This document shows, in pieces, positions 1 through 64,000 of a stretch of 64,000 bases of DNA. The position numbers were made by a program, and so were the translations under genes. How positions within the stretch are numbered: the stretch's first letter is position 1; every line of letters begins with the position of its first letter. The notes below the pieces were generated by a model. The model was not told the DNA's origin, did no database searches, and saw only the letters and a list, made by a program, of their open reading frames with translations. This DNA is from Tomocerus qinae (lineage: Eukaryota > Arthropoda > Collembola > Entomobryomorpha > Tomoceridae): NCBI GenBank assembly GCA_020055645.1, contig CM034546.1:132515875-132579874 (forward strand), written 5' to 3'.

Positions 1-643
1 TGAGCGGCTAAATTTTGAGGAATAGTAGGAGCGTTTCCTGGAGGAACTTCTGTTATTTCCCTGTTAACGTATGCCACAATTTCCTGCACTGGGACAATTT
101 TGGGTTGACTAGGAGAGGGTTGAATCGTTTTAGTTTTTGTTAACTGACTTCTTTGAGAGGAGCAGGGCGAGTCGACGAACATTTTTCTTTTTCTTGTGGC
201 ACGTGAACGTTTTGACGTTTCATCGTCCGTTGTAGCCACGGCATCTTCAAAATTATCAGACTTGGCATTGACAATTTTCTCTACTTTTCTGTTGGCCAGC
301 ATAAGTGTATCTGGTAATTATAATAATACATTATATTATTTTGATAAGCTGAGTGATATGACATAACTTAAATTAAAATGATTTATGACTTAATTTTAAT
401 GAATAGCCCCAGAATGTCAGTACCTTTTGTAGCATGGATTACGCAGTTGAAAAGAGTCCAACTCTTATTGTCTGGCGCCACACGTTTGTTGTACAATTTA
501 TTTAACTGGTCGGAGTTCGTTACTCCATTTGGCCACCAGCACAGGTATTCGCCATTTATTTTTTCAATCCACGTGTCCAGTGCAACAGCCACTGTACTGG
601 TTTCATCAGTTTCTCCACTAGTGAATTCCACAGCATGAAACAT
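1..643 (-). CDS. DUF4806-like transposon-associated protein, two exons, truncated by window edge
   Basis: Exon 1 runs 643-424 from ATG and exon 2 from 310 to beyond base 1. The donor after 424 (GTACTG) and the acceptor before 310 (CCAG) join in phase 1, replacing an early stop with an open frame to the window edge. The N-terminal block (FHAVEFTSGE, then WIEKINGEYLCWWPNG about residues 25-40) resembles the short domain preceding DUF4806 in proteins often found next to tnp2-like transposons. Exon 2 is basic and Ser/Thr/Pro-rich (RKRK near its middle), like a linker or nuclear-localisation region. It lies 66 bp downstream of the broken transposase on the same strand, so it is probably the second gene of that element. 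Its biochemical role is unknown. The family assignment is from memory and tentative; the exon join is seen directly. Confidence 0.55.
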
Positions 644-708
644 TGTTCTAATACGATATAAAATGGATAATAAGAATATAAATTTAGCAATTTTTTAAGG
701 GCACCATT

Positions 709-2844
709 TTAAATACAGTGAACTAATGGGATCACTATATATTTTTCATTTCCTTCTGGTACGACGCACATTTTGCACTTAATGTCAACCAAGTTATATT
801 TTGCGATTTTGTCTTTTAACTCTGAAACAGAGTAAATATCTAACTCACTAGATTTAATCGGGCTTTTTGTAACAATCCTTTTTTGTTCCAAACTTTTTTG
901 CCAACAATATAAAATCTGAATTGATCTGCAGAATGTTCACAACTAAAATTATATCTTGTTTTGTAGTTATATAGATGTTGTCTCCATTTTTGCATATAAT
1001 AGAAAAAAATGGTCCTTCCAACTTATGGTATTGCATTGCGTCACTAATATCTGCCAGTGGACCAGTTACATGAAGTTTAGAAGGCTCCCAACTCTCTGTT
1101 TGTTTTTTGATTTTGACAATGTCCGTTTTGTTGTCAAAACATGCAAGAATACTTAGTACTACTTGGGATAAGGGATGATTTGGCTTCCTTAACATGGACT
1201 TTAACTTCCCCAAAAACGATTCAAAGGGGTACGCGCTAAAGTTGGAAAGAACACCCCAGTTTCGTACATCTGTACCTAAGTGTAGCAAGCTGTGTGTGTT
1301 GTATACCATGTATTCTAATCCGTAAATCAACCTACCGTCATTGACAAACTTTAACAAAAACTGTTCTGCTAAATTGAGTTTATTCAGCAACCCGTTGCAT
1401 GACAAGATGTATATTGCTGTGTGAAGTAATAAAAAATGCTCATAATGTGAACTTGAAATTACATCTTTAAAGACAACAATACCATAGTAAAGCACCACGT
1501 GTTGCCATTCGTGTCCTTTAAATAACTTAAATAATTGGAAACTTCTTGGAGCTCGGTTAAATTCTAATGGTTTATATTTTGCCGCATGAACCATTTTGTT
1601 TGAAGCAATTGTAGCTAACGAACCTTTAACTCGATAGTGTCCTTTTGCTTCATTAAAACCACATTTTCACTAAACGTTTGCATACTCCAAGACAGATTAA
1701 ATGTAATGAGTCGTGAACAAAGTGGTAAACCATATCAACAAACAATAGTTTTTCAAAAGGCGATTTTCCTTTGTGATGACTTTCCTGACGTCGTTCCCGA
1801 AAATTTTCGTCAGTTCGTAAAATAGACTCTGTATCAGGAAACACTACACTTTTAACGTAGTCTCCTTTTTGACAGCAGTAATCGCAGCCATAATAACCAC
1901 TAAACTGCACAATATTTTTAACGTAGGCTTTGGCAGGAGCGTCGCACATAATTGGTCCCATCTTTATTTTTATATTTTGTCCTCTAAATTCCAACCCACT
2001 ATTTTTGATGTTATTTAATTCTAATATAAACGGATTGAGAAAACTATCTAAATTGGGTTTCTTATATCCTTGAAATATAGCTACTGGAAACACTACTGAT
2101 CGTTGAATATTTGTAGAGCCAAGGATGCACCAAAATTGAGTTTGGTCACTTTTTAAATAACGGCAGTCCGTCAATGTTGAAACGGAGTTCCATTTCTACC
2201 GGTAAGACAACCATATCCCGCAACAGGTGTCTTATATTTATTTCCATTCCGAAATAATAATACTGCCCATCAGAAAATTCCCCTAATTTGACGTCTCTTC
2301 TAATTTGAAGTAAAGTTCTTCCATCGGACGGTAAATTCTTCACTCCTCCTTCACGAAGTTTTTTTAGCAGTAATGTTAACTTGTTTCCTCGAATACCCGT
2401 CTCCAAAGCCCATTCCTTAATTTTTTGCGGTATTAGTGAATCAGTATTATCACTATTATCTTCGGTATTTAGATTATCATCTTCATTCACTGACTCATTT
2501 CCGATGGAGGGTTCAGCATCTGATATGTTATTTGCAAAATTGAAGTCACTTTCACTGCTAAAGTCAGTTAATTCTTCATCAACGGTAGAAGAGTTTGTTT
2601 CAGTTTCAATTCCGGAAAACTGATCTAGTTCACTTTCACTGTATATGGTGGTGTTTGTACAAAAATTTAATTTTCTGGGCACAAAATTATCATTTCGTGG
2701 TTTTGATGGTGTACACTGTATCGATGAGCTGCTTTCTGCCTGAATAGTGTCCATAATGCATTTTACTTCTTTTGCAATTTTCCTCCGTTTATGGGCTGGA
2801 GTTACTGAACAGGGATCATAAAACCGACCGACTCTCTTTCCCAT
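709..2844 (-). pseudogene. tnp2-like (CACTA/CMC-type) transposase, three frameshifts
   Basis: Four minus-strand segments make one protein read from 2844. The first ends near 2146 with RFNIDGLPLF. The frame resumes with SDQTQFWCILG if one A is dropped from the A run near 2157. A second break lies in a T run near 1665 (after RLVKMWF) and a third in an A run near 896 (after LLAK). Each needs removal of one base. Recognisable blocks are the acidic N-terminus (residues about 60-130), a DG-containing block typical of tnp2 transposases, Cys pairs (CDYCC), HDSLHLICLGVCKRL, and KPLEFNRAPRS. The last two motifs are characteristic of transposases annotated as tnp2-like in insects and cnidarians. The product would cut and rejoin element ends. 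All breaks are in homopolymers, so either decay or assembly error is possible. I found no clear element termini. Confidence 0.7.
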
Positions 2845-2849
2845 TTTAT

Positions 2850-3681
2850 CGAGGGGGACTATTTTAAAATTGAAAATTACATTTTATTATCATACCAATT
2901 ATTATTATATATTTGGCGCACTAAATGGAAAATGTACCAATATTCACATCAAATTAATAGATCCTTTTGAACTTGAGGTTAATTACCAAAAATGTTGTTG
3001 CTTAAAAATTAGAAAACCTGAAAACAAACTATTAAAGTGGCGAAAATATCAGGTGACATTAGTTTTCAATTGATCACAGACTTGACAGTAAAATTATATT
3101 TAAATTAAAGGTAGATAAAAATCACAGTACCTTTGAAGTCAACCTAAACCAACCTATCAAAATAGAATAATCAAACCTGAAAAAGTTTTCAGTTGTCAAA
3201 ATTGATAACGTAAATTAACAGCATGCACGATTCAGAAACAACTTGAAATGGCCGATAAATTATGCAAACCGCCAACCACAAGGTTGGCTTGCCAGAATCG
3301 CATGCGCAACGAAGAATGTTGAGACGTCCGCTACTTAGGATGTAATCTGGATCGTACTTTGATGATGCATAGCGCAGACTCGCATGAATGATGAGGTGTC
3401 CGCTGCGTATGATATAGTTTGGAGGGTACTTGGATGATACACAGCGCAGCATCGCGTCTTGCAATCATTGCTGAACATTCAAATGATGTTCCGCTCCCCA
3501 TCATTGTATGATACAGATGAGGTTCTGATGACACTGATTGTCAAATGATGATCTAATGAACATTATTTGAAGGGACGTGGTTTGCTGGGTTGTGTCAGTT
3601 GACATCTGATGGCGTTGGTCCTTTTAAACTACCATTTCATTTTATTATTACTAGTGATATAAAACCACCGAAGCTTCGTTA
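2850..3681. other. non-coding stretch with imperfect tandem repeat
   Basis: No convincing gene is visible. Around 3325-3470 a roughly 80-bp unit is imperfectly repeated (GTCCGCT..., then GTACTTTGATGATGCATAGCGCAG versus GTACTTGGATGATACACAGCGCAG). Short open frames here come from that repeat. The last exons of the interrupted GPCR (TM6-TM7) could lie in or beyond this stretch, but I did not find them. Confidence 0.5.
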
Positions 3682-3908
3682 TTACATTAAATTGTTTATT
3701 AAAAGAAAAATTACTTCAATAAATATTCTGATGTTCAAAGTCATGAAAATCAAGGTGGAAAGTGTCACCACAATAGATTCACGAATAATGGCACAAGTGT
3801 AGAGGAAATGCAAAATATCCTTAGTCAGTGTCTCGCAGTAAAAGTGAAAATAGTAGTAGATCTTAGTGCTGTTAATAATAAAGACCATGATATAAATAAA
3901 AAGATGCG
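3682..3908 (-). pseudogene. GPCR gene, 3' part of the exon split by the Polinton
   Basis: Read on the minus strand from the target-site copy (3908-3903), the frame continues exactly from the partial exon at 23847-23777 on the other side of the element. The codon split by the junction completes as Leu, giving ...RLTH-LFIYIMVFIINSTK. This would be TM4, followed by an extracellular stretch and TM5 (about IVVTLSTLIFMTLNI). The frame stops at 3682. A possible donor (GAA|GTAATT, near 3715) could end the exon earlier and lead to TM6-TM7 exons, which I could not locate. As assembled, no full-length receptor can be made from this allele. The assignment as the same exon rests on frame continuity plus the duplicated GATGCG. 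Confidence 0.75.
3903..3908. repeat. target-site duplication GATGCG, left copy
   Basis: GATGCG immediately precedes the left AG terminus and is repeated immediately after the right CT terminus at 23777-23782. Polintons are known to make 6-bp duplications. Confidence 0.95.
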
Positions 3909-3927
3909 AGTAGTAGGGTACATTACG
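3909..3927 (+). repeat. Polinton terminal inverted repeat, left
   Basis: AGTAGTAGGGTACATTACG is the exact reverse complement of 23758-23776. Similarity fades after base 19, with only a few matches such as the CCCCA about 6 bp further in. This is much shorter than the hundred-plus-bp repeats usual in Polintons. Confidence 0.95.
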
Positions 3928-5323
3928 GCTCTCCCCAGTCATAAATTTAAAATTTTCGCGCGTGGGGGGTGGGCGCACTTCTTAGGTTCGGTAAAGGAGT
4001 AAATAAACTTCTTAAGATCGGTCTGTCTCAATTTCCCCCGCTCTGAGCCAAGGTAAGGCCTTCTGCTTTCTGTCGGATCGGTCTAATGTAATTATAAGTA
4101 ATTAATCTGAATATATCATTGATATAGAGTATTACGCACTCGTTCATACAAACTCTGCGTAGCATTGGTGCACAGCACGATGCCGTCGATTTTGTATGAA
4201 TTAAAGTAAGTACAATAGTTTGATACAAGACTGAATAGTATTGTATCAAACGGAAATAAAGTAAGAACCTTTCTTCGTGCAAAATTTGGTGAGCATTGGT
4301 GCGCAGCACGATGCCAGGAAATTTTGTATGAAGAATTAAAGTGAGAACAATAGTTCGATGTAGTTGTTTATCGAACGAAAATAAAAATAATAATAAAAGA
4401 GTACACTGTCTGTCACCAAAAATTGCAGTACACAATAGGCACTGTAAAATGAAGTGATTGCAAAGGTTTACATAATAAATGGAAAATAATCACAAAAGGA
4501 ATCTATTTCCTATCGACCTTAGTTTGTTAATGCAACTCATTATTTACATAATAAATGGAAAATAATCACAAAAGGAATCTATTTCCTATTGGCTTTAGTT
4601 TGTTAATGCAATTCATTATGCTGTTTAAAAAATAATAAAAGAATGCATCCGCACTTCATTTACAGATAAATATTGTAAATGATGATAGATAGGACAGTTG
4701 CAGAACTGAAATTGTATAGAAAAGCTCAAATGAATACCTGCGGTAAAACTATTTTGTCGAATATCACACAATGAAGGGTTCTTTTCATCCATAATGCTCC
4801 CTAAATTATTTATTTACGAGTAAGCATAAAATTAGCATCCCACAGAGCTATTCATATCGGAGCGTCTGCCAGAGACGCGTCGTTCGCGTGCGGAAAATAG
4901 GGGAAGGGATCTATAGTTATATAGTAGGACTGTTACCTTTGGCTAGATATGCGTTGTTTACATGCAGAAAATAGGGGAAGGGATCTATAGTTATAGTGCA
5001 ACCCTTAACTTTGCTCTCACACACGTTGTTTACATGCTGAAAATGGGGAAAGGCGGAATCCCTTCAGTGTGCTACTACTCAGATACACGTCGTTTAGGCG
5101 GAGAAATCAGGGAAAGGTGACTTTCAGGTACTAGTAAATACAGCTATGCACTTCCCAACCCCACTACCCTTCCCGATCCGCCAATTTTGTCCCAGCTCTT
5201 TAATTTCAAATCAGTCTACATTCTAATGTTAAACTGTTCACTGTTTTCTAATAAAATTTAATAACTCTTCAAATAAAAATAAAATAAATCTTCAATTAAA
5301 ACTTAAGTGATTTGTGCGCCGAA
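3928..5323. repeat. Polinton left arm with short tandem duplications
   Basis: No gene is seen. There are three kinds of direct repeats. A roughly 120-bp unit centred on AGCATTGGTGCNCAGCACGATGCC (4161-4240 and 4281-4360). A 76-bp unit beginning TTTACATAATAAATGGAAAA (4467 and 4543). Degenerate units with GGAAAATAGGGGAAGGGATC (about 4850-5130). The last group lies just upstream of the five-exon gene and could be part of its promoter (inference). Confidence 0.7.
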
Positions 5324-8300
5324 ATGAAGAAATCCGTCCGGAGACAGCTTTTCGTACTTAACGAAGCTGAGGATGACGTCGGAAACGTAAGAACCAACAT
5401 TTCTTTTACTAATTTTTATTTACTAATTTAATCGTAATCTTTTAACTTGCATACCTACAATATGTTTTCTTAGTTACCGTTCTATTTACTGAATTAGTAA
5501 TTCATTTAGTGACGGCAAAATAATACAATACTGTGTAAATAGAAATAATAGAAATAATTGCTTCGTTATAAGATTAGTACTGATACTTAGACAGCAAAAT
5601 TCCCTTAAAAATTAAGATGATACTTTACAAGTTGTAGTTAATGAAGTATTTAAACATCTATCTAGCTATATATATATTGTAGATGCATATTAGTATATAA
5701 AAATAGGTTCATACTACATACATACACAGTTTCATATGTACTTATCTAGATACATATTTGAATAATTAACTTTTGTAGGAACATATTTGCATAATTAAAC
5801 TTATCTAGGTACATATTTTCATAATTAAACTTATGTAGGAACATATTTTCATAATTAAACTTATGTAGGTACATATTTTCATAATTAAACTTATGTAGGA
5901 ACATATTTTCATAATTAAACTTATGTAGGAACATATTTTCATAATTAACTTATATAGGATCTTATTTGCATAGTTAGGTAGATAATTAACTTATCTATGA
6001 ACATATTTTCATAATTAAACTTTTGTAGGATCTTATTTGCATAATTAACTTATATAGGATCTTATTTGCATAGTTAGGTAGATAATTAACTTATCTATGA
6101 ACATATTTTCATAATTAAACTTATCTAGGATCTTATTTTCATATTTGGGGAGTTAATTAACTTATCTAGGATCTTATTTGCATATTTAGGTACATAATTA
6201 ACTTATCTAGATACATATTTTCATATTTGGAGAGTTAATTAACTTATCTAGGATCTTATTTGCATATTTAGGTACATAATTAACTTATCTAGGATCTTAT
6301 TTTCATATTTGGCTAGCTGTGTTACTTATATAGGATCTTATTTGTATATGTAGGTAGATAATTAACTTATCTAGATACATATTTTCATATTTGGAGAGTT
6401 ACTTAACTGATGCAGGATCTTATTTTCATAATTAAACTTATCTAGGAACATATTTTCATAATTAAACTTATCTAGGTACATATTTTCATAATTAAACTTA
6501 TCTAGGAACATATTTTCATAATTAAACTTATCTAGGTACATATTTTCATAATTAAACTATGTAGGTACATATTTTCATAATTAAACTTTTGTAGGATCTT
6601 ATTTGCATAATTAACTTATATAGGATCTTATTTGCATAGTTAGGTAGATAATTAACTTATCTATGAACATATTTTCATAATTAAACTTATCTAGGAACAT
6701 ATTTTCATAATTAAACTTATCTAGGATCTTATTTTCATATTTGGGGAATTAATTAACTTATCTAGGATCTTATTTGCATATTTAGGTACATAATTAACTT
6801 ATCTAGATACATATTTTCATATTTGGAGAGTTAATTAACTTATCTAGGATCTTATTTGCATATTTAGGTACATAATTAACTTATCTAGGATCTTATTTTC
6901 ATATTTGGCTAGCTGTGTTACTTATATAGGATCTTATTTGTATATGTAGGTAGATAATTAACTTATCTAGATACATATTTTCATATTTGGAGAGTTACTT
7001 AACTGATGCAGGATCTTATTTTCATAATTAAACTTATCTAGGAACATATTTTCATAATTAAACTTATCTAGGTACATATTTTCATAATTAAACTTATCTA
7101 GGAACATATTTTCATAATTAAACTTATCTAGGTACATATTTTCATAATTAAACTATGTAGGTACATATTTTCATAATTAAACTTTTGTAGGATCTTATTT
7201 GCATAATTAACTTATATAGGATCTTATTTGCATAGTTAGGTAGATAATTAACTTATCTATGAACATATTTTCATAATTAAACTTATCTAGGAACATATTT
7301 TCATAATTAAACTTATCTAGGATCTTATTTTCATATTTGGGGAGTTAATTAACTTATCTAGGATCTTATTTGCATATTTAGGTACATAATTAACTTATCT
7401 AGATACATATTTTCATATTTGGAGAGTTAATTAACTTATCTAGGATCTTATTTGCATATTTAGGTACATAATTAACTTATCTAGGATCTTATTTTCATAT
7501 TTGGCTAGCTGTGTTACTTATATAGGATCTTATTTGTATATGTAGGTAGATAATTAACTTATCTAGATACATATTTTCATATTTGGAGAGTTACTTAACT
7601 GATGCAGGATCTTATTTTCATAATTAAACTTATCTAGGAACATATTTTCATAATTAAAATTATGTAGGATGTGATTTGCATAATTAAATTATGTAGGATC
7701 TTAAATTTTACATTTAACTTATGTAGGTAAAACATAATTAAAATTATGTAGGATGTTATTTGCATAATTAAAATTATGTAGGATGTTATTTGCATAATTA
7801 AATTATGTAGAAACATATTTGCATATTTGGGTTTTTTGTAACAATTTACTTATTTAGTAAAATTATGTTTTGTAGTGTGCGTCCGAGTACTACTCGGAAC
7901 ATTCTTCGGACGACGATTTCCTCAACGATGAAACAGAAGAATCAGCACCGCCAACCCCATTGAAAAAGAAAGTCAAGACAAAGAGACTGTCTTATTCGTC
8001 AGACGAGGAGGTTCGTATATTTTTTTAAAATTTGCAAGCTTAATGCAACAAAATTTATTTGTCTAAATCTCTTTTGATTATTACAGGAAACAAAAAGGAA
8101 GAGAACTAGTTCTCCTCAACCGGGACCGTCAAGGCTGGCCTACAACACCGAGCGTGAGCTTAGTGTTGTCCTCTCCCCGATAGTACAGCCACCAAACTGC
8201 ACACCTGAGTCTTCGGGGGAATTTTACACCGATTACACTGGAACTCCGCCAACCTTTTCGCCCGAAATCCGCCGTCACTTAGAAAATGAATATACACCAA

Positions 8301-8798
8301 CTTCCCCTGTTTCCACTATTTATCTTTCGCCACTGTCAAATGCATCAGTGGATACGGTCATTTTGCCAAGGGCAGTCCGAGAAAGTCATAACGTAAGTTT
8401 AAATTTTTAAGTTAATTTATAGGAATAGTATAAATCATAGATAACTTATTTCATTTTTTTGTTATTCAGGAACGGCAAGGAGACTGCCAAGAATGCAAGT
8501 TGAGGGGGACGGTCGTGCAGTCAATGTCTGATATGATCGCCCACTTGACGGATCAGAGAAAATTTCTACGTCAAAAGTTGGAAGTAGAAACTGCAACTTC
8601 CAAAAGATTAAGAGAAAACAACCTACGACAAGAGGAACAGCATTTAAAGTTGAAGAAGGATCTACTTCAGCAAATAAAAACAGCTGTAAGAATTTAAACT
8701 TCATCTTAGCACATAATCTTCAATCATTTTTTTATTTAAAATATTTTTATTTTTATTTACAGCTGGATATGACCGAAGACGTCGAAACGTTGGACTAA
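5324..8798 (+). CDS. five-exon Polinton cargo gene, proline-rich coiled-coil protein
   Basis: Exons 5324-5386, 7876-8010, 8087-8392, 8470-8685 and 8763-8798 join in one frame to give 251 residues. Every intron is phase 0 with GT-AG ends. The protein starts MKKSVRRQLFVLNEAEDD. An acidic/Ser region with a KKKVKTKR basic stretch follows (about residues 54-61), then a Pro/Thr/Ser-rich segment with repeated SP and TP sites, and finally a charged helical region (about 185-240) with Leu spacing suggestive of a coiled coil. An AATAAA lies 130 bp downstream. I recognise no family; the layout would fit a nuclear regulatory or dimerising protein (inference). It lies between the left terminus and the core genes, facing the polymerase unit. 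Intron 1 is 2,489 bp and is almost wholly repeat. Confidence 0.7.
5730..7830. repeat. AT-rich minisatellite with 596-bp higher-order unit, inside intron 1
   Basis: Units of about 30 bp, such as TAGGAACATATTTTCATAAT plus TAAACTTATC, are repeated with variants (GGATCTTATTTGCATA, GGTACATA, TTTGGAGAGTTA). A higher-order period is visible: the marker AACTGATGCAGG occurs at 6405, 7001 and 7597, exactly 596 bp apart, with near-identical sequence between. Open frames on the minus strand here are by-products of the repeat. Confidence 0.95.
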
Positions 8799-8929
8799 GG
8801 TCTACTACATGCAACCGCTGCCATTAAGGTCATTTCACCTAGTCTTTTTTAACCTACTGTTTCAAATTCTTTTAGTTTTCCATAATTCTATTCCATTTAA
8901 TGATTTTGTATAATTCCACCTTAACTTTC

Positions 8930-8935
8930 AATAAA
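8930..8935 (+). terminator. polyadenylation signal of the five-exon gene
   Basis: AATAAA occurs 131 bp after the stop codon, in a T-rich 3' region; it is the first such signal downstream on this strand. Confidence 0.5.
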
Positions 8936-9462
8936 TACTTTTTGTACTTTCAACTACTTTGTATTTCAAGATAATTTCATATACTAGCAGTAGCAATGTA
9001 GACAAATATGTTACATATGTAGATTAATATGTTACATATGTAGATTAAGACAAATAAGTAAATATTTAGACAAATATGTTACATATGCAGATTAATATGC
9101 GACGTTTCTTAAAATTTAGATAGAATATCAACTAAATCATAGCTAAAACAGTGAAAAACATGGAAATCATGGAAAACACCTAGGTGCATGTAAAATCTAA
9201 TGAAATGTATTTTGCTTCCATAATGCATACTACAATAATGATATATGCCACTGAAATATGACTTGACTACAAATAATGAATCAACAAAACAAAATTACAA
9301 GGCCAGATCAATTTATTTTCTCACAAATACTTTTACATTTTTATATTATCATTGCCTAATCTACTCACATGAGAGCTTAGGTCTTGTCTCTATACATTTT
9401 AAGTTTCTTACATCTTAGTCACTGAGTATTGTAGAGTAGTACACAAACAATGCTCCAGCTTT
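8936..9462. other. intergenic spacer between convergent Polinton units
   Basis: No gene is seen. It holds a short tandem repeat, TATGTTACATATGTAGATTA (about 9007-9100), and the 35-bp inner inverted repeat listed separately. Confidence 0.6.
9153..9187 (-). repeat. inner 35-bp inverted repeat, left copy
   Basis: Perfect inverted match to 22439-22473. It includes the 10-bp palindrome CACCTAGGTG and TTTCCATGATTTCCATG. Read in the direction of transcription it lies downstream of the PolB unit; the other copy lies downstream of the plus-strand unit in the same relative orientation. Confidence 0.9.
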
Positions 9463-9936
9463 TTATTCAAACCTAAATCTTTTCCATACATTGTTTTTAT
9501 TTATTTTTTTACTTTTTTGAGGAGGTTCTACATCATCATCGCCATAAGTTTCGGAAAGCATTGCATGTATATGAGAGGAAACTAACTCTCTCGGTAAAAA
9601 ATTTTCTTTAATCGCCTGTAAAAAGTATTGCAGGCCTGGGAGGTTAACTTTTTTGACATGGTGTGGCAATAGTCGTTTCGTTACAAAAGATACTAAATCC
9701 ACAATATTAGCATTTTCGACAACTTTACCTTTATAGATAAATTGTCCATTAGGCTTCCAGTTTACATCTGAAGTCAATGCTAAAGCTTGCAGGAGTCGTT
9801 CCCCCTTAGCTTTTAGGTTGGGATTTAGATATTTTACCATTGCATCGATTTTATTAACCTCCTCTTTCTGTTTTGTTTCTTTTCTCATACATGCATTGTA
9901 CTCATCCTCCGAAACGACTCTGTACACCCTAGCCAT
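9463..9936 (-). CDS. conserved Polinton protein, 157 aa, unknown function
   Basis: This is the last gene of the polymerase unit. Its ATG overlaps the end of the preceding gene by 8 bp. It starts MARVYRVVSEDEY and has a central block (residues about 57-85) with W-x-P-x-G-x-F-I-Y-K-G and then NIVDLVSFVTKRLL, a pattern I recall from small virion-associated proteins of other Polintons. The C-terminus is acidic, then basic. The stop codon TAA lies inside an AATAAA (9467-9462 on the minus strand), so the transcript probably ends just after the coding region. No catalytic motif is visible. A structural or packaging accessory role is possible but unproven. Confidence 0.75.
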   Translation of the reverse strand: MARVYRVVSEDEYNACMRKETKQKEEVNKIDAMVKYLNPNLKAKGERLLQALALTSDVNWKPNGQFIYKGKVVENANIVDLVSFVTKRLLPHHVKKVNLPGLQYFLQAIKENFLPRELVSSHIHAMLSETYGDDDVEPPQKSKKINKNNVWKRFRFE

Positions 9937-10267
9937 GGTTGCAGACGTTAATTACACTTTGCTCTATAACTTTTGTAAGTACAGTCGCAATGACTTTAAC
10001 AACAAATAATAAGTTTTTGACAAGAAATTTTTTCAACTTAAGTAATGTAAACTTGGACTTGTTAAACTTTTTCAATATACTTTTATATTTTTTCAAACAC
10101 TTTTTCTCCTCAGTTGTTAGTTCAAGACTTTCTATATTCAAAAGGCACTCTGCAACTGCAGTAAGCTGTTCTTGTTTTGCTTTTATTATGAGAGTTTTCC
10201 TTTTCGTAGTCTTACTAACAACGAGCTTATTCAAGAAAGATGCTTCCTGCTCGACCCCCTCCATCAT
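9929..10267 (-). CDS. small basic/hydrophobic Polinton protein, 112 aa
   Basis: The start overlaps the ATPase stop as ATGA (10267-10264), which fixes it. A Lys-rich middle (LTTEEKKCLKKYKSILKKF, about residues 50-70) is followed by a hydrophobic segment, LLFVVKVIATVL, near residues 86-98. Small Polinton proteins with an LT-x-E-x-K-K-x-LKKYK core and a hydrophobic tail recur next to the ATPase gene in other elements. A membrane-active, pVI-like capsid role has been proposed for some proteins of this kind, but I see nothing here that proves it. Confidence 0.7.
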   Translation of the reverse strand: MMEGVEQEASFLNKLVVSKTTKRKTLIIKAKQEQLTAVAECLLNIESLELTTEEKKCLKKYKSILKKFNKSKFTLLKLKKFLVKNLLFVVKVIATVLTKVIEQSVINVCNHG

Positions 10268-10890
10268 AATGGTCTAAATATTTTCATGTTGTCGGGAAAA
10301 AGGCTACTCCTAACTTTATACCGGTCGGGGGTCTTCATAGCAAAATCAAATATGATGAAGCCATACCCATTACTATTCACTGAGTTATAGGCATCAATAA
10401 TATATGTTATATTTCTAGGGGAAACTTTCCTTGCTATATTACATATAATACCCTGATCATAGGCAAACTTTCCTACTACTAGATAAGTCACATTTCTAGT
10501 AATAGACACTAAGTTTTTACAAAAGGCATTCTGTAACAATACAATTACCCCTCTTCTACTGTGGTTCACGTTTTGTGTAAAGACTGTTTTGATATACGTA
10601 TTAAGTCGCCCCTCAAAGTCATTCATGCAATCATCATACACAACAATGCAGCTGTCACACATCATTGACTCTAAATCCTCAATAGATTTTGTAAATATAA
10701 TATCACTATAGTTTTCAAACACAGGCTGCCAATGCTTATAATAGTAAAATACTTTTTCTACCGGCTCAGGCAAAATTTCATTTCTTCTCTTTAGTAAATC
10801 TAATACAAAAGTCGTTTTTCCAGCCATGCTAGGGGCTGTAACTATCATACTGAAAGGGAATTGAAGATTTATATCAAGTCTATTATCCAT
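10264..10890 (-). CDS. FtsK/HerA-type genome-packaging ATPase
   Basis: 208 residues. Walker A is APSMAGKTT (Lys about residue 25) and Walker B is IVVYDDCMND (about 82-91). A hydrophobic strand precedes each, as in the A32-like/FtsK-HerA packaging ATPases of Polintons, adintoviruses and large DNA viruses. It would power DNA loading into the capsid. The start codon lies 2 bp after the PolB stop, and the end overlaps the next gene by ATGA, so it is part of a polycistronic-like minus-strand unit. The length is normal for the family and nothing is broken. Confidence 0.92.
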   Translation of the reverse strand: MDNRLDINLQFPFSMIVTAPSMAGKTTFVLDLLKRRNEILPEPVEKVFYYYKHWQPVFENYSDIIFTKSIEDLESMMCDSCIVVYDDCMNDFEGRLNTYIKTVFTQNVNHSRRGVIVLLQNAFCKNLVSITRNVTYLVVGKFAYDQGIICNIARKVSPRNITYIIDAYNSVNSNGYGFIIFDFAMKTPDRYKVRSSLFPDNMKIFRPL

Positions 10891-10892
10891 CC

Positions 10893-13800
10893 TTACAAGT
10901 TTATTGTTAGTTCGTTTCGTATGTCTTTGTGTCCAAAAGGCAATGTATTTATCCCGTCTTCCAAAATGTACCTAGATGCAGTAAAGGGATGCAGTGTAAG
11001 TTTATCAACAGCAACAGTGAAAAGTTTCAACCTTTTGCTTACTATGAACTTTGCTTTACGTCTGACAGTCGTCTGTCGAAATAACGATTCTTTATACATC
11101 CCGTGAGTTAATCTCTTGAGTACCGCCCTAGCCACGCCCTTTCCCTTTTTTACTTCCACTAATTTACCGTCTTTCATTTCCTCTAGTAGGTAGCTATACA
11201 TTTTAACTTTCAGTGCACATGCCTCAAGAAATCTCAAGCCATTCTTTTCCAACTTCCACTTTCCCGGTTTACTAGCATTCTCATTCGATTTTAATCTAAA
11301 ATGAGGACTTTTTTCACTTAGATTGCTAAAATCAAAATGCTCTTTTATCTCCTCCAACTCATCTGTTAGCGTTCTACCTTCTTTTAACTCTATATTCACC
11401 ATTACACTATCTGTATCCATCATACAAACACTTAGCCTATTATTGAAATGCGGCGACAGTACATCATAGTAGAAAGAATATAATTCTAGACGGGCTAGTT
11501 CTGTTATACAGAATCCTGTCGCATAAGGCTGATTGAATTTTATGGAATTTTGTTTAAACTGAAATACAGAAAGATCTTTATGGATAATTGCTTTACTTTG
11601 ATAATTGTGCATAGCTAGATACATTTCACACGACTCAGCTTCAAAACACAGCTTACAGTTTATATCATTAGCTTTATTCCTTAAACAATAACCATAAATG
11701 GAGTTCAGAATAATTTTATAATAAAGTGCCAAGATCTCACTATTTGCATTTTTACGGAGCTCGCTAATTTTCTCAACGTACTCAGCCATATATGCAGTTT
11801 CATTGAATTCAAAGACTTTGTGGTATTTTATTATAATTATTCCCTTAGAGGCATAAAATCTCAGAAGTTTATGATAACAAATATAGTTACGTTTATCGAA
11901 AAGAGTCAAAAGTAATTTCTCTGCTGCATAAGAATTTCCTTGTTTCATTTTAATCAATAAATCTAACTGATAGTCAGAAAGTTCTAACATCCCGACACTA
12001 TATTTCTCTGGCAACATGGGAAACATTGCGTGAGCAGTATGCAACGCATCTGGATACTCTACGTCACATTCTATAATATAGCCTTTCCCTAACGAATCAT
12101 CAATACCCATCAAATCAAAAGTCTCTAGCTCCCAAGTTTCTAACATTCTAAAGTCTGACACGGGCATAGGCTGAAGCATTGCGCTAGGATACATTGCATT
12201 ACAATCTGTAAACATGATCTCGGATCTCGGTTTACTCTCATCGTACCCTTCAACCTCAGGCAAGTTAGTTTTCACGAATCGTGTTGCAGCCTGAGTCACT
12301 CCCCCCTTTAGTCCTTTACAGAGCATTAAGTATATGTCCATATCTTGTATATAATCTATCTTAACTTCAGATAGATATAGGAATGCTTGGAAAGAGTACC
12401 CACTTGATGTAATAGAATACATAGGATCGAGTATCAACTCTTTCATACAACTTTTTCTATAGTCCAAAAATACATCTGCAAGTAAAGTTACATCGAGTGT
12501 TAGGTACGCCCTACAATAATCTCTAAATGTTTCACAACTCAACTCTCTCCAAATTTCTTGTGCCTGTTCGTATTCCTTGTCACTAGTTTCTTCATCTCTT
12601 AAATCATTATAAAATGCTTCTTTTGGTGGTAAAGCTGTTTCCTCCCATACTTCAGGACCCTTGCAATATTTATATGGGAATGGCTGCTTTCTAACTAACT
12701 TGTGTAGTATATTTTCAAAGCCAGCAAAGACTGACTTTGTGCATCTAAATTTATCAATTGAATCGCTTAGCAAGCTTTGTACCAAGTCTGCAAGTCCTCC
12801 CCTAAGATGTTGAATGGAATCTGTGATTCTTAACTTTTTATCAATTGTAATACTAATAAACTGTTCTTTATTTTTGGCAAGAATGTCGACCCTATTCTTA
12901 TATTCAACCCCCATTGCTTCCACGAGCATTTTTAAATCATATTTTTGACCATTGTGAAATAATACATAGAATTCATTTCTAAACTTAATCTGTAAATTAC
13001 AATTATTGCATAAAGTACAAATGTACTGCCCCGCCTTATAACTTTTTCCCAAGTAAATACAGTCTATGTGAGCATGGTGCTTAACCTTTTTGTTTTTGTC
13101 ACTGAAATATTGTTTGCAGAATTTACATTTAACTGCATTTGTGTGCTCAATAAAGTCTATGTCGTTTAATTCTTCAATCGGCTCAAAATCATTTATTGCT
13201 TTCAAATACTCATCTGCTTCAAATAGCAGATGGTCTAATAAATCTTGGATTGGATTTTCCCCATCATAGAGCCTAAATGTTTCGACTTTTTCCTCACTAC
13301 ATATTATATATGCATAAGATGATGGATCATGCTGATCTGTCCCATTTCTATCAATTTGAGTCATGAATGCCTCCAAATCCGCAAAACATATATAAGGCAC
13401 GGCCAGAGTTTGTTTTAAATCATTGAATTCAATACGACCATCATCAGGAAATAAAATTCTTGGTTTCCGTACTGTTCGACATATTCTTTCATGATTTTCG
13501 ATCGTATCTGTATCATCTACTGTAGCAACTTGACTAGAATCTAAAGGATCTCTCACCGATCGTCTTATATAATACTTACTCAAACAAAATCGGCAAAGAT
13601 CATAACTATTGTCGTCATTGCCAACAAAAGCTGATAGATTAGTTATAAGTACATAATGAAACTTTTTTTCCTCCTCTAAAACTAATAAATTAATATGTCT
13701 TTCTCTTGGTACATTATACTGTCTAGTTAACACTATAGGATATACAACAATATTACACTCATTTCTGTTATTACTTTTCTTGCCCTTATCTCCGTCATAG

Positions 13801-14771
13801 CCGTATACATTAATTGATACATTATTTGCAATTTCAAATAAGGAAAAGTCTTGTATTGCAACTGGAAATTTTAACATTGAATAATCTATTTTATATTCAG
13901 GGTTATTAGACAGCAACTTTGCTAAATAATGTTTATAGTTTCTTCTAACTTCTATTCTATTTGACGCTGAAGGAAACAAATGCGCACATACGCAATATAA
14001 AAAACAATTATCATCATTATTATTAATGTTTAGCAATCCATATCTTCCCAAATTTTCAGGAGTAGGGATATAACCACCTCCCCTTAAAGGTTTGTATGAT
14101 CCAAAAGAAATTTCAAAGTAGAGGAACTCTTCTACTCTCCATCCACTGCCTAATTCCGTAAAAAGTTCTAACACACTCTGCTGCTGAGCAAGGGCTGTAG
14201 AATATATCGTAGGTATTAGGTTATGATGCAGTATGGTCATATTAGGAGACCTAAGAAATGTATCGTTATACACTTCGTCCCTTTCTAATCTAACGTGAGT
14301 AACAAATTCTACCTGTAGTCCATGATGTGCACTTAGAACATCGGATATTAGTGAAGCACTTGGTTCTCTTAAATTTTGAAACAATACATTCAGATCGGTT
14401 GTACCTTGTACTTGCGTTGTCCTATAGTCTGCTAATCTTCCATGATGAGCTGCTGCTACCAATTGAAAAGTTCCATCCAACACAGCTCCTCCAACTTGGA
14501 CATGGCGGTGGTTTAGAGGGTTACAAGGATGATGGTTGTGACGATTCAGAAACGTACCTCCACATCGATCACATTCGTGAAATGCAAACATATGAGCCCT
14601 TAGTTGACTTAAACGACGAAACGCTTGATCACATCCGGGCACGTTACAGATGCACTATGAATGTAGTGGTGAATTAATAAACCTATTTAGTTAGAACGTA
14701 TGTGAATTTATAAGTATGCTTACTTTTAAATTGTAGTCCTTCACTTTATGCAACCACTTGGACCGAGGCAT
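10893..14771 (-). CDS. protein-primed family B DNA polymerase, two exons, N-terminal zinc finger
   Basis: Exon 1 is 14771-14724 (ATG, 16 codons) and exon 2 is 14654-10893. GT-AG introns join them in phase 0 to make 1,269 residues. The join adds the Cys that completes a C2H2 finger (C-x4-C-x12-H-x4-H, about residues 19-43); without it the frame has only a GTG start. Exonuclease motifs follow: FADLEAF (about 440), FHNGQKYD (about 584) and LTLDVTLLADVF (about 737). Polymerase motifs are DCNAMYPSAM (A, about 834), KIILNSIYGYC (B, about 997), MDTDSVMV (C, about 1096) and KMYSY (about 1169). All expected Asp, Lys and Tyr residues are present. It copies the element and probably starts from a protein primer. 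A TATA-like box lies about 70 bp upstream. Confidence 0.93.
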
Positions 14772-14839
14772 GATGAATGTTGGAGTTGTGCACGCAATGA
14801 GAGCTAAAACTGGAATGACGCTATCCCTACCCTAATCTC

Positions 14840-14847
14840 TAAATATA
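14840..14847 (-). promoter_or_regulatory. TATA-like box of the PolB unit
   Basis: On the minus strand the sequence reads TATATTTA, about 70 bp before the PolB ATG at 14771. It lies just downstream of the protease gene, so the polymerase unit appears to have its own promoter. Confidence 0.4.
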
Positions 14848-14887
14848 CCCTATTCAATAAGAACAACAGTATATGTGTTTTATACAT

Positions 14888-15319
14888 TTATTTCAATCTT
14901 TTGACAAACATTTTTACAATGGAATCATTTCTTTTATTATTACATGTAAAGGCTTTGAGGATAAGATCGCTAGGCATGCCTTGAAACGTATAGTACAGAT
15001 AGTATAAGCAAAATTCTCCACACGTATTAGCATAGTCACTTTGAAGTTGTTGGTCGTTAACGCTAACAGTATAAGGAATAGTAAACCCATAATACTCAGG
15101 TCTTTTTCCAAGCGAATCAAAAAAGTAAATGCGTCTAGGGGAAAAGGCTGCATACGCAAGCCAATGCAAACCTTCAAAGCCCGATTTCTGCGAGTTGACA
15201 ATGTAGCAGCTCGGGTATAGAGATATATCAAGCATATCTCTAGGGACAACATCACTATGCTGCAAGTCCCATTTCCCCTTTATGACATTTAACTTCTTTT
15301 TTAACTCTAATGTATTCAT
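14888..15319 (-). CDS. adenain-type cysteine protease
   Basis: 143 residues. The catalytic set is visible: His52 in GLHWLAY, Asp68 in FFDSLGKRP, and Gln93 with Cys100 in QSDYANTCGEFC. The Gln-to-Cys spacing of seven matches adenovirus protease. In the family this enzyme cleaves capsid precursor proteins during maturation. The length is on the short side but includes all catalytic parts. The start overlaps the capsid gene stop as ATGA (15319-15316). The stop codon lies within AATAAA (14892-14887), which should end the long structural transcript. Confidence 0.93.
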   Translation of the reverse strand: MNTLELKKKLNVIKGKWDLQHSDVVPRDMLDISLYPSCYIVNSQKSGFEGLHWLAYAAFSPRRIYFFDSLGKRPEYYGFTIPYTVSVNDQQLQSDYANTCGEFCLYYLYYTFQGMPSDLILKAFTCNNKRNDSIVKMFVKRLK

Positions 15320-16626
15320 GTAGAAGATTTTACAACTCTATTTTTATCAATAGTAAGAGAAGCCTGATACTGAGCATATACAATAGAAGTAATAGGCTCC
15401 TCCAGGGCTTTTTGAAAATCCAATTCAATTTTCAGACGACCACGTCTCTCCGGCAGGAGGTCGTCTCCAGTACTAGGGAAAACAAGTTCAAACACATTGA
15501 AGAAATAGCCATTCAAGTAGTCCTCTATTGTTAGGTTGTTCCCTAGGTCCCGGTTGCAGGCAGCTGTAAACAAGCTCATATACCCAGTTAGGTACTGGTT
15601 TGCTTCTATATTGAAATCCAATGCACGATAAAGAGTAGGATCGTTATCAACTGAAACTGCTATCCTCTTCACATTAAAGTGTTGAAAGTTGAAAGGATTT
15701 GTAGCTAGCTTCCCTGCTACGTCCCCACTTTTTCCCATAGCTATAACAACCAGTTGGGGGATTTGTCCCATGAATAGATTATCCGAGGATCCACTCGTAA
15801 GTCCCTTATTTACATTAAATGTTTTTGCTTCATCTTTGTCGTAAGTATAACGAGCAGGTTCTTGTTCAATTTTTTTGTGGAAGTAGTTTAAATACTTTGT
15901 TGTCATTACATGACGCCGAACATTATATACTGCGCTTATTATTTTAACAGTATAAGGGCAGACATTAGAATTTTCCGTTCTTGGGGTTGGACTCCATAAA
16001 ACAAAGTCATCAGAATTTCTCGTCAACTTGATCCTCACATCTAAATTGCTTAGTATGTATCTATTTTGTTCCGCCAAATCCAGTAATAGAGGACCAACCA
16101 TTTCAAATATTTGACTTTTAGCTATTTTATTTTTCCTTGCAACCATCCCTGTGTTGGCAGTAGTGTAATCACCTCCTTTTGTATCTTGGTAATACATTTC
16201 CGCCTGCCCAGCAGTTTGTTTGTAAGGAGCTCCCTTTCCAAGAACAGTAGTGTAAAATGCTTTAAAGGCATAATTATTAGACGCAGTAGTAATAAGGTAA
16301 TCGCCCAACTGTAGTTCCGCTGACTGGAACAATGAATGGAAAAAATTATTTACAGTGGAGACATCATCTGCATCAGTAAGTTCAGTCGATTCATCATGTT
16401 TAGTAACTTGAACCGAAACTCGTAACAAACTGTTTGCTAAATCTATAAATGTAGAGTTGCCTTCAATAAGAAACTGAATACTAGAATATTTTTCTTTTGT
16501 GCTATTGAGAGGGTAGACTTCCTGGGTAGTAGAGTAGCAAACGCCAACATCAGTTGGTGGGATGCTAAACAAATCGACTTCACTACGGACAGACAAAGAG
16601 CTGCCCTTTGTTATTTCAAAACTCAT
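15316..16626 (-). CDS. major capsid protein (double jelly-roll, hexon-like)
   Basis: 436 residues from the ATG at 16626, chosen because it overlaps the preceding stop as ATGA; an in-frame upstream start would intrude 33 bp further. The block FLIEGNSTFIDLANSLLRV (about residues 45-65) is the recognisable N-terminal signature of Polinton capsid proteins. NNFFHSLFQSAELQLGD and the later block ending LTIDKNRVV fit as well. The size is that of Polinton double-jelly-roll capsids. It lies between the basic core protein and the protease, as a late gene set. No break is visible. Confidence 0.85.
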   Translation of the reverse strand: MSFEITKGSSLSVRSEVDLFSIPPTDVGVCYSTTQEVYPLNSTKEKYSSIQFLIEGNSTFIDLANSLLRVSVQVTKHDESTELTDADDVSTVNNFFHSLFQSAELQLGDYLITTASNNYAFKAFYTTVLGKGAPYKQTAGQAEMYYQDTKGGDYTTANTGMVARKNKIAKSQIFEMVGPLLLDLAEQNRYILSNLDVRIKLTRNSDDFVLWSPTPRTENSNVCPYTVKIISAVYNVRRHVMTTKYLNYFHKKIEQEPARYTYDKDEAKTFNVNKGLTSGSSDNLFMGQIPQLVVIAMGKSGDVAGKLATNPFNFQHFNVKRIAVSVDNDPTLYRALDFNIEANQYLTGYMSLFTAACNRDLGNNLTIEDYLNGYFFNVFELVFPSTGDDLLPERRGRLKIELDFQKALEEPITSIVYAQYQASLTIDKNRVVKSST

Positions 16627-16886
16627 TTTGATTTTTTGTTCTTTTTCCCCTTCGCACACTTCTTTTTGTTAGTTTTTCTTTTTCCAAATCCAAACTGGTT
16701 AAGAGTCGGCTGTTTTTTTCCCTTCTTCGCCTTTGTCTGACGTTTAGATCTTTTCTGTCCCCCTCCTACTTGCTTAATGGCACGTTTGGCTCTCTTTTTC
16801 TTCTTTTCAATAGTTTCTTTTCCAATGAAAGGTATTGTATACGACACGGGTTTTAGGCCTAGACCCCCACCGATTTGAACATCCAT
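16623..16886 (-). CDS. lysine-rich core-like protein, 87 aa
   Basis: A short glycine-rich start (MDVQIGGGLGLKP) precedes a tract in which nearly half of residues are Lys or Arg (about 27-87). This composition is that of a DNA-condensing core protein, comparable with adenovirus pX/pVII-type proteins described in adintoviruses. The start is 2 bp after the minor capsid stop, and the end overlaps the major capsid start. The function is inferred from composition and position only. Confidence 0.7.
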   Translation of the reverse strand: MDVQIGGGLGLKPVSYTIPFIGKETIEKKKKRAKRAIKQVGGGQKRSKRQTKAKKGKKQPTLNQFGFGKRKTNKKKCAKGKKNKKSK

Positions 16887-16888
16887 TG

Positions 16889-18016
16889 TTAGTATTTTCT
16901 CGGACGAATATGAAGCGTCACGAATGAAGGTTGGTTTAATACTGCCAGCTCACACAGGGAGTCATCAAGTATTTGTACATTGACTGTATTGAATTCATTT
17001 ACATTTAGGGGAACATATTGTATTGTAGGGAACTCAACATGAACATACTTGCTATTGTTCTCTACTGTGTCTATAACTCCAACAATAGGCATACATCTTC
17101 TCCCGTAGTAAGTATTTTTTATTAGATCAGTGAGAATGAAGCCACGCCTTAGACTATCAAAATAGCTTGTGTCACAGTTTTCTAGTTTCACCTGGGCTTT
17201 CGTAAACGTATGTACAACTCCTTTTTCATCTTTTTCCTCAATTTGTTTTAGGGATCCTAAGGATATCTCCGTAATCCCAAATAGCCTATGTAGGATAGGT
17301 CCTCGGAAACATACTGTAACGTCTTCCTTGTCGGCTTCTATTTCAACATTTTTATCATGAAGATAGAACTCAACCGCCGCAGTAGATTCATATGACTGCA
17401 AAGCAATATTTATATTTGTAATCAAAGCTCCAAAATTAAATCTCTTAGGTTCCTTAATTGCAAACACTTGGTGATGAAAAGGAAATTGAACTTCATATCT
17501 CATCATATAGTTTTGAGGGATGTCGGCAAACTTTGCTTTGTCAATAAAACCATCACTTGTATGTTCTCCTTTTGAAAAACTAACTTTTTCACCAAAACCA
17601 ATCGCACGAGCTAAAAATTTGTCAAATATGAAATCGGAATCATCATTGTTAATTAATTTTGTTCTCACTGCCCCCGATCCATCACTTACTTCAACCAATT
17701 TCACATTAACTCCAAATTGTCTTACATCAAATTCAAAGAAGAAGATAAAAAGATTCACTGTTTTGTGTTTCAGAGTTAGAAAATGCTTTATTGCTCTATG
17801 TTTTCCAACAAAAATTTCAATTTCATTGTCCCCAGGGTAGATACCAAAAACAGATCTTGGTTTTGAGGTAAAGGATGCCCTAACCAAGCCGCACTCGTAG
17901 TGATGCTTTGACACTTTAATAGTATCATATAAGTCATTAGTAAAACTCGATCCTCTATTTTCTGAAAATAGTGTCTTACACTGTCTGCTGTCGACGTGAA
18001 CCGTGTAGCCGTCCAT
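16889..18016 (-). CDS. minor capsid protein (penton-like, single jelly-roll)
   Basis: 375 residues from the ATG at 18016 (MDGYTVHVDSRQC). An in-frame ATG at 18052 is possible but gives a longer overlap with the gene before. The opening -VDSR-...-FTNDLYDTIKV, then YECGLVRASF about residue 45, is the pattern of Polinton penton-like proteins, whose N-terminal strand is followed by a jelly roll. A late conserved feature is FDSLRRGF and a C-terminal HIRPR. It would occupy capsid vertices. It sits directly upstream of the basic core and major capsid genes. Confidence 0.82.
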   Translation of the reverse strand: MDGYTVHVDSRQCKTLFSENRGSSFTNDLYDTIKVSKHHYECGLVRASFTSKPRSVFGIYPGDNEIEIFVGKHRAIKHFLTLKHKTVNLFIFFFEFDVRQFGVNVKLVEVSDGSGAVRTKLINNDDSDFIFDKFLARAIGFGEKVSFSKGEHTSDGFIDKAKFADIPQNYMMRYEVQFPFHHQVFAIKEPKRFNFGALITNINIALQSYESTAAVEFYLHDKNVEIEADKEDVTVCFRGPILHRLFGITEISLGSLKQIEEKDEKGVVHTFTKAQVKLENCDTSYFDSLRRGFILTDLIKNTYYGRRCMPIVGVIDTVENNSKYVHVEFPTIQYVPLNVNEFNTVNVQILDDSLCELAVLNQPSFVTLHIRPRKY

Positions 18017-18173
18017 TTTGCACAATTTGTAATTTTTTAATAAGATCTCCAAGTTCTTTTAAAGGTATAGTGCTTCCTCTTCCAGTTATACTTCCGTCAG
18101 GTTCTCTAATATGGATATGATTCTCGGTAGTCCAAATGTTATAGCCACACTTTAGTTTATAAAAGCGACGCAT
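17976..18173 (-). CDS. small Polinton protein, 65 aa, possible PC4-like fold
   Basis: It overlaps the preceding gene by 22 bp and the minor capsid gene by 41 bp, consistent with a real gene in this packed unit. The middle reads HIHIREPDGSIT, then LKELGDLIKKLQ: two strands and a helix, the general plan of PC4-like single-stranded nucleic-acid binding domains. The preceding gene has a similar strand-strand-helix order. This is a weak structural guess; I do not recognise a family. Confidence 0.5.
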   Translation of the reverse strand: MRRFYKLKCGYNIWTTENHIHIREPDGSITGRGSTIPLKELGDLIKKLQIVQNGRLHGSRRQQTV

Positions 18174-18538
18174 TCTTTGTCTATAAGAATGTCACTATCA
18201 AAATAACTTCCGGGAATGTCTTTTCCAAATCTACTCATAAGCTTGTAACCATTAACACCGTTCGATAATCGATAAATGTCTTCTTCGTTTCCAACCAGTT
18301 TATGTTTTGCTAATTTAACCCAAGTTGATCGAGTAAGTGAACAAACTTTTTTAGCAGCATACGGTGTTCGTTTCTTAAGCAATAATTTTATACTGGTCTT
18401 TATATTCCTTAATTCGTCAACATTGAAACATATAGTTCCTGACGTATTTTGTATCCAAACTTTCTCAGATTTTTCTTTAGGATTAGTAATCAAAACTTTA
18501 GTATTGTTTTTAAGAATAGCAATCTTGGATGTTGCCAT
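18152..18538 (-). CDS. small Polinton protein, 128 aa, unknown
   Basis: The ATG at 18538 is the first in frame after the integrase stop at 18548. The N-terminal half (KVWIQNTSGTICFNVDELRNIKTSIKLLLKK, in parts) has the same strand-turn-strand-helix order as the next gene, suggesting an old duplication. The C-terminal half contains Trp and a YRLSNGVNGYKLMSRFG block. It has no catalytic motif and no membrane segment. It lies between the integrase and structural genes. Confidence 0.6.
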   Translation of the reverse strand: MATSKIAILKNNTKVLITNPKEKSEKVWIQNTSGTICFNVDELRNIKTSIKLLLKKRTPYAAKKVCSLTRSTWVKLAKHKLVGNEEDIYRLSNGVNGYKLMSRFGKDIPGSYFDSDILIDKECVAFIN

Positions 18539-18547
18539 GACCAATAG

Positions 18548-19510
18548 CTAAGAGGGAATGTAGCGAGCTAGTTCAGCCTCATAGAAACCTCCCAACAAGT
18601 TTTCTAACGGCAATTCCTTTCCCCTTTTCGACGTACGATGCACAGTCTCTACTAACTCATACGTCGGGGGTTGTGTAGTACGTACTTTAGATATTTTATA
18701 GGGAGTATCCACAAAGTTTTGTTCATATCCTTTTGTAAAAAGGGCCTTTGTTCTAGAAATAAGCACAATGTCCCCTACAGCATATTTAGGTTTACGCTTG
18801 GGTTGCTTTACCAGATGTTCAAACGTATTCTTCCAAACCAGATGTTCATTATTGTCGTTCACATCATTAGGGGCAAACTTGGTTGTGCTATGTTTTGTAT
18901 TGTTGTATCCTTTCAAAAGAAGGGGGAGAGCCTTTATATATTTTCTATTCCCTCTATGGGTCCAGTATCTAGATATACGGGACATTATAGTGCGATGAAA
19001 CCTTTCAACTACACTAGCTTTTATTTCTGAATAGACATGCATCAGCATGATGCCTTCATTGTCTAAATACTTTTTCATCATCTGTCCAACAAATTCTTTT
19101 CCACGATCACTTACTATTGTTCTCGGCTTCCCCAATGCTTTTATGATCAGTTTGATTCCCCTAACAGCTTCAGCTGTCTTCTTTGTCTTTATTGGAACTA
19201 TATGAGCCTTTTTACTAAACACATCTATAGCAGTAAGTAGATATTTATAGCCATTGTTCTCTTTGCTATACTTGGATAAATCCAGTAGATCTATTTGTAT
19301 TTGGTCTCTCCTAAAGTGAACCATAAATTTGCGCCTGGGGAACCTAGACCTTGCAGGCTTGTGTAAAACATAAGGCTTAAGCTTATTCAACTCGGATATA
19401 ACAAACTTTTTGTCCTTCAGCTTTCTATTTTTAATAAAAGCTTCAGCCCCTGAGAAAGATCCAGCAAATAGGGGGTTGAGATACTGACGCTTTATGTTAA
19501 CCGCCATCAT
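18548..19510 (-). CDS. retroviral-type integrase (rve, DDE)
   Basis: 320 residues. The acidic triad is Asp74 (QIDLLDL), Asp135 (IVSDRGKEF) and Glu169 (VVERFHRTI), with the spacing of retroviral and Polinton integrases. After it comes a Tyr/Asn/His block (YNNTKHSTT), then a C-terminal SH3-like region (KYAVGDIVLIS, about 245). It joins element ends to target DNA and makes the 6-bp duplication seen at the borders. It is the first gene of the structural unit and faces the plus-strand unit across a 51-bp gap. Confidence 0.95.
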   Translation of the reverse strand: MMAVNIKRQYLNPLFAGSFSGAEAFIKNRKLKDKKFVISELNKLKPYVLHKPARSRFPRRKFMVHFRRDQIQIDLLDLSKYSKENNGYKYLLTAIDVFSKKAHIVPIKTKKTAEAVRGIKLIIKALGKPRTIVSDRGKEFVGQMMKKYLDNEGIMLMHVYSEIKASVVERFHRTIMSRISRYWTHRGNRKYIKALPLLLKGYNNTKHSTTKFAPNDVNDNNEHLVWKNTFEHLVKQPKRKPKYAVGDIVLISRTKALFTKGYEQNFVDTPYKISKVRTTQPPTYELVETVHRTSKRGKELPLENLLGGFYEAELARYIPS

Positions 19511-19561
19511 TGAGGGATGGAATATAACTGAGGGCCAGTCTAATGATAAAAGTCAAGCAGG
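19511..19561. promoter_or_regulatory. putative bidirectional promoter
   Basis: Only about 50 bp separate the integrase start from the plus-strand reading frame. No sharp TATA box stands out; an AT-rich AATATAACT is near 19522. The true plus-strand start could lie further right, nearer ACAATATATCATTT at 19742, which would enlarge the promoter. Confidence 0.4.
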
Positions 19562-20050
19562 ATGGTAGGGGTTGTTGAGTTCTCCCTTCACCCCAACGGG
19601 CATGTTATAAGCCTATGGTACTCAGACCTCTGCCACCCACTTTTGAGAAGGGAGTTTACGTGTAGTTGCGTAAAGTCAACACATGTACCATGTATTCAAA
19701 ATGTACTATGTAGTAACCACCTCTCATCTACTTTGTACATTACAATATATCATTTAAGTTCTGTTCACCTTAGAGCAAACAACTATAAGGCGATATCTGC
19801 TGAACGAAAACTAACAGTGCGGATAGACGGAAGTCCTATTTGGCGCTTAACTGAGAGATCTCCAGATACCCTCAAACGTAGATTTGAACAACTGATTGAG
19901 AACAATATACTTAATAATGAGTATAATATTGCAGCTATAGGAAGTGCACTTTCCGATATCCTTAAAGAAAGAAAAAAGGAGAGCAGGGAACTTACTACTC
20001 TTGTTGATAGACAATTAGAATCAATGGATTTTGGCCAGTTACATTTATAA
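19562..20050 (+). CDS. Polinton plus-strand protein, start uncertain
   Basis: The frame is open from 19562 (ATG) to 20050, 162 residues. The N-terminal half is Cys/His/Ser-rich and reads poorly as protein. The C-terminal half, from about residue 78 (AERKLTVRIDGSPIWRL onward), is a good charged helical sequence. A potential acceptor (CACCTTAG, ending 19773) suggests the real coding region could be spliced from a short upstream exon that I could not fix. The stop overlaps the next gene as TAATG. I do not recognise the family. Confidence 0.5.
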   Translation: MVGVVEFSLHPNGHVISLWYSDLCHPLLRREFTCSCVKSTHVPCIQNVLCSNHLSSTLYITIYHLSSVHLRANNYKAISAERKLTVRIDGSPIWRLTERSPDTLKRRFEQLIENNILNNEYNIAAIGSALSDILKERKKESRELTTLVDRQLESMDFGQLHL

Positions 20051-20544
20051 TGCCTAATCCTATTCAGTGCAATGGCCCAATAGTGGAAGAGTACGTCACT
20101 CTGCAAAAACGTATCGACAGTTTCGTCAATTGGCCAGTGAATTTTATTAAACCTCTAGACTTGGCACACGCTGGATTTTATCATTTAACTACTAGTAACT
20201 TGTACAGTCGTATCCCAACTAAAGATACAGTGCAGTGCTTCTATTGTGGACTTTGTCTAGGAAATTGGGAAAAAGACGACTGTCCTTTCCTTGAGCATGC
20301 AATTAATACTCCCTATAATGGCTGTTCTTATTTAGTGTTAAATAAACATAAAGTAAAGAACCCCAACACATTGCAACCAGTGGAAGACGACAAGAATATC
20401 TGCAAGGTATGCAAAATTTTTGAAGCACGATATGTTTATCTCCCCTGTGCCCATCTAGTTTGCTGTCCCATCTGTGTTTGCTCCCAATCAAAGTGCCCAG
20501 TGTGTCGGGCCCCTGTAGACTCAATGTTGAAAATTTACATCTAG
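20050..20544 (+). CDS. IAP-like protein with one BIR and a RING finger
   Basis: 164 residues. The BIR spans about 18-97 with zinc ligands Cys63, Cys66, His83 and Cys92; the His-to-Cys gap is eight residues instead of the usual six. The RING spans 118-152 (Cys118, Cys121, Cys133, His135, Cys138 or 139, Cys142, Cys149, Cys152), ending near a KIYI tail. Proteins of this plan bind caspases or their activators and act as ubiquitin ligases; large DNA viruses use them to delay host cell death. The start overlaps the previous stop (TAATG), and one base separates its stop from the next ATG. Confidence 0.9.
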   Translation: MPNPIQCNGPIVEEYVTLQKRIDSFVNWPVNFIKPLDLAHAGFYHLTTSNLYSRIPTKDTVQCFYCGLCLGNWEKDDCPFLEHAINTPYNGCSYLVLNKHKVKNPNTLQPVEDDKNICKVCKIFEARYVYLPCAHLVCCPICVCSQSKCPVCRAPVDSMLKIYI

Positions 20545-20545
20545 G

Positions 20546-20974
20546 ATGTCTACAATTAATGTTTGTAAGATAAAACACCCTAATTACGACGACATTGAAA
20601 TTCGTAAGAATTCTTTTTCTCTTTTGCCAAAAGAACTTAGTAACTGGGTACAGTACGCAAAGGAAGGATTCTTTATAACTGAAGATTTATATATGGTATG
20701 TTTCTATTGTGACTTACCCTTCTTTAACCTTGCGAATATAGACAAGCGATACGATTTGCATAGACAAAAATGTTTATATGCTAAAAGTTATTTAATCAAA
20801 ACCAGTGAAGTTGAAGAACCTAGAAATGGTTGTCATATATGTGTGTCGAGGGAAGTAATCTTTGAATTTCTTCCATGTAGCCACCTTGCTACCTGTGAAA
20901 AGTGTTGCTACAAATTCCATGAGTGTTTTATATGCCGAGGAGACATAAAGGCCGTTAAGATAGTATATATATAA
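20546..20974 (+). CDS. second IAP-like BIR-RING protein
   Basis: 142 residues, probably a diverged duplicate of the preceding gene. BIR ligands are Cys52, Cys55, His72 and Cys76, so the last gap is only three residues. RING ligands are Cys96, Cys99, Cys111, His113, Cys117, Cys120, Cys127 and Cys130, with the same hydrophobic C-terminal end (KIVYI). The BIR helix around residues 20-45 is retained, but the Asp/Glu-rich surface groove is changed, so binding partners may differ. Its stop overlaps the next start (TAATG). Confidence 0.85.
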   Translation: MSTINVCKIKHPNYDDIEIRKNSFSLLPKELSNWVQYAKEGFFITEDLYMVCFYCDLPFFNLANIDKRYDLHRQKCLYAKSYLIKTSEVEEPRNGCHICVSREVIFEFLPCSHLATCEKCCYKFHECFICRGDIKAVKIVYI

Positions 20975-21626
20975 TGACTATCATCACCGAGTTTCAAATA
21001 GTGAAGGACCATGTTTATAGGATGCATATTTTCAGAGACAGTGCTCCTAACAAGCGTAAGTTTTATGCAAGTTGTCGTTGTTTATCAACCTTTCTAGATG
21101 AACGCAAGAGAGGTCAAAAGGCAAGAGAAGCTTGCATTAAAAAAATTATAGACGACGAGTGGAGTTTTTTTAGCCGGGATCCGGTAGTGCTTTGTGTATT
21201 TAAAATAACGGCAGCTGTACTACGTACAGCACTACCTACTCATTTAGTTTGCTCCGTTCAAAAAGACATTGATTGGATTCCCGGAGGAATCATACATAGG
21301 AATTCCTATCCCATCCATGAAAAGTGTGCCTACTGTGAAGACACGGGATTGAACAACTGCGACGACTACCTATCCATCAAGCAAAACGAACACTGGTTGC
21401 AGCTGGGTGAATTAAAACGCCTCCTCACCCAACCCCCCGAAGAACAGGACTGGTACTTTGACTTTCTAGTGAAAGTTTACGCCACAGAGTAAGTTGTTCT
21501 CTCTCTCTCTAAATATTTTCAGGTATTCATTCTTGTTTTGACTTTAGGAAAGTAGAGACTTATCTTAAAAACAACAGAAACATCCCAACTGTTAGTGAAG
21601 CGCACTTCTGCTACTCGGCACCATGA
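20974..21626 (+). CDS. spliced Polinton protein of unknown function, 197 aa
   Basis: Exon 1 is 20974-21488 and exon 2 is 21548-21626; the donor GTAAGT and acceptor TTTAG join in phase 2. The unspliced frame would stop one codon after the donor. The join adds KVETYLKNNRNIP and ends with a TGA that overlaps the next ATG as ATGA, which supports it strongly. The protein has a Cys pair (CAYCEDTGLNNC, about 138-149), Trp residues in its C-terminal third and no membrane segment. I recognise no family. Its place after the two IAP-like genes suggests a host-interaction role (inference). Confidence 0.75.
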
Positions 21627-22415
21627 ACATAACCTTCTACCATAAAAATACGTAAGTTTACATTATACTTTATTCATCTAAGTTATTTACACTGCATATA
21701 TACTTAGGACTATATATATATATATTCTATATATTTCAGCTTTTTCTGTTACGTGTGTCAACATGACCACGTCGAGAACACACATGAAGGCATAGTCTAC
21801 ACCGGGGAAGATGGCCTCCCTAGGTGTTACCGTTGCCACTTCAACAAGATGAAGATGGAGAACTACATGAAGACTGTAACCCCCGACCCTACAGACATGA
21901 AACAGTGGATGCCTGCATACAAAAAGGTCTGCAATTCAAAATATTGTCTACTAAATAAAGTTCCGTTCATGAAAGCCAAAAACGTGAGGTACTACGTATT
22001 TGAAGGAGGGAATCTGGCTTGCGGTTACTGCCTCAACAATATGAGAGAAGATTGGTAAGTTTATATATAGTTGATATATAAAGTAATATGTAATAATGTA
22101 TGTATTGTAGTAATAATATACTATATAATCATACTTTCTCTATATAGGAACGGTCGAATGCAGCATATCCCAGAAGACCTCGTCGGACCCCCTTTGATGT
22201 TAGACGACAAAGAATGGAAAGAATACACTTGGCCTGGAAATGCGTCTCCATCACCATCACCCCCTGGCTCCCCTTTGAGCCACCAGCCATCTGCAGTCAC
22301 CCCACCACGACCGATAGATGTATCCATCCCACAGGCCCCTACAAGACAACGTTATGTTGTCCGTCATAGCAGAGGATACACTAAAGCAGCCCGTAAGCTT
22401 ACTTTCCCATACTAA
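21623..22415 (+). CDS. spliced Cys-rich zinc-binding-like protein, 203 aa
   Basis: Exons 21623-21651, 21740-22054 and 22148-22415 join in frame (GT-AG introns) to 203 residues. The N-terminal half carries paired cysteines: CYVCQHDH, CYRCHFN and CGYC, with further single Cys residues, consistent with zinc ribbons. The C-terminal part is Ser/Pro-rich (SPSPSPPGSPLS) and ends with a basic RRY/HSRG-like tail. The first exon has only nine full codons and starts inside the preceding gene's stop. The function is unknown; a nucleic-acid or ubiquitin-pathway adaptor is possible but unproven. Confidence 0.75.
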
Positions 22416-22438
22416 ATGTAAGCCAGTCAAAAAATTAC

Positions 22439-22473
22439 GCACCTAGGTGTTTTCCATGATTTCCATGTTTTTC
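22439..22473 (+). repeat. inner 35-bp inverted repeat, right copy
   Basis: Perfect inverted match to 9153-9187, starting 24 bp after the stop of the last plus-strand gene. Together the two copies bracket the whole core gene set. Confidence 0.9.
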
Positions 22474-23214
22474 GATGTTTTACGTGGTTTTAGTGTGTTT
22501 TACGATGAATTTTACTACTTTTTTGTAAGATTTTACAACTTTTTTCAACTTTTTTACAAGATGTTTTAACATTTTTTAACTTTTCCACAAGAACTTTTAA
22601 CTTTATTTGTAAAATTAACTAAATATTTTAACATTTGTACATAGAAATTTGACAAGTTTCCTAGAATAGTTATTTACAAAATATTATGTAGTTATTATTA
22701 TATTATAAGTAGTCATATAAACTATAATCGCCTACAAGTTTATTCCTGTTCCCCAACCTAAACGTTTTCCTACCTCACATTACGTCATCCCTGACGTTAT
22801 TGATCGGCGTCCTTTTGTACATCTGCTCTTTCTTCCCCCAAGTAAGGTTAGGAGTATATAAGTTCCATTTATATGTATTTGATGTGTGTGTGAAATAAAG
22901 TAAGTTGTATATAATATAACCCTATATGTGTTTTGCATGAATCCTTAGCATACAAATACACATTAAGTGTAGGGAATATTTACATTGGAAAGATAGGGAA
23001 ACTTTTCAAGCTAGGAACAGTGGGAGAATAGGAGGAAAAGGAACAGCCAATGGGGGAGAGGAGGCCGGGCTTAGTTAGAAGGGAGAGGGTAAGGGACTTG
23101 CATTACTTATACTCATGCATCAAGGGGAGAGACCTCAGTCGGCCATCAGGCTTTGGAGCGAACACATCTCAGTCCACGTCGCTCTGCTTTTCATTTTAGG
23201 AATTGCAGGGTGGA

Positions 23215-23575
23215 TTTCAATCATTTTTGAACTTTCTTGACTCTATCTTACACTTTCTCAAGATTTCTTACAACTTTCTTGACTCTATCTTACAACTTTT
23301 TTAAGATTTCTTACAACTTTCTTAAGATTTCTTACAACTTTCTTGAGATTTCTTACAACTTTCTTAAGATTTCTTAAACTTTCTTAAGATTTCTTACAAC
23401 TTTCTTGAGATTTCTTACAACTTTCTTAAGATTTCTTAAACTTTCTTAAGATTTCTTAAAACTTTCTTGAGATTTCTTATAATTTTCTTGAGATTTCTTA
23501 TAACTTTCTTGAGATTTCTTATAACTTTCTTGAGATTACCTTGAAATGCCTTGAGACGTCTTGGAACTTTCTTAA
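23215..23575. repeat. 20-bp minisatellite in the right arm
   Basis: About 18 units of TTTCTTGAGATTTCTTACAA with variants (TTTCTTAAGATTTCTTAAAC). It mirrors in position, but not in sequence, the larger minisatellite of the left arm. Confidence 0.9.
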
Positions 23576-23679
23576 GATTTGATGCACCTCCTTGGGCGGT
23601 GGGAAGGACGGGGGCGGGGAGTATAGGGACTATGCTTTGCTATGCTATATGATATGGCTTACTGCTTATACATGCTTAA

Positions 23680-23700
23680 GGGGTCGGCTGAGCCGACCCC
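23680..23700. other. perfect GC-rich hairpin near the right terminus
   Basis: GGGGTCGGCT and AGCCGACCCC flank a single G: a 10-bp stem 76 bp from the element end. It could be a structured end signal for replication or packaging, or a transcription-end structure. The left arm has no matching hairpin. Confidence 0.6.
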
Positions 23701-23757
23701 CCCAAAAACACTTGGAAAATGAGAAGTGGGAGGAGGCGGGTGCGGAATGGGGACTAA

Positions 23758-23776
23758 CGTAATGTACCCTACTACT
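23758..23776 (-). repeat. Polinton terminal inverted repeat, right
   Basis: The exact inverted copy of 3909-3927, ending in ACT directly before GATGCG. Confidence 0.95.
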
Positions 23777-24373
23777 GATGCGTCAAACGTATTTTTTTCT
23801 TTGTCCACAAACGACGGTGTTTTAGGGGATGAAGTACAGCAGTGTATCTAAAACAAAATTAAAATACTAATTAGTATAACAGTACGTATGCATAAGTTGG
23901 CTTTCACTTTTACCTTTCGATCGCCAATATTATAGTTGACAATGTAGAGCACGTCTGTCCTATAATTTTATAAACTATACTTTAAATTATTTAGTCTTTA
24001 TACAAATGGAAATAATTAGCGGTAATAAAAATGATATAAATTTCAGACCCAAATCGATAGCTACAAAGAAGAAAACTATTCCTCCGTTAGGAAGGAGGTC
24101 CAACGACATCAAAAGCATGCCCCCACTCCCAACACAGAAGAACAAGTCCATCAATGTCAGTAAAATAATGAAGGACTTAAAAGCAGGCGGTGTTTTTGCC
24201 GTCCATAAAACAAATATTGTCACCAAATTGAGATAAACTCCAACTAATCCTGACATTCCCATGACTACACCCACAGAGAAAGGGTAATACCTAAAATGCT
24301 TGTTGTAATCCTTTTGCTTGTCAAGTAATAAAAACTCTGATGAATTATTTCCTGCTTTATTTGAAAAATTCAT
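23777..24373 (-). pseudogene. rhodopsin-type GPCR, 5' exons, interrupted by the Polinton
   Basis: Exon 1 is 24373-24049 (an in-frame ATG at 24430 is also possible), exon 2 is 23959-23914, and exon 3 begins at 23847 and is cut at 23777. Joins are GT-AG and in frame. The sequence shows an N-terminal region with N-glycosylation sites, TM1 ending GVYLNLVTIFVLW, TM2 with LLTLMDLFF (the D2.50 position) and TM3 running into CSTLSTIILAIERYTAVLHPL. The last is the ERY/second intracellular loop signature of class A receptors. The exon then passes KHRRLWTKKKIRLTH into the duplicated GATGCG. The frame continues beyond the element at 3902. The ligand is unknown. The element makes this allele non-functional as assembled. 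Confidence 0.8.
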
Positions 24374-24430
24374 TTTAAACAAACCTATCGAGGACCGACA
24401 ACTAAACAAAATTGTAATTACGATATGCAA

Positions 24431-26144
24431 ACCAACAAAATCTAGATTTAAGCAGGCAAATTAATAAGTAAAATGTCTCACTGTCCATACGTTGAAATAG
24501 TAGTTCCATTTATCAGACCATTTTCATGGTTTCGAGTAGGAATATAAATAATATGAGAAATTTCTCAGTGGAAACATGAAATTATTTGTAGCTTCCCATT
24601 AATTAACGGCCTTATGGATGGGAAATTGAGAAATAGAAAATTCGAGTGTGGAAAATACCAAAAATCCTCAAGAATGCGACACTAATTTCTAACTATCTGA
24701 GATCATGGATATTCTGTTGGACACAGTGGGAGGTGTGATTTATAAAATGGAGAGTAGGGAACTGTATTTTGAAATAACGCTTGCCCTATTAGTTGACTCC
24801 ATTTTTGGTCTATATTCTAAAATAAAACATAGAGCTGATTAGGTAGTCAATTTGTAACAATAACCAACAGCTACTAATCCACCTATATTTTAGTGCCAAA
24901 TTCTGGTAAAAATTTTGTACGAAAATTAAAAAGTACCAATACTAAAAACATTTTTACCATTTTTATTACTTAACACTGATAAAGGGGTAAATAGAATTTT
25001 GTGCACTTACCAGCTAAGTTACTATATCAGCATTCCTCAGTGGTTGACATATTCCATTGGAAACACTGCAGTGTATACCATTTATACCATTATAGTAGAC
25101 CATTGTAGTCAGCCGGCTGGCTAAAATGTAAAAAAGCCGGCTAAAATAAAACACTGTGCATATATTGTAGTTCCTATTTAACTGATATATTTTCTCGGTG
25201 TAATCGGTATCAGCTAGTAGCGTCATAAATAGTTAATACGAAATGAGAGTATGTCATAATCGTAGATGCATAGATTTCACTGACGGTACAAATTCCATGC
25301 TAGTACGGTACCAAAACCACTAATTAATTGTGACAATGAAATGCACACACCCTTTACTTCCCTAGTATCAATACAAAGCTATCAGTTAAGGTAATACTAG
25401 CGGAAGCTAGTTAACAGAATTGTTTTGTCTGTCGTTTTGTCTGTGGACGTCCGTCTGTTTTCCAACTACTAGTCTGTACATGCTGTAATACAGAATTAAT
25501 AATAGTCTTACATGTATTTGTTTAAAAATAATTCTTTTACCATTCCGTCTTGAATTGTCGAATAAACAAGGAACTTATTTAAAAGTACTTCAGTGTCGTT
25601 AACTTTGATAGTTATAAAAGCTGGTTGGAAATTATACTTTATATAAAATGGATTGCAATGCCATACGTATATTGTATTTAATAGCTTTTAATAACTTTCA
25701 GACGAGAAAAGTTTTACCGATGTTAAATAAAGTAAAAATTATCAGCATAATATTATACGTTATGTCCGCGTAAAACTTTCCGGTAGTATTTACTTCTGAA
25801 AACTAAGCCACCGTCGTATGGCTAAATATGGAAGTTCAGGCTAATACCTGTTATTTTATTATCTTTAAGTAGGGAAAATGGAACACCGTGTAAAAGGAAG
25901 TTACCAAACTTTAAATAGTATATAATTTTCCATTTAATACTATATAGTTTAAACCAAAATGCAACCTAGAGGGTCCTCATTTTATAACCGATTGTATCTA
26001 CACCAATGCAGTTCAATTTAATGATTGTCCAACGATTGTGCTTAATGCTGATTGCAAAATAGAAGAAATTTAAATTACACTGTCAGTCAAAATCAATGGT
26101 ATTGGTGATATGCTAGATTAAATATTACAAAACAGGTTTGGAAA
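24431..26144. other. intergenic, nothing recognised
   Basis: AT-rich host DNA without convincing coding potential on either strand. Short open frames lack domain-like sequence. A promoter for the IR gene at 26145 may lie at its right end. Confidence 0.5.
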
Positions 26145-28391
26145 ATGAAATCGGGTAATATTATACTAATGACACTAAGTGTCCATTTCCTGTTTCCGTT
26201 TTCAACTAGTGAATATATTAAGAAGGAATCTGTGGAACATTTTAAAAAACTTTTCTCGACCCTGAAGTCTTCAAATACAAAGAGCATTATATTTCATTAC
26301 GATTATGATAAAGATATTTCATCTACAGAAGTTTCAGCAGTGGAAGACATAAATGCTTTACTGAAATACTTAAATGAAATAAAAACTTCTGTAGAAATCA
26401 TTGTGTCAACTAAAGAATCTCGTAATTTTAGTGCGACTATAAAATTTGTCGTTGCTAGTGGGAGAATCATTGTTCCTCAATTATTTGATATTATATTCCT
26501 GACAATCAAGAATACAAAAAATAGTTTGGCCAACTATGTTGAAAGCCCTGAAAAATATCGATTGAAAAAAACTTTGGAATTCATGAAAAGGCGAAAACAT
26601 TTACTAGTTTTGCACTCTACTGACGACTTCACTGAAAATCAACTATTTTCTTATGGCTCTTTGGCAAAATATAAATATTTACTGCAAATAACTTCTAAAG
26701 GAATATTTAAATGGTGCAATTTTTGTGGACTCAATACATGGACTCGTTTTGCAACAGTTGAAGATATTTTCCAAACAACGAAAAATTTCAACAAGGCTGT
26801 AATGGAAGTTGGGAATGTTGAAGGATTTGAACACGAACAAGTCCGAGGAGGAAGTATTAGAAGTTCTGCAGTATTAGCATTTCAGTTTTCTAAATTTCGA
26901 GAAATTAATCCTGTGGAATTCTATATAGCGATGTATATTGCAGAAGCTTATAATTTGACAGTTATGCCTCGTGTCAAAAAAATTGGAAACCTTGCAATAC
27001 CAGATGTCAGTTTTCGAAATGTTGGATTTAAAATTATAGGTCCAGATATCCCTGATTCAATTCCTTTCTTCTACGGCGAGTCTTATTCAATTGGATTTAT
27101 TTCTCCTCTCACTCACAAAGCAATTCATTGGAAAGGAATTTTGGGGCCATTGAATATCGAAGTTATAATCGGATCAATTTTGTCAGCTTATGCTCTCTGG
27201 ATAACTATTATCACAATCGCTACAGTTGAGAAATACTACTCTAAAAAGACTTCAAAAAACTACATCTCCATTTTCATGGAAACACTTGGACTAGTTTTCC
27301 GTCCACTTCTTGATCAATGTATTGAAAAATGTCCATCGAAGAAACTCTGTTTCCGCCTTTGCTTTCTTCCGTGGTTATTTTATTGTCTTATCATATCTGA
27401 AACCTATCGGGGTGAGTTGGTTAGTTTCATTTTGAAATCTAGTTCCCCACCTTCTCCAGAAACCTTTGAACAGCTTGGCTCTTCAATATCGTCCGTATTC
27501 ACAATATCTTATGATCCCAACATAAAATCGACCCTTTCAAATGCGTTGATAGTTTTAAAGAACGAAAATAGACCTAGGCCTAAATTATACTTTAATCATA
27601 TAATCCAAAAGTTAAATTCGACAAAGGCCATTAGCCGCTCATTGGGAGGAACTTATTTACGGTTTGTGGAAAAGGAAAATGAATACTTTATTGCCGATGC
27701 CCAACTTATTAGCACTATATTAAATGTTGTGAAAATCCAGAGAGGAAATGTCCCATTTAAAAAATCAAGGGAGTCTATTAACAAAGTTTTAAATTGGCAC
27801 ATTAAATACAGTAGCCTGTTTGAATGGCACATTTTCAATATAGCTAAAAGATTCCAAACGTCAGGAATTATTCAGTGGTTAATACAATGGGGAGATAGAA
27901 AACAATCTTACTTAAAGAGCATGGTCATTTTACGTGAATTGCAATTGGGCAATAATTTTAAAGGTTCAATTGATGATAATGATGGAAAGCCACAGGTTTT
28001 GAAAACAGAGCATGTAAAAGTACTGTTCTTTTTATACTTAAGCGGCTTGACTCTCGCTGTGTTTGTTGCAATTCTGGAAAGTTTTTGTTACAATTATTAT
28101 GCTCTGCTACATATACACACTAAGATATTAATTGTCTTTAGCAATCAAAGACCTCTGAAAAATGTCAAACGAATAACCTTGATTAGATATTTAGAGCGAA
28201 TTTTTAACCCCAGAGCTATTACTATTAAATTCTTCAACAGGTTAAAAAATCTAAAATCCTTTCGAAAAACTGATGTGAAAGTGATTAAGAGTTCAAACTA
28301 TAACAATCCTCTCTTTCGCAATGTATGGAAATCACGATTTTTAAAAGTCCACGAAAAAATAATATTATCTGTGAATAAAAACAAAAAATAA
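26145..28391 (+). CDS. divergent ionotropic receptor, subfamily A (copy A1)
   Basis: One exon, 748 residues. A signal-like hydrophobic start (about 1-22) is followed by a variable N-terminal region. Next come a ligand-binding-like S1 segment with VEFYIAMYIAEAYNLTV, M1 (about 338-362, after HWKGILGPL), a pore-loop segment (about 376-392), M3 (LCFLPWLFYCLIISETYRGEL, about 404-428), the S2 part and M4 (about 625-648). This is the plan of ionotropic glutamate-receptor-derived IRs, which form ligand-gated cation channels in chemosensory cells. The usual SYTANLAAF signature after M3 is replaced by SETYRGELVSF, so it is highly diverged. Three relatives lie at 49595, 54308 and 62326. Ligand and expression are unknown. 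Confidence 0.82.
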   Translation: MKSGNIILMTLSVHFLFPFSTSEYIKKESVEHFKKLFSTLKSSNTKSIIFHYDYDKDISSTEVSAVEDINALLKYLNEIKTSVEIIVSTKESRNFSATIKFVVASGRIIVPQLFDIIFLTIKNTKNSLANYVESPEKYRLKKTLEFMKRRKHLLVLHSTDDFTENQLFSYGSLAKYKYLLQITSKGIFKWCNFCGLNTWTRFATVEDIFQTTKNFNKAVMEVGNVEGFEHEQVRGGSIRSSAVLAFQFSKFREINPVEFYIAMYIAEAYNLTVMPRVKKIGNLAIPDVSFRNVGFKIIGPDIPDSIPFFYGESYSIGFISPLTHKAIHWKGILGPLNIEVIIGSILSAYALWITIITIATVEKYYSKKTSKNYISIFMETLGLVFRPLLDQCIEKCPSKKLCFRLCFLPWLFYCLIISETYRGELVSFILKSSSPPSPETFEQLGSSISSVFTISYDPNIKSTLSNALIVLKNENRPRPKLYFNHIIQKLNSTKAISRSLGGTYLRFVEKENEYFIADAQLISTILNVVKIQRGNVPFKKSRESINKVLNWHIKYSSLFEWHIFNIAKRFQTSGIIQWLIQWGDRKQSYLKSMVILRELQLGNNFKGSIDDNDGKPQVLKTEHVKVLFFLYLSGLTLAVFVAILESFCYNYYALLHIHTKILIVFSNQRPLKNVKRITLIRYLERIFNPRAITIKFFNRLKNLKSFRKTDVKVIKSSNYNNPLFRNVWKSRFLKVHEKIILSVNKNKK

Positions 28392-30786
28392 AACGGCAGG
28401 TATTTACTAAGCGTTTGGGTTTAAATAAGTATTGTACAGTCTTTACGTTTAAATATCGTCCATTAAGAATGGAAATAGTAGGGTTCATTTTGGTACAGAA
28501 AATGGCCTATACCTATTGAATGCTTGAGCTTTAATCATCAACATTGAGGGTGAATAGAAGATGATAGTATGCAATCGTACCTTCATGTTTCCATATAATT
28601 ACATATTTAATAATAATTCTGGCATAATTTGGTAAGGAATTGCTTTTTATATGTAACAAAATGAAAATGGAAAATGTTAGGTTTAGTATACAGACTTATT
28701 GTCATGAATAATGTACTAACTAGTAAGTGTAGTTGCTGTGTTTTATACAAGCCATAAAAGTATTGTATTCATAACATATAAGAACACTTTAACTGTTTGG
28801 GTATTAAGTATATAGAAGGACCATAACTAGCATTACAGATATAAGTTTACGTAGTTTGTTATAATAACAAATGGTATCTAAGCTCATGCCAGTGAACTAA
28901 AATAAATATTACTTTATGCGAAACATTTCTGTATGCTTATATATAAGCGACTAAAAACTATCTTATCTATGTATACGATGTAGGAACCTTCGCCACTTGA
29001 CATATTGGTACATGTAGTATTAGATTACAATATTTTTAGAGCACAAGTTATGTTATGTGAATGTGATACAGTTAATGATTCGTCTCAACAACTATTCACA
29101 AGCACAAGCACGCATAAAATAAGCACAGCTAAATTTCACTTTACCCCAAGGATACTGTGTTCCATTTTAGCTGGATTTTTAGCCACCAGGAAAGCTATTT
29201 ATTATATTGCATATTGTAGCCGATTAAATGTGGTCAACGTTGTGCTTCAAGTATATGACATTGACATATACCTACTTTAAATAATAATAAGTTGTTTGAA
29301 TTTCATTCTAGAATGCCAAACCAATATTATATACTTCATTATTATTATATATTTCATTTCAGTTTCCAACTTCCCTATAAGAAAGCACTTTATTGTGAAT
29401 ACTAGTGTACCCATCAAAGAAACTAATCTAGACTAAAAGACCCGTGCGTAAAATAATAGTATTCTGGGCCCATTCTCGACCAAGTTGATCTAAATCTAAA
29501 TGTGCCTCTCGTGTCAAATTATTTAGTAAAAATTATCAAGCATATTTATGTTTAAAATGTGTTTCCTTTTCATTTTCGAACAATAATCGCGTTCTTAAAA
29601 TCTTCATCTTCATCCAGCTACAAAGGAGTAAAAAACATGCAAAAGCAGAATCAAAATTACTCAAGATGATCCAACTCAAAGCAGATAATTTGGTGCATAA
29701 TTGGCCTCTTGAGACTGTAAATTATAAATATACATCGCATACGTGCTTACCCGGTGTGAGTTTAGACGAAGAATCCTTACATGCAATTTGCGACATAGGA
29801 AAATATATTCTTATAGAATGAAAGATAGAACTGTGGTAATGTAAAAGTAAAAATATAGTGATTATTTAATCCCAAGGAAAGCTGTATTATTACTATTACT
29901 TGGGTAGGTATCACAATTGCAGCTAAATTATTCCTCATGCTAACTATTAAGTATATTAGTATAGCAGAAAGGAAATTGATGTATTGTATAACGCAAGCGA
30001 CTTAAATAATAAGGAAAAGTTTACTTTTCATAAGATAAGAACTATTGCGTTAAAGTTGAGTGTTATTAGTTTGTTATAGACGTACATCTAATAAAAATTG
30101 AGCTTTATTTACATTAATATTGTTTCAAGCTTGGGAATTTCATAGTTTCCAATCTAAAATTTTGTAATTTATTAATGTTCTTATCAAATTAAGTTTGTTA
30201 TTTGGTATACAGTTCAATTTCAAAATTGTGAGACTTGTAAACACTTGCAAAAGTTTATATGGTCACTGCTGGTGTATTTCTTTTTGAAATATTGACTGTG
30301 CCTATTGTACTTGGAATATGAGCAGGAATTTGAGAATAGCCTTTCAAAGCATGCAAACGAACATCCAATTCCACACAGGTACTAATACAATAATGAACAC
30401 TTATGAATTGAATAATCAAGTTGCCTTGAACAATCTTCGTATTACTTTTTAATGCTTTTAGGTAAATAAATCTTAGTACCTGCTATGCAAATTAGACAGT
30501 TTTCCTTACATGTTATTTTATAGATAATATTAATTTGTATGTAATTCTTGTTACTGATAGTATTTATAATAGTTTTTAAGAATTATTTTTTATAGAGTGT
30601 CAGTGGTAATAATATTTAGTTTTAGTCCAAAGATACAGTTATTAATTCAAATGTATCCTAACTAAGGTTTATATAACTTATAGCTGACTTAAAATAACTC
30701 TGTTGAACGAGCCACAGAAGGAAGGAAAAGGAATAAAATTAAGCATTATTGCGAGATTCCAAAAAGTGTTTCAGTGAAAGGAATTA
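28392..30786. other. intergenic, nothing recognised
   Basis: AT-rich sequence. No frame shows domain-like composition and I see no element termini. A short potential first exon at 30319 (MSRNLRIAFQSM..., then GTACTA) cannot be tied to a gene. Confidence 0.45.
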
Positions 30787-31161
30787 ATGCCACAAATGGA
30801 GGTTAAAGGTCAGAAATTGACTACGGTGACACCCACCGGGAAGACCAAATTAGAGGAGATCAAGCTCAATCAAGCTCAAGTAAAGGAGGTGATGAACATA
30901 TTGGAGTCGAATATCTCAAAACTATCCGAAACTCAAGTTCAAGCTCAACTCAACTCAAAACTACTTGAGAAGAATCATCCTAATATCGGCCAACCATGTA
31001 GTTGCTGCGATAATGGGTCTAATGAGTTGTACAGGAAGAGAAAATACAGAAAATGCCTCATTACGTTTGGAATCGTTGTTCTAGTACTAACTCCTGTTAT
31101 TATTACTATCGGTCTTTTTATTCAACTGTACTTCTTTGAGCAAACAGCATTTATCCCGTAA
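30787..31161 (+). CDS. small coiled-coil protein with C-terminal membrane anchor, 124 aa
   Basis: The sequence begins MPQMEVKGQKL. Residues about 20-62 form a Gln/Leu-rich helix with coiled-coil spacing (EIKLNQAQVKEVMNILE). A Cys cluster (CSCC, about 71-74) and a basic stretch (RKRKYRK) follow, then one membrane segment (about 92-115) near the C-terminus. The stop codon overlaps an AATAAA. The layout is that of a tail-anchored or single-pass protein with its N-terminus in the cytosol, by the positive-inside rule. The family is unrecognised. It is the nearest plus-strand gene upstream of the CARD-dsRBD gene, 1.5 kb away; any link is speculative. Confidence 0.5.
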   Translation: MPQMEVKGQKLTTVTPTGKTKLEEIKLNQAQVKEVMNILESNISKLSETQVQAQLNSKLLEKNHPNIGQPCSCCDNGSNELYRKRKYRKCLITFGIVVLVLTPVIITIGLFIQLYFFEQTAFIP

Positions 31162-32628
31162 TAAAACATGCATGACATTGTTTTTATTGTAGTGTTTTAT
31201 GTCCATTAATATATACAATTTTTTTTTTATTTCATTGCTTAATTAATTTAAACCTATTTAATATTAACTAATCTTTACTGAATTAATTATGCCATCAAAT
31301 ATTTAATTGTGCCATTTACCTACTAATAGAAAAACTATTACCTAAATTACATTATTACATGAAACATAATAGACCAACCTTCTACTGTTCTTTACTTATC
31401 ACTGTAGTGCTTGCATTATTGCCATTGAGTTTCAAATAAAGAGCTTAAATTTTGACATATACTTGGAATACTGGAATAATTTCAATAATTTACAGTAACC
31501 ATGTAAATTAAGGATTACAAGTTGATTAATTTACGATAGAATTCCACTAAAATGGAATATTTGTCATCAGTAATCTTTAGCCAAGCACATCTTTATATTT
31601 ATACTGTTTGTGCATTTAATAGCCCAGCATCTGATATGCATAGATCATTAAAATATCAATTTAAATTGATATTTTGTGAAATGACATAATCTTACATAGA
31701 AGTTGAGGTCGATATTCCTTTTTTACAGTAAGATCTGATCACCAATGATGACTCCTTTGTTTTAGTGTAAGTAGGTAGGAACCTGCTTAAAGTAAACTTT
31801 TATTTTAACATAGGTGTAGTCTGTGTCTAAAATCATAGCATGCAGTTATGATTTAGAGAAAACAAGTGAAATATATAGACGGTAGGTCTAACCGTCTGTT
31901 AAGTTCTTAGTTGGATTCAAATGTATATAATGCACTGAACAATCTAAATTGAATTTTAAGTATTTCAACTTTATTGCACAATATTAATATTATATTATGC
32001 ATCAACTTTGTCTCATAACTTTCGGAAAAGACTTGTATATTTATATAGGTAGATTGAAACGTAAATAAGGGCAGTAACTGCTATCTCGATTTTTTGTTCG
32101 AGATTTTTTTTAGAATAAAATGCAAGTAAACAATTATTTTGCACCATTTTTTATTACAAGTGTGTAAATGATTGTGTCTAATCGGGTGGATTGGCCTAGA
32201 GTGTCCATGAACTAGATTAACGATCATTACTCTATTCATATGCATCAAGGTGCCTTTTATTTGACTTCCAAGTTAATAAACCCAACCGCATGAAATTGCC
32301 AGAAACGTATATGTTGAGCGTTAATTTGGCATTTCTACCCTTGTAAATAAAAAAGTGCATTACTTTCAAAGTAATAAAAGATCAAGCCCCTCCCAAATCT
32401 CTTTAACATTGGCCATTGTGGTCTCAATTTTTAAAGAGTTTATCTCCTTATCAATTGAAAAGTGTTATAGAAAGTAATAACATAAGCTTTCAATTTGACA
32501 GGACCAATGATAGGGTTGAAAATATTTATCTTTATCTCTGCATTAACAGTCTAGAAGCATCTAAATTGTAATTGAGTTTACATTTTACATTACAATTACA
32601 ACACTGAAAGCAATTCGACCGGTACGAA
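31162..32628. other. intergenic, nothing recognised
   Basis: AT-rich. It holds a short hairpin (AGACGGTAGGTCTAACCGTCT, near 31877) and presumably the promoter of the CARD-dsRBD gene. No coding signal found. Confidence 0.45.
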
Positions 32629-33517
32629 ATGGCTGACGATATTAACAAAATTGTCAAAAAGAATTTGGTTTACTTGACCCAAAGTGTAACTAATATTACT
32701 GAAGTACTAATTTATTTGGTTCAAGACGATGTAATATCTGAACATGAAAGTGAAACGATTGTAAGGACTGAACATGCGTTATTACCATCACTATCATATA
32801 ACTGAATAATAACTTTTCTTATTCTTTCATGTTGATTTAATTTAAATTAATATTTCAGACAAGTAAAGCTACCTCCCTTGAACAAGGACAACAATTGTTC
32901 ACTACTCTATTAAAAAAAGACATGAATTTGAGGTGGAAATCGAAAATATCAAAAATACTGAGAAAGACAAGTAATGAGCATCTTGTGAATAAAATCAACG
33001 AAAGTCTGCCCAAAGAACAACCAAAACCGTCCACATCACAGCCTGCAAAAGGTTAACCAAATAATGTTGATTTGTCTATTTGAACTAACGAAACTTGAAG
33101 AAGTGAAGTCCACGTAAAAATATATGTATAATACTGTAGACAAAAAACCAACCGGGGTCATTGTTGTTAACGACGATGACATCCCTCAAGATCCATTCGG
33201 TCTATTAAACTCCATTTGCAGTAAGCTTAATCTTGGCAGTCCAACGTATGATGTAAGCCTTTAATTTATCTTTTCTACTAATTCAATACGTTTGCATAAA
33301 ATAGAGTTAGGTTCAGAAAAATCGAAAGTTATAAAGCTTTAAACTTTCTTTTTAGGAAAAGGGACCTTCTTCTGACTCAAGTTTTGAGTGTTGCTGCACG
33401 ATAAACAAAGAAATGCAGTCAGAAACGGCTAAAAGTAAAAAGCAAGCCAAACGAAGGGTCGCCTACAAATGGCTTTTAATCTTGAAGGCCAAAAACCCTA
33501 CTTTGGCAAGCATATAA
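32629..33517 (+). CDS. CARD-dsRBD fusion protein, four exons, 199 aa
   Basis: Exons 32629-32760, 32859-33051, 33140-33252 and 33356-33517 join in frame with GT-AG introns of about 90-105 bp. Residues about 1-95 fit a CARD: helical, with DVISEHESETITS, then LEQGQQLFTTLLKKD, and SNEHLVNKI at the last helix. This resembles N-terminal CARDs of initiator caspases and their adaptors. A short acidic/Pro-rich linker follows. Residues about 126-190 fit a double-stranded RNA-binding domain: DPFGLLNSICSKL (helix 1), GSPTYDEKGP (strand and loop), and the helix 2 signature SKKQAKRRVAYKWLLIL with the Lys-Lys-x-x-Lys RNA contacts at about 174-178. The RNA-binding fold is split by intron 3, which explains why it is easily missed. 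The fusion would couple dsRNA binding to death-fold signalling (inference). Both domain calls are by eye. Confidence 0.75.
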
Positions 33518-34899
33518 AAAATTATAAATTTGTCAACCCTTCTAATACTGTATTCGCTTAGATGCATTTATTATATCTGTGTACCCATGTATTTGTAGAT
33601 TTAGGTAGGTAAATTAAATTACAAAATGATTGAGTCAAATCGAAATTGGGAATTTTTTATTTAGAGATGATGTTTTTTGGTATTTACAAATATCAAGTAC
33701 AAATTAAGTAATTTTCAAGATTTTGAAAAGTAATTCAAGATATGTTCGTTGCCGTTTGTTGAAAAGTTTCAGGTGTAAGAACCCCTGACCTTCAATTAAA
33801 ACATTCAGTTTTCAATATGTAATTAGAGAATGAATTTGGTAATTAATAAAACTTCCAATTGTAAGGATTTGTCATATCTGATTTTAAGAAAACTAAACAA
33901 AGACAATTAATAAATTGACAAGCAAAGGCCATAATTATTATTAACTTTGACTTACATTACATTTCCGTATTTGTAATCTGGAAAACTATACATGGTAGAC
34001 CCTGCATATTTCCTTTCACTTGGCTGTTTGATGAAACAAGTAAACTGTAATAAGTATAAAAGATTGTCAATCTTGAATATGTATATACTATTGCAATGGT
34101 ATATTATAAAGGTGATCATGCGTCATGCACTATCAGGTAGAAGATTGGACATTCAATATTATCTGTAAAGTTCAGTTTAAAGTGTCTTTTTGTATTTATA
34201 CTTGGCAACTATCATCAATTGCTCTTCGGAAAACCAAACCAGATGACAACTTGAGTTTTTGCTATTCGTACAAAAGGGAAAAATGAGATGCAATTTATTG
34301 AGTAAAGGAAGTAGAGGCTTTCCTGGAGAGATGTACATAATATAAATTCAAGTAGTCATGCATTGTATCGAAAAGAGGTGACACATTCTCCTTCGTATTC
34401 AATTGACATCCTTATAAAGGAGTAAATCAGGAGATAAATCTAATTTCGGTTAAGTGAGATCGACGTCACTCCGGTAAGCAAAGAAGAATTATCCCGAATC
34501 ATAAGACGTGACAAGGCAGATTGGCCATCTCTAATTCTGCATGGTATAGCAGAACAACTTTGTCGTACTTGCCGATAGTCTCCACGTGTCTGATATATCG
34601 AATTTCTAGTTTTAAAAAATGTACGCTTTGGACGATGACTTTATAAGGTACTAATAATAATATACTAAGCTGACGAAGGTTATTCCTTTGAAAAATATAT
34701 TTACATGTTAAGACTGTTTACCGACGACCGAATTCAATGCTATATTATGTGTGTTGTGTATGACTTGTGTAATACATTGTGCTGCGTGTTATCCTTTTGT
34801 TTTTCTACTATAGTGTGTTGTAAAAACGCTTTGATGTGCTGCTTTTGACTTTTCAGCCCATGCAGTCACAAGCCTGAGTGAGCGGTCTACAGGCAGAAA
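33518..34899. other. intergenic, mostly featureless
   Basis: No gene recognised. A 42-codon open stretch at about 34444-34575 (SKEELSRIIRRDKADWPSLI in its middle) has protein-like composition and could be an isolated exon, but nothing joins to it. An AATAAA near 33845 may serve the CARD-dsRBD gene. Confidence 0.4.
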
Positions 34900-34907
34900 G
34901 TGGAAGC

Positions 34908-35092
34908 CAAGCACGTATCCAGAGGGGTGGCCGGTGGGGCCCGGGCCCCCCCTAAATTTTCAGAAAAAGACGATTTTTTTGTCAAAAAAGGTTAAAAATC
35001 CAAAAAATTTTCGCGCTTCGCGCGAATATGTCTTTATTTTACCAATTAATTTTGGTGCCCCCCCCTTGGTCAAATTCCTGGATACGTGCTTG
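34908..35092. mobile_element. hAT-like MITE, 185 bp
   Basis: Ends CAAGCACGTATCCAG and CTGGATACGTGCTTG form a perfect 15-bp terminal inverted repeat. GTGGAAGC is duplicated at 34900-34907 and 35093-35100. An 8-bp duplication is the hAT hallmark. The interior has a GGGGCCCGGGCCCCCCC tract and a CGCGCTTCGCGCG palindrome. No coding capacity. Confidence 0.85.
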
Positions 35093-35100
35093 GTGGAAGC

Positions 35101-35591
35101 GGAACTCTTTAGAGCTGTAGGGTGTAAATGTATTACGACTTTGTCGCTGTTGACAACTTGACAAAACATATCTACAAGTTCTTGGTGGGTGTGGTTGTGA
35201 AACACATTATGACGGTATGTAAATGTAGAATTACTACCAACATGACAGAGGCCTCAAACTAGTTGAAACCCAAGTAGTAATTGCACTATTGACGAGGTTA
35301 AACTACAAAATTGTTTTACATTAAAACTGATCTTGTTTCATAAAACAAATAGGTAGGTTACTGTTAGGAGCTTACTTAGAACGTGGATACAGCAAATCAT
35401 TACCTAATAATATTATACTTCAATCAAGTGTGCGTTTTGTGAGTTTGGAATACGATATAAGGATCGGGTAGTTCGATAACCAATAAGTTGAAATTATTTA
35501 ACAGTAACATAAAATTTGCCTGCTAAACAGTAATAGAAATGACTTCGTTTTCAATTCTTCCCAACCGTAAACTGAGCATGTGGTTTCAAAA
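35101..35591. other. intergenic upstream of IR copy B1
   Basis: No coding signal. It presumably contains the promoter of the receptor at 35592. Confidence 0.4.
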
Positions 35592-37463
35592 ATGAATTTT
35601 AATAGATTTTGCTACCCACTTTATTTATTTTTAGTTTTGTCTGTTCTTAAAACCACCAACGGCATCCGAAATTTGTCATTTTACAAAAATTGTGATTTCA
35701 ATTTGATCAGATTTAAGAATTCTGCATGGGAGACGAAGTTTTTGTTGTCCAATCAAAATTTCCAGCCATGGACCGTGGTTTCATTCGACTATGATTTATG
35801 GAAATTTGGTAGACATGAGGAAAATCCAAATGATTTATCTAAAAATTTGTGTACGGTCAACATTCTTATGGAACCTCATATTTGGCCTACGGCATTGATA
35901 ATACCATTTTTTGGAAAAGAGAGTTACCGACATTCTTCCATATTCATATTAGTATACGAAAGAAGGAATGCCGAAATCAAGAAACAAAAATGGCAAAAAT
36001 ATCTCAAGTATGAGCTATCCAGTCCACTTTTTGTTTTGGCCATCGATAATGAAACTCATGATTCAGTAGTGACTGGCCGTTTGTACAAACGGAGAAGATT
36101 TGTTGCAGACACAGAAATCGAGGATGAATATTGGGAAAGAGTTTGGTACTCTCTAAATGGAAATCTGAATGGAGTAAATATTGGTGGGATTTCTATTAGT
36201 TTTCCTTCTCCACATTTTTCTCCAAGTTGGCCGGGATGTAAAAAAGATTTTTATTCTGCTATGAATAAAGGAGGACTTTGTCCCCCAGAATTCAGAGCGG
36301 TGGAAGAAATGGCTAACAGATTAAATTTTACTGCGATTTATGCAAGACAAGAAAACGTTTTAGAAGCAAAAAAACTATGTGGAGAGATTTACATGTTGGC
36401 AAATTATGTGCCCACATACTTTTACCATTGGTCAGAAACGAAATTCATTGAATACTTTGAAGAACTGACTCCTTTCTATTGTGAGCCATCCCCGAATTTC
36501 CGTGATGTGAGTTTATCCGTGTTGATTCAGAATACATTTGATGATCATTGCTGGCTTCTCATCTTTTCTCTTTTCCCACTCTCATTTCTAGTTTTGGTTT
36601 TCGGGTCGACGAATTCCTCTCCAGCCAAGAAAGTAGAATGGATATTGATCTCCTTGACAGCTGTTCTTCTAGACCAGGGGGTTGTTTATAGTAGAAGGAG
36701 GAGTCTGTTCTTGGTAGTAGCAACCACGGGATTCGCTATCACTACACTCTATGGAACGTGGATAACTAGCGAAATCATTGCACCCCCAGACAAGAAAATA
36801 TTCAAAGATTTCAAGGAACTCGTGGATAATGACTACAAGCTACTATTGGAGAAAGACAAACGAGTCAATCAAGATGATGACCGAACAAAATTATTCGCTA
36901 AATACAAAATGTTGAAAAAGATGAATTCAAGTGTTTACATATATGACTGGCAAATAGAAAATCCAAACGTAGGCATCAATTTACAAATGAAGTACAAATT
37001 GTTGACTAACTATTCCATGAAATTATTTTACGTTGCTACGAAACAAGCTGCTCAATATTTTGTACCTAGGATACCAAAGATATTATTAGTTGATGGACAA
37101 TGTATGACAGTCAAGGACACTGCCTACAAGGAACCACAGTCTTATAAATTTCGAGGCTGCTACCGTCACAATTTCCAAGCATATTTTCAACACATGCTAG
37201 AGAAAGGACTTTTACATTTTTGGAAGCATCAAAGAGAATATGTTGGACATTTGTCAAATAAACAATCAAATTCAAGAATGAAGTATGAAGACAGTCTACC
37301 TGTGGGAATCAACTTAGGGATGAAACTCCACACAATTTTTTATTTATGTGGATACTTCCTTCTAGGTTCTTTACTCTCATTTTGTTTCGAATTGTTTTAT
37401 GACAAAATATTTTCTGTGCTTTCGATCCCTAATTGTTTTCAATGCATCTCCGTATTCCATTAG
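35592..37463 (+). CDS. divergent ionotropic receptor, subfamily B (copy B1)
   Basis: One exon, 623 residues from the ATG at 35592; the frame is open slightly upstream but only with GTG. A signal peptide (about 1-24, ending TTNG) is followed by a Cys-containing N-terminal region. M1 (DDHCWLLIFSLFPLSFLVLVFG, about 315-338), a pore-like loop (EWILISLTAVLLDQG), M3 (about 371-393, then TSEIIAPPDKK) and M4 (about 576-600) follow. It differs strongly from the subfamily A genes here but has the same IR topology. Its close relative is at 58773. An AATAAA lies about 90 bp downstream. A chemosensory or other ligand-gated channel role is inferred from family. Confidence 0.82.
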   Translation: MNFNRFCYPLYLFLVLSVLKTTNGIRNLSFYKNCDFNLIRFKNSAWETKFLLSNQNFQPWTVVSFDYDLWKFGRHEENPNDLSKNLCTVNILMEPHIWPTALIIPFFGKESYRHSSIFILVYERRNAEIKKQKWQKYLKYELSSPLFVLAIDNETHDSVVTGRLYKRRRFVADTEIEDEYWERVWYSLNGNLNGVNIGGISISFPSPHFSPSWPGCKKDFYSAMNKGGLCPPEFRAVEEMANRLNFTAIYARQENVLEAKKLCGEIYMLANYVPTYFYHWSETKFIEYFEELTPFYCEPSPNFRDVSLSVLIQNTFDDHCWLLIFSLFPLSFLVLVFGSTNSSPAKKVEWILISLTAVLLDQGVVYSRRRSLFLVVATTGFAITTLYGTWITSEIIAPPDKKIFKDFKELVDNDYKLLLEKDKRVNQDDDRTKLFAKYKMLKKMNSSVYIYDWQIENPNVGINLQMKYKLLTNYSMKLFYVATKQAAQYFVPRIPKILLVDGQCMTVKDTAYKEPQSYKFRGCYRHNFQAYFQHMLEKGLLHFWKHQREYVGHLSNKQSNSRMKYEDSLPVGINLGMKLHTIFYLCGYFLLGSLLSFCFELFYDKIFSVLSIPNCFQCISVFH

Positions 37464-39061
37464 CATAACGATAAGCAAAATAATTTTCGTCTTTGCCATT
37501 ACATAATACAACGTTTACAAATCTATAAAATAATGAAGTGTGGAGACAAATAAATTTGTTATTTGTTGACAATGTGTAGGTTCATCTTTTATATTTGTAT
37601 AAACTAAAATACTCATCCCAGCCTCCCACATAGTCTGTAGTGTAGATATCACTAAGTCTGCAGCTCATTAATAGAAAATAATAATTATAAAAATTGAGTG
37701 AGCACAATACACAAGCAAAGCTATGCATATTGCGTATTTACGATACCAGCCTGAAAATTCATATTGCGTATTTACGGTAGTACACGGTAGTACACCCCTT
37801 CCCTCTGTATCACGGCGCCATTGTACTAACTGTTCCATGGCAGTTATACTAGGATAACCGACCCCCAGGGTTTCAGTATAACTGTTCCTTTCTTAAATAC
37901 ATTGCAAAGCATGAGTTAATAAGACAATTCCTAGTATAAATGCCATAGAACAGTTATGCTAGTAGGTACAATGGCGCCGTTATATAGAAAGAAGGGTTAT
38001 ACTACGACATAATATATTTCTTATGTGTGTTTCCCAACAGACTCAAAATCAAAATTTCAAATTGAATTTTTAATGATTTAAAAAAGGATTTTCAAAAGTT
38101 GAGCTTTTGTGTTTGTCTTAAAATTCTTGGTAGTGCCCAAACATCCTAAGCAGTAGAATCCTCTCATATAGTTCACCATAGTGTCCAGTAAATGCCCACA
38201 TGGTGTAAATGTAAATTCCAGACCACTAAACCTATATTATAACTTATACGTGGGTATTGTGGGCAGTCAAATCAAAGTAAATGCAATTTTGACAAAAAAC
38301 GATGTAATTCTTGAAATAACCATGAGTGATTATTGTAAAATAAAACATTGGAAATGCGGTACAAACCCAAGGCATACAACCGTAGTATACATGATACTTA
38401 ATATTACTAGGGTTTGCTTACCAAGCACTAAACAATATTTCTTCATATATAAGTTATCTTAGTAAGTAATAAGTAATATATTAAGTAATAATTAGTATTG
38501 TAGTATACTATTTGCTAATCTTGCTTGCAGTCAGTTTGTCGTCTTTTAGTCGGTAATTCTGCCATATTTTCTGAACATCTACCGGATTTAATCAGCTTCT
38601 TTCCTAAAAATTAAAAAAAAAATCATATTTATAATGCCTCACAAAAATAAAATAAGAGACCTGAATGATTAAAAGAATATTATGATATTAATACTAAATA
38701 AATCATTAACTTTCATTCTACAAAGGATTACTTTACCTGTAAAAGTTTGCAGCTCTTTTACTTTTTAAAAGGTGAAAAGTTGAATGATGGATAACATTCA
38801 AAGGGTGGTGTGATGTGGTTATTAGGAACATGGATAGTCGCTATGATTACGTCCCAAAAAACTAGTTCGTTTCCGAGTTGCTACCCACTCAAAATTTCCT
38901 GTACTTATCTGATTTCTTTTGTGACTATATGCAGTTCAGAATAAGGAGTCATTTCATAAGCTTCGACACTTGAATGAATACTTTGATAACGATGTCGACT
39001 GTTGCAAATCTTCCGTCAACGTTTCATGCACTTTATTCGAAGATTATTTTAGAAAGCTTAA
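37464..39061. other. intergenic with one inverted-repeat element
   Basis: No gene recognised. The inverted repeat at 37795-37998 is listed separately. The right end abuts the 3' end of the zinc-finger gene. Confidence 0.45.
37795..37998. repeat. inverted-repeat element, about 200 bp
   Basis: ACGGCGCCATTGTACTAACT on the left pairs with the inverted ACGGCGCCATTGTACCTACT on the right (about 37812 and 37980). Further in, AGTTATACTAGGA pairs with TCCTAGTAT. It is a short imperfect foldback element without coding capacity; the flanking duplication is unclear. Confidence 0.7.
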
Positions 39062-41940
39062 CTATTTTTGGCACTTGCGGACATGTGTGTTCAAATTATC
39101 TTTGCGTGAGAAGCTTTTTCCACATCCTCCGCACTTGTAGGGCTTTTCTCCGCTATGAAATCGGAAGTGAGTGGTTAGGTTTTGTTTTCGGTCGAATCGT
39201 TTGTGACAGACGGAACATTCGTAGGGCTTTTCTCCTGTATGTGTCCGCATGTGTAGAGTGAGGTTAATTTTGGCGTTGAACTGTCTCCCACAATCTTTGC
39301 ACTGGAATTTCTGAGCATTATGACATTTTCTCATGTGTTTCTCCAAAGTGGCTTTAACGGCGAACGTATCTGCGCAAAGAGAGCATTTCAAAGGCCGATC
39401 TCCTGTATGTTGACGCAGGTGGAGTTTCAAGCTTGCTGAAGTGCCAAAGGACTTTCCACAGTATTCACATGTGACTTCTTTTCTGTGCACCGTCTTCACG
39501 TGTTTCTCCAAGGAAATTATCGATGTATACAAGTTGGGACAATGATCGCAACGCAAAGATCTTTTATCATGAATTGCATGCCGATGCCTCGTCAGCAGAG
39601 CTTGAATCGTGAAAGTCATTCCGCAGATCTCACAGACAAAATCTTTTTTCTCGGCATGTACCGTCTTTATGTGCTTCTTCAGATATTTGTGCCTTCTCAA
39701 CTTCTGCCCACACAAATGGCACTCAAATCCATTTATGTGATCTTCGTCATAATGTTTGTTTCGCAATACTTCTGAGGAGAACTTTAGATCACATAATTTG
39801 CACTTTCTCTTATTTTCCTCCTGGTGGAAAAACATGTGCTCCACAAAATATTCAGAATCGTTTTTGTCAAAGGATTGACTACAAATTCCACACTTAAAAC
39901 AAATACCTTTGTCGTTTTCTGTCAAAAAGTCACTTTTTTGGTGCTCCTTCTTATGTTTTGTCAAATCCAGCTCAATTTTAAACTTTTCTTCGCAACGACC
40001 GCAAGGAAAGTTGAATTCTTTTATGTGGATTTTCTGATGTTCAATCAGTTTGTATTTTCTGTTAAAACTTTCGTCGCAGCTGTCGCAGGAATGCGCCTTT
40101 ATTCCTGTATGTACCCACAAATGCCGTTTAAGGGCCGCTGGCTGTTGGTATGCCTTGCCACACTCTGTACATTGAAATTGCCTTTTGGCGACTGTTTCGT
40201 TGTCATTTTCTTGGTGACTTTTTTCGTGGACTTCCAAATTCCAGGAGAATCGGAACCTTTTTTCGCACTTTTTGCATTGAAACGGATAGTTGACTGTTTC
40301 GTCTGCGAGTTCTGGATGTGTATTTGCTGTGTGCATCTTCAACTTGTATTTAAAATTGAATTTCTGTCCACAGACACCGCAGGGGTAAATAAATCCTATT
40401 CGAGTCTTCAATGTGTTGTTGTTGTGTATATTTTTATGAACCCTCAGTGATCGCATAAATCGAAAACTCAGGTCACAGTGTGAACATTTGTACTTATTAT
40501 TCCCTTTTACTTGAACTTTTTGTCTTTTTCGTTCCGATTTGTTTGCTGTTTCCCGCTTTGAAGATTTCCTTTCCGTAAGCACTAGCCCTGATAAATCGAA
40601 TTAGACAAATTAATATAAACAACCTAAGATTTGTCAACCTACTTAGTAATTAGAATCAAATGTTTTTAGAACTCACGCGATAAAATTATGCGAATTTCCT
40701 TTTTAAAAATATGAGATTGCGCTGGAACTTTGCTGTTGAGATCTGAGAAGTTAAATCTTTTTTATTAAAGCATACTACTAATAGAATTGATAATCAATTT
40801 ACATTAAGATTTAATTGTTGCTAACATGTATAATAAACTAACCTTGCGAAAGAGGTTTTTCATGTGCAGACGGTGCTGATGATGCAACCTCCAAATCTTC
40901 TTCCATGTCCATTATTTCATCTTTGATGTCAATGGGATGGTCTTCAAAATTGCCTGATCCATTATCCAGACTTAAAGTTTTTTTCGAGTTTAGAAAGGTC
41001 GGTGAACAATGAACAGGAGCGTTGTCAACTCCTGTACAGATATATTAAATTATATAAACGTTATAGTTTGTTTTGAAACTCGATTGGACTTAATTGACAA
41101 TCCTATCAGGTGTTAAAACTAATTTGGATACACAATGCAGAGTGCTCCATTTTTAAATGAGAAATGAAAATAACACAAAGATCATAATATATGGAAGTCA
41201 TACGCGTTCATATGCAGCCTATAAATAATATTGTTTAGTAATAGTACAAACGATACTATAACAAAGGCAAAACATATTCAAACTGACAAAATAATACTTT
41301 TCAAGGAAATTCGACATTCCGTGCCAGGAATAATTTTCGACTTCCCAACTTCAGGTAAATCATTCGCATTTACTTCAGTCTTTTCTGTTGTATCACAGGA
41401 TGGATCAGAATCACAGGTTGCTTCATCGTCAACGATGTCATTATCATCCATCTGAAAATATTATTATAACCAACACCTACTTTAATATTATTGAGTATCA
41501 TGGATAATTATCTAAAATATGTAAAAAAAATTTACATTGAAAGACGAATTTACTATTCCGCGTTCTCTTCTTTTGCTTTCTAGGCGAAAATGAAGAATGT
41601 GGTCATTGAAGGACTCGGCAACTTCCTGTAATTCTTTTTCTACTTCTGCCAAAACGTCGGCTACAAGTGACAATTTTTCTGACGACTCATGGCAAGTCAA
41701 ACAAACAGATGCATCTCTGGCCATTTTACTGCAGTGTTTAATACCAACAGAATTTTCTAAAAGTTGTGCTTTGAGATATTTTTTGCAATTTTGTAATTCT
41801 TTCTCAGAACTCCGATAAGATACTCCATCTAAATCATTTTCCAATATCTTCCAGCACAAAAAGCATTTTTTGGAGATGGGCCAATTGGAATTGTCAATTT
41901 CTTCCGGAGATCCTGCTCCATGAATGTCCCTTCCTTCCAT
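39062..41940 (-). CDS. ZAD-like C2H2 zinc-finger transcription factor, 16 fingers, four exons
   Basis: Exons 41940-41536, 41451-41298, 41031-40843 and 40587-39062 join in frame (GT-AG) to 757 residues. Exon 1 holds a four-Cys N-terminal domain (Cys26, Cys29, Cys80, Cys83) of the kind in ZAD dimerisation domains of arthropod zinc-finger proteins. Exons 2 and 3 code acidic linker (DDNDIVDDE; DIKDEIMDMEEDLE, in which IKDE looks like a SUMO site). Exon 4 has 16 C2H2 fingers; the last is C2HC (KDNLNTHVRKC). The HTGEKPY-type linkers are clear only between the last three fingers. It should bind DNA as a transcription regulator; targets unknown. Only the last exon has an obvious long frame. Confidence 0.88.
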
Positions 41941-42104
41941 TTTTGCTTTGTTCGGTCCGGCAGGTTACATCTATATAGCAGGTCACAGGTTACATAACTT
42001 CTAAATAATTAATTAATAGCGCCAGTTCTCCATCCTAACACCGATAAATCAAAATCAATGTAATTTGTATTGGTGATTGGTTCGTAGAAGAGAGATATGA
42101 TAAT

Positions 42105-42618
42105 ACATCTAGGGGACTTTCTAACACCCCTTACAAATTCAAAAGCACTTGCTAGAAAGTCACCGGGGACTTTCTAGCATCCTTAGAATGCTCTCAAAAA
42201 ATACCCGAAGGCACTACATCATCAAAGTTAATTGTAAATCATCATTAAAGTAACAATCAGTACATCCTTTCCGGTTGTTGCAGATACTATTTTTACGTCT
42301 TTTAAGACATAACCTAATTAAAAATAGTTTATGCTTTATTAGGTTAGGTCAGAAAAGACGCGAAAATAGTAATTATAATAAGCTAGGTCAGAAAAGAGGC
42401 AAAAATAGAGACCGGCAACAAGGGATCTCTGCTTAAATGTAGGCTTTATTTTAATGATAGTCTGCCTTTGGGAACTATTTGAAAACATTCAAAAGGATGC
42501 TAGAAACTAGAAAATCTCGGGTGACTTTCCAGTAAGTGCTTGGAATATTGTAATAAGGGGTACTAGAAAGTCCCCAGGAACTCTCTAGCACCTGCAGATG
42601 CTAGAAAATTCCCTAGAT
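42105..42618. repeat. inverted-repeat element, about 514 bp
   Basis: Left arm begins ATCTAGGGGACTTTCTA; the right arm read inverted begins ATCTAGGGAATTTTCTAG and continues through AAGCACTT..GAAAGTCACC on both sides. CTAGAAAGTCCC-like motifs repeat within each arm. A pair of AGGTTAGGTCAGAAAAGACG-like direct repeats is in the centre. No coding region. Confidence 0.7.
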
Positions 42619-42714
42619 ATAAAATAATTAAAATATGTAAATTGTACTTATTTTTAGCCCTATTACCTACCCGCAGAGACTTTGGATTTATTCTCTGACC
42701 TGGGAATCAGCCAG

Positions 42715-42927
42715 CTAGTAAGTAGTTTGTAGTTGGCACTTGGCAGGTACTGTTTGATGTTTGAGGTCAGACTTTAGATAAAGGTTGACGGCGTACTGAA
42801 AGCGGCTTCCTTCTTGGAATACTTGTGTATTAGACATAGAAAAGAACGTGCAGTACACTAAAATAAATGTAGGAATTAAAAAATAAGAGATGATCAATTC
42901 AAGATAATGTGATAAAATTACAAACAA
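42715..42927 (-). CDS. possible small secreted or signal-peptide exon, 70 aa
   Basis: Starts with a long hydrophobic segment (MFVILSHYLELIISYFLIPT, then FILVYC) followed by a hydrophilic part (QVFQEGSRFQYAVNLYLKSD). It might be a first exon of a secreted protein, but no partner exon was found and it may be chance. I do not recognise it. Confidence 0.2.
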   Translation of the reverse strand: MFVILSHYLELIISYFLIPTFILVYCTFFSMSNTQVFQEGSRFQYAVNLYLKSDLKHQTVPAKCQLQTTY

Positions 42928-43418
42928 GCTGTAAAATTTACTGACTGAGTAAAGTATTGTGAAAATCTACCGTTTTGAATTTAGCGCCCGGTTTGTAGGT
43001 CGATTTTTAGGAAGACCAGACACATCCACGGAAGTAGAATTAAATGTAACGGTCATTATTAATTTACATTCTAGTAGTAATTAAGACTCATCGATACACA
43101 GAAAATTGATAACACAATCCCCGTGGGGAATTAAAGTTAGTTATATTTTATAAAGCATTTATCACATATTATTTTCTGAGAGAATTCCGGGGCCATTTAT
43201 CCAGAAAGTGTCCGTACTTTTTAAAAATAAAATAGTTTTTGAAGTCAGACAAATGCACTAAAAATACAAGAAAAAAGCAGAATAGATCGAAACTGCAAAA
43301 CTTAATAACTTGATATGTGTGGGATGGTAATGATGATGGGTTTGACTGGGGGACATGGGAATGGAAATTGGGAATGAAGAGACTCCAAATAATGTATATG
43401 GGAAACTTCTCTCTTCTG

Positions 43419-44571
43419 TATATATGTTAACGGCAATAAGTAAATTCAGGCATTAAGCTTAATGCCTAGGCAATAAGCTTAATGCCTAAAAATGCCCGGC
43501 ATTAAGCTTAATGCCTAGTCTTTAAGCTTAAAGCCTAGGCATTAAGCCTAATGCCTGAATTTTACTCGGCATTAAGCTTAATGCCTGGTCTTGATGCCTG
43601 ATTTGGGTGGAAATCAATGTAAACAGCAAAAACTTAAGTCTAATATACACCGTCGATGTGTATTTATGTAAAATGCAAATGTACACGGTTAGGGTTAGTC
43701 ATTTAAAACAATATGGGATTTTTACACGTATTTTAATTTAATAAATTTTACTAATGCTGTATGTTACCACCTCCTCCATTCGGATTTGCCAGTAAGTCGA
43801 GCGTTAAAGAGTTCCATTGGAGTAATCCTTGCAACCTCAGCGACAATTCCAACCTTCAGTTCAGCAATGTCTTGAGGGGTGGTTTTGTAAATGCATGATT
43901 TCAAGTGTCCACATAAAGGAAAAATTTCAATTGTCAAAATTTGTCATCTTTATCCATACTCCCAATGACTTATGAGAGTGCCATCATCATGAGCCCATCA
44001 CCACCCAAGTAATCACCTCTACCATGTCATTAATATTATAATTTACCTCAGTAAGTTAGAGTTAATCGGATCGATTCATATTTCATTACAACAAACTATA
44101 AACTTATAGATTTGCCTGTGTCCTAATTCTATCGTTATCTCGTGGAGTCATTTCTTCACATTTAGATAAGAAATTCTAGCATCCCCAATGCAACTCTATT
44201 GGGAAATCCGAATGGAGGAGGTGGTAACATACAGCATTAGTAAAATTTATGAAATTAAAATACGTGTAAAAATCCCATATTGTTTTAAATGACTAACCTA
44301 ACCGTGTACATTTGCATTTTACATAAATACACATCGACTGTGTATATTAGACCTAAGTTTTTGCTGTTTACATTGATTTCCACCCAAATCAGGCAATAAG
44401 ACCAGGCATTAAGCTTAATGCCGAGTAAAATTCAGGCATTAGGCTTAATGCCTAGGCTTTAAGCTTAAAGACTAGGCATTAAGCTTAATGCCGGGCATTT
44501 TTAGGCATTAAGCTTATTGCCTAGCCATTAAGCTTAATGCCTGAATTTACTTATTACCGTTAACATATATA
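43419..44571. mobile_element. foldback element with about 370-bp inverted arms
   Basis: Arms 43419-43788 and 44203-44571 are near-identical inverted copies beginning TATATATGTTAACGG and ending CTCCTCCATTCGGATTT. They enclose a 414-bp unique centre. Each arm carries several copies of GGCATTAAGCTTAATGCC, itself a perfect 18-bp palindrome. No transposase is present. Flanks do not show a certain duplication (TA-rich). Confidence 0.85.
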
Positions 44572-45444
44572 TTATACTAGCCAGTAACAGGACACAGGCC
44601 TTGTAGTACCCATAGCTAGTCAGTTGACAAAGAGCAATAATTAAAAGCTGTTTTAAAGTACGTCATTATTGATTGAATCCCTGCATTCACTGAACAACAC
44701 TTGCATCCGATATACTTCCAAAGAACTAAACTGAACATCGAGTTATGTACTGAACCCCACCAATTTCATTATATATAGTTGACATTTAGGCAAAGGACAA
44801 TTGTAGACAAAATATTTTGGCTCGTATGTTTCCCAATTTAAAAAATTTGAGCATTTTGTAATGGCTAGCAACGAAGAAAATCAATAAAAGAACTTTTGGA
44901 AATTGTGTCTAAATAAGTATTTTCTCATTGGCGTCCACCGTCCACCTCAGAATTGCATGAAAGCTTTCGAAGAAATTAAGGCTTTAACGTTTAAAAAGAT
45001 GTAGAAGGATTTTTGGTGGAACATTCAAAAGAAAATTTTTAATGAATATTAGTACCAGTAAAAATAATTTACAGCCCTTTAGGGGTAATCTGAGACTCGT
45101 AACTTAACCTTTGGTATAGAGATATGTAGTGCCAACCAACAGAACAAGTAAGTTGCCAAATAATTTCCATAAAAGTACAAACTCGATACTTTAGTGTGTA
45201 ACTCTTATTCTTATTACAAATGTGTTCTTACATACTATTTGTATACAATTGAGTTCTTCCGAGCAAAAATGGCGGTTGGATTTTCAGAAAACAAATAAAT
45301 AAACTGAAAATTTTTTTAGGGTCGATGCAAAAATTATGTAACCACAAATTTATATATTTTGTGTATCTAAAGTATCTATGGAGCCGAGTTTCGAGGGGGA
45401 TGAGAGACTCGAGTCTTTTGGGTTAACCATAAGTGTTTACTATT

Positions 45445-45694
45445 GTTAATTTGGACTTTTGCTTTCTGGAATGAGGAAAATTCGGCGGTTGTCCTGAAAA
45501 AATCGACAAATCCTACGGGACGTAAACAACCTCCTCCAAGGTAAATGGGATTGCTACTATCAAGGTGCTTGAGTTTACATGGAGGCCCAACTCCCCTCTG
45601 TGGAAGAGGCGGTTTACGTCCCGTAGGATATATTGACTTTTTCAGAACAAACTCCGGATTTTCCTCACTTGAGAAGGCAAAAGTCCAAATTAAC
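45445..45694. repeat. hairpin repeat with about 85-bp arms
   Basis: Arms 45445-45537 and 45612-45694 pair (TTAATTTGGACTTTTGC outside; CCTACGGGACGTAAAC inside) around a 74-bp loop. An open frame across it on the minus strand is a by-product. Confidence 0.75.
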
Positions 45695-46271
45695 ACTTTG
45701 GCCACATTTTAACCGGTATCAACGTTGCAAATCAAGGGACAAAAAACTTTTAAAACTATAAATCTAAATAATGTGTTCTTTGTGTCACATATTGTTTGAT
45801 TATGTTTACGGTTGAATACAGAAACGAGCATGACATGACCATAACCTAAAGCAAACAAAAATTGACATAAATGTCACCAGAGTTGCAACCGGCCAAAAAA
45901 TTGGTTTACCCCAAGGTGCTCCAACCGGGACATTCCCGCTAAGCTGGCATTTTCTAAACAAGTCAATATCTATTTCCGAAATTGTTTAGCGTATTTATTA
46001 ACATCTTATATTTATTGTGGGACGGCTTAAACCCAAAGCCCAACCTAGATCATTTTTTCGAAATTAGGGCAAAGTTATGATATTTGCAACACAAGTGAAA
46101 TTTTAAAATTCTTGGCGTTTTAGAGCTTAGCGATTAGAATCTCGACAATCTCGAATCTTTCGTTGTTTGACGTACATTGTAAATGTGACTTTTTGAGTTT
46201 TATATTTGACATGCAATTATCATCTATTGTTTTATAACTGAGATTTTTAAAAGCTCTTTCATGTTAAAGAA

Positions 46272-46661
46272 ACGTCCATGGACAACAGACAAATTATTCT
46301 GAACATCATATTGCCCATTAACTTTTGTTGCAGAAAACGAATCAACTCAAAAACCAAAAGACCTACAAAAAAAGTTTAAATAGGGAAAAAGATGCTCCAT
46401 AGCCCACAGCAATCGACTCCGAAGAATATTTTCAACTTTTTCTTTAGTTGCGATTAAATGCCAAATTCCGTACGGAAACGTTTATTTCTCAGATTGAACT
46501 AATATGTTTGAAATATTTTTCGGAGCCGAATGCTGTAAGGAGCATCTTTTTCCCTCTTTAAACTTTTTTGTAGGTCTATTGGTTTTTGAGTTGATTTTTC
46601 TGCTAAAAGAGTTAAGAGGCAATATGATAGTCAGAATAATTTGCTGGTTGCCCATGGACGT
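46272..46661. repeat. inverted repeat with about 170-bp arms
   Basis: ACGTCCATGG at the outer ends, then AAATTATTCTGA and AAAAAGATGCTCC, match in inverted orientation on both sides, with scattered differences. Confidence 0.75.
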
Positions 46662-47179
46662 CCCACGTAACTAACGATTACAAATGGTTATGATATTTGT
46701 GTTTTGGTTACCATGCATTACCATTATTTTCAGGCTGATTACAACCTTTTCACAATTTAGCCTGTATGACGAAAAATTGTTTTAAGGAAAAGTTGTGTTT
46801 AAAACCTATAAATTTAAGAGAATTTATTATCGGACCGACGCCCAATGATAGATTCAAATTAACTAAAACCTACGATATGATTTAAAACTAAATTCAAATA
46901 TTATTACACTATATAATACGGAGAATAGAAATTTAATCGCCACACCTCTATTGGAACCAAATTATCAATGCTGTTTGCGAATCAGATATTGCTTAAAACA
47001 TACGTACTTTATCAAATTCCGTTATTTTTTCCAAATCTTAAATTTTGCTATTAACTTAAAAATTTTAATTTTAAAACTTGAAGTAATTTTTTAAATCTCA
47101 TCTTAAAACTTAAAGTAAAAAATTTTGAATTTTAAATGAATAAAGCCTATTAAACTAGAAATTGTTTGGTTTAATTTTT

Positions 47180-47712
47180 AGCTCGCCTGAATAAGGCAGC
47201 TTATAGAATTGCACAGTCTGTCCGTCCGTCCGTCCGTACCCACGATAACTTTCGAACACAAAGACGGATATTGACCAAACTAGGCAGAAACAATGTCTAT
47301 GGACCACTGACGATCCCTATTGATTTTGGGGCTAATCGGTCCATTGGTTGCTGAGATGCCGTGCGCTCACTCGATTTTGATGGTCAAAGTGAAAATGGGC
47401 ATTAAAAAGTTCAATTGCGTTTCCTATAAATTGTTAGATTGATAGTATAAAACATTTCACTCCGCTTCTACCAAATTTATTTTGAAATTATGTTGATTTT
47501 TATAGTCAACATTCATCGATTTTGATTTTGTATTGATTTTTCAAATGGTTTCGTTTCCTTATAATATCAATGTCTGAATTTTTAATATGTCGTAGCTACA
47601 TATATAAAGACTCAATTCTGAAAGCAGTCAAAATCCGTACGTTCGGTTTTGTGTTACGTGTGACTTTTCGTCTACCAAAATGTGTACACGGTAACTTTTA
47701 CTCAGGCGAGCT
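47180..47712. mobile_element. short inverted-repeat element with CCGT microsatellite
   Basis: AGCTCGCCTGA (47180-47190) pairs with TCAGGCGAGCT (47702-47712). The interior begins with GTCCGTCCGTCCGTCCGTAC and CGATAACTTTCGAAC, a motif common in dispersed arthropod repeats as I recall. No coding capacity; target duplication not seen. Confidence 0.5.
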
Positions 47713-48529
47713 TCTGTTACGGCTTGCTGTAGGTTTTTTTAAATTAATTTTGAAATTCGGCTAATTAAACAGAATAGTTTTTAGCTTTGGACGTCATCAA
47801 GAAGTCGGCCTTCGGGGAGTACGAATGAACTTCATTTTTAAAAAGGTTTTAAGATACTGTATTCCAGTAAACTAGTGGGCCCCAACATGCCCTCTCAGAA
47901 TCGAAAATTGAATCTCCAAAAACAAAAAATTTAAAATTAAATTTCGTTTTCTCTGGTTCCTCAGCTTAATGTTTTTTCAGGCCACGACTCTGATTGGCGA
48001 TAACATTACGAAATCAGATTTCGAAATTTTTTATCTAATTACGTAATTTACGTGCATACGTAATTTTTGCACACACCTGTGACAATACTATTTAGGTTGC
48101 TAAGGATGTTTATGTTTTGAGAAAATCCAACCGCCCTTTTTGCTCGGAAGAACTCAATTAATATTTAACATTTAGTTTTAAGACAGTTGTGGTGAGTTAA
48201 TTTTGTCTCGTACGTTTCTTACTTTTTCAAAACGATTTTAACAATTTGAGGTGGCTAGGAAAGAAGAAAATTAATAAAAGAAAAATTATGAATCTTTTTG
48301 GGGTAATTTGAGACTCGAAAATTAAACTGTGACCTAGAAGGTTATAGTACTAAACATGCAGAGTGCAGGTTATAGTACACCACAATTCGACATGTTTAGT
48401 ATATAGTATTGCGCTTCGCATACTTTCTTCAGCGGGTTAGGCCAACATCCTGCATCTCGATTTTGCCTAGTTTTCATGCTCTGTTAATTAGTGATATTAT
48501 AACACTAATAGTGACGAATTAATAGATCT

Positions 48530-49080
48530 TGGGTGCGCTCAACGAACTTGTGTTAAATGTTAACTTTAGTTAAAATTTAACCAATTAATGATTTAACAAC
48601 AATTGATCTTGATGACCCCTTTTACTCAAGTCTGTGAAATTGTTATGTTACCTACAAAACCGTACCGCCAACTTTGATATTTGCAGAGAACTTTAAGAAG
48701 TAAATGCAAAGGTCAAAATGGTACTAAGATAACTACGTAAAAAGCTGATTGAAAAGATATTACACGATGGTTTTATAATTTTGGCAAGAAGTGGAAGTGA
48801 CTTAGATAAGGAATTACAACTTTGCGCTGAAAATTGTTCAGAAAATTGAAAATTGCGCTTGTTCAGGTATCAGGATGCAGGATATAACGATGCTGTTATG
48901 AAAAAAACATGCCCTCGGAGGTGGTTAAATGTTGTTATACTATAACAGTGGAAAAGGGTAGGAAAAATGACGTCATACGTTATCTGTCTTTAACACTTCT
49001 GTTATTTTAACACATATAACAACTTTTAACGCATATAACGGTTATAACAGACTTTAACACAAGTTCGTTGAGCGCACCCA
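48530..49080. mobile_element. MITE-like element, 551 bp, 28-bp terminal inverted repeats
   Basis: TGGGTGCGCTCAACGAACTT (first 20 of 28 bp) at 48530 is repeated exactly inverted at 49053-49080. The interior holds TTAAC/GTTAA-rich sub-repeats (TTGTTATACTATAACAG, CATATAACG). No reading frame of note and no clear flanking duplication. Confidence 0.8.
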
Positions 49081-49594
49081 TTGATTTGTTATAACTATTT
49101 TAATTTCAAGAAACCTAACCGAAAAATGATAATTCATAAGTTTATGCTGAACTTTCGACTTTATTATTGAATTTATGATTTATTCCAGAATTTTTTATTT
49201 AATATCATTTTTATTAACATTTTTGCCATGTGATGTGCAAGCATTTCAGGTGAACAATAGCAGTTTATAAACTTTTCTTGTTGTCCTATAGTACCGTTCG
49301 AAACCGACATCAATGACCTAGTTCCTAGGTACCCATTTATTTAAGCAGTGAGCTGTAAACAAATCATGACTGAAAATCATTCTTTTGTCTGGTAATAATA
49401 ATAATAATTAACCTAGGTCTGTAAATGCTAATCATCTAAAACTTTGAACCATTCAATATATTAGATGCCAATACTAATTATCAAGGCCGAAGCGAGAGGG
49501 GGGCACCGGAGCACGTGCCCCCACCCTCGAAATCGAGAAAAATAAAGAAATAAAAATTACTCCTCTTGGTACTCATTAAGATTGGGGTGTCCCT

Positions 49595-51784
49595 TTAAAA
49601 GATTAGACCTTTTAAAGTGAAAGTCTGAATGCAAATAGATGAACTAGATGATCGGACAATAAACCACAGGAACTCGAGTTTTTTTGCCATTTTCACTTTT
49701 CTCTTCCTTTCTTCTATCAACTTTTTTATTTTTTTTCTTTTCACTTTAATCTTCTCCAATAGTTCCTTCTTTTTTGTCCTTGCCTTTCTGATTACCATAG
49801 TTACCAAGTTAAATATGGTTTTCCAAAATCGGCCATGATAATAAACTTTCTCCAGGACAAGAGAAACAGTAGCGAGAACCAATCCCGTTAAAAATAAATA
49901 GAATAACATTTTTACGGTTTCAATTTTCAAAACCTGTGGTTTGCTTTCATCTTCGGTTATTGATTTATGAAAATTATGGACAGGTCCATTATTCAGCTCA
50001 CGTAAAATATTTCCTGTTTTGACGTGAGATTGTTTTGTATTATACCAATATATTAACCATTGAATTATTCCTGATGGCTGGAAATTTTTGACTACTTTCA
50101 AAATGTTGGATTCGTACATGCTGTTGTATTTAATGTGCCAGTTCATATCGATATTAATCGAATCCTTTGATTTTGTGTATGCGATATTTCTTTTCTGGAT
50201 TTTCAAACTATTTAATATAGCTTTAATGTGTAGGGAATCAGCAATGAAATATTCTTTTTCTTTTTTCAAAAGGCGAAGAAAGGTTTTTCTGGCTGTGCGA
50301 CTGATGGCGCTGGTCGAATTTAAATGATGGATAATACGGTCAAAGTACAGTTTAGGGCGGGTCAAATTTTCATACATCAGAATTTGCAAAGCATTTGAAT
50401 GGGTGGTATTAGTGTTTGTATTATATGATATTGTAAATACGGGAGAGTTTGAAGATCCAAGTTGTTCAAATGTTTGAGGCGGAGTTGGTAAACTGAGTTT
50501 CCAGATGTAATTAATTAATTCCCCCTTGTAGGTTCCAGTTATGATGAGACAGTAAAATAGCCAAGGTAGAAAGCACAGGCGAAACCAGATTTTCTTCGAC
50601 GGGAATTTTTCCACGCCCTGTTCAATTAGTGGGAGAAAAATCATCGCTACGATTTCCATAATAACGTCAAAATAGTTTTTTGAATTGTGTTCTCCTATTT
50701 TGGTGATTGTGGCAATAGTCACTAAGAGAACAAAAGCCAAACAAAGTGTCCCGATTAGAACTTCGATACTCAAAGGACCCAAAATTCCTTTCCAGTGTAT
50801 TTCCATCTCAGAGTGCGGGGAGATAAATTCAACAGAATAAGATTCGCCATAGAAGAAAGTGGAAAAATTGTATGAGAAGCCAATATTTCGGAAACTAAGA
50901 TCAGGTAGTGAACGACATCGAATGGGAAAATTCCTAATTGTCAAATTATAAATGTCAGCAATGTAAAATCCAATGTAGAAGTCGACAGAATAAATAACTG
51001 TCGATTTAGAAAATTGTTTCGACAATAGTTTATTAATGGAAACTTCAATTCTACGCTTTCTCTTTTCCAATTCGTATCCGTCCATATTTTCAACTTTAAT
51101 TACTGCTTTATTGAAATTTTTTGTAATTTGGAAAAGGTCTTCCACGGTTTTAAAAGGAGTCCATTTATTGTTATCACGATGACTACAAAAATGACACCAT
51201 TTATATATTCCTCGTGAACCAATTCGCACAACATATTTGTATTCTACGAAGGAATTCAGGGCAACTATCTTCTCTTTTTCAATGGCTGAGTCATCATTAG
51301 TAGCGTGCAAAACAAATAAATTAATTTGCCTTTTCATGAAATCCAAGTTCTTTATTAATTGATATTTTTCTTGCCTCTCGACATACCTGGCTAAGTTTTT
51401 CTCAAAATTTTTGCTTTTCAGCAATATTATACCGAACGATTGAGGAAAATGAATTCTCCAATTTGCATCGAAATGTTGTTTTAATTTATTTCCAAGAAAA
51501 TTGCCTGACTTTTTTGATGAAACTAAGATTTTTAAAGTAAAATCTGTTCCGTGTAGGTATTTCAGCATAAAATTTATTTCTTCTGCCATTATCGGAATTG
51601 ATGTAGTTGATAAATCTCTTTCTTCGTAATGAAATGTGATACTCTTTGAGCCTGAGGACTTAAGAGCGTTGAAAAATGTTTTAAACTGACGCATAGATTC
51701 TTTATACGTTGTGACAGAATGTAGACTATAAGCTGAAATGGGGAATGCTAAATGAAAAGCTGTTATCACTAGTATTATATCCAT
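49595..51784 (-). CDS. divergent ionotropic receptor, subfamily A (copy A2)
   Basis: One exon, 729 residues from the ATG at 51784 (MDIILVITAFHLAFPISAYS), chosen because it aligns with the signal peptides of its relatives; the frame is open to 51907. M1 follows HWKGILGPLSIEVL (about 335-360). The pore segment reads IFLPLIEQGVEKFPSKK. M3 is LCFLPWLFYCLIITGTYKGEL (about 400-425) and M4 is near 625-645. The C-terminal tail is long and Lys-rich (KARTKKKELLEKIKVKRKK), unlike A1 and A3. Topology and family are as for A1; ligand unknown. Confidence 0.82.
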   Translation of the reverse strand: MDIILVITAFHLAFPISAYSLHSVTTYKESMRQFKTFFNALKSSGSKSITFHYEERDLSTTSIPIMAEEINFMLKYLHGTDFTLKILVSSKKSGNFLGNKLKQHFDANWRIHFPQSFGIILLKSKNFEKNLARYVERQEKYQLIKNLDFMKRQINLFVLHATNDDSAIEKEKIVALNSFVEYKYVVRIGSRGIYKWCHFCSHRDNNKWTPFKTVEDLFQITKNFNKAVIKVENMDGYELEKRKRRIEVSINKLLSKQFSKSTVIYSVDFYIGFYIADIYNLTIRNFPIRCRSLPDLSFRNIGFSYNFSTFFYGESYSVEFISPHSEMEIHWKGILGPLSIEVLIGTLCLAFVLLVTIATITKIGEHNSKNYFDVIMEIVAMIFLPLIEQGVEKFPSKKIWFRLCFLPWLFYCLIITGTYKGELINYIWKLSLPTPPQTFEQLGSSNSPVFTISYNTNTNTTHSNALQILMYENLTRPKLYFDRIIHHLNSTSAISRTARKTFLRLLKKEKEYFIADSLHIKAILNSLKIQKRNIAYTKSKDSINIDMNWHIKYNSMYESNILKVVKNFQPSGIIQWLIYWYNTKQSHVKTGNILRELNNGPVHNFHKSITEDESKPQVLKIETVKMLFYLFLTGLVLATVSLVLEKVYYHGRFWKTIFNLVTMVIRKARTKKKELLEKIKVKRKKIKKLIEERKRKVKMAKKLEFLWFIVRSSSSSICIQTFTLKGLIF

Positions 51785-54307
51785 TTTTGTGGAAGTAATT
51801 TTAAGAAATTTAGATATATTTATTTTTGATTTAAAAAAAATATTTGATGGAATTGACAACAAAAATGAAGTGAAAAGTGTATACAGGTAACTTATTTTGT
51901 TATTCAACGTAAGTATTCTGGTATTTTACTGAATTTTTGAGGTAAAATTTGTGTTAGTGTGTCAATTGTACAATTTATTCTATTAATTTATTTAGATATT
52001 TTAATTTATTTGACAAGTGATATAAAAGTAGCTAGTTGTATTATTTCCGCCACCAAAACTGCTCTCAATAGCATATCAACGATATTCTGCATCCCCTTGT
52101 CATGAAAACTGAAAGTTTGTCAACTGTAAGCCATTTGGTAGTAATAGGAAAAGTGTGTGTAATTTACGGCCAATTGAAAATGTTTAACCTTATTGACATT
52201 GATTATGCAATGATTGCTTAAACGATTATGCTCCATTAAAACTTCAATTTATACATTGTTAATGATAGTATTTGTATTGTTGTGAATTTTTCGTGAACTG
52301 TTTGAACGTGAAGTTTCGTGCGTTAGATATAATCAGGACGAAAGTTTTTAATTGATTAAATTGTGGGAATGTTTATAATGAATTGTTTTAATGCATTTCA
52401 TCCAGTATAGCATACTCGACGAAGAAATGAATTTTCAATCGCTCATTAAAATTAACAGAATTTGTACACGTGTAGAGGGTTTTACCTTTCAAATACTACT
52501 AAATGGTGGTATCTAATTTCTGTAATTTTGTACAGTTTTGCTACATAATACAATTAATTAAACTTGGATTGTATCAGTTTGGTCTCATATACAGACTATA
52601 ATAATTGTATTGTAAAGGATTTTAATAGCGTCAGGTATAATTAACAGTCACAAATGATTTAAGTGCTACTTTGTGTTGCATTTCCACCAGGAAATTGTAG
52701 AAAGAGAAACAATATCCCCGGCATTGTTTTATTATTGGTAAGTACTTCAAGGTTACTATTTTTCTACATTGCTATTCGGTGGGCTAGATTTTCTGCGTAA
52801 TTATACAGAAACATTTATGTTTGGGTTACCTACCATACTACAATTACAATCAAGGCAATTATTTTAGGACATTTTTTTATTTATCATTTAGCCGATGATT
52901 ATATCATGGACTTAAATTTCTATTACATGAATACAAAATTGCTCATTTCCCAAATGCAATTATATTCATTTACAGAATTCGCCATGTCCACATAAAAAAT
53001 TAAAAAGCACATATGAATTTCCATGCAGCTTCACTCACGGAATTTTGTATGTGATTTTGGAATTATGCTTACAGGACTTTCACTGTATGTGCATAGTGCA
53101 ATTCCCCTGGACCGGGTCCTAGACCCTCCTGAATGATACGCCACTCACAGAGACACGATAGAATGAACTTGAATGTGAAAATAAAGGAATTTGGTGGCAA
53201 GGATTTACACACAATGTCAAAAATATGTTAATGTTAAATGTCAATATCCTCTTCAACTATTTTGTTTCATTTATTAGACACAATAATCAGCATTTCTTTT
53301 GATTAAATAATAAGATTTTTATAAGATCCATAAAAACATGTTTATTATTATTTATAAGTCATAATGTACACCTACCTTTGAGTTTAACTGAAGTCAGAAA
53401 GGAATGTTTTTTTTAGAAATTTTAACTCCTACATCCTACTGTTTTACAGAACAGGTGAAAGATAATTTTTCTTTCGGATAATACTACACGCAACAAGGTT
53501 CTTCAGATGTTGATTGTAATACCGTAACCACGACCATAATAGTCACCCAATTCCAAAAATCCTCAACTGAATCAACGCGATGCTTATTATCGCTTTATTA
53601 AATCGAAAACTAAGGGACTCAGTGGAGCGAGTTGGGACAATATCTACTAAATTCAGATAACAGGGCAAATTGGAACAAGGACAAAATAAGTCAAATTGGA
53701 ACAGATAGAGTTAAGCTGTGACAAATTAAGTAAAATTGGGAAAAATTATATCAATCCTATTATCTTATGTTAATTTTAATACACTTAATCTGATTTTATA
53801 TCCCCATAAAATTAAAACCAGTTGAAAACAAATTAAGTTGCAATTAGTAAGTGTAAAATAACTAAAATATTTAAAAAATAACTTATAAAAAATGAAAGTT
53901 ATGTTTTGGTATTCATTTTGCAATGCGTATAGCCTTTATTGGTTCGTGACAAAGTCACAATACAGTTAAAATGGACATTAAAATAGCGGATGCACATCAA
54001 TAAAATATGTTTACTACTACTAAATAATCTACTGGTTTCAATACATTATTATGCGTAAGATTAAATCGCTTGTTAATTATATTTGGATTTCAAAAAGTTT
54101 TCCAATGAATGACCAAATTATTTTATTTTAAAAACCATACATTGCTATATTTGAATTTACAACTTTAATCTATATAAAGTCGATATTAGATATTGATACT
54201 TTTCCCATTTTCTTCTGGTTTCCCAGTTTTCTTTAGTATTTTCTTTGTCTCCAATATCTTCATTCTTCGACTTCTGCTCAACTTAACCTTCTTCAATATT
54301 TCATTCT
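51785..54307. other. intergenic between IR copies A2 and A3
   Basis: AT-rich, no gene recognised. A segment near 53100-53150 (CTGGACCGGGTCCTAGACCC, then ATACGCCACTC) looks like the end of a degraded hAT-type MITE. Confidence 0.45.
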
Positions 54308-56272
54308 TTATGGTTGTTGCACGCTTTTCCATTTCCAGCAGCCTCGACGATGATAATATAAGTTCTCCAGGATGTAAAATAAAGTTGCGAGACTCAAGCC
54401 AAAGAGAACTATAAAGAATAACATCTTTACATGTTCAGTTTTCAAAACCTGCGGTTTCCCTTCATCTTCAGTAACCAAATCTCGAAAATCTATTGCATAC
54501 TTTCGCAGGACCTTTAAAATGTTCATCGAATTTGCAAAAGATTGTTTCGTATCTGCCCATTGTATTAACCATTGAGTTATTCCTGACGTTTGGAATATTT
54601 TTGCTATTCTGAAAATGTGCCATTCATACATGCTATTGTATTTGATGAACCAAGCGATGACGTTATCAACAGAATCCTTTGACTTTTTGTATGGGACATT
54701 TCTTTTCTGCATTTTCAAAATATTTAGCAAGGTTCTGATAAGTGGGGCATCGGCAATAAAGTATTCTCCTTCATTCTTCACGAAGCGTAGATATGACGCC
54801 TCCACTGAACGGCTAATGGCCATGGTAGAATTTAAGCTTCGCATAATATGGTGGTAGTAGGGCTTGGGGCGTGTGAAATTTTCACGATTTAGAGTCTCCA
54901 AAACATTTGAGTTGGTAGCATTAACATTTTTTTCATATGATATTGTAAATACTGAAGATTGTGAAGATCCAAGTTGGTCAAATGTTTCGGCTGGAGGTGG
55001 CAAACTGAGTTTCCAGATGACATTAACTAACTCCCCCTTGTAGGTTCCGGTTATGATGAGGCAGTAAAATAGCCAAGGAAGAAAACATAAGCGAAACCAG
55101 GCTTTCTTCGATGGGAATTTTACCACGCCCTGTTCAAGTATTGGGAGAAAAATCAACGCACCTGTCTCCACGAAAATGACAAGATAGTTTTTCGAATAGT
55201 TCTCCCCAAATTTTGAAATTATGGCAATAGTTAGCCAAAGGGCAAAAGCGGAACAAATTGTCCCGATGAGAACATTGATGCTCAAGGGACCCAAAATTCC
55301 TTTCCAATGAATTATCATCTCAGTGTAAGGAGAAATAAACTCCAATGAATAAGTTTCGCCATAGAAGAAAGGAATAGAGTTGGGTTCAAATCCGATCTGT
55401 CGAAAATTGACATCAGGGATAGAAGGATCCTGATTGCTACGATGTATAATTGTCAAATTATATAACTCAACAATATAAAGCGCTACGTAGAACTCAACGT
55501 GATAAATAAATGTAGATTTAGAAAAATGTTTGGACAAAAGTTTGTCTACTGAAATTTCATTCTTTCTCCTCCTCATTCCGTATTCGAATCCAGCAATATT
55601 TTTAACTTCGATTACAGCCTTGTTGAAATTTTTGGTTTTTTGGAAAAGTTCTTCTGCAGTTGTGAAATGAGTCCATTTATTGTTAACGTTGAAGTGGCAC
55701 CATTTAAATATTCCACTTGCAGTTATTTGCACAACATATTTGTATTCTGCAAAAGATTCAGGGGCTACCTTTTTCTGGTTTTCAATCACTGAGTCATCAT
55801 TCGTAGCGTGTAGAACAAATAAATGTTTTCGCCTCTTCATGAATTCCAAATTTTTTTGCAGTTGATATTTTTCTGGTGCTTTGATATATCTAGACAAGTT
55901 CTTCAAGACATTTTGAGTTTTCAACAATAATATATCGAACAATTGTGGAAAACGAATTCCAGAATTTGCATCGATGCCACTTTCCCAGGAATTTTTTTCT
56001 GTTTTGGGTGACACGATTATATGTAAGGTGAAATACATTTCATGTAGGTTTTTTAGCATAACATTTATTTCCTCTGCTATTAATGTAACTTCGGGATTTG
56101 ACATATCTCTTGCCTCGTAATGAAATTTGATACAATTTGTTTCAGATGACTTAAGGGCAGCGAAAAGATTTGTGAAATGTCGCAAGGATTCTGCAGTGGA
56201 TGTAACAGAATGTACGCTATTTGTGGAAATTGGAATGATTAAATTGAAAGCTATTATTGTTAGTAAATCCAT
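54308..56272 (-). CDS. divergent ionotropic receptor, subfamily A (copy A3)
   Basis: One exon, 654 residues. It has a signal peptide at the start (MDLLTIIAFNLIIPIST), the S1-like VEFYVALYIVELYNLTI, M1 after HWKGILGPLSINVL (about 330-355), the pore segment IFLPILEQGVVKFPSKK, M3 LCFLPWLFYCLIITGTYKGEL (about 397-420) and M4 (about 614-635). The tail after M4 is short, unlike A1 and A2. It is very close to A4 (62326) in the N-terminal and C-terminal parts, but the pore-M3 region is closer to A2. Confidence 0.83.
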   Translation of the reverse strand: MDLLTIIAFNLIIPISTNSVHSVTSTAESLRHFTNLFAALKSSETNCIKFHYEARDMSNPEVTLIAEEINVMLKNLHEMYFTLHIIVSPKTEKNSWESGIDANSGIRFPQLFDILLLKTQNVLKNLSRYIKAPEKYQLQKNLEFMKRRKHLFVLHATNDDSVIENQKKVAPESFAEYKYVVQITASGIFKWCHFNVNNKWTHFTTAEELFQKTKNFNKAVIEVKNIAGFEYGMRRRKNEISVDKLLSKHFSKSTFIYHVEFYVALYIVELYNLTIIHRSNQDPSIPDVNFRQIGFEPNSIPFFYGETYSLEFISPYTEMIIHWKGILGPLSINVLIGTICSAFALWLTIAIISKFGENYSKNYLVIFVETGALIFLPILEQGVVKFPSKKAWFRLCFLPWLFYCLIITGTYKGELVNVIWKLSLPPPAETFDQLGSSQSSVFTISYEKNVNATNSNVLETLNRENFTRPKPYYHHIMRSLNSTMAISRSVEASYLRFVKNEGEYFIADAPLIRTLLNILKMQKRNVPYKKSKDSVDNVIAWFIKYNSMYEWHIFRIAKIFQTSGITQWLIQWADTKQSFANSMNILKVLRKYAIDFRDLVTEDEGKPQVLKTEHVKMLFFIVLFGLSLATLFYILENLYYHRRGCWKWKSVQQP

Positions 56273-58772
56273 TTTTATTAACTAGATTTAAAAGTTTTAT
56301 TACTCAATTATATTTCAATATCCTACGTAATGCAATGGAAAATAAAGTTTTGAGGAATAAGGTAAGTTATAATTGTAAAACTAAACTACCACGAAGTACA
56401 GACACTGAAATTGGTATTTTTTCGTATTTTAATGTGTATTTCTCATTTTACAAATGGTATAAATGTATTATTCTTCGACCCAAAACCAGATCACTCCTAA
56501 ACTCCTAATATGTGTCAAAAATTCCATGGAAAAATTTAAAGCATTTATTTGGTATACAGTTATTTTAATACTTTGCTACTAACTGTGAATTACTGACAAT
56601 TGGGAATGTTTACTCCTACGGATATCTTGGAATGATTGATTAAAAACGATTGCAGCCTCCACTTTATATTTGGACATAGCCCATTATTACCATTCTCTGA
56701 ATTTAAAAACCTATTTTATTAGGCTCGCGTGTAAATTATATTATGTTGAAAGTTTAGCGTGATTGTAATCCATCTATTATCATTTGCGTACATGGGAATA
56801 AATTATTAACCCCTCAATTGAAAATAATAAATGCGGATGGTTTTACAATTATTTGAGATAAAGAATATTATTGAATTGCTGCAATTATGACTATGACTAT
56901 TACTGCTATTAGACTGCTGCCTTAGTTTTGATTGTAATTATAAGGTAGACCATAGTTTAGGAGGAATTATTTAATAAACCAGTAGGTACAAATATCTATA
57001 CAGCGTTTAACATAGTACATCAGACACAATGGAAGCACATGCATGGATATTTTAAATGCTATTTTTTATTGCATTTCCTAGTAGTGGTAGCAAAAGAAAC
57101 TTGGAGAAACCTGGCATTGTTTCTGTACTTTTAAGGTTACTACTATCAAAGCAATTATCTATGGAGAGTTGACAATAACCAATGAATTATATCGGGAAGA
57201 TATAGATAGACATATCTGTAAATCTATTTTGCCACCACATTGGTAAAAATTCCCTTAATAATAAAAATGATATTATGACAATTTCTTCTACAAGTACACT
57301 CAAAGGCACATTCAAATAAGTTTTAATGTTCTACTTTCTCTAAAACACGACGATTTAATATTAATATTTCAATGTTCAGTGAAAACCCAGTGAAAAGATA
57401 TCATTTAGGATTCCTAAATGATATTAATATAATCATTACATTATATAATTTTATAATTATAATATACACTTTCTTCCTAAATTAGGAAGAATGCGGAAAT
57501 TTCATCTGACTTAATTGCTTAATCGGCAAATAATAGCAGTTTTGTCCCATTTAGTTGAGTCTATATCTTTGCTTAATGAACATTATTTCATATTTTAGTG
57601 TTAAATTTCATTTAAAATTGTGGACGAAATTCAAATAAACTATTTTTACCATTTTTAAACCACTTATATCATTTTACATTAAGTTTTGGACAGTGATATT
57701 TAACGTTGAATACCATTAAAAACCACTTACCACTGGTAAGTCTAAAATGGTATTTTGTACAATGATGACACACAATCTTGATATTCTTCCAAATTCGAAT
57801 GTTTTATTTACAGAATATTTAAAACGTTGGAATTTTTCCCTGAAAAACTAAAAATCAGGATCATCAGAATCAACAATATCAGAAGTCCTAACATAAGTCA
57901 TGTCAATGTGTTATTCAGCCAAGTCAAACTAAAACGAACGAAGTCAAAGTATGGTTAGACGTTAAAGACGATGTATACATGGAAAGTTCCCTACTTCCCC
58001 AGACGAAGGAAGCAGCCAATTTTGAGCATAAATGAAATCGATCATTATTTTGACTTCGGATTTCAAAAGTCTTAATGCAGAAGTCAACAAAACTTTGGTC
58101 AAAATTATCGTGAAATCCTAATGCATGGTGAAAATGGTATTGAGGCTTATACAGAAAGTAATCCCATAAATAAGAAATGACATTTTTATTAATAGTTGGT
58201 AGGTGCCTAATAAGTAAGTATATCTAATATATCTATTGGCCTCGGTCATCGGCGTAGACCGAGGCACGAGGCAGACAAGAATGTTCTGTGTAAATAAAAA
58301 GCCTGGCGTTGTACTGTAATTGCGTGACACAATGTTAGTGATACCATTTGATAGCCTGCACACCGTGAAATCCACAATTACTGCATAACCAGAATATTAT
58401 GCTCAATCTCAACCAGAAACTTTCGAAATTGTGCGAGTGAATGCCCCTTAGGATCCTTAAGGGGAACTATCATGCTATGCTGGCACTATTAAGAATAGAA
58501 GCTAACGTTAGCCGCTATACGATGCAAAAATGTATAACATAACAGAGGATAGCAATAGTCCCTTAAGGACGGAAAAATCCTTTATCCACTTTTAGAATGG
58601 AAGGTAAAAAGGGCGGATGACGTCCATTCTTTACGATTTACGGTGGCTATATAGGACATTTGTTTTGAAGTACTATTTATTTGCATAAGTAAGATACGTA
58701 GTATAATATAAACGTCGTTTCCTGCTTTTTTCACTTGTACAATTATATGGGAGAAGCGATTACTGTAGAAAT
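56273..58772. other. intergenic between IR copies A3 and B2
   Basis: No gene recognised. It includes a small hairpin GCCTCGGTC..GACCGAGGC (about 58231-58264). A CCTTAAGGACGG..TTTATCCACTTTTAGA segment (about 58560-58600) is a diverged relative of the hairpin element at 61289. Confidence 0.45.
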
Positions 58773-60614
58773 ATGAAGTCCGAAGGAGTCTATGAACTAC
58801 TTTTTTCAATTTTGCTCATATTTATTTTTAAGATCACCAACGGAATCCGAAATTTGTCATTTTACAGAAATTGCGATTTCCATTTGTTAACATTTGATGG
58901 TTCTGTCTGGGATACGAGGTTATTGTTGTCCAATCAAAATGGACAGCCATGGACGGTGGCATCGCACGATTATGACAAGAGACTCTTTGGCCGGGCTGAG
59001 ACCAATTCCCAGGATGTTTCCAACAGTTTGTGTAGTGTCAACATTCTTATGGAACCACCAGATATCCCACGTAAATATTTACTACTTCAATACTTTGGAA
59101 AAGAAGTCAACCGGCTCTCTTCTACATTCATAATTGTCAACGAAAGGAGGAAAGTTAAAATCCACTTTCAAAATTGGCAATCAATGCTCAGGTATGAGCT
59201 GACAAGCCCGCTTTTTATTTTGACCATCGATAATGAAACTCATCATTCAGTAATGACTGGGCATCTGTACAAACAAAGTAGATTCGTTGGAGATATAGAA
59301 GTCAAGGATGAAGATTGGAAAAGAGTTTGGCATTCTCTAAATGGACATATGAATAAAGGCAGAATTGGAGTAATTTATACGTCTTTCCCTCCCAATTATG
59401 TTGGTCCAGTTCGAAGATGTAAAGAGTCGGTATACTCGTCTATAAAAAACGGTTACCCGGCTTGTCCTGATACAATGAGAGCAGTGGAGGTATTGGCCGA
59501 TGTTTTAAACTTTACTGCAGTTTATGCAAGGCATTCAAGATTTTTAAGATCGAAAAATCTTTGCGGACAGATTGACACGATTTCGTATCATGTCCCCACC
59601 TACTTCTACCGGTGGGATCAAACGAGATTTATCGAATATTTTGTAGAGCATATTCCAATCTACTGCGAGGCCTTCCCGAATTTCCACTCGGTGCCTCTGT
59701 CGGTGTTGATTCAGAATACATTTGATCTTCCCTGCTGGCTCCTCATCTTCTCTCTTTTTCCACTCTCATTTCTAGTTTTAGTTTTCGGGTCGATGAATTC
59801 CTCCCCAGCCAAGAAACTAAAATGGATTGTGATCTCCTTGGCAGCTGTTCTTTCAGACCAGGGATTTGCCTATAACAGAAGGAGGAATCTGTTCTTGGTA
59901 ATTGCAACCACGGGATTCGTTATCACGACTCTCTATCAAACTTGGATAACAAGCGAAATCATTGCACCCCCAGACAAGAAAATATTCAACGACTTCAAGG
60001 ATCTCGTGGAAAATGATTACAAACTGCTGTGGCAGAAAGACAACCGAATCAATCTGGATAATAACAACACTCACCTATTTGTCAAATATAAAATGTTGAA
60101 AAAAATGAATTCAAGTATTTTCATTTATGACTGGCAAAAAGAAAATCTAACTGTTGGAAACCATCAAGATAAGGCTTTCAAATTGCTGACTAACTATTCC
60201 ATGAAAATATTTCACCTCGCAAGTAATGATTATGCAAAACATACCGTGCCTAATATACCAAATGAATTCTCATTTCAAGGAGAATGCATGCCAACCAAAG
60301 AAGTTGTCGAGACAGTCCCATATTCTTATCTGTTTCTTGGTTGCTACCGCCAAAATTTCGAAAAGCATTTCCATCGGATACAGGAGAAAGGAATCTTCGT
60401 CGTTTTGGGAGAATTATGGAATGACAAACGAGGGTTACAATACAAGCAATTAAATTCAAGAAGGGAATATGACGACAGTAGGGCAGTGGGCATCCACTTA
60501 GGAATGAAAATTCACACAATTATTATTTTATGTGCATATTTACTTCTTGGATCCCTCCTCCTATTTTACGTGGAATTGTTATACACCAAAATAATTCCTT
60601 TTAAGTGTTTCTAA
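58773..60614 (+). CDS. divergent ionotropic receptor, subfamily B (copy B2)
   Basis: One exon, 613 residues, with a signal peptide (about 1-24, ending ITNG). The order of segments matches B1: a Cys-containing N-terminal part, M1 after FDLPCWLLIFSLFPLSFLVL (about 310-335), the pore-like KLKWIVISLAAVLSDQG, M3 LFLVIATTGFVITTLYQTW (about 370-390) with TSEIIAPPDKK, and M4 (about 575-597). B1 and B2 are similar along their whole length, most of all around M1-M3, so they are a duplicated pair now separated by 21 kb and the A2-A3 genes. An AATAAA follows at about 60687. Confidence 0.83.
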   Translation: MKSEGVYELLFSILLIFIFKITNGIRNLSFYRNCDFHLLTFDGSVWDTRLLLSNQNGQPWTVASHDYDKRLFGRAETNSQDVSNSLCSVNILMEPPDIPRKYLLLQYFGKEVNRLSSTFIIVNERRKVKIHFQNWQSMLRYELTSPLFILTIDNETHHSVMTGHLYKQSRFVGDIEVKDEDWKRVWHSLNGHMNKGRIGVIYTSFPPNYVGPVRRCKESVYSSIKNGYPACPDTMRAVEVLADVLNFTAVYARHSRFLRSKNLCGQIDTISYHVPTYFYRWDQTRFIEYFVEHIPIYCEAFPNFHSVPLSVLIQNTFDLPCWLLIFSLFPLSFLVLVFGSMNSSPAKKLKWIVISLAAVLSDQGFAYNRRRNLFLVIATTGFVITTLYQTWITSEIIAPPDKKIFNDFKDLVENDYKLLWQKDNRINLDNNNTHLFVKYKMLKKMNSSIFIYDWQKENLTVGNHQDKAFKLLTNYSMKIFHLASNDYAKHTVPNIPNEFSFQGECMPTKEVVETVPYSYLFLGCYRQNFEKHFHRIQEKGIFVVLGELWNDKRGLQYKQLNSRREYDDSRAVGIHLGMKIHTIIILCAYLLLGSLLLFYVELLYTKIIPFKCF

Positions 60615-61162
60615 TTCTGTATTTCAAAAGGTAAATATCGAAACAAACATTCTGTCATAAAGTCATAATATAGCTCCACCAGGAAAAAATAAACCTATGT
60701 ACTTCTCCACAATTGCATTGACCATGTACTTATCATTATTATTGTCAGTTATTTAGCCAATTCAAAAACATGTATTGTGCACTTTAGTGTTCACTACTTT
60801 TATAATTCTTAAGATATTTTAATTATCACTTTAATTTTAATGTTATTTTCTGCTGAACAAATAAAATCTAAGTATATGTATTCCAAAATAAATATCAAGA
60901 CACTGAACCATCTTGTCATTCATTATTAATTTATTTTTAATGTTTTAACTATTTTACATCGTAATTATAATTTTATTTTTTCTCACCCAATTTTTACTCT
61001 ATACATTATGACATAAAATAATTAAGTACATTGTAAGTACACTTTTCACAAATCTTTTAAATAAAGCAATAAATAGTTATCTCAAAATGTAATAATATTA
61101 TTATATCGTTATTTCCATATAGCCACTTACTAAACGAATGCTATAAGATACAAATAGTTAAT
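60615..61162. other. intergenic, nothing recognised
   Basis: AT-rich 3' flank of the receptor gene up to the start of the LINE remnant. Confidence 0.4.
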
Positions 61163-61929
61163 GCTTATATAATATCTGTTGTTAGATATATGGCAATAGT
61201 ATGGGGAACTACCTGTAAAGAAACTGTAAAATCGATAGAACGTGTGATTCGATTAGCAGGAAGATTTGCATTAGGTATCTTGAAATATCGTCCCTTAAGG
61301 ATAGAATAAGCCTGTATCCACTTTCAGATTGGTACAGGAATAAGCCAAAATCCATTTTTTGTTTGGTACAGGAATAAGCCTATCTCCAATTTTCGTTTGG
61401 TGCAGGAAATAGCCTCTGCTGCTGCGGTTGCAAGAGGATAGAGGCTATTTCCTGCACCAAACGAAAATTGGAGATAGGCTTATTCCTGTACCAAACAAAA
61501 AATGGATTTAGGCTTATTCCTGTACCAATCTGAAAGTGGATACAGGCTTATTCTATCCTTAAGGGACGATATGATTGTGTGAAGGAACAGATTACTAACC
61601 ATCCAAAATGGCTATTCCCTAGCTATTTGTATAAATTTGAGTTACTAAAACTAATGTACTGTATTATTCACGACGATCACTGTCCCCCATATTTTAAGAA
61701 CTATGTGACATTGGAAAATACTAGTAGTGTGTGTACAAGAAATAATACTTATTTTAAACCTAACTTAGTTACCAAAAATTCTTATGGCACTAGAAGCTTT
61801 TCGTATCAAGGTATATTGTACTGGTCTATTTTACCAGATGAAATTAAAACATGTTGTACTTTCTCTCAGTTTAAGCATAAATTAAAAAGTTACTTCTTAA
61901 GTCAACAATTAATAGAAACCGATTACTGA
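61163..61929 (+). pseudogene. 3' end of a non-LTR retrotransposon reverse transcriptase, interrupted
   Basis: 61163-61288 codes YIISVVRYMAIVWGTTC and then IERVIRLAGRFALG. 61573-61929 continues in the same frame with LKLMYCIIHDDHCPPYF and YGTRSFSYQGILYWSILPDEIK. The IVWG motif, the PPYF segment and the RSFSYQG..LPDEIK block are typical of the C-terminal region of CR1/L2/Crack-like LINE reverse transcriptases. It is 5'-truncated, as LINE copies usually are, and interrupted by the hairpin element. It is a dead fragment. Confidence 0.8.
61289..61568. mobile_element. near-perfect hairpin MITE, 280 bp, inserted in the LINE
   Basis: Arms of about 129 bp (61289-61417 and 61440-61568) are inverted copies with about one mismatch, around a 22-bp loop. 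ATAT flanks both ends (61285-61288, 61569-61572). Removing the element plus one ATAT restores the LINE frame exactly, which fixes the borders and shows a 4-bp duplication. The arms repeat GGTACAGGAATAAGCC units. Confidence 0.9.
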
Positions 61930-62325
61930 ACTGAACCACTGAACCGGTTAGTGACATTGTAAAATGTGATCTGACCTGTATAGATGATATTTGTAAGAAA
62001 ATAACCGACACTGATTATTCCCATCTATTCTAATATTAATTCTTTAAATGTTGTTTCCTAAATTAGTACTACTGATTCTGCATCCTTATTTAAGCATTTG
62101 TAATAAATAAAATAGTCAAGTCGGGATGAAACAGAATCCCGGCTCAGTAACTACCTCTGAGGGAGGAATTTGACCATGTAAATAAATAAATCGACATGTA
62201 ACTATTAATGATTTAATTCATTACAAATTACTACCATTTACAAGACATAACACAATTTTTCCAAAGCCTGAATGTTACGTGATTCATAGCCGACATAGCC
62301 ACTTACATTTAATTACTATTTAAAA
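61930..62325. other. intergenic, LINE 3' tail
   Basis: Probably the 3' untranslated tail of the LINE (TGTAATAAATAAAATAGTCAAG, GAAACAGAATCCCGGCTCAG, then AATAAATAAATC near 62180), followed by unremarkable sequence before the receptor stop. Confidence 0.5.
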
Positions 62326-64000
62326 TTAAAATCTGTGCAGTCTTTCCATCGGAGTACACTGTTGTAATAGAAGTTCCAGGACAGAAGACAAAGTTGCGAA
62401 ACTTAAACCAATTATAAATATAAAGAACAAAATCTTAACATGCTCAATTTTCAAAACCTGTGGCCTTCCTTCAACTTCAGTAACCAAATCTTCAAAATCT
62501 ATTGAATACTTTCGCAGTATCTTTAAAATGTTCATCGAATTTGCGAAAGATTGTTTCGTATTTGCCCATTGTATTAACCATTGAGTTATTCCTGACGTTT
62601 GGAACATTTTTGCTATTCTGAAAATGTGCCATTCATACATGCTGTTGTATTTGATGAACCAAGTAAGCGTGTTATCAACAGAATCCTTTGACTTTTTGAA
62701 TGGAACATTTCTTTTCTGCATTTTCAAAATATTTAGCATGGTTCTGACAAGTGGGGCATCGGCAATAAAGTATTCTCCTTCATTGTTCACGAAGCGTAAA
62801 TATGACGCCTCCACTGAACGGGTGATAGCTTTTGTTGAATTTAATTTCTGGATAAATTTCTTATAGTAAGGTTTAGGGCTTATCTTATTTTCACGATTAA
62901 GAATACTCAACACATTTGAGTTGGTATCATTTTGATTTTGGTCATACGATATTGTGAATACAAGTGAATGTGAAGACCCAAGTTGACCAAATGTTTCGGG
63001 TGGAGGTGGTAATACAGTTTTCAAAATGAAGCTTACTAACTCCCCTCGATAGGTTTCGGAAATAATTAGACAATAAAATAGCCAAGGAAGAAAACAAAGG
63101 CGAAAACAGGTTTTCTTTGATGGAAAATTTTCCAAGCACTGATCAAAGAGTGGACGAAAAATTAATGCACTTGTTTCTATGAAAATGTTTTCAAACCTTT
63201 TTAAACTGCATTCTCCAAATTTTATAATTGTAACAATAGTTAGCCAAAGAGCAAGGGCGGAACAAATCGTCCCTGTGAGAACTTCGATGCTTATTGGGCC
63301 CAAAATTCCCTTCCAGTGAATTATCATCTCAGTGTGCGGGGAAATGAACTCCAATGAATAAGTTTCGCCATAGAAGAAAGGAATAGAGTTTGGTTCAAAT
63401 CCGATCTGTCGAAAATTGACATCAGGGATTGAAGGATCCTGATTGCTACGATGTACAATTGTCAAATTATATAACTCAGCGATATAAAGTGCTACGTAGA
63501 ACTCAACGTGATAAATAAATGTAGATTTAGAAAAATGCTTAGACAAAAGTTTGTCTGTTGAAATGGCTACATTCTTTCTTCTCCTCATTTCGTACTCGAA
63601 TCCAGCAATATTTTTAACTTCAATTACAGCCTTGTTGAAATTTTTGGTTTTTTGGAAAATATCCTCGATTGTCGTAAATTGAGTCCATTTATTGTCAAAA
63701 TTATGACGGCAAAAGTGACACCATTGAAATGTTCCGTTTGAAGTTATCTGTACTAAATATTTGTGATTAACAAAGGAATCCGTGAAATTGTTTTCAATGA
63801 CTAAATCATCTTGAGTTGTGTACAGTACTAATAGCATTTTTAATTGAAATTTTTCATGTAAATCGAAATAACTGACCAAGCTCGTATAACTGGCCAATAA
63901 AATGCCAAATTGTTGCGAATAATGAATTTTCCAGTGTACAATAATATTTTTCAATGTAGTTCCAATGATATAATCTGCCTCTACTACTGGCGAAACAATG
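62326..64000 (-). CDS. divergent ionotropic receptor, subfamily A (copy A4), 5' end beyond window
   Basis: The frame is open from the stop at 62326 up to base 64000, so the start lies outside. The reading IVSPVVEADYIIG at the edge aligns with the N-terminal region of A1 and A3 about 100 residues in. M1, pore, M3 and M4 are all present (HWKGILGPISIEVL; IFRPLFDQCLENFPSKK; LCFLPWLFYCLIISETYRGEL; EHVKILFFIFIIGLSFATL). The S1 part and C-terminal third are nearly those of A3, whereas pore-M3 is nearly that of A1, which suggests gene conversion. No internal break. Confidence 0.8.
   Translation of the reverse strand, partial: IVSPVVEADYIIGTTLKNIIVHWKIHYSQQFGILLASYTSLVSYFDLHEKFQLKMLLVLYTTQDDLVIENNFTDSFVNHKYLVQITSNGTFQWCHFCRHNFDNKWTQFTTIEDIFQKTKNFNKAVIEVKNIAGFEYEMRRRKNVAISTDKLLSKHFSKSTFIYHVEFYVALYIAELYNLTIVHRSNQDPSIPDVNFRQIGFEPNSIPFFYGETYSLEFISPHTEMIIHWKGILGPISIEVLTGTICSALALWLTIVTIIKFGECSLKRFENIFIETSALIFRPLFDQCLENFPSKKTCFRLCFLPWLFYCLIISETYRGELVSFILKTVLPPPPETFGQLGSSHSLVFTISYDQNQNDTNSNVLSILNRENKISPKPYYKKFIQKLNSTKAITRSVEASYLRFVNNEGEYFIADAPLVRTMLNILKMQKRNVPFKKSKDSVDNTLTWFIKYNSMYEWHIFRIAKMFQTSGITQWLIQWANTKQSFANSMNILKILRKYSIDFEDLVTEVEGRPQVLKIEHVKILFFIFIIGLSFATLSSVLELLLQQCTPMERLHRF

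Follow-up and report, generated by a model that had tools for sequence, protein, structure and literature searches.

A four-exon gene of the collembolan Tomocerus qinae predicted to join a CARD to a double-stranded RNA-binding domain, and a paralogue predicted to add an NLR-like NTPase

The question raised by this locus is whether an arthropod can couple double-stranded RNA (dsRNA) to CARD signalling within one small protein. Arthropods are thought to counter viral dsRNA mainly via RNAi, and to our knowledge a vertebrate-like CARD-based dsRNA pathway has not been established in them. The window analysed here, a stretch of 64,000 nucleotides from Tomocerus qinae (contig CM034546.1), contains a gene that a preliminary description took to encode a CARD fused to a double-stranded RNA-binding domain (dsRBD).

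Our analysis shows a genuine four-exon gene, predicted from its sequence to encode a 199-residue CARD-linker-dsRBD protein. The exons lie on the forward strand and join in frame as first described (32629-32760, 32859-33051, 33140-33252 and 33356-33517, stop included), and the introns of 98, 88 and 103 bp are all GT-AG, with phases 0, 1 and 0; GC content is 29.5-41.6% in the exons and 24.5-28.4% in the introns. Exon 1 carries the start codon and the first half of the CARD (residues 1-44) and is followed by intron 1 (32761-32858, GTAAGG...CAG), while exon 2 holds the second half of the CARD and the start of the linker. Intron 2 (33052-33139) has a weak donor, GTTAAC, with a TAA at 33054-33056. 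The end of the linker and the first part of the dsRBD lie in exon 3, and exon 4 encodes the remaining dsRBD, with a GPSS loop and the motif SKKQAKRR, up to the stop; the intron that was said to split the dsRBD is real and is intron 3 (33253-33355). The ATG at 32629 stands in the context GAAATGG and is preceded by an in-frame stop at 32605-32607. We rejected the idea that the CARD exon is an internal exon, as the sole AG between that stop and the ATG scores -1.2 as an acceptor, compared with 12.4 for the acceptor of the linker exon in the paralogue described below.

Both domains are called by Pfam above their curated cut-offs, at the places first proposed for them (about residues 1-95 and 126-190). 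The CARD (PF00619) matches at residues 7-90 (32647-32996, across intron 1) with 37.9 bits against a cut-off of 23.9 (E 1.8e-9) and covers positions 2-82 of the 85 in the model, and the dsRBD (dsrm, PF00035) matches at residues 128-187 (33196-33478, across intron 3) with 33.9 bits against a cut-off of 23 (E 4.9e-8) and covers positions 2-64 of 66. CARD_2, the RIG-I-type CARD, stays below its cut-off. In the 199 residues Pfam found no NB-ARC or NACHT NTPase, no DExD/H helicase or RIG-I C-terminal domain and no Peptidase_C14, and HEPN is absent from its four matches. NCBIfam returned four matches, none above cut-off (the best being a seadornavirus dsRNA-binding protein model, with 23.2 bits versus 125), and Rfam returned 0 matches for the window.

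When open models were enumerated from ATG 32629 with scored splice sites, the longest of the 3817 was the reported one. It does not rank first by summed splice-site score, a sum that grows with each added intron, and in the 15 models that score best by this measure the dsRBD end is replaced or the CARD or helix 1 of the dsRBD is partly lost. Support for the junctions comes from the gain in domain score when exons are joined: with Pfam run on the pieces, the CARD reaches 24.3 bits from exon 1 alone, nothing from exon 2 alone and 40.5 bits from both, and dsrm reaches 31.1 bits from exon 4 alone, no match from exon 3 alone and 35.4 bits from both. Rival donors lower the scores, to 13.5 bits for the CARD with a donor at 32731 and to 18.5 bits for dsrm with a donor at 33435. 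For the acceptor of intron 3 the preference for 33355 is mild, since an alternative two codons downstream, at 33361, still leaves dsrm at 31.0 bits; this junction thus depends on the splice score (10.1 versus 5.6) and on the paralogue. The codon usage resembles that of the receptor-type frames of the window, at the low end of their range, and 16 of 20000 noncoding composites scored as high.

If intron 2 were retained, translation would stop after PAKG and give a 109-residue CARD-only product, and since the GTTAAC donor and the TAA are also present in the paralogue, a CARD-only isoform is possible. The same TAA, directly after exon 2, and an in-frame ATG at 33124 ahead of the dsRBD frame could also be taken as signs of two neighbouring genes, one CARD-only and one dsRBD-only, or of a wrong gene model. 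We consider this very unlikely: the gap between exons 2 and 3 is only 88 bp, joining the exons raises the domain scores, and the arrangement and splice positions are kept in the paralogue across a synonymous divergence of 0.54-0.57.

That second copy was found by a search of the species' own 334-Mb assembly with the window protein, in which the best 150 of 276 candidates were scored, so that all counts from it are lower bounds. One other place with all four exons is present among the matches listed, at C1:79624601-79625546 on the minus strand (locus L016). It shares the four exons, the three intron positions, the weak GTTAAC donor and the following TAA, and 163 of 197 aligned residues are identical; DNA identity is 87, 83, 78 and 90% in the exons and 54, 64 and 66% in the introns. 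Comparison of window positions 30600-35600 with the DNA of L016 gave one strong match (32638-33519, E 8e-170) and six others of 13-33 bases at E 0.01 or more. Over 197 codons, dN is 0.095 and dS 0.57, and dN/dS is 0.166 by NG86 and 0.174 by YN00, with a bootstrap range of 0.10-0.26 and 0 of 300 bootstraps at or above 1. By part, dN/dS is 0.197 for the CARD, 0.121 for the linker and 0.098, the lowest value, for the dsRBD. That the pairwise bootstrap range lies below 0.5 speaks against either copy having been a pseudogene since they diverged, and CARD changes polarised by a third relative (locus L026) fall on both copies (7 on the window gene, 4 on the paralogue and 4 unclear); on these grounds a pseudogene was rejected. 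The shared exon structure together with a dN/dS of 0.17 is the decisive evidence for a real gene model.

The surroundings of the pair differ in the paralogue, where the CARD exon has no start codon and opens at a strong acceptor. Upstream of it lies a 303-residue frame with an NTPase that matches AAA_22, NB-ARC and NACHT above their Pfam cut-offs, and an exon upstream of the NTPase resembles the first half of a CARD. Joined, the predicted six-exon paralogue would encode 528 residues in the order CARD-like, NTPase, CARD and dsRBD, and this model scores above cut-off for NB-ARC (33.7 bits), CARD (29.6), NACHT (27.7) and dsrm (27.8). Pfam called 0 families in the N-terminal part, and its CARD-like identity is our own reading. 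A search of the window with the paralogue NTPase gave only two weak matches, at E 0.04 and 0.29, a second reason for rejecting the window CARD exon as an internal one.

The third relative, L026, lies about 7 kb upstream of the paralogue and has an NTPase, the same linker and a CARD that scores 17.5 bits, under the cut-off. The donor of the NTPase exon (AAG/GTTA) and the linker acceptor of the paralogue are also found there. A frame change in its NTPase suggests that L026 is perhaps a pseudogene, and neither its 3.2 kb nor the neighbouring L030 yielded a clear dsRBD exon (best E 0.047). If L026 is taken as the outgroup, the simplest explanation of the stand-alone window gene is a 5'-truncated duplicate of the long form, which would have been left without the N-terminal half and have acquired a new start. 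A long frame with a hydrophobic end (L026:3-887 and L030:4072-4401, both minus strand; GHVSVEI...YISLWP) was also observed downstream of the third CARD; it has no Pfam match and is perhaps another C-terminal domain of the same receptor family.

The CARD itself probably comes from the genome's own expanded CARD/CARD-NB-ARC family. At least 72 matches at E<=0.001 were found, 59 of which (hand count) start at query residue 9 or earlier and hence represent the CARD first exon; these 59 include the two CARD-dsRBD genes and two matches on contig C45, whose scores equal those of places on C1 and which may therefore be repeats. The window CARD is 50% identical to that of L026 and 34-42% identical to four other CARDs of the genome (with the exons of L023 and L025 joined by eye). 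NB-ARC is called by Pfam at the CARD loci L002, L003/L007 and L006, and a P-loop NTPase was recognised by eye at L023, L024 and L025; a weak look recognised no second exon at L020, L022, L027 and L028. At L002 and L003 a phase-0 intron after the ETI/DII position is shared, by eye, with the window CARD, where it is intron 1. A profile built from seven CARDs of this genome matched the solved structures of CARD8 (3.3e-7) and cIAP1 (6.1e-7) and also those of RAIDD, MDA5, Apaf-1 and CED-3. Loci L002-L007 form a CARD-NB-ARC gene cluster (C1:70.66-70.69 Mb) in which one frame ends in a hydrophobic stretch resembling a membrane anchor, and where two CARD exon pairs stand in tandem at one place, the first of them ending early. 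Three further CARD first-exon matches, at C1:132340245, 132489276 and 132625851 (E 8.9e-5, 0.03 and 2.0e-5), lie within about 180 kb of the window, which may thus be part of a CARD-rich stretch.

For the dsRBD, the nearest relatives in the genome are found in multi-dsRBD genes (L018, L019, L021 and L029). In L018 the two dsRBDs align with Loquacious from end to end (E 6.2e-18) and also along TARBP2 (E 6.2e-8), and the other three loci were assigned as Loquacious/TARBP2-like by their similarity to L018. The single dsrm stretch of the window protein, as opposed to two in L018, is 53, 52, 51 and 45% identical to dsRBD2 of these four loci. In all four an exon ends at the same place, with the donor GTAAGA or GTACGA, and the acceptor position of intron 3 is shared by L018, L019 and L029; for L021 only the donor position could be read. 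The exon after this intron reads EKDRVGPxH in L018 and L019 versus EKGPSS in the window gene. The sequence similarity and the two shared intron positions are the reason why we regard the family as a CARD joined to dsRBD2 of a Loquacious/TARBP2-like gene, from which the window dsRBD would derive. The number of such genes is an observation in its own right: at least four loci (L018, L019 and L021 at 9.89-10.03 Mb and L029 at 13.04 Mb) are present here, and insects usually have one or two.

These relationships also bear on the comparison with RIG-I and PKR that was made at the outset. Kinship with these two as first choice was rejected on the domain and structure-profile matches, in which MDA5 CARDs and a PKR dsRBD are among the weaker hits; for the window dsRBD alone the nearest solved domains are those of R2D2 and TARBP2, weakly (E 0.005-0.007). 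By the kinship of its CARD and dsRBD, the protein is closer to an RNAi cofactor domain placed on an NLR-type CARD.

Three elements of a dsRBD presumably make contact with RNA: the acidic residue of helix 1, the GPxH loop and the KKxAK patch, which contacts the phosphate backbone. KKxAK is kept in seven of seven aligned sequences and is identical (KKQAK) in the window gene and the paralogue. In both copies the histidine of GPxH is replaced by Ser (GPSS/GPFS), the acidic position of helix 1 is Ser and beta 1 is three residues short; the four Loquacious/TARBP2-like dsRBD2s of the same genome retain GPPH or GPQH and the full length. With the contact residues partly lost, the domain may bind dsRNA with altered strength or dock on an RNAi partner, and as the most constrained part of the protein it is likely to have some function. 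It could have ceased to bind RNA well and serve as a protein-protein module, as the third dsRBDs of TARBP2 and Loquacious are, and would then tie CARD signalling to Dicer/Loquacious-like complexes and not directly to RNA. We give this a limited but real likelihood: the GPxH histidine, the helix-1 acidic residue and the three beta-1 residues are lost in both copies of a domain that nevertheless has the lowest dN/dS, but retention of the KKxAK patch in every aligned sequence speaks against it.

What the CARD could act upon is suggested by the rest of the genome. At least 38 exon-level Peptidase_C14 matches suggest that the caspase family is expanded. Of six caspase loci examined, L032 has an upstream CARD exon, which at 24.0 bits is just over the cut-off of 23.9. 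Because the genome has both CARD-NTPases and caspases, one of them CARD-bearing, we chose the reading that the window protein is a dsRNA-to-CARD adaptor that works alongside an NLR-like receptor sharing its sensing end, and we put its probability at about 0.5. Long or viral dsRNA would be bound by the dsRBD, either unaided or together with an RNAi dsRBD cofactor; several CARD-dsRBD molecules on one RNA would bring their CARDs together, and the clustered CARDs would recruit CARD-NTPases or a CARD initiator caspase. Against this adaptor stand the partial retention of the RNA-contact residues, the E value of only 0.005 for the nearest solved dsRBDs, and the fact that the N-terminal "CARD" of the paralogue is uncalled by Pfam within a six-exon model that is itself predicted. 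The earlier label of a compact antiviral sensor is accordingly plausible in part, with the qualification that two of the three RNA-contact elements are changed and that a regulator or inhibitor of the NTPase-bearing paralogue would be equally possible.

Such a regulator or decoy would be a CARD-dsRBD on its own, competing with the paralogue or tuning it, much as mammalian CARD-only proteins tune caspase-1, and sequence alone does not separate it from an adaptor. The absence of the NTPase from the window gene, the CARD-only product expected from intron-2 retention with its TAA in both copies, and the structure of L026 (NTPase, linker and CARD with no clear dsRBD exon), which suggests that the long form came first, would all agree with it. 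A pure CARD decoy, however, needs no dsRBD with a dN/dS below that of its CARD, and we consider this role for the stand-alone protein rather unlikely.

Among known systems, the Dicer cofactors Loquacious, TARBP2 and R2D2 represent the probable source of the window dsRBD, with the intron shared with L018, L019 and L029. Each of them has two or more dsRBDs, and we know of no CARD on any of them; the window protein, in contrast, lacks tandem dsRBDs and has a CARD. The CARD-NB-ARC (Apaf-1/NLR-like) genes of the same genome have a related CARD, with the intron shared with L002 and L003; the window gene differs from them by having no NTPase and by adding a dsRBD, and the paralogue has a STAND NTPase. 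The claim that no described protein pairs these two domains needs qualifying. Oyster caspases Cg3C-like A and B carry two DSRM domains, and virus detection was suggested by the authors (PMC7836458); they likewise place a dsRNA-binding domain on the cell-death machinery, but combine a caspase with two dsRBDs, with no CARD described in the available part of that report, whereas the window protein pairs its CARD with a single dsRBD and lacks a protease. CXorf38-type HEPN proteins are fused to dsRBD, NACHT, CARD and DEATH domains, and the available text names vertebrates, cephalochordates, hemichordates and cnidarians as carriers (PMC3710099). That family, as far as it is described there, similarly brings together a dsRBD, a STAND NTPase and death-fold domains, and differs from the window protein, which has no HEPN match. 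Caenorhabditis elegans DRH-1 signals by predicted CARDs (PMC11260149), and RIG-I-like receptors, DRH-1 included, follow the same logic of a dsRNA end and a CARD end; the window protein is unlike them in lacking the helicase and the C-terminal RNA-sensing domain and in having a PF00619 CARD with CARD_2 below cut-off.

A CARD-dsRBD protein was not found in our literature search, which covered titles and the openings of abstracts and few subscription papers, and the term dsRNA was not found in PMC2575513. A search of 5.8 billion predicted proteins gave 139 candidates, none at E<=10. Exon-by-exon searches detect the pieces and not the combination, so CARD-dsRBD proteins may have been missed elsewhere.

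The second CARD-dsRBD copy, next to an NLR-like module, suggests that RNA recognition may be wired into CARD signalling. Going further, an arthropod lineage might have rebuilt RNA sensing of the RIG-I/MAVS or inflammasome type by attaching a Loquacious-like dsRBD2 to an NLR-like STAND receptor at its CARD end. The outcome would be an NLR that senses dsRNA directly and, after a partial duplication, a CARD-dsRBD that acts separately as a co-sensor; we offer this as a tentative proposal that is less likely to be true than not. If true, RNAi and caspase/NLR immunity meet in one protein family. The conserved pair, which occurs both on its own and attached to an NLR-like NTPase, is a concrete and testable candidate for a CARD-based dsRNA pathway, in which the binding domain would be of the same kind as in the RNAi machinery.

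About 10 kb upstream of the gene, at 9144-22482, the window contains a Maverick/Polinton-like element with 44-bp terminal inverted repeats that are 95% complementary. It has a polymerase-like long frame (10896-14654, by eye) and an integrase core (18551-19552, rve). The opposite strand carries two genes, one with BIR and RING (20011-20541) and one with RING and a BIR match below threshold (20531-20971), which places IAP-type genes within a mobile element 10 kb away from a CARD gene. An element with such genes could in principle have brought in the CARD-dsRBD gene, which would then be of viral or mobile origin, but the gene sits beyond the terminal repeats and is interrupted by three introns, two of which (introns 1 and 3) recur in host CARD and dsRBD genes. 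Both domains have close relatives in the host genome, and no match was found in viral contigs (6 stretches, none confirmed) or phage records. We regard this origin as extremely improbable.

The window also contains six long single-exon frames (26109-28388, 35571-37460, 49598-51925, 54311-56281, 58707-60611 and 62329-63999) that by eye look like divergent ionotropic receptors; of the two that were scanned, one gave Lig_chan below cut-off and the other nothing. A small frame at 30778-31158, 1.5 kb upstream of the CARD-dsRBD gene and on the same strand, ends in a hydrophobic C-terminal stretch and matches synaptobrevin below threshold.
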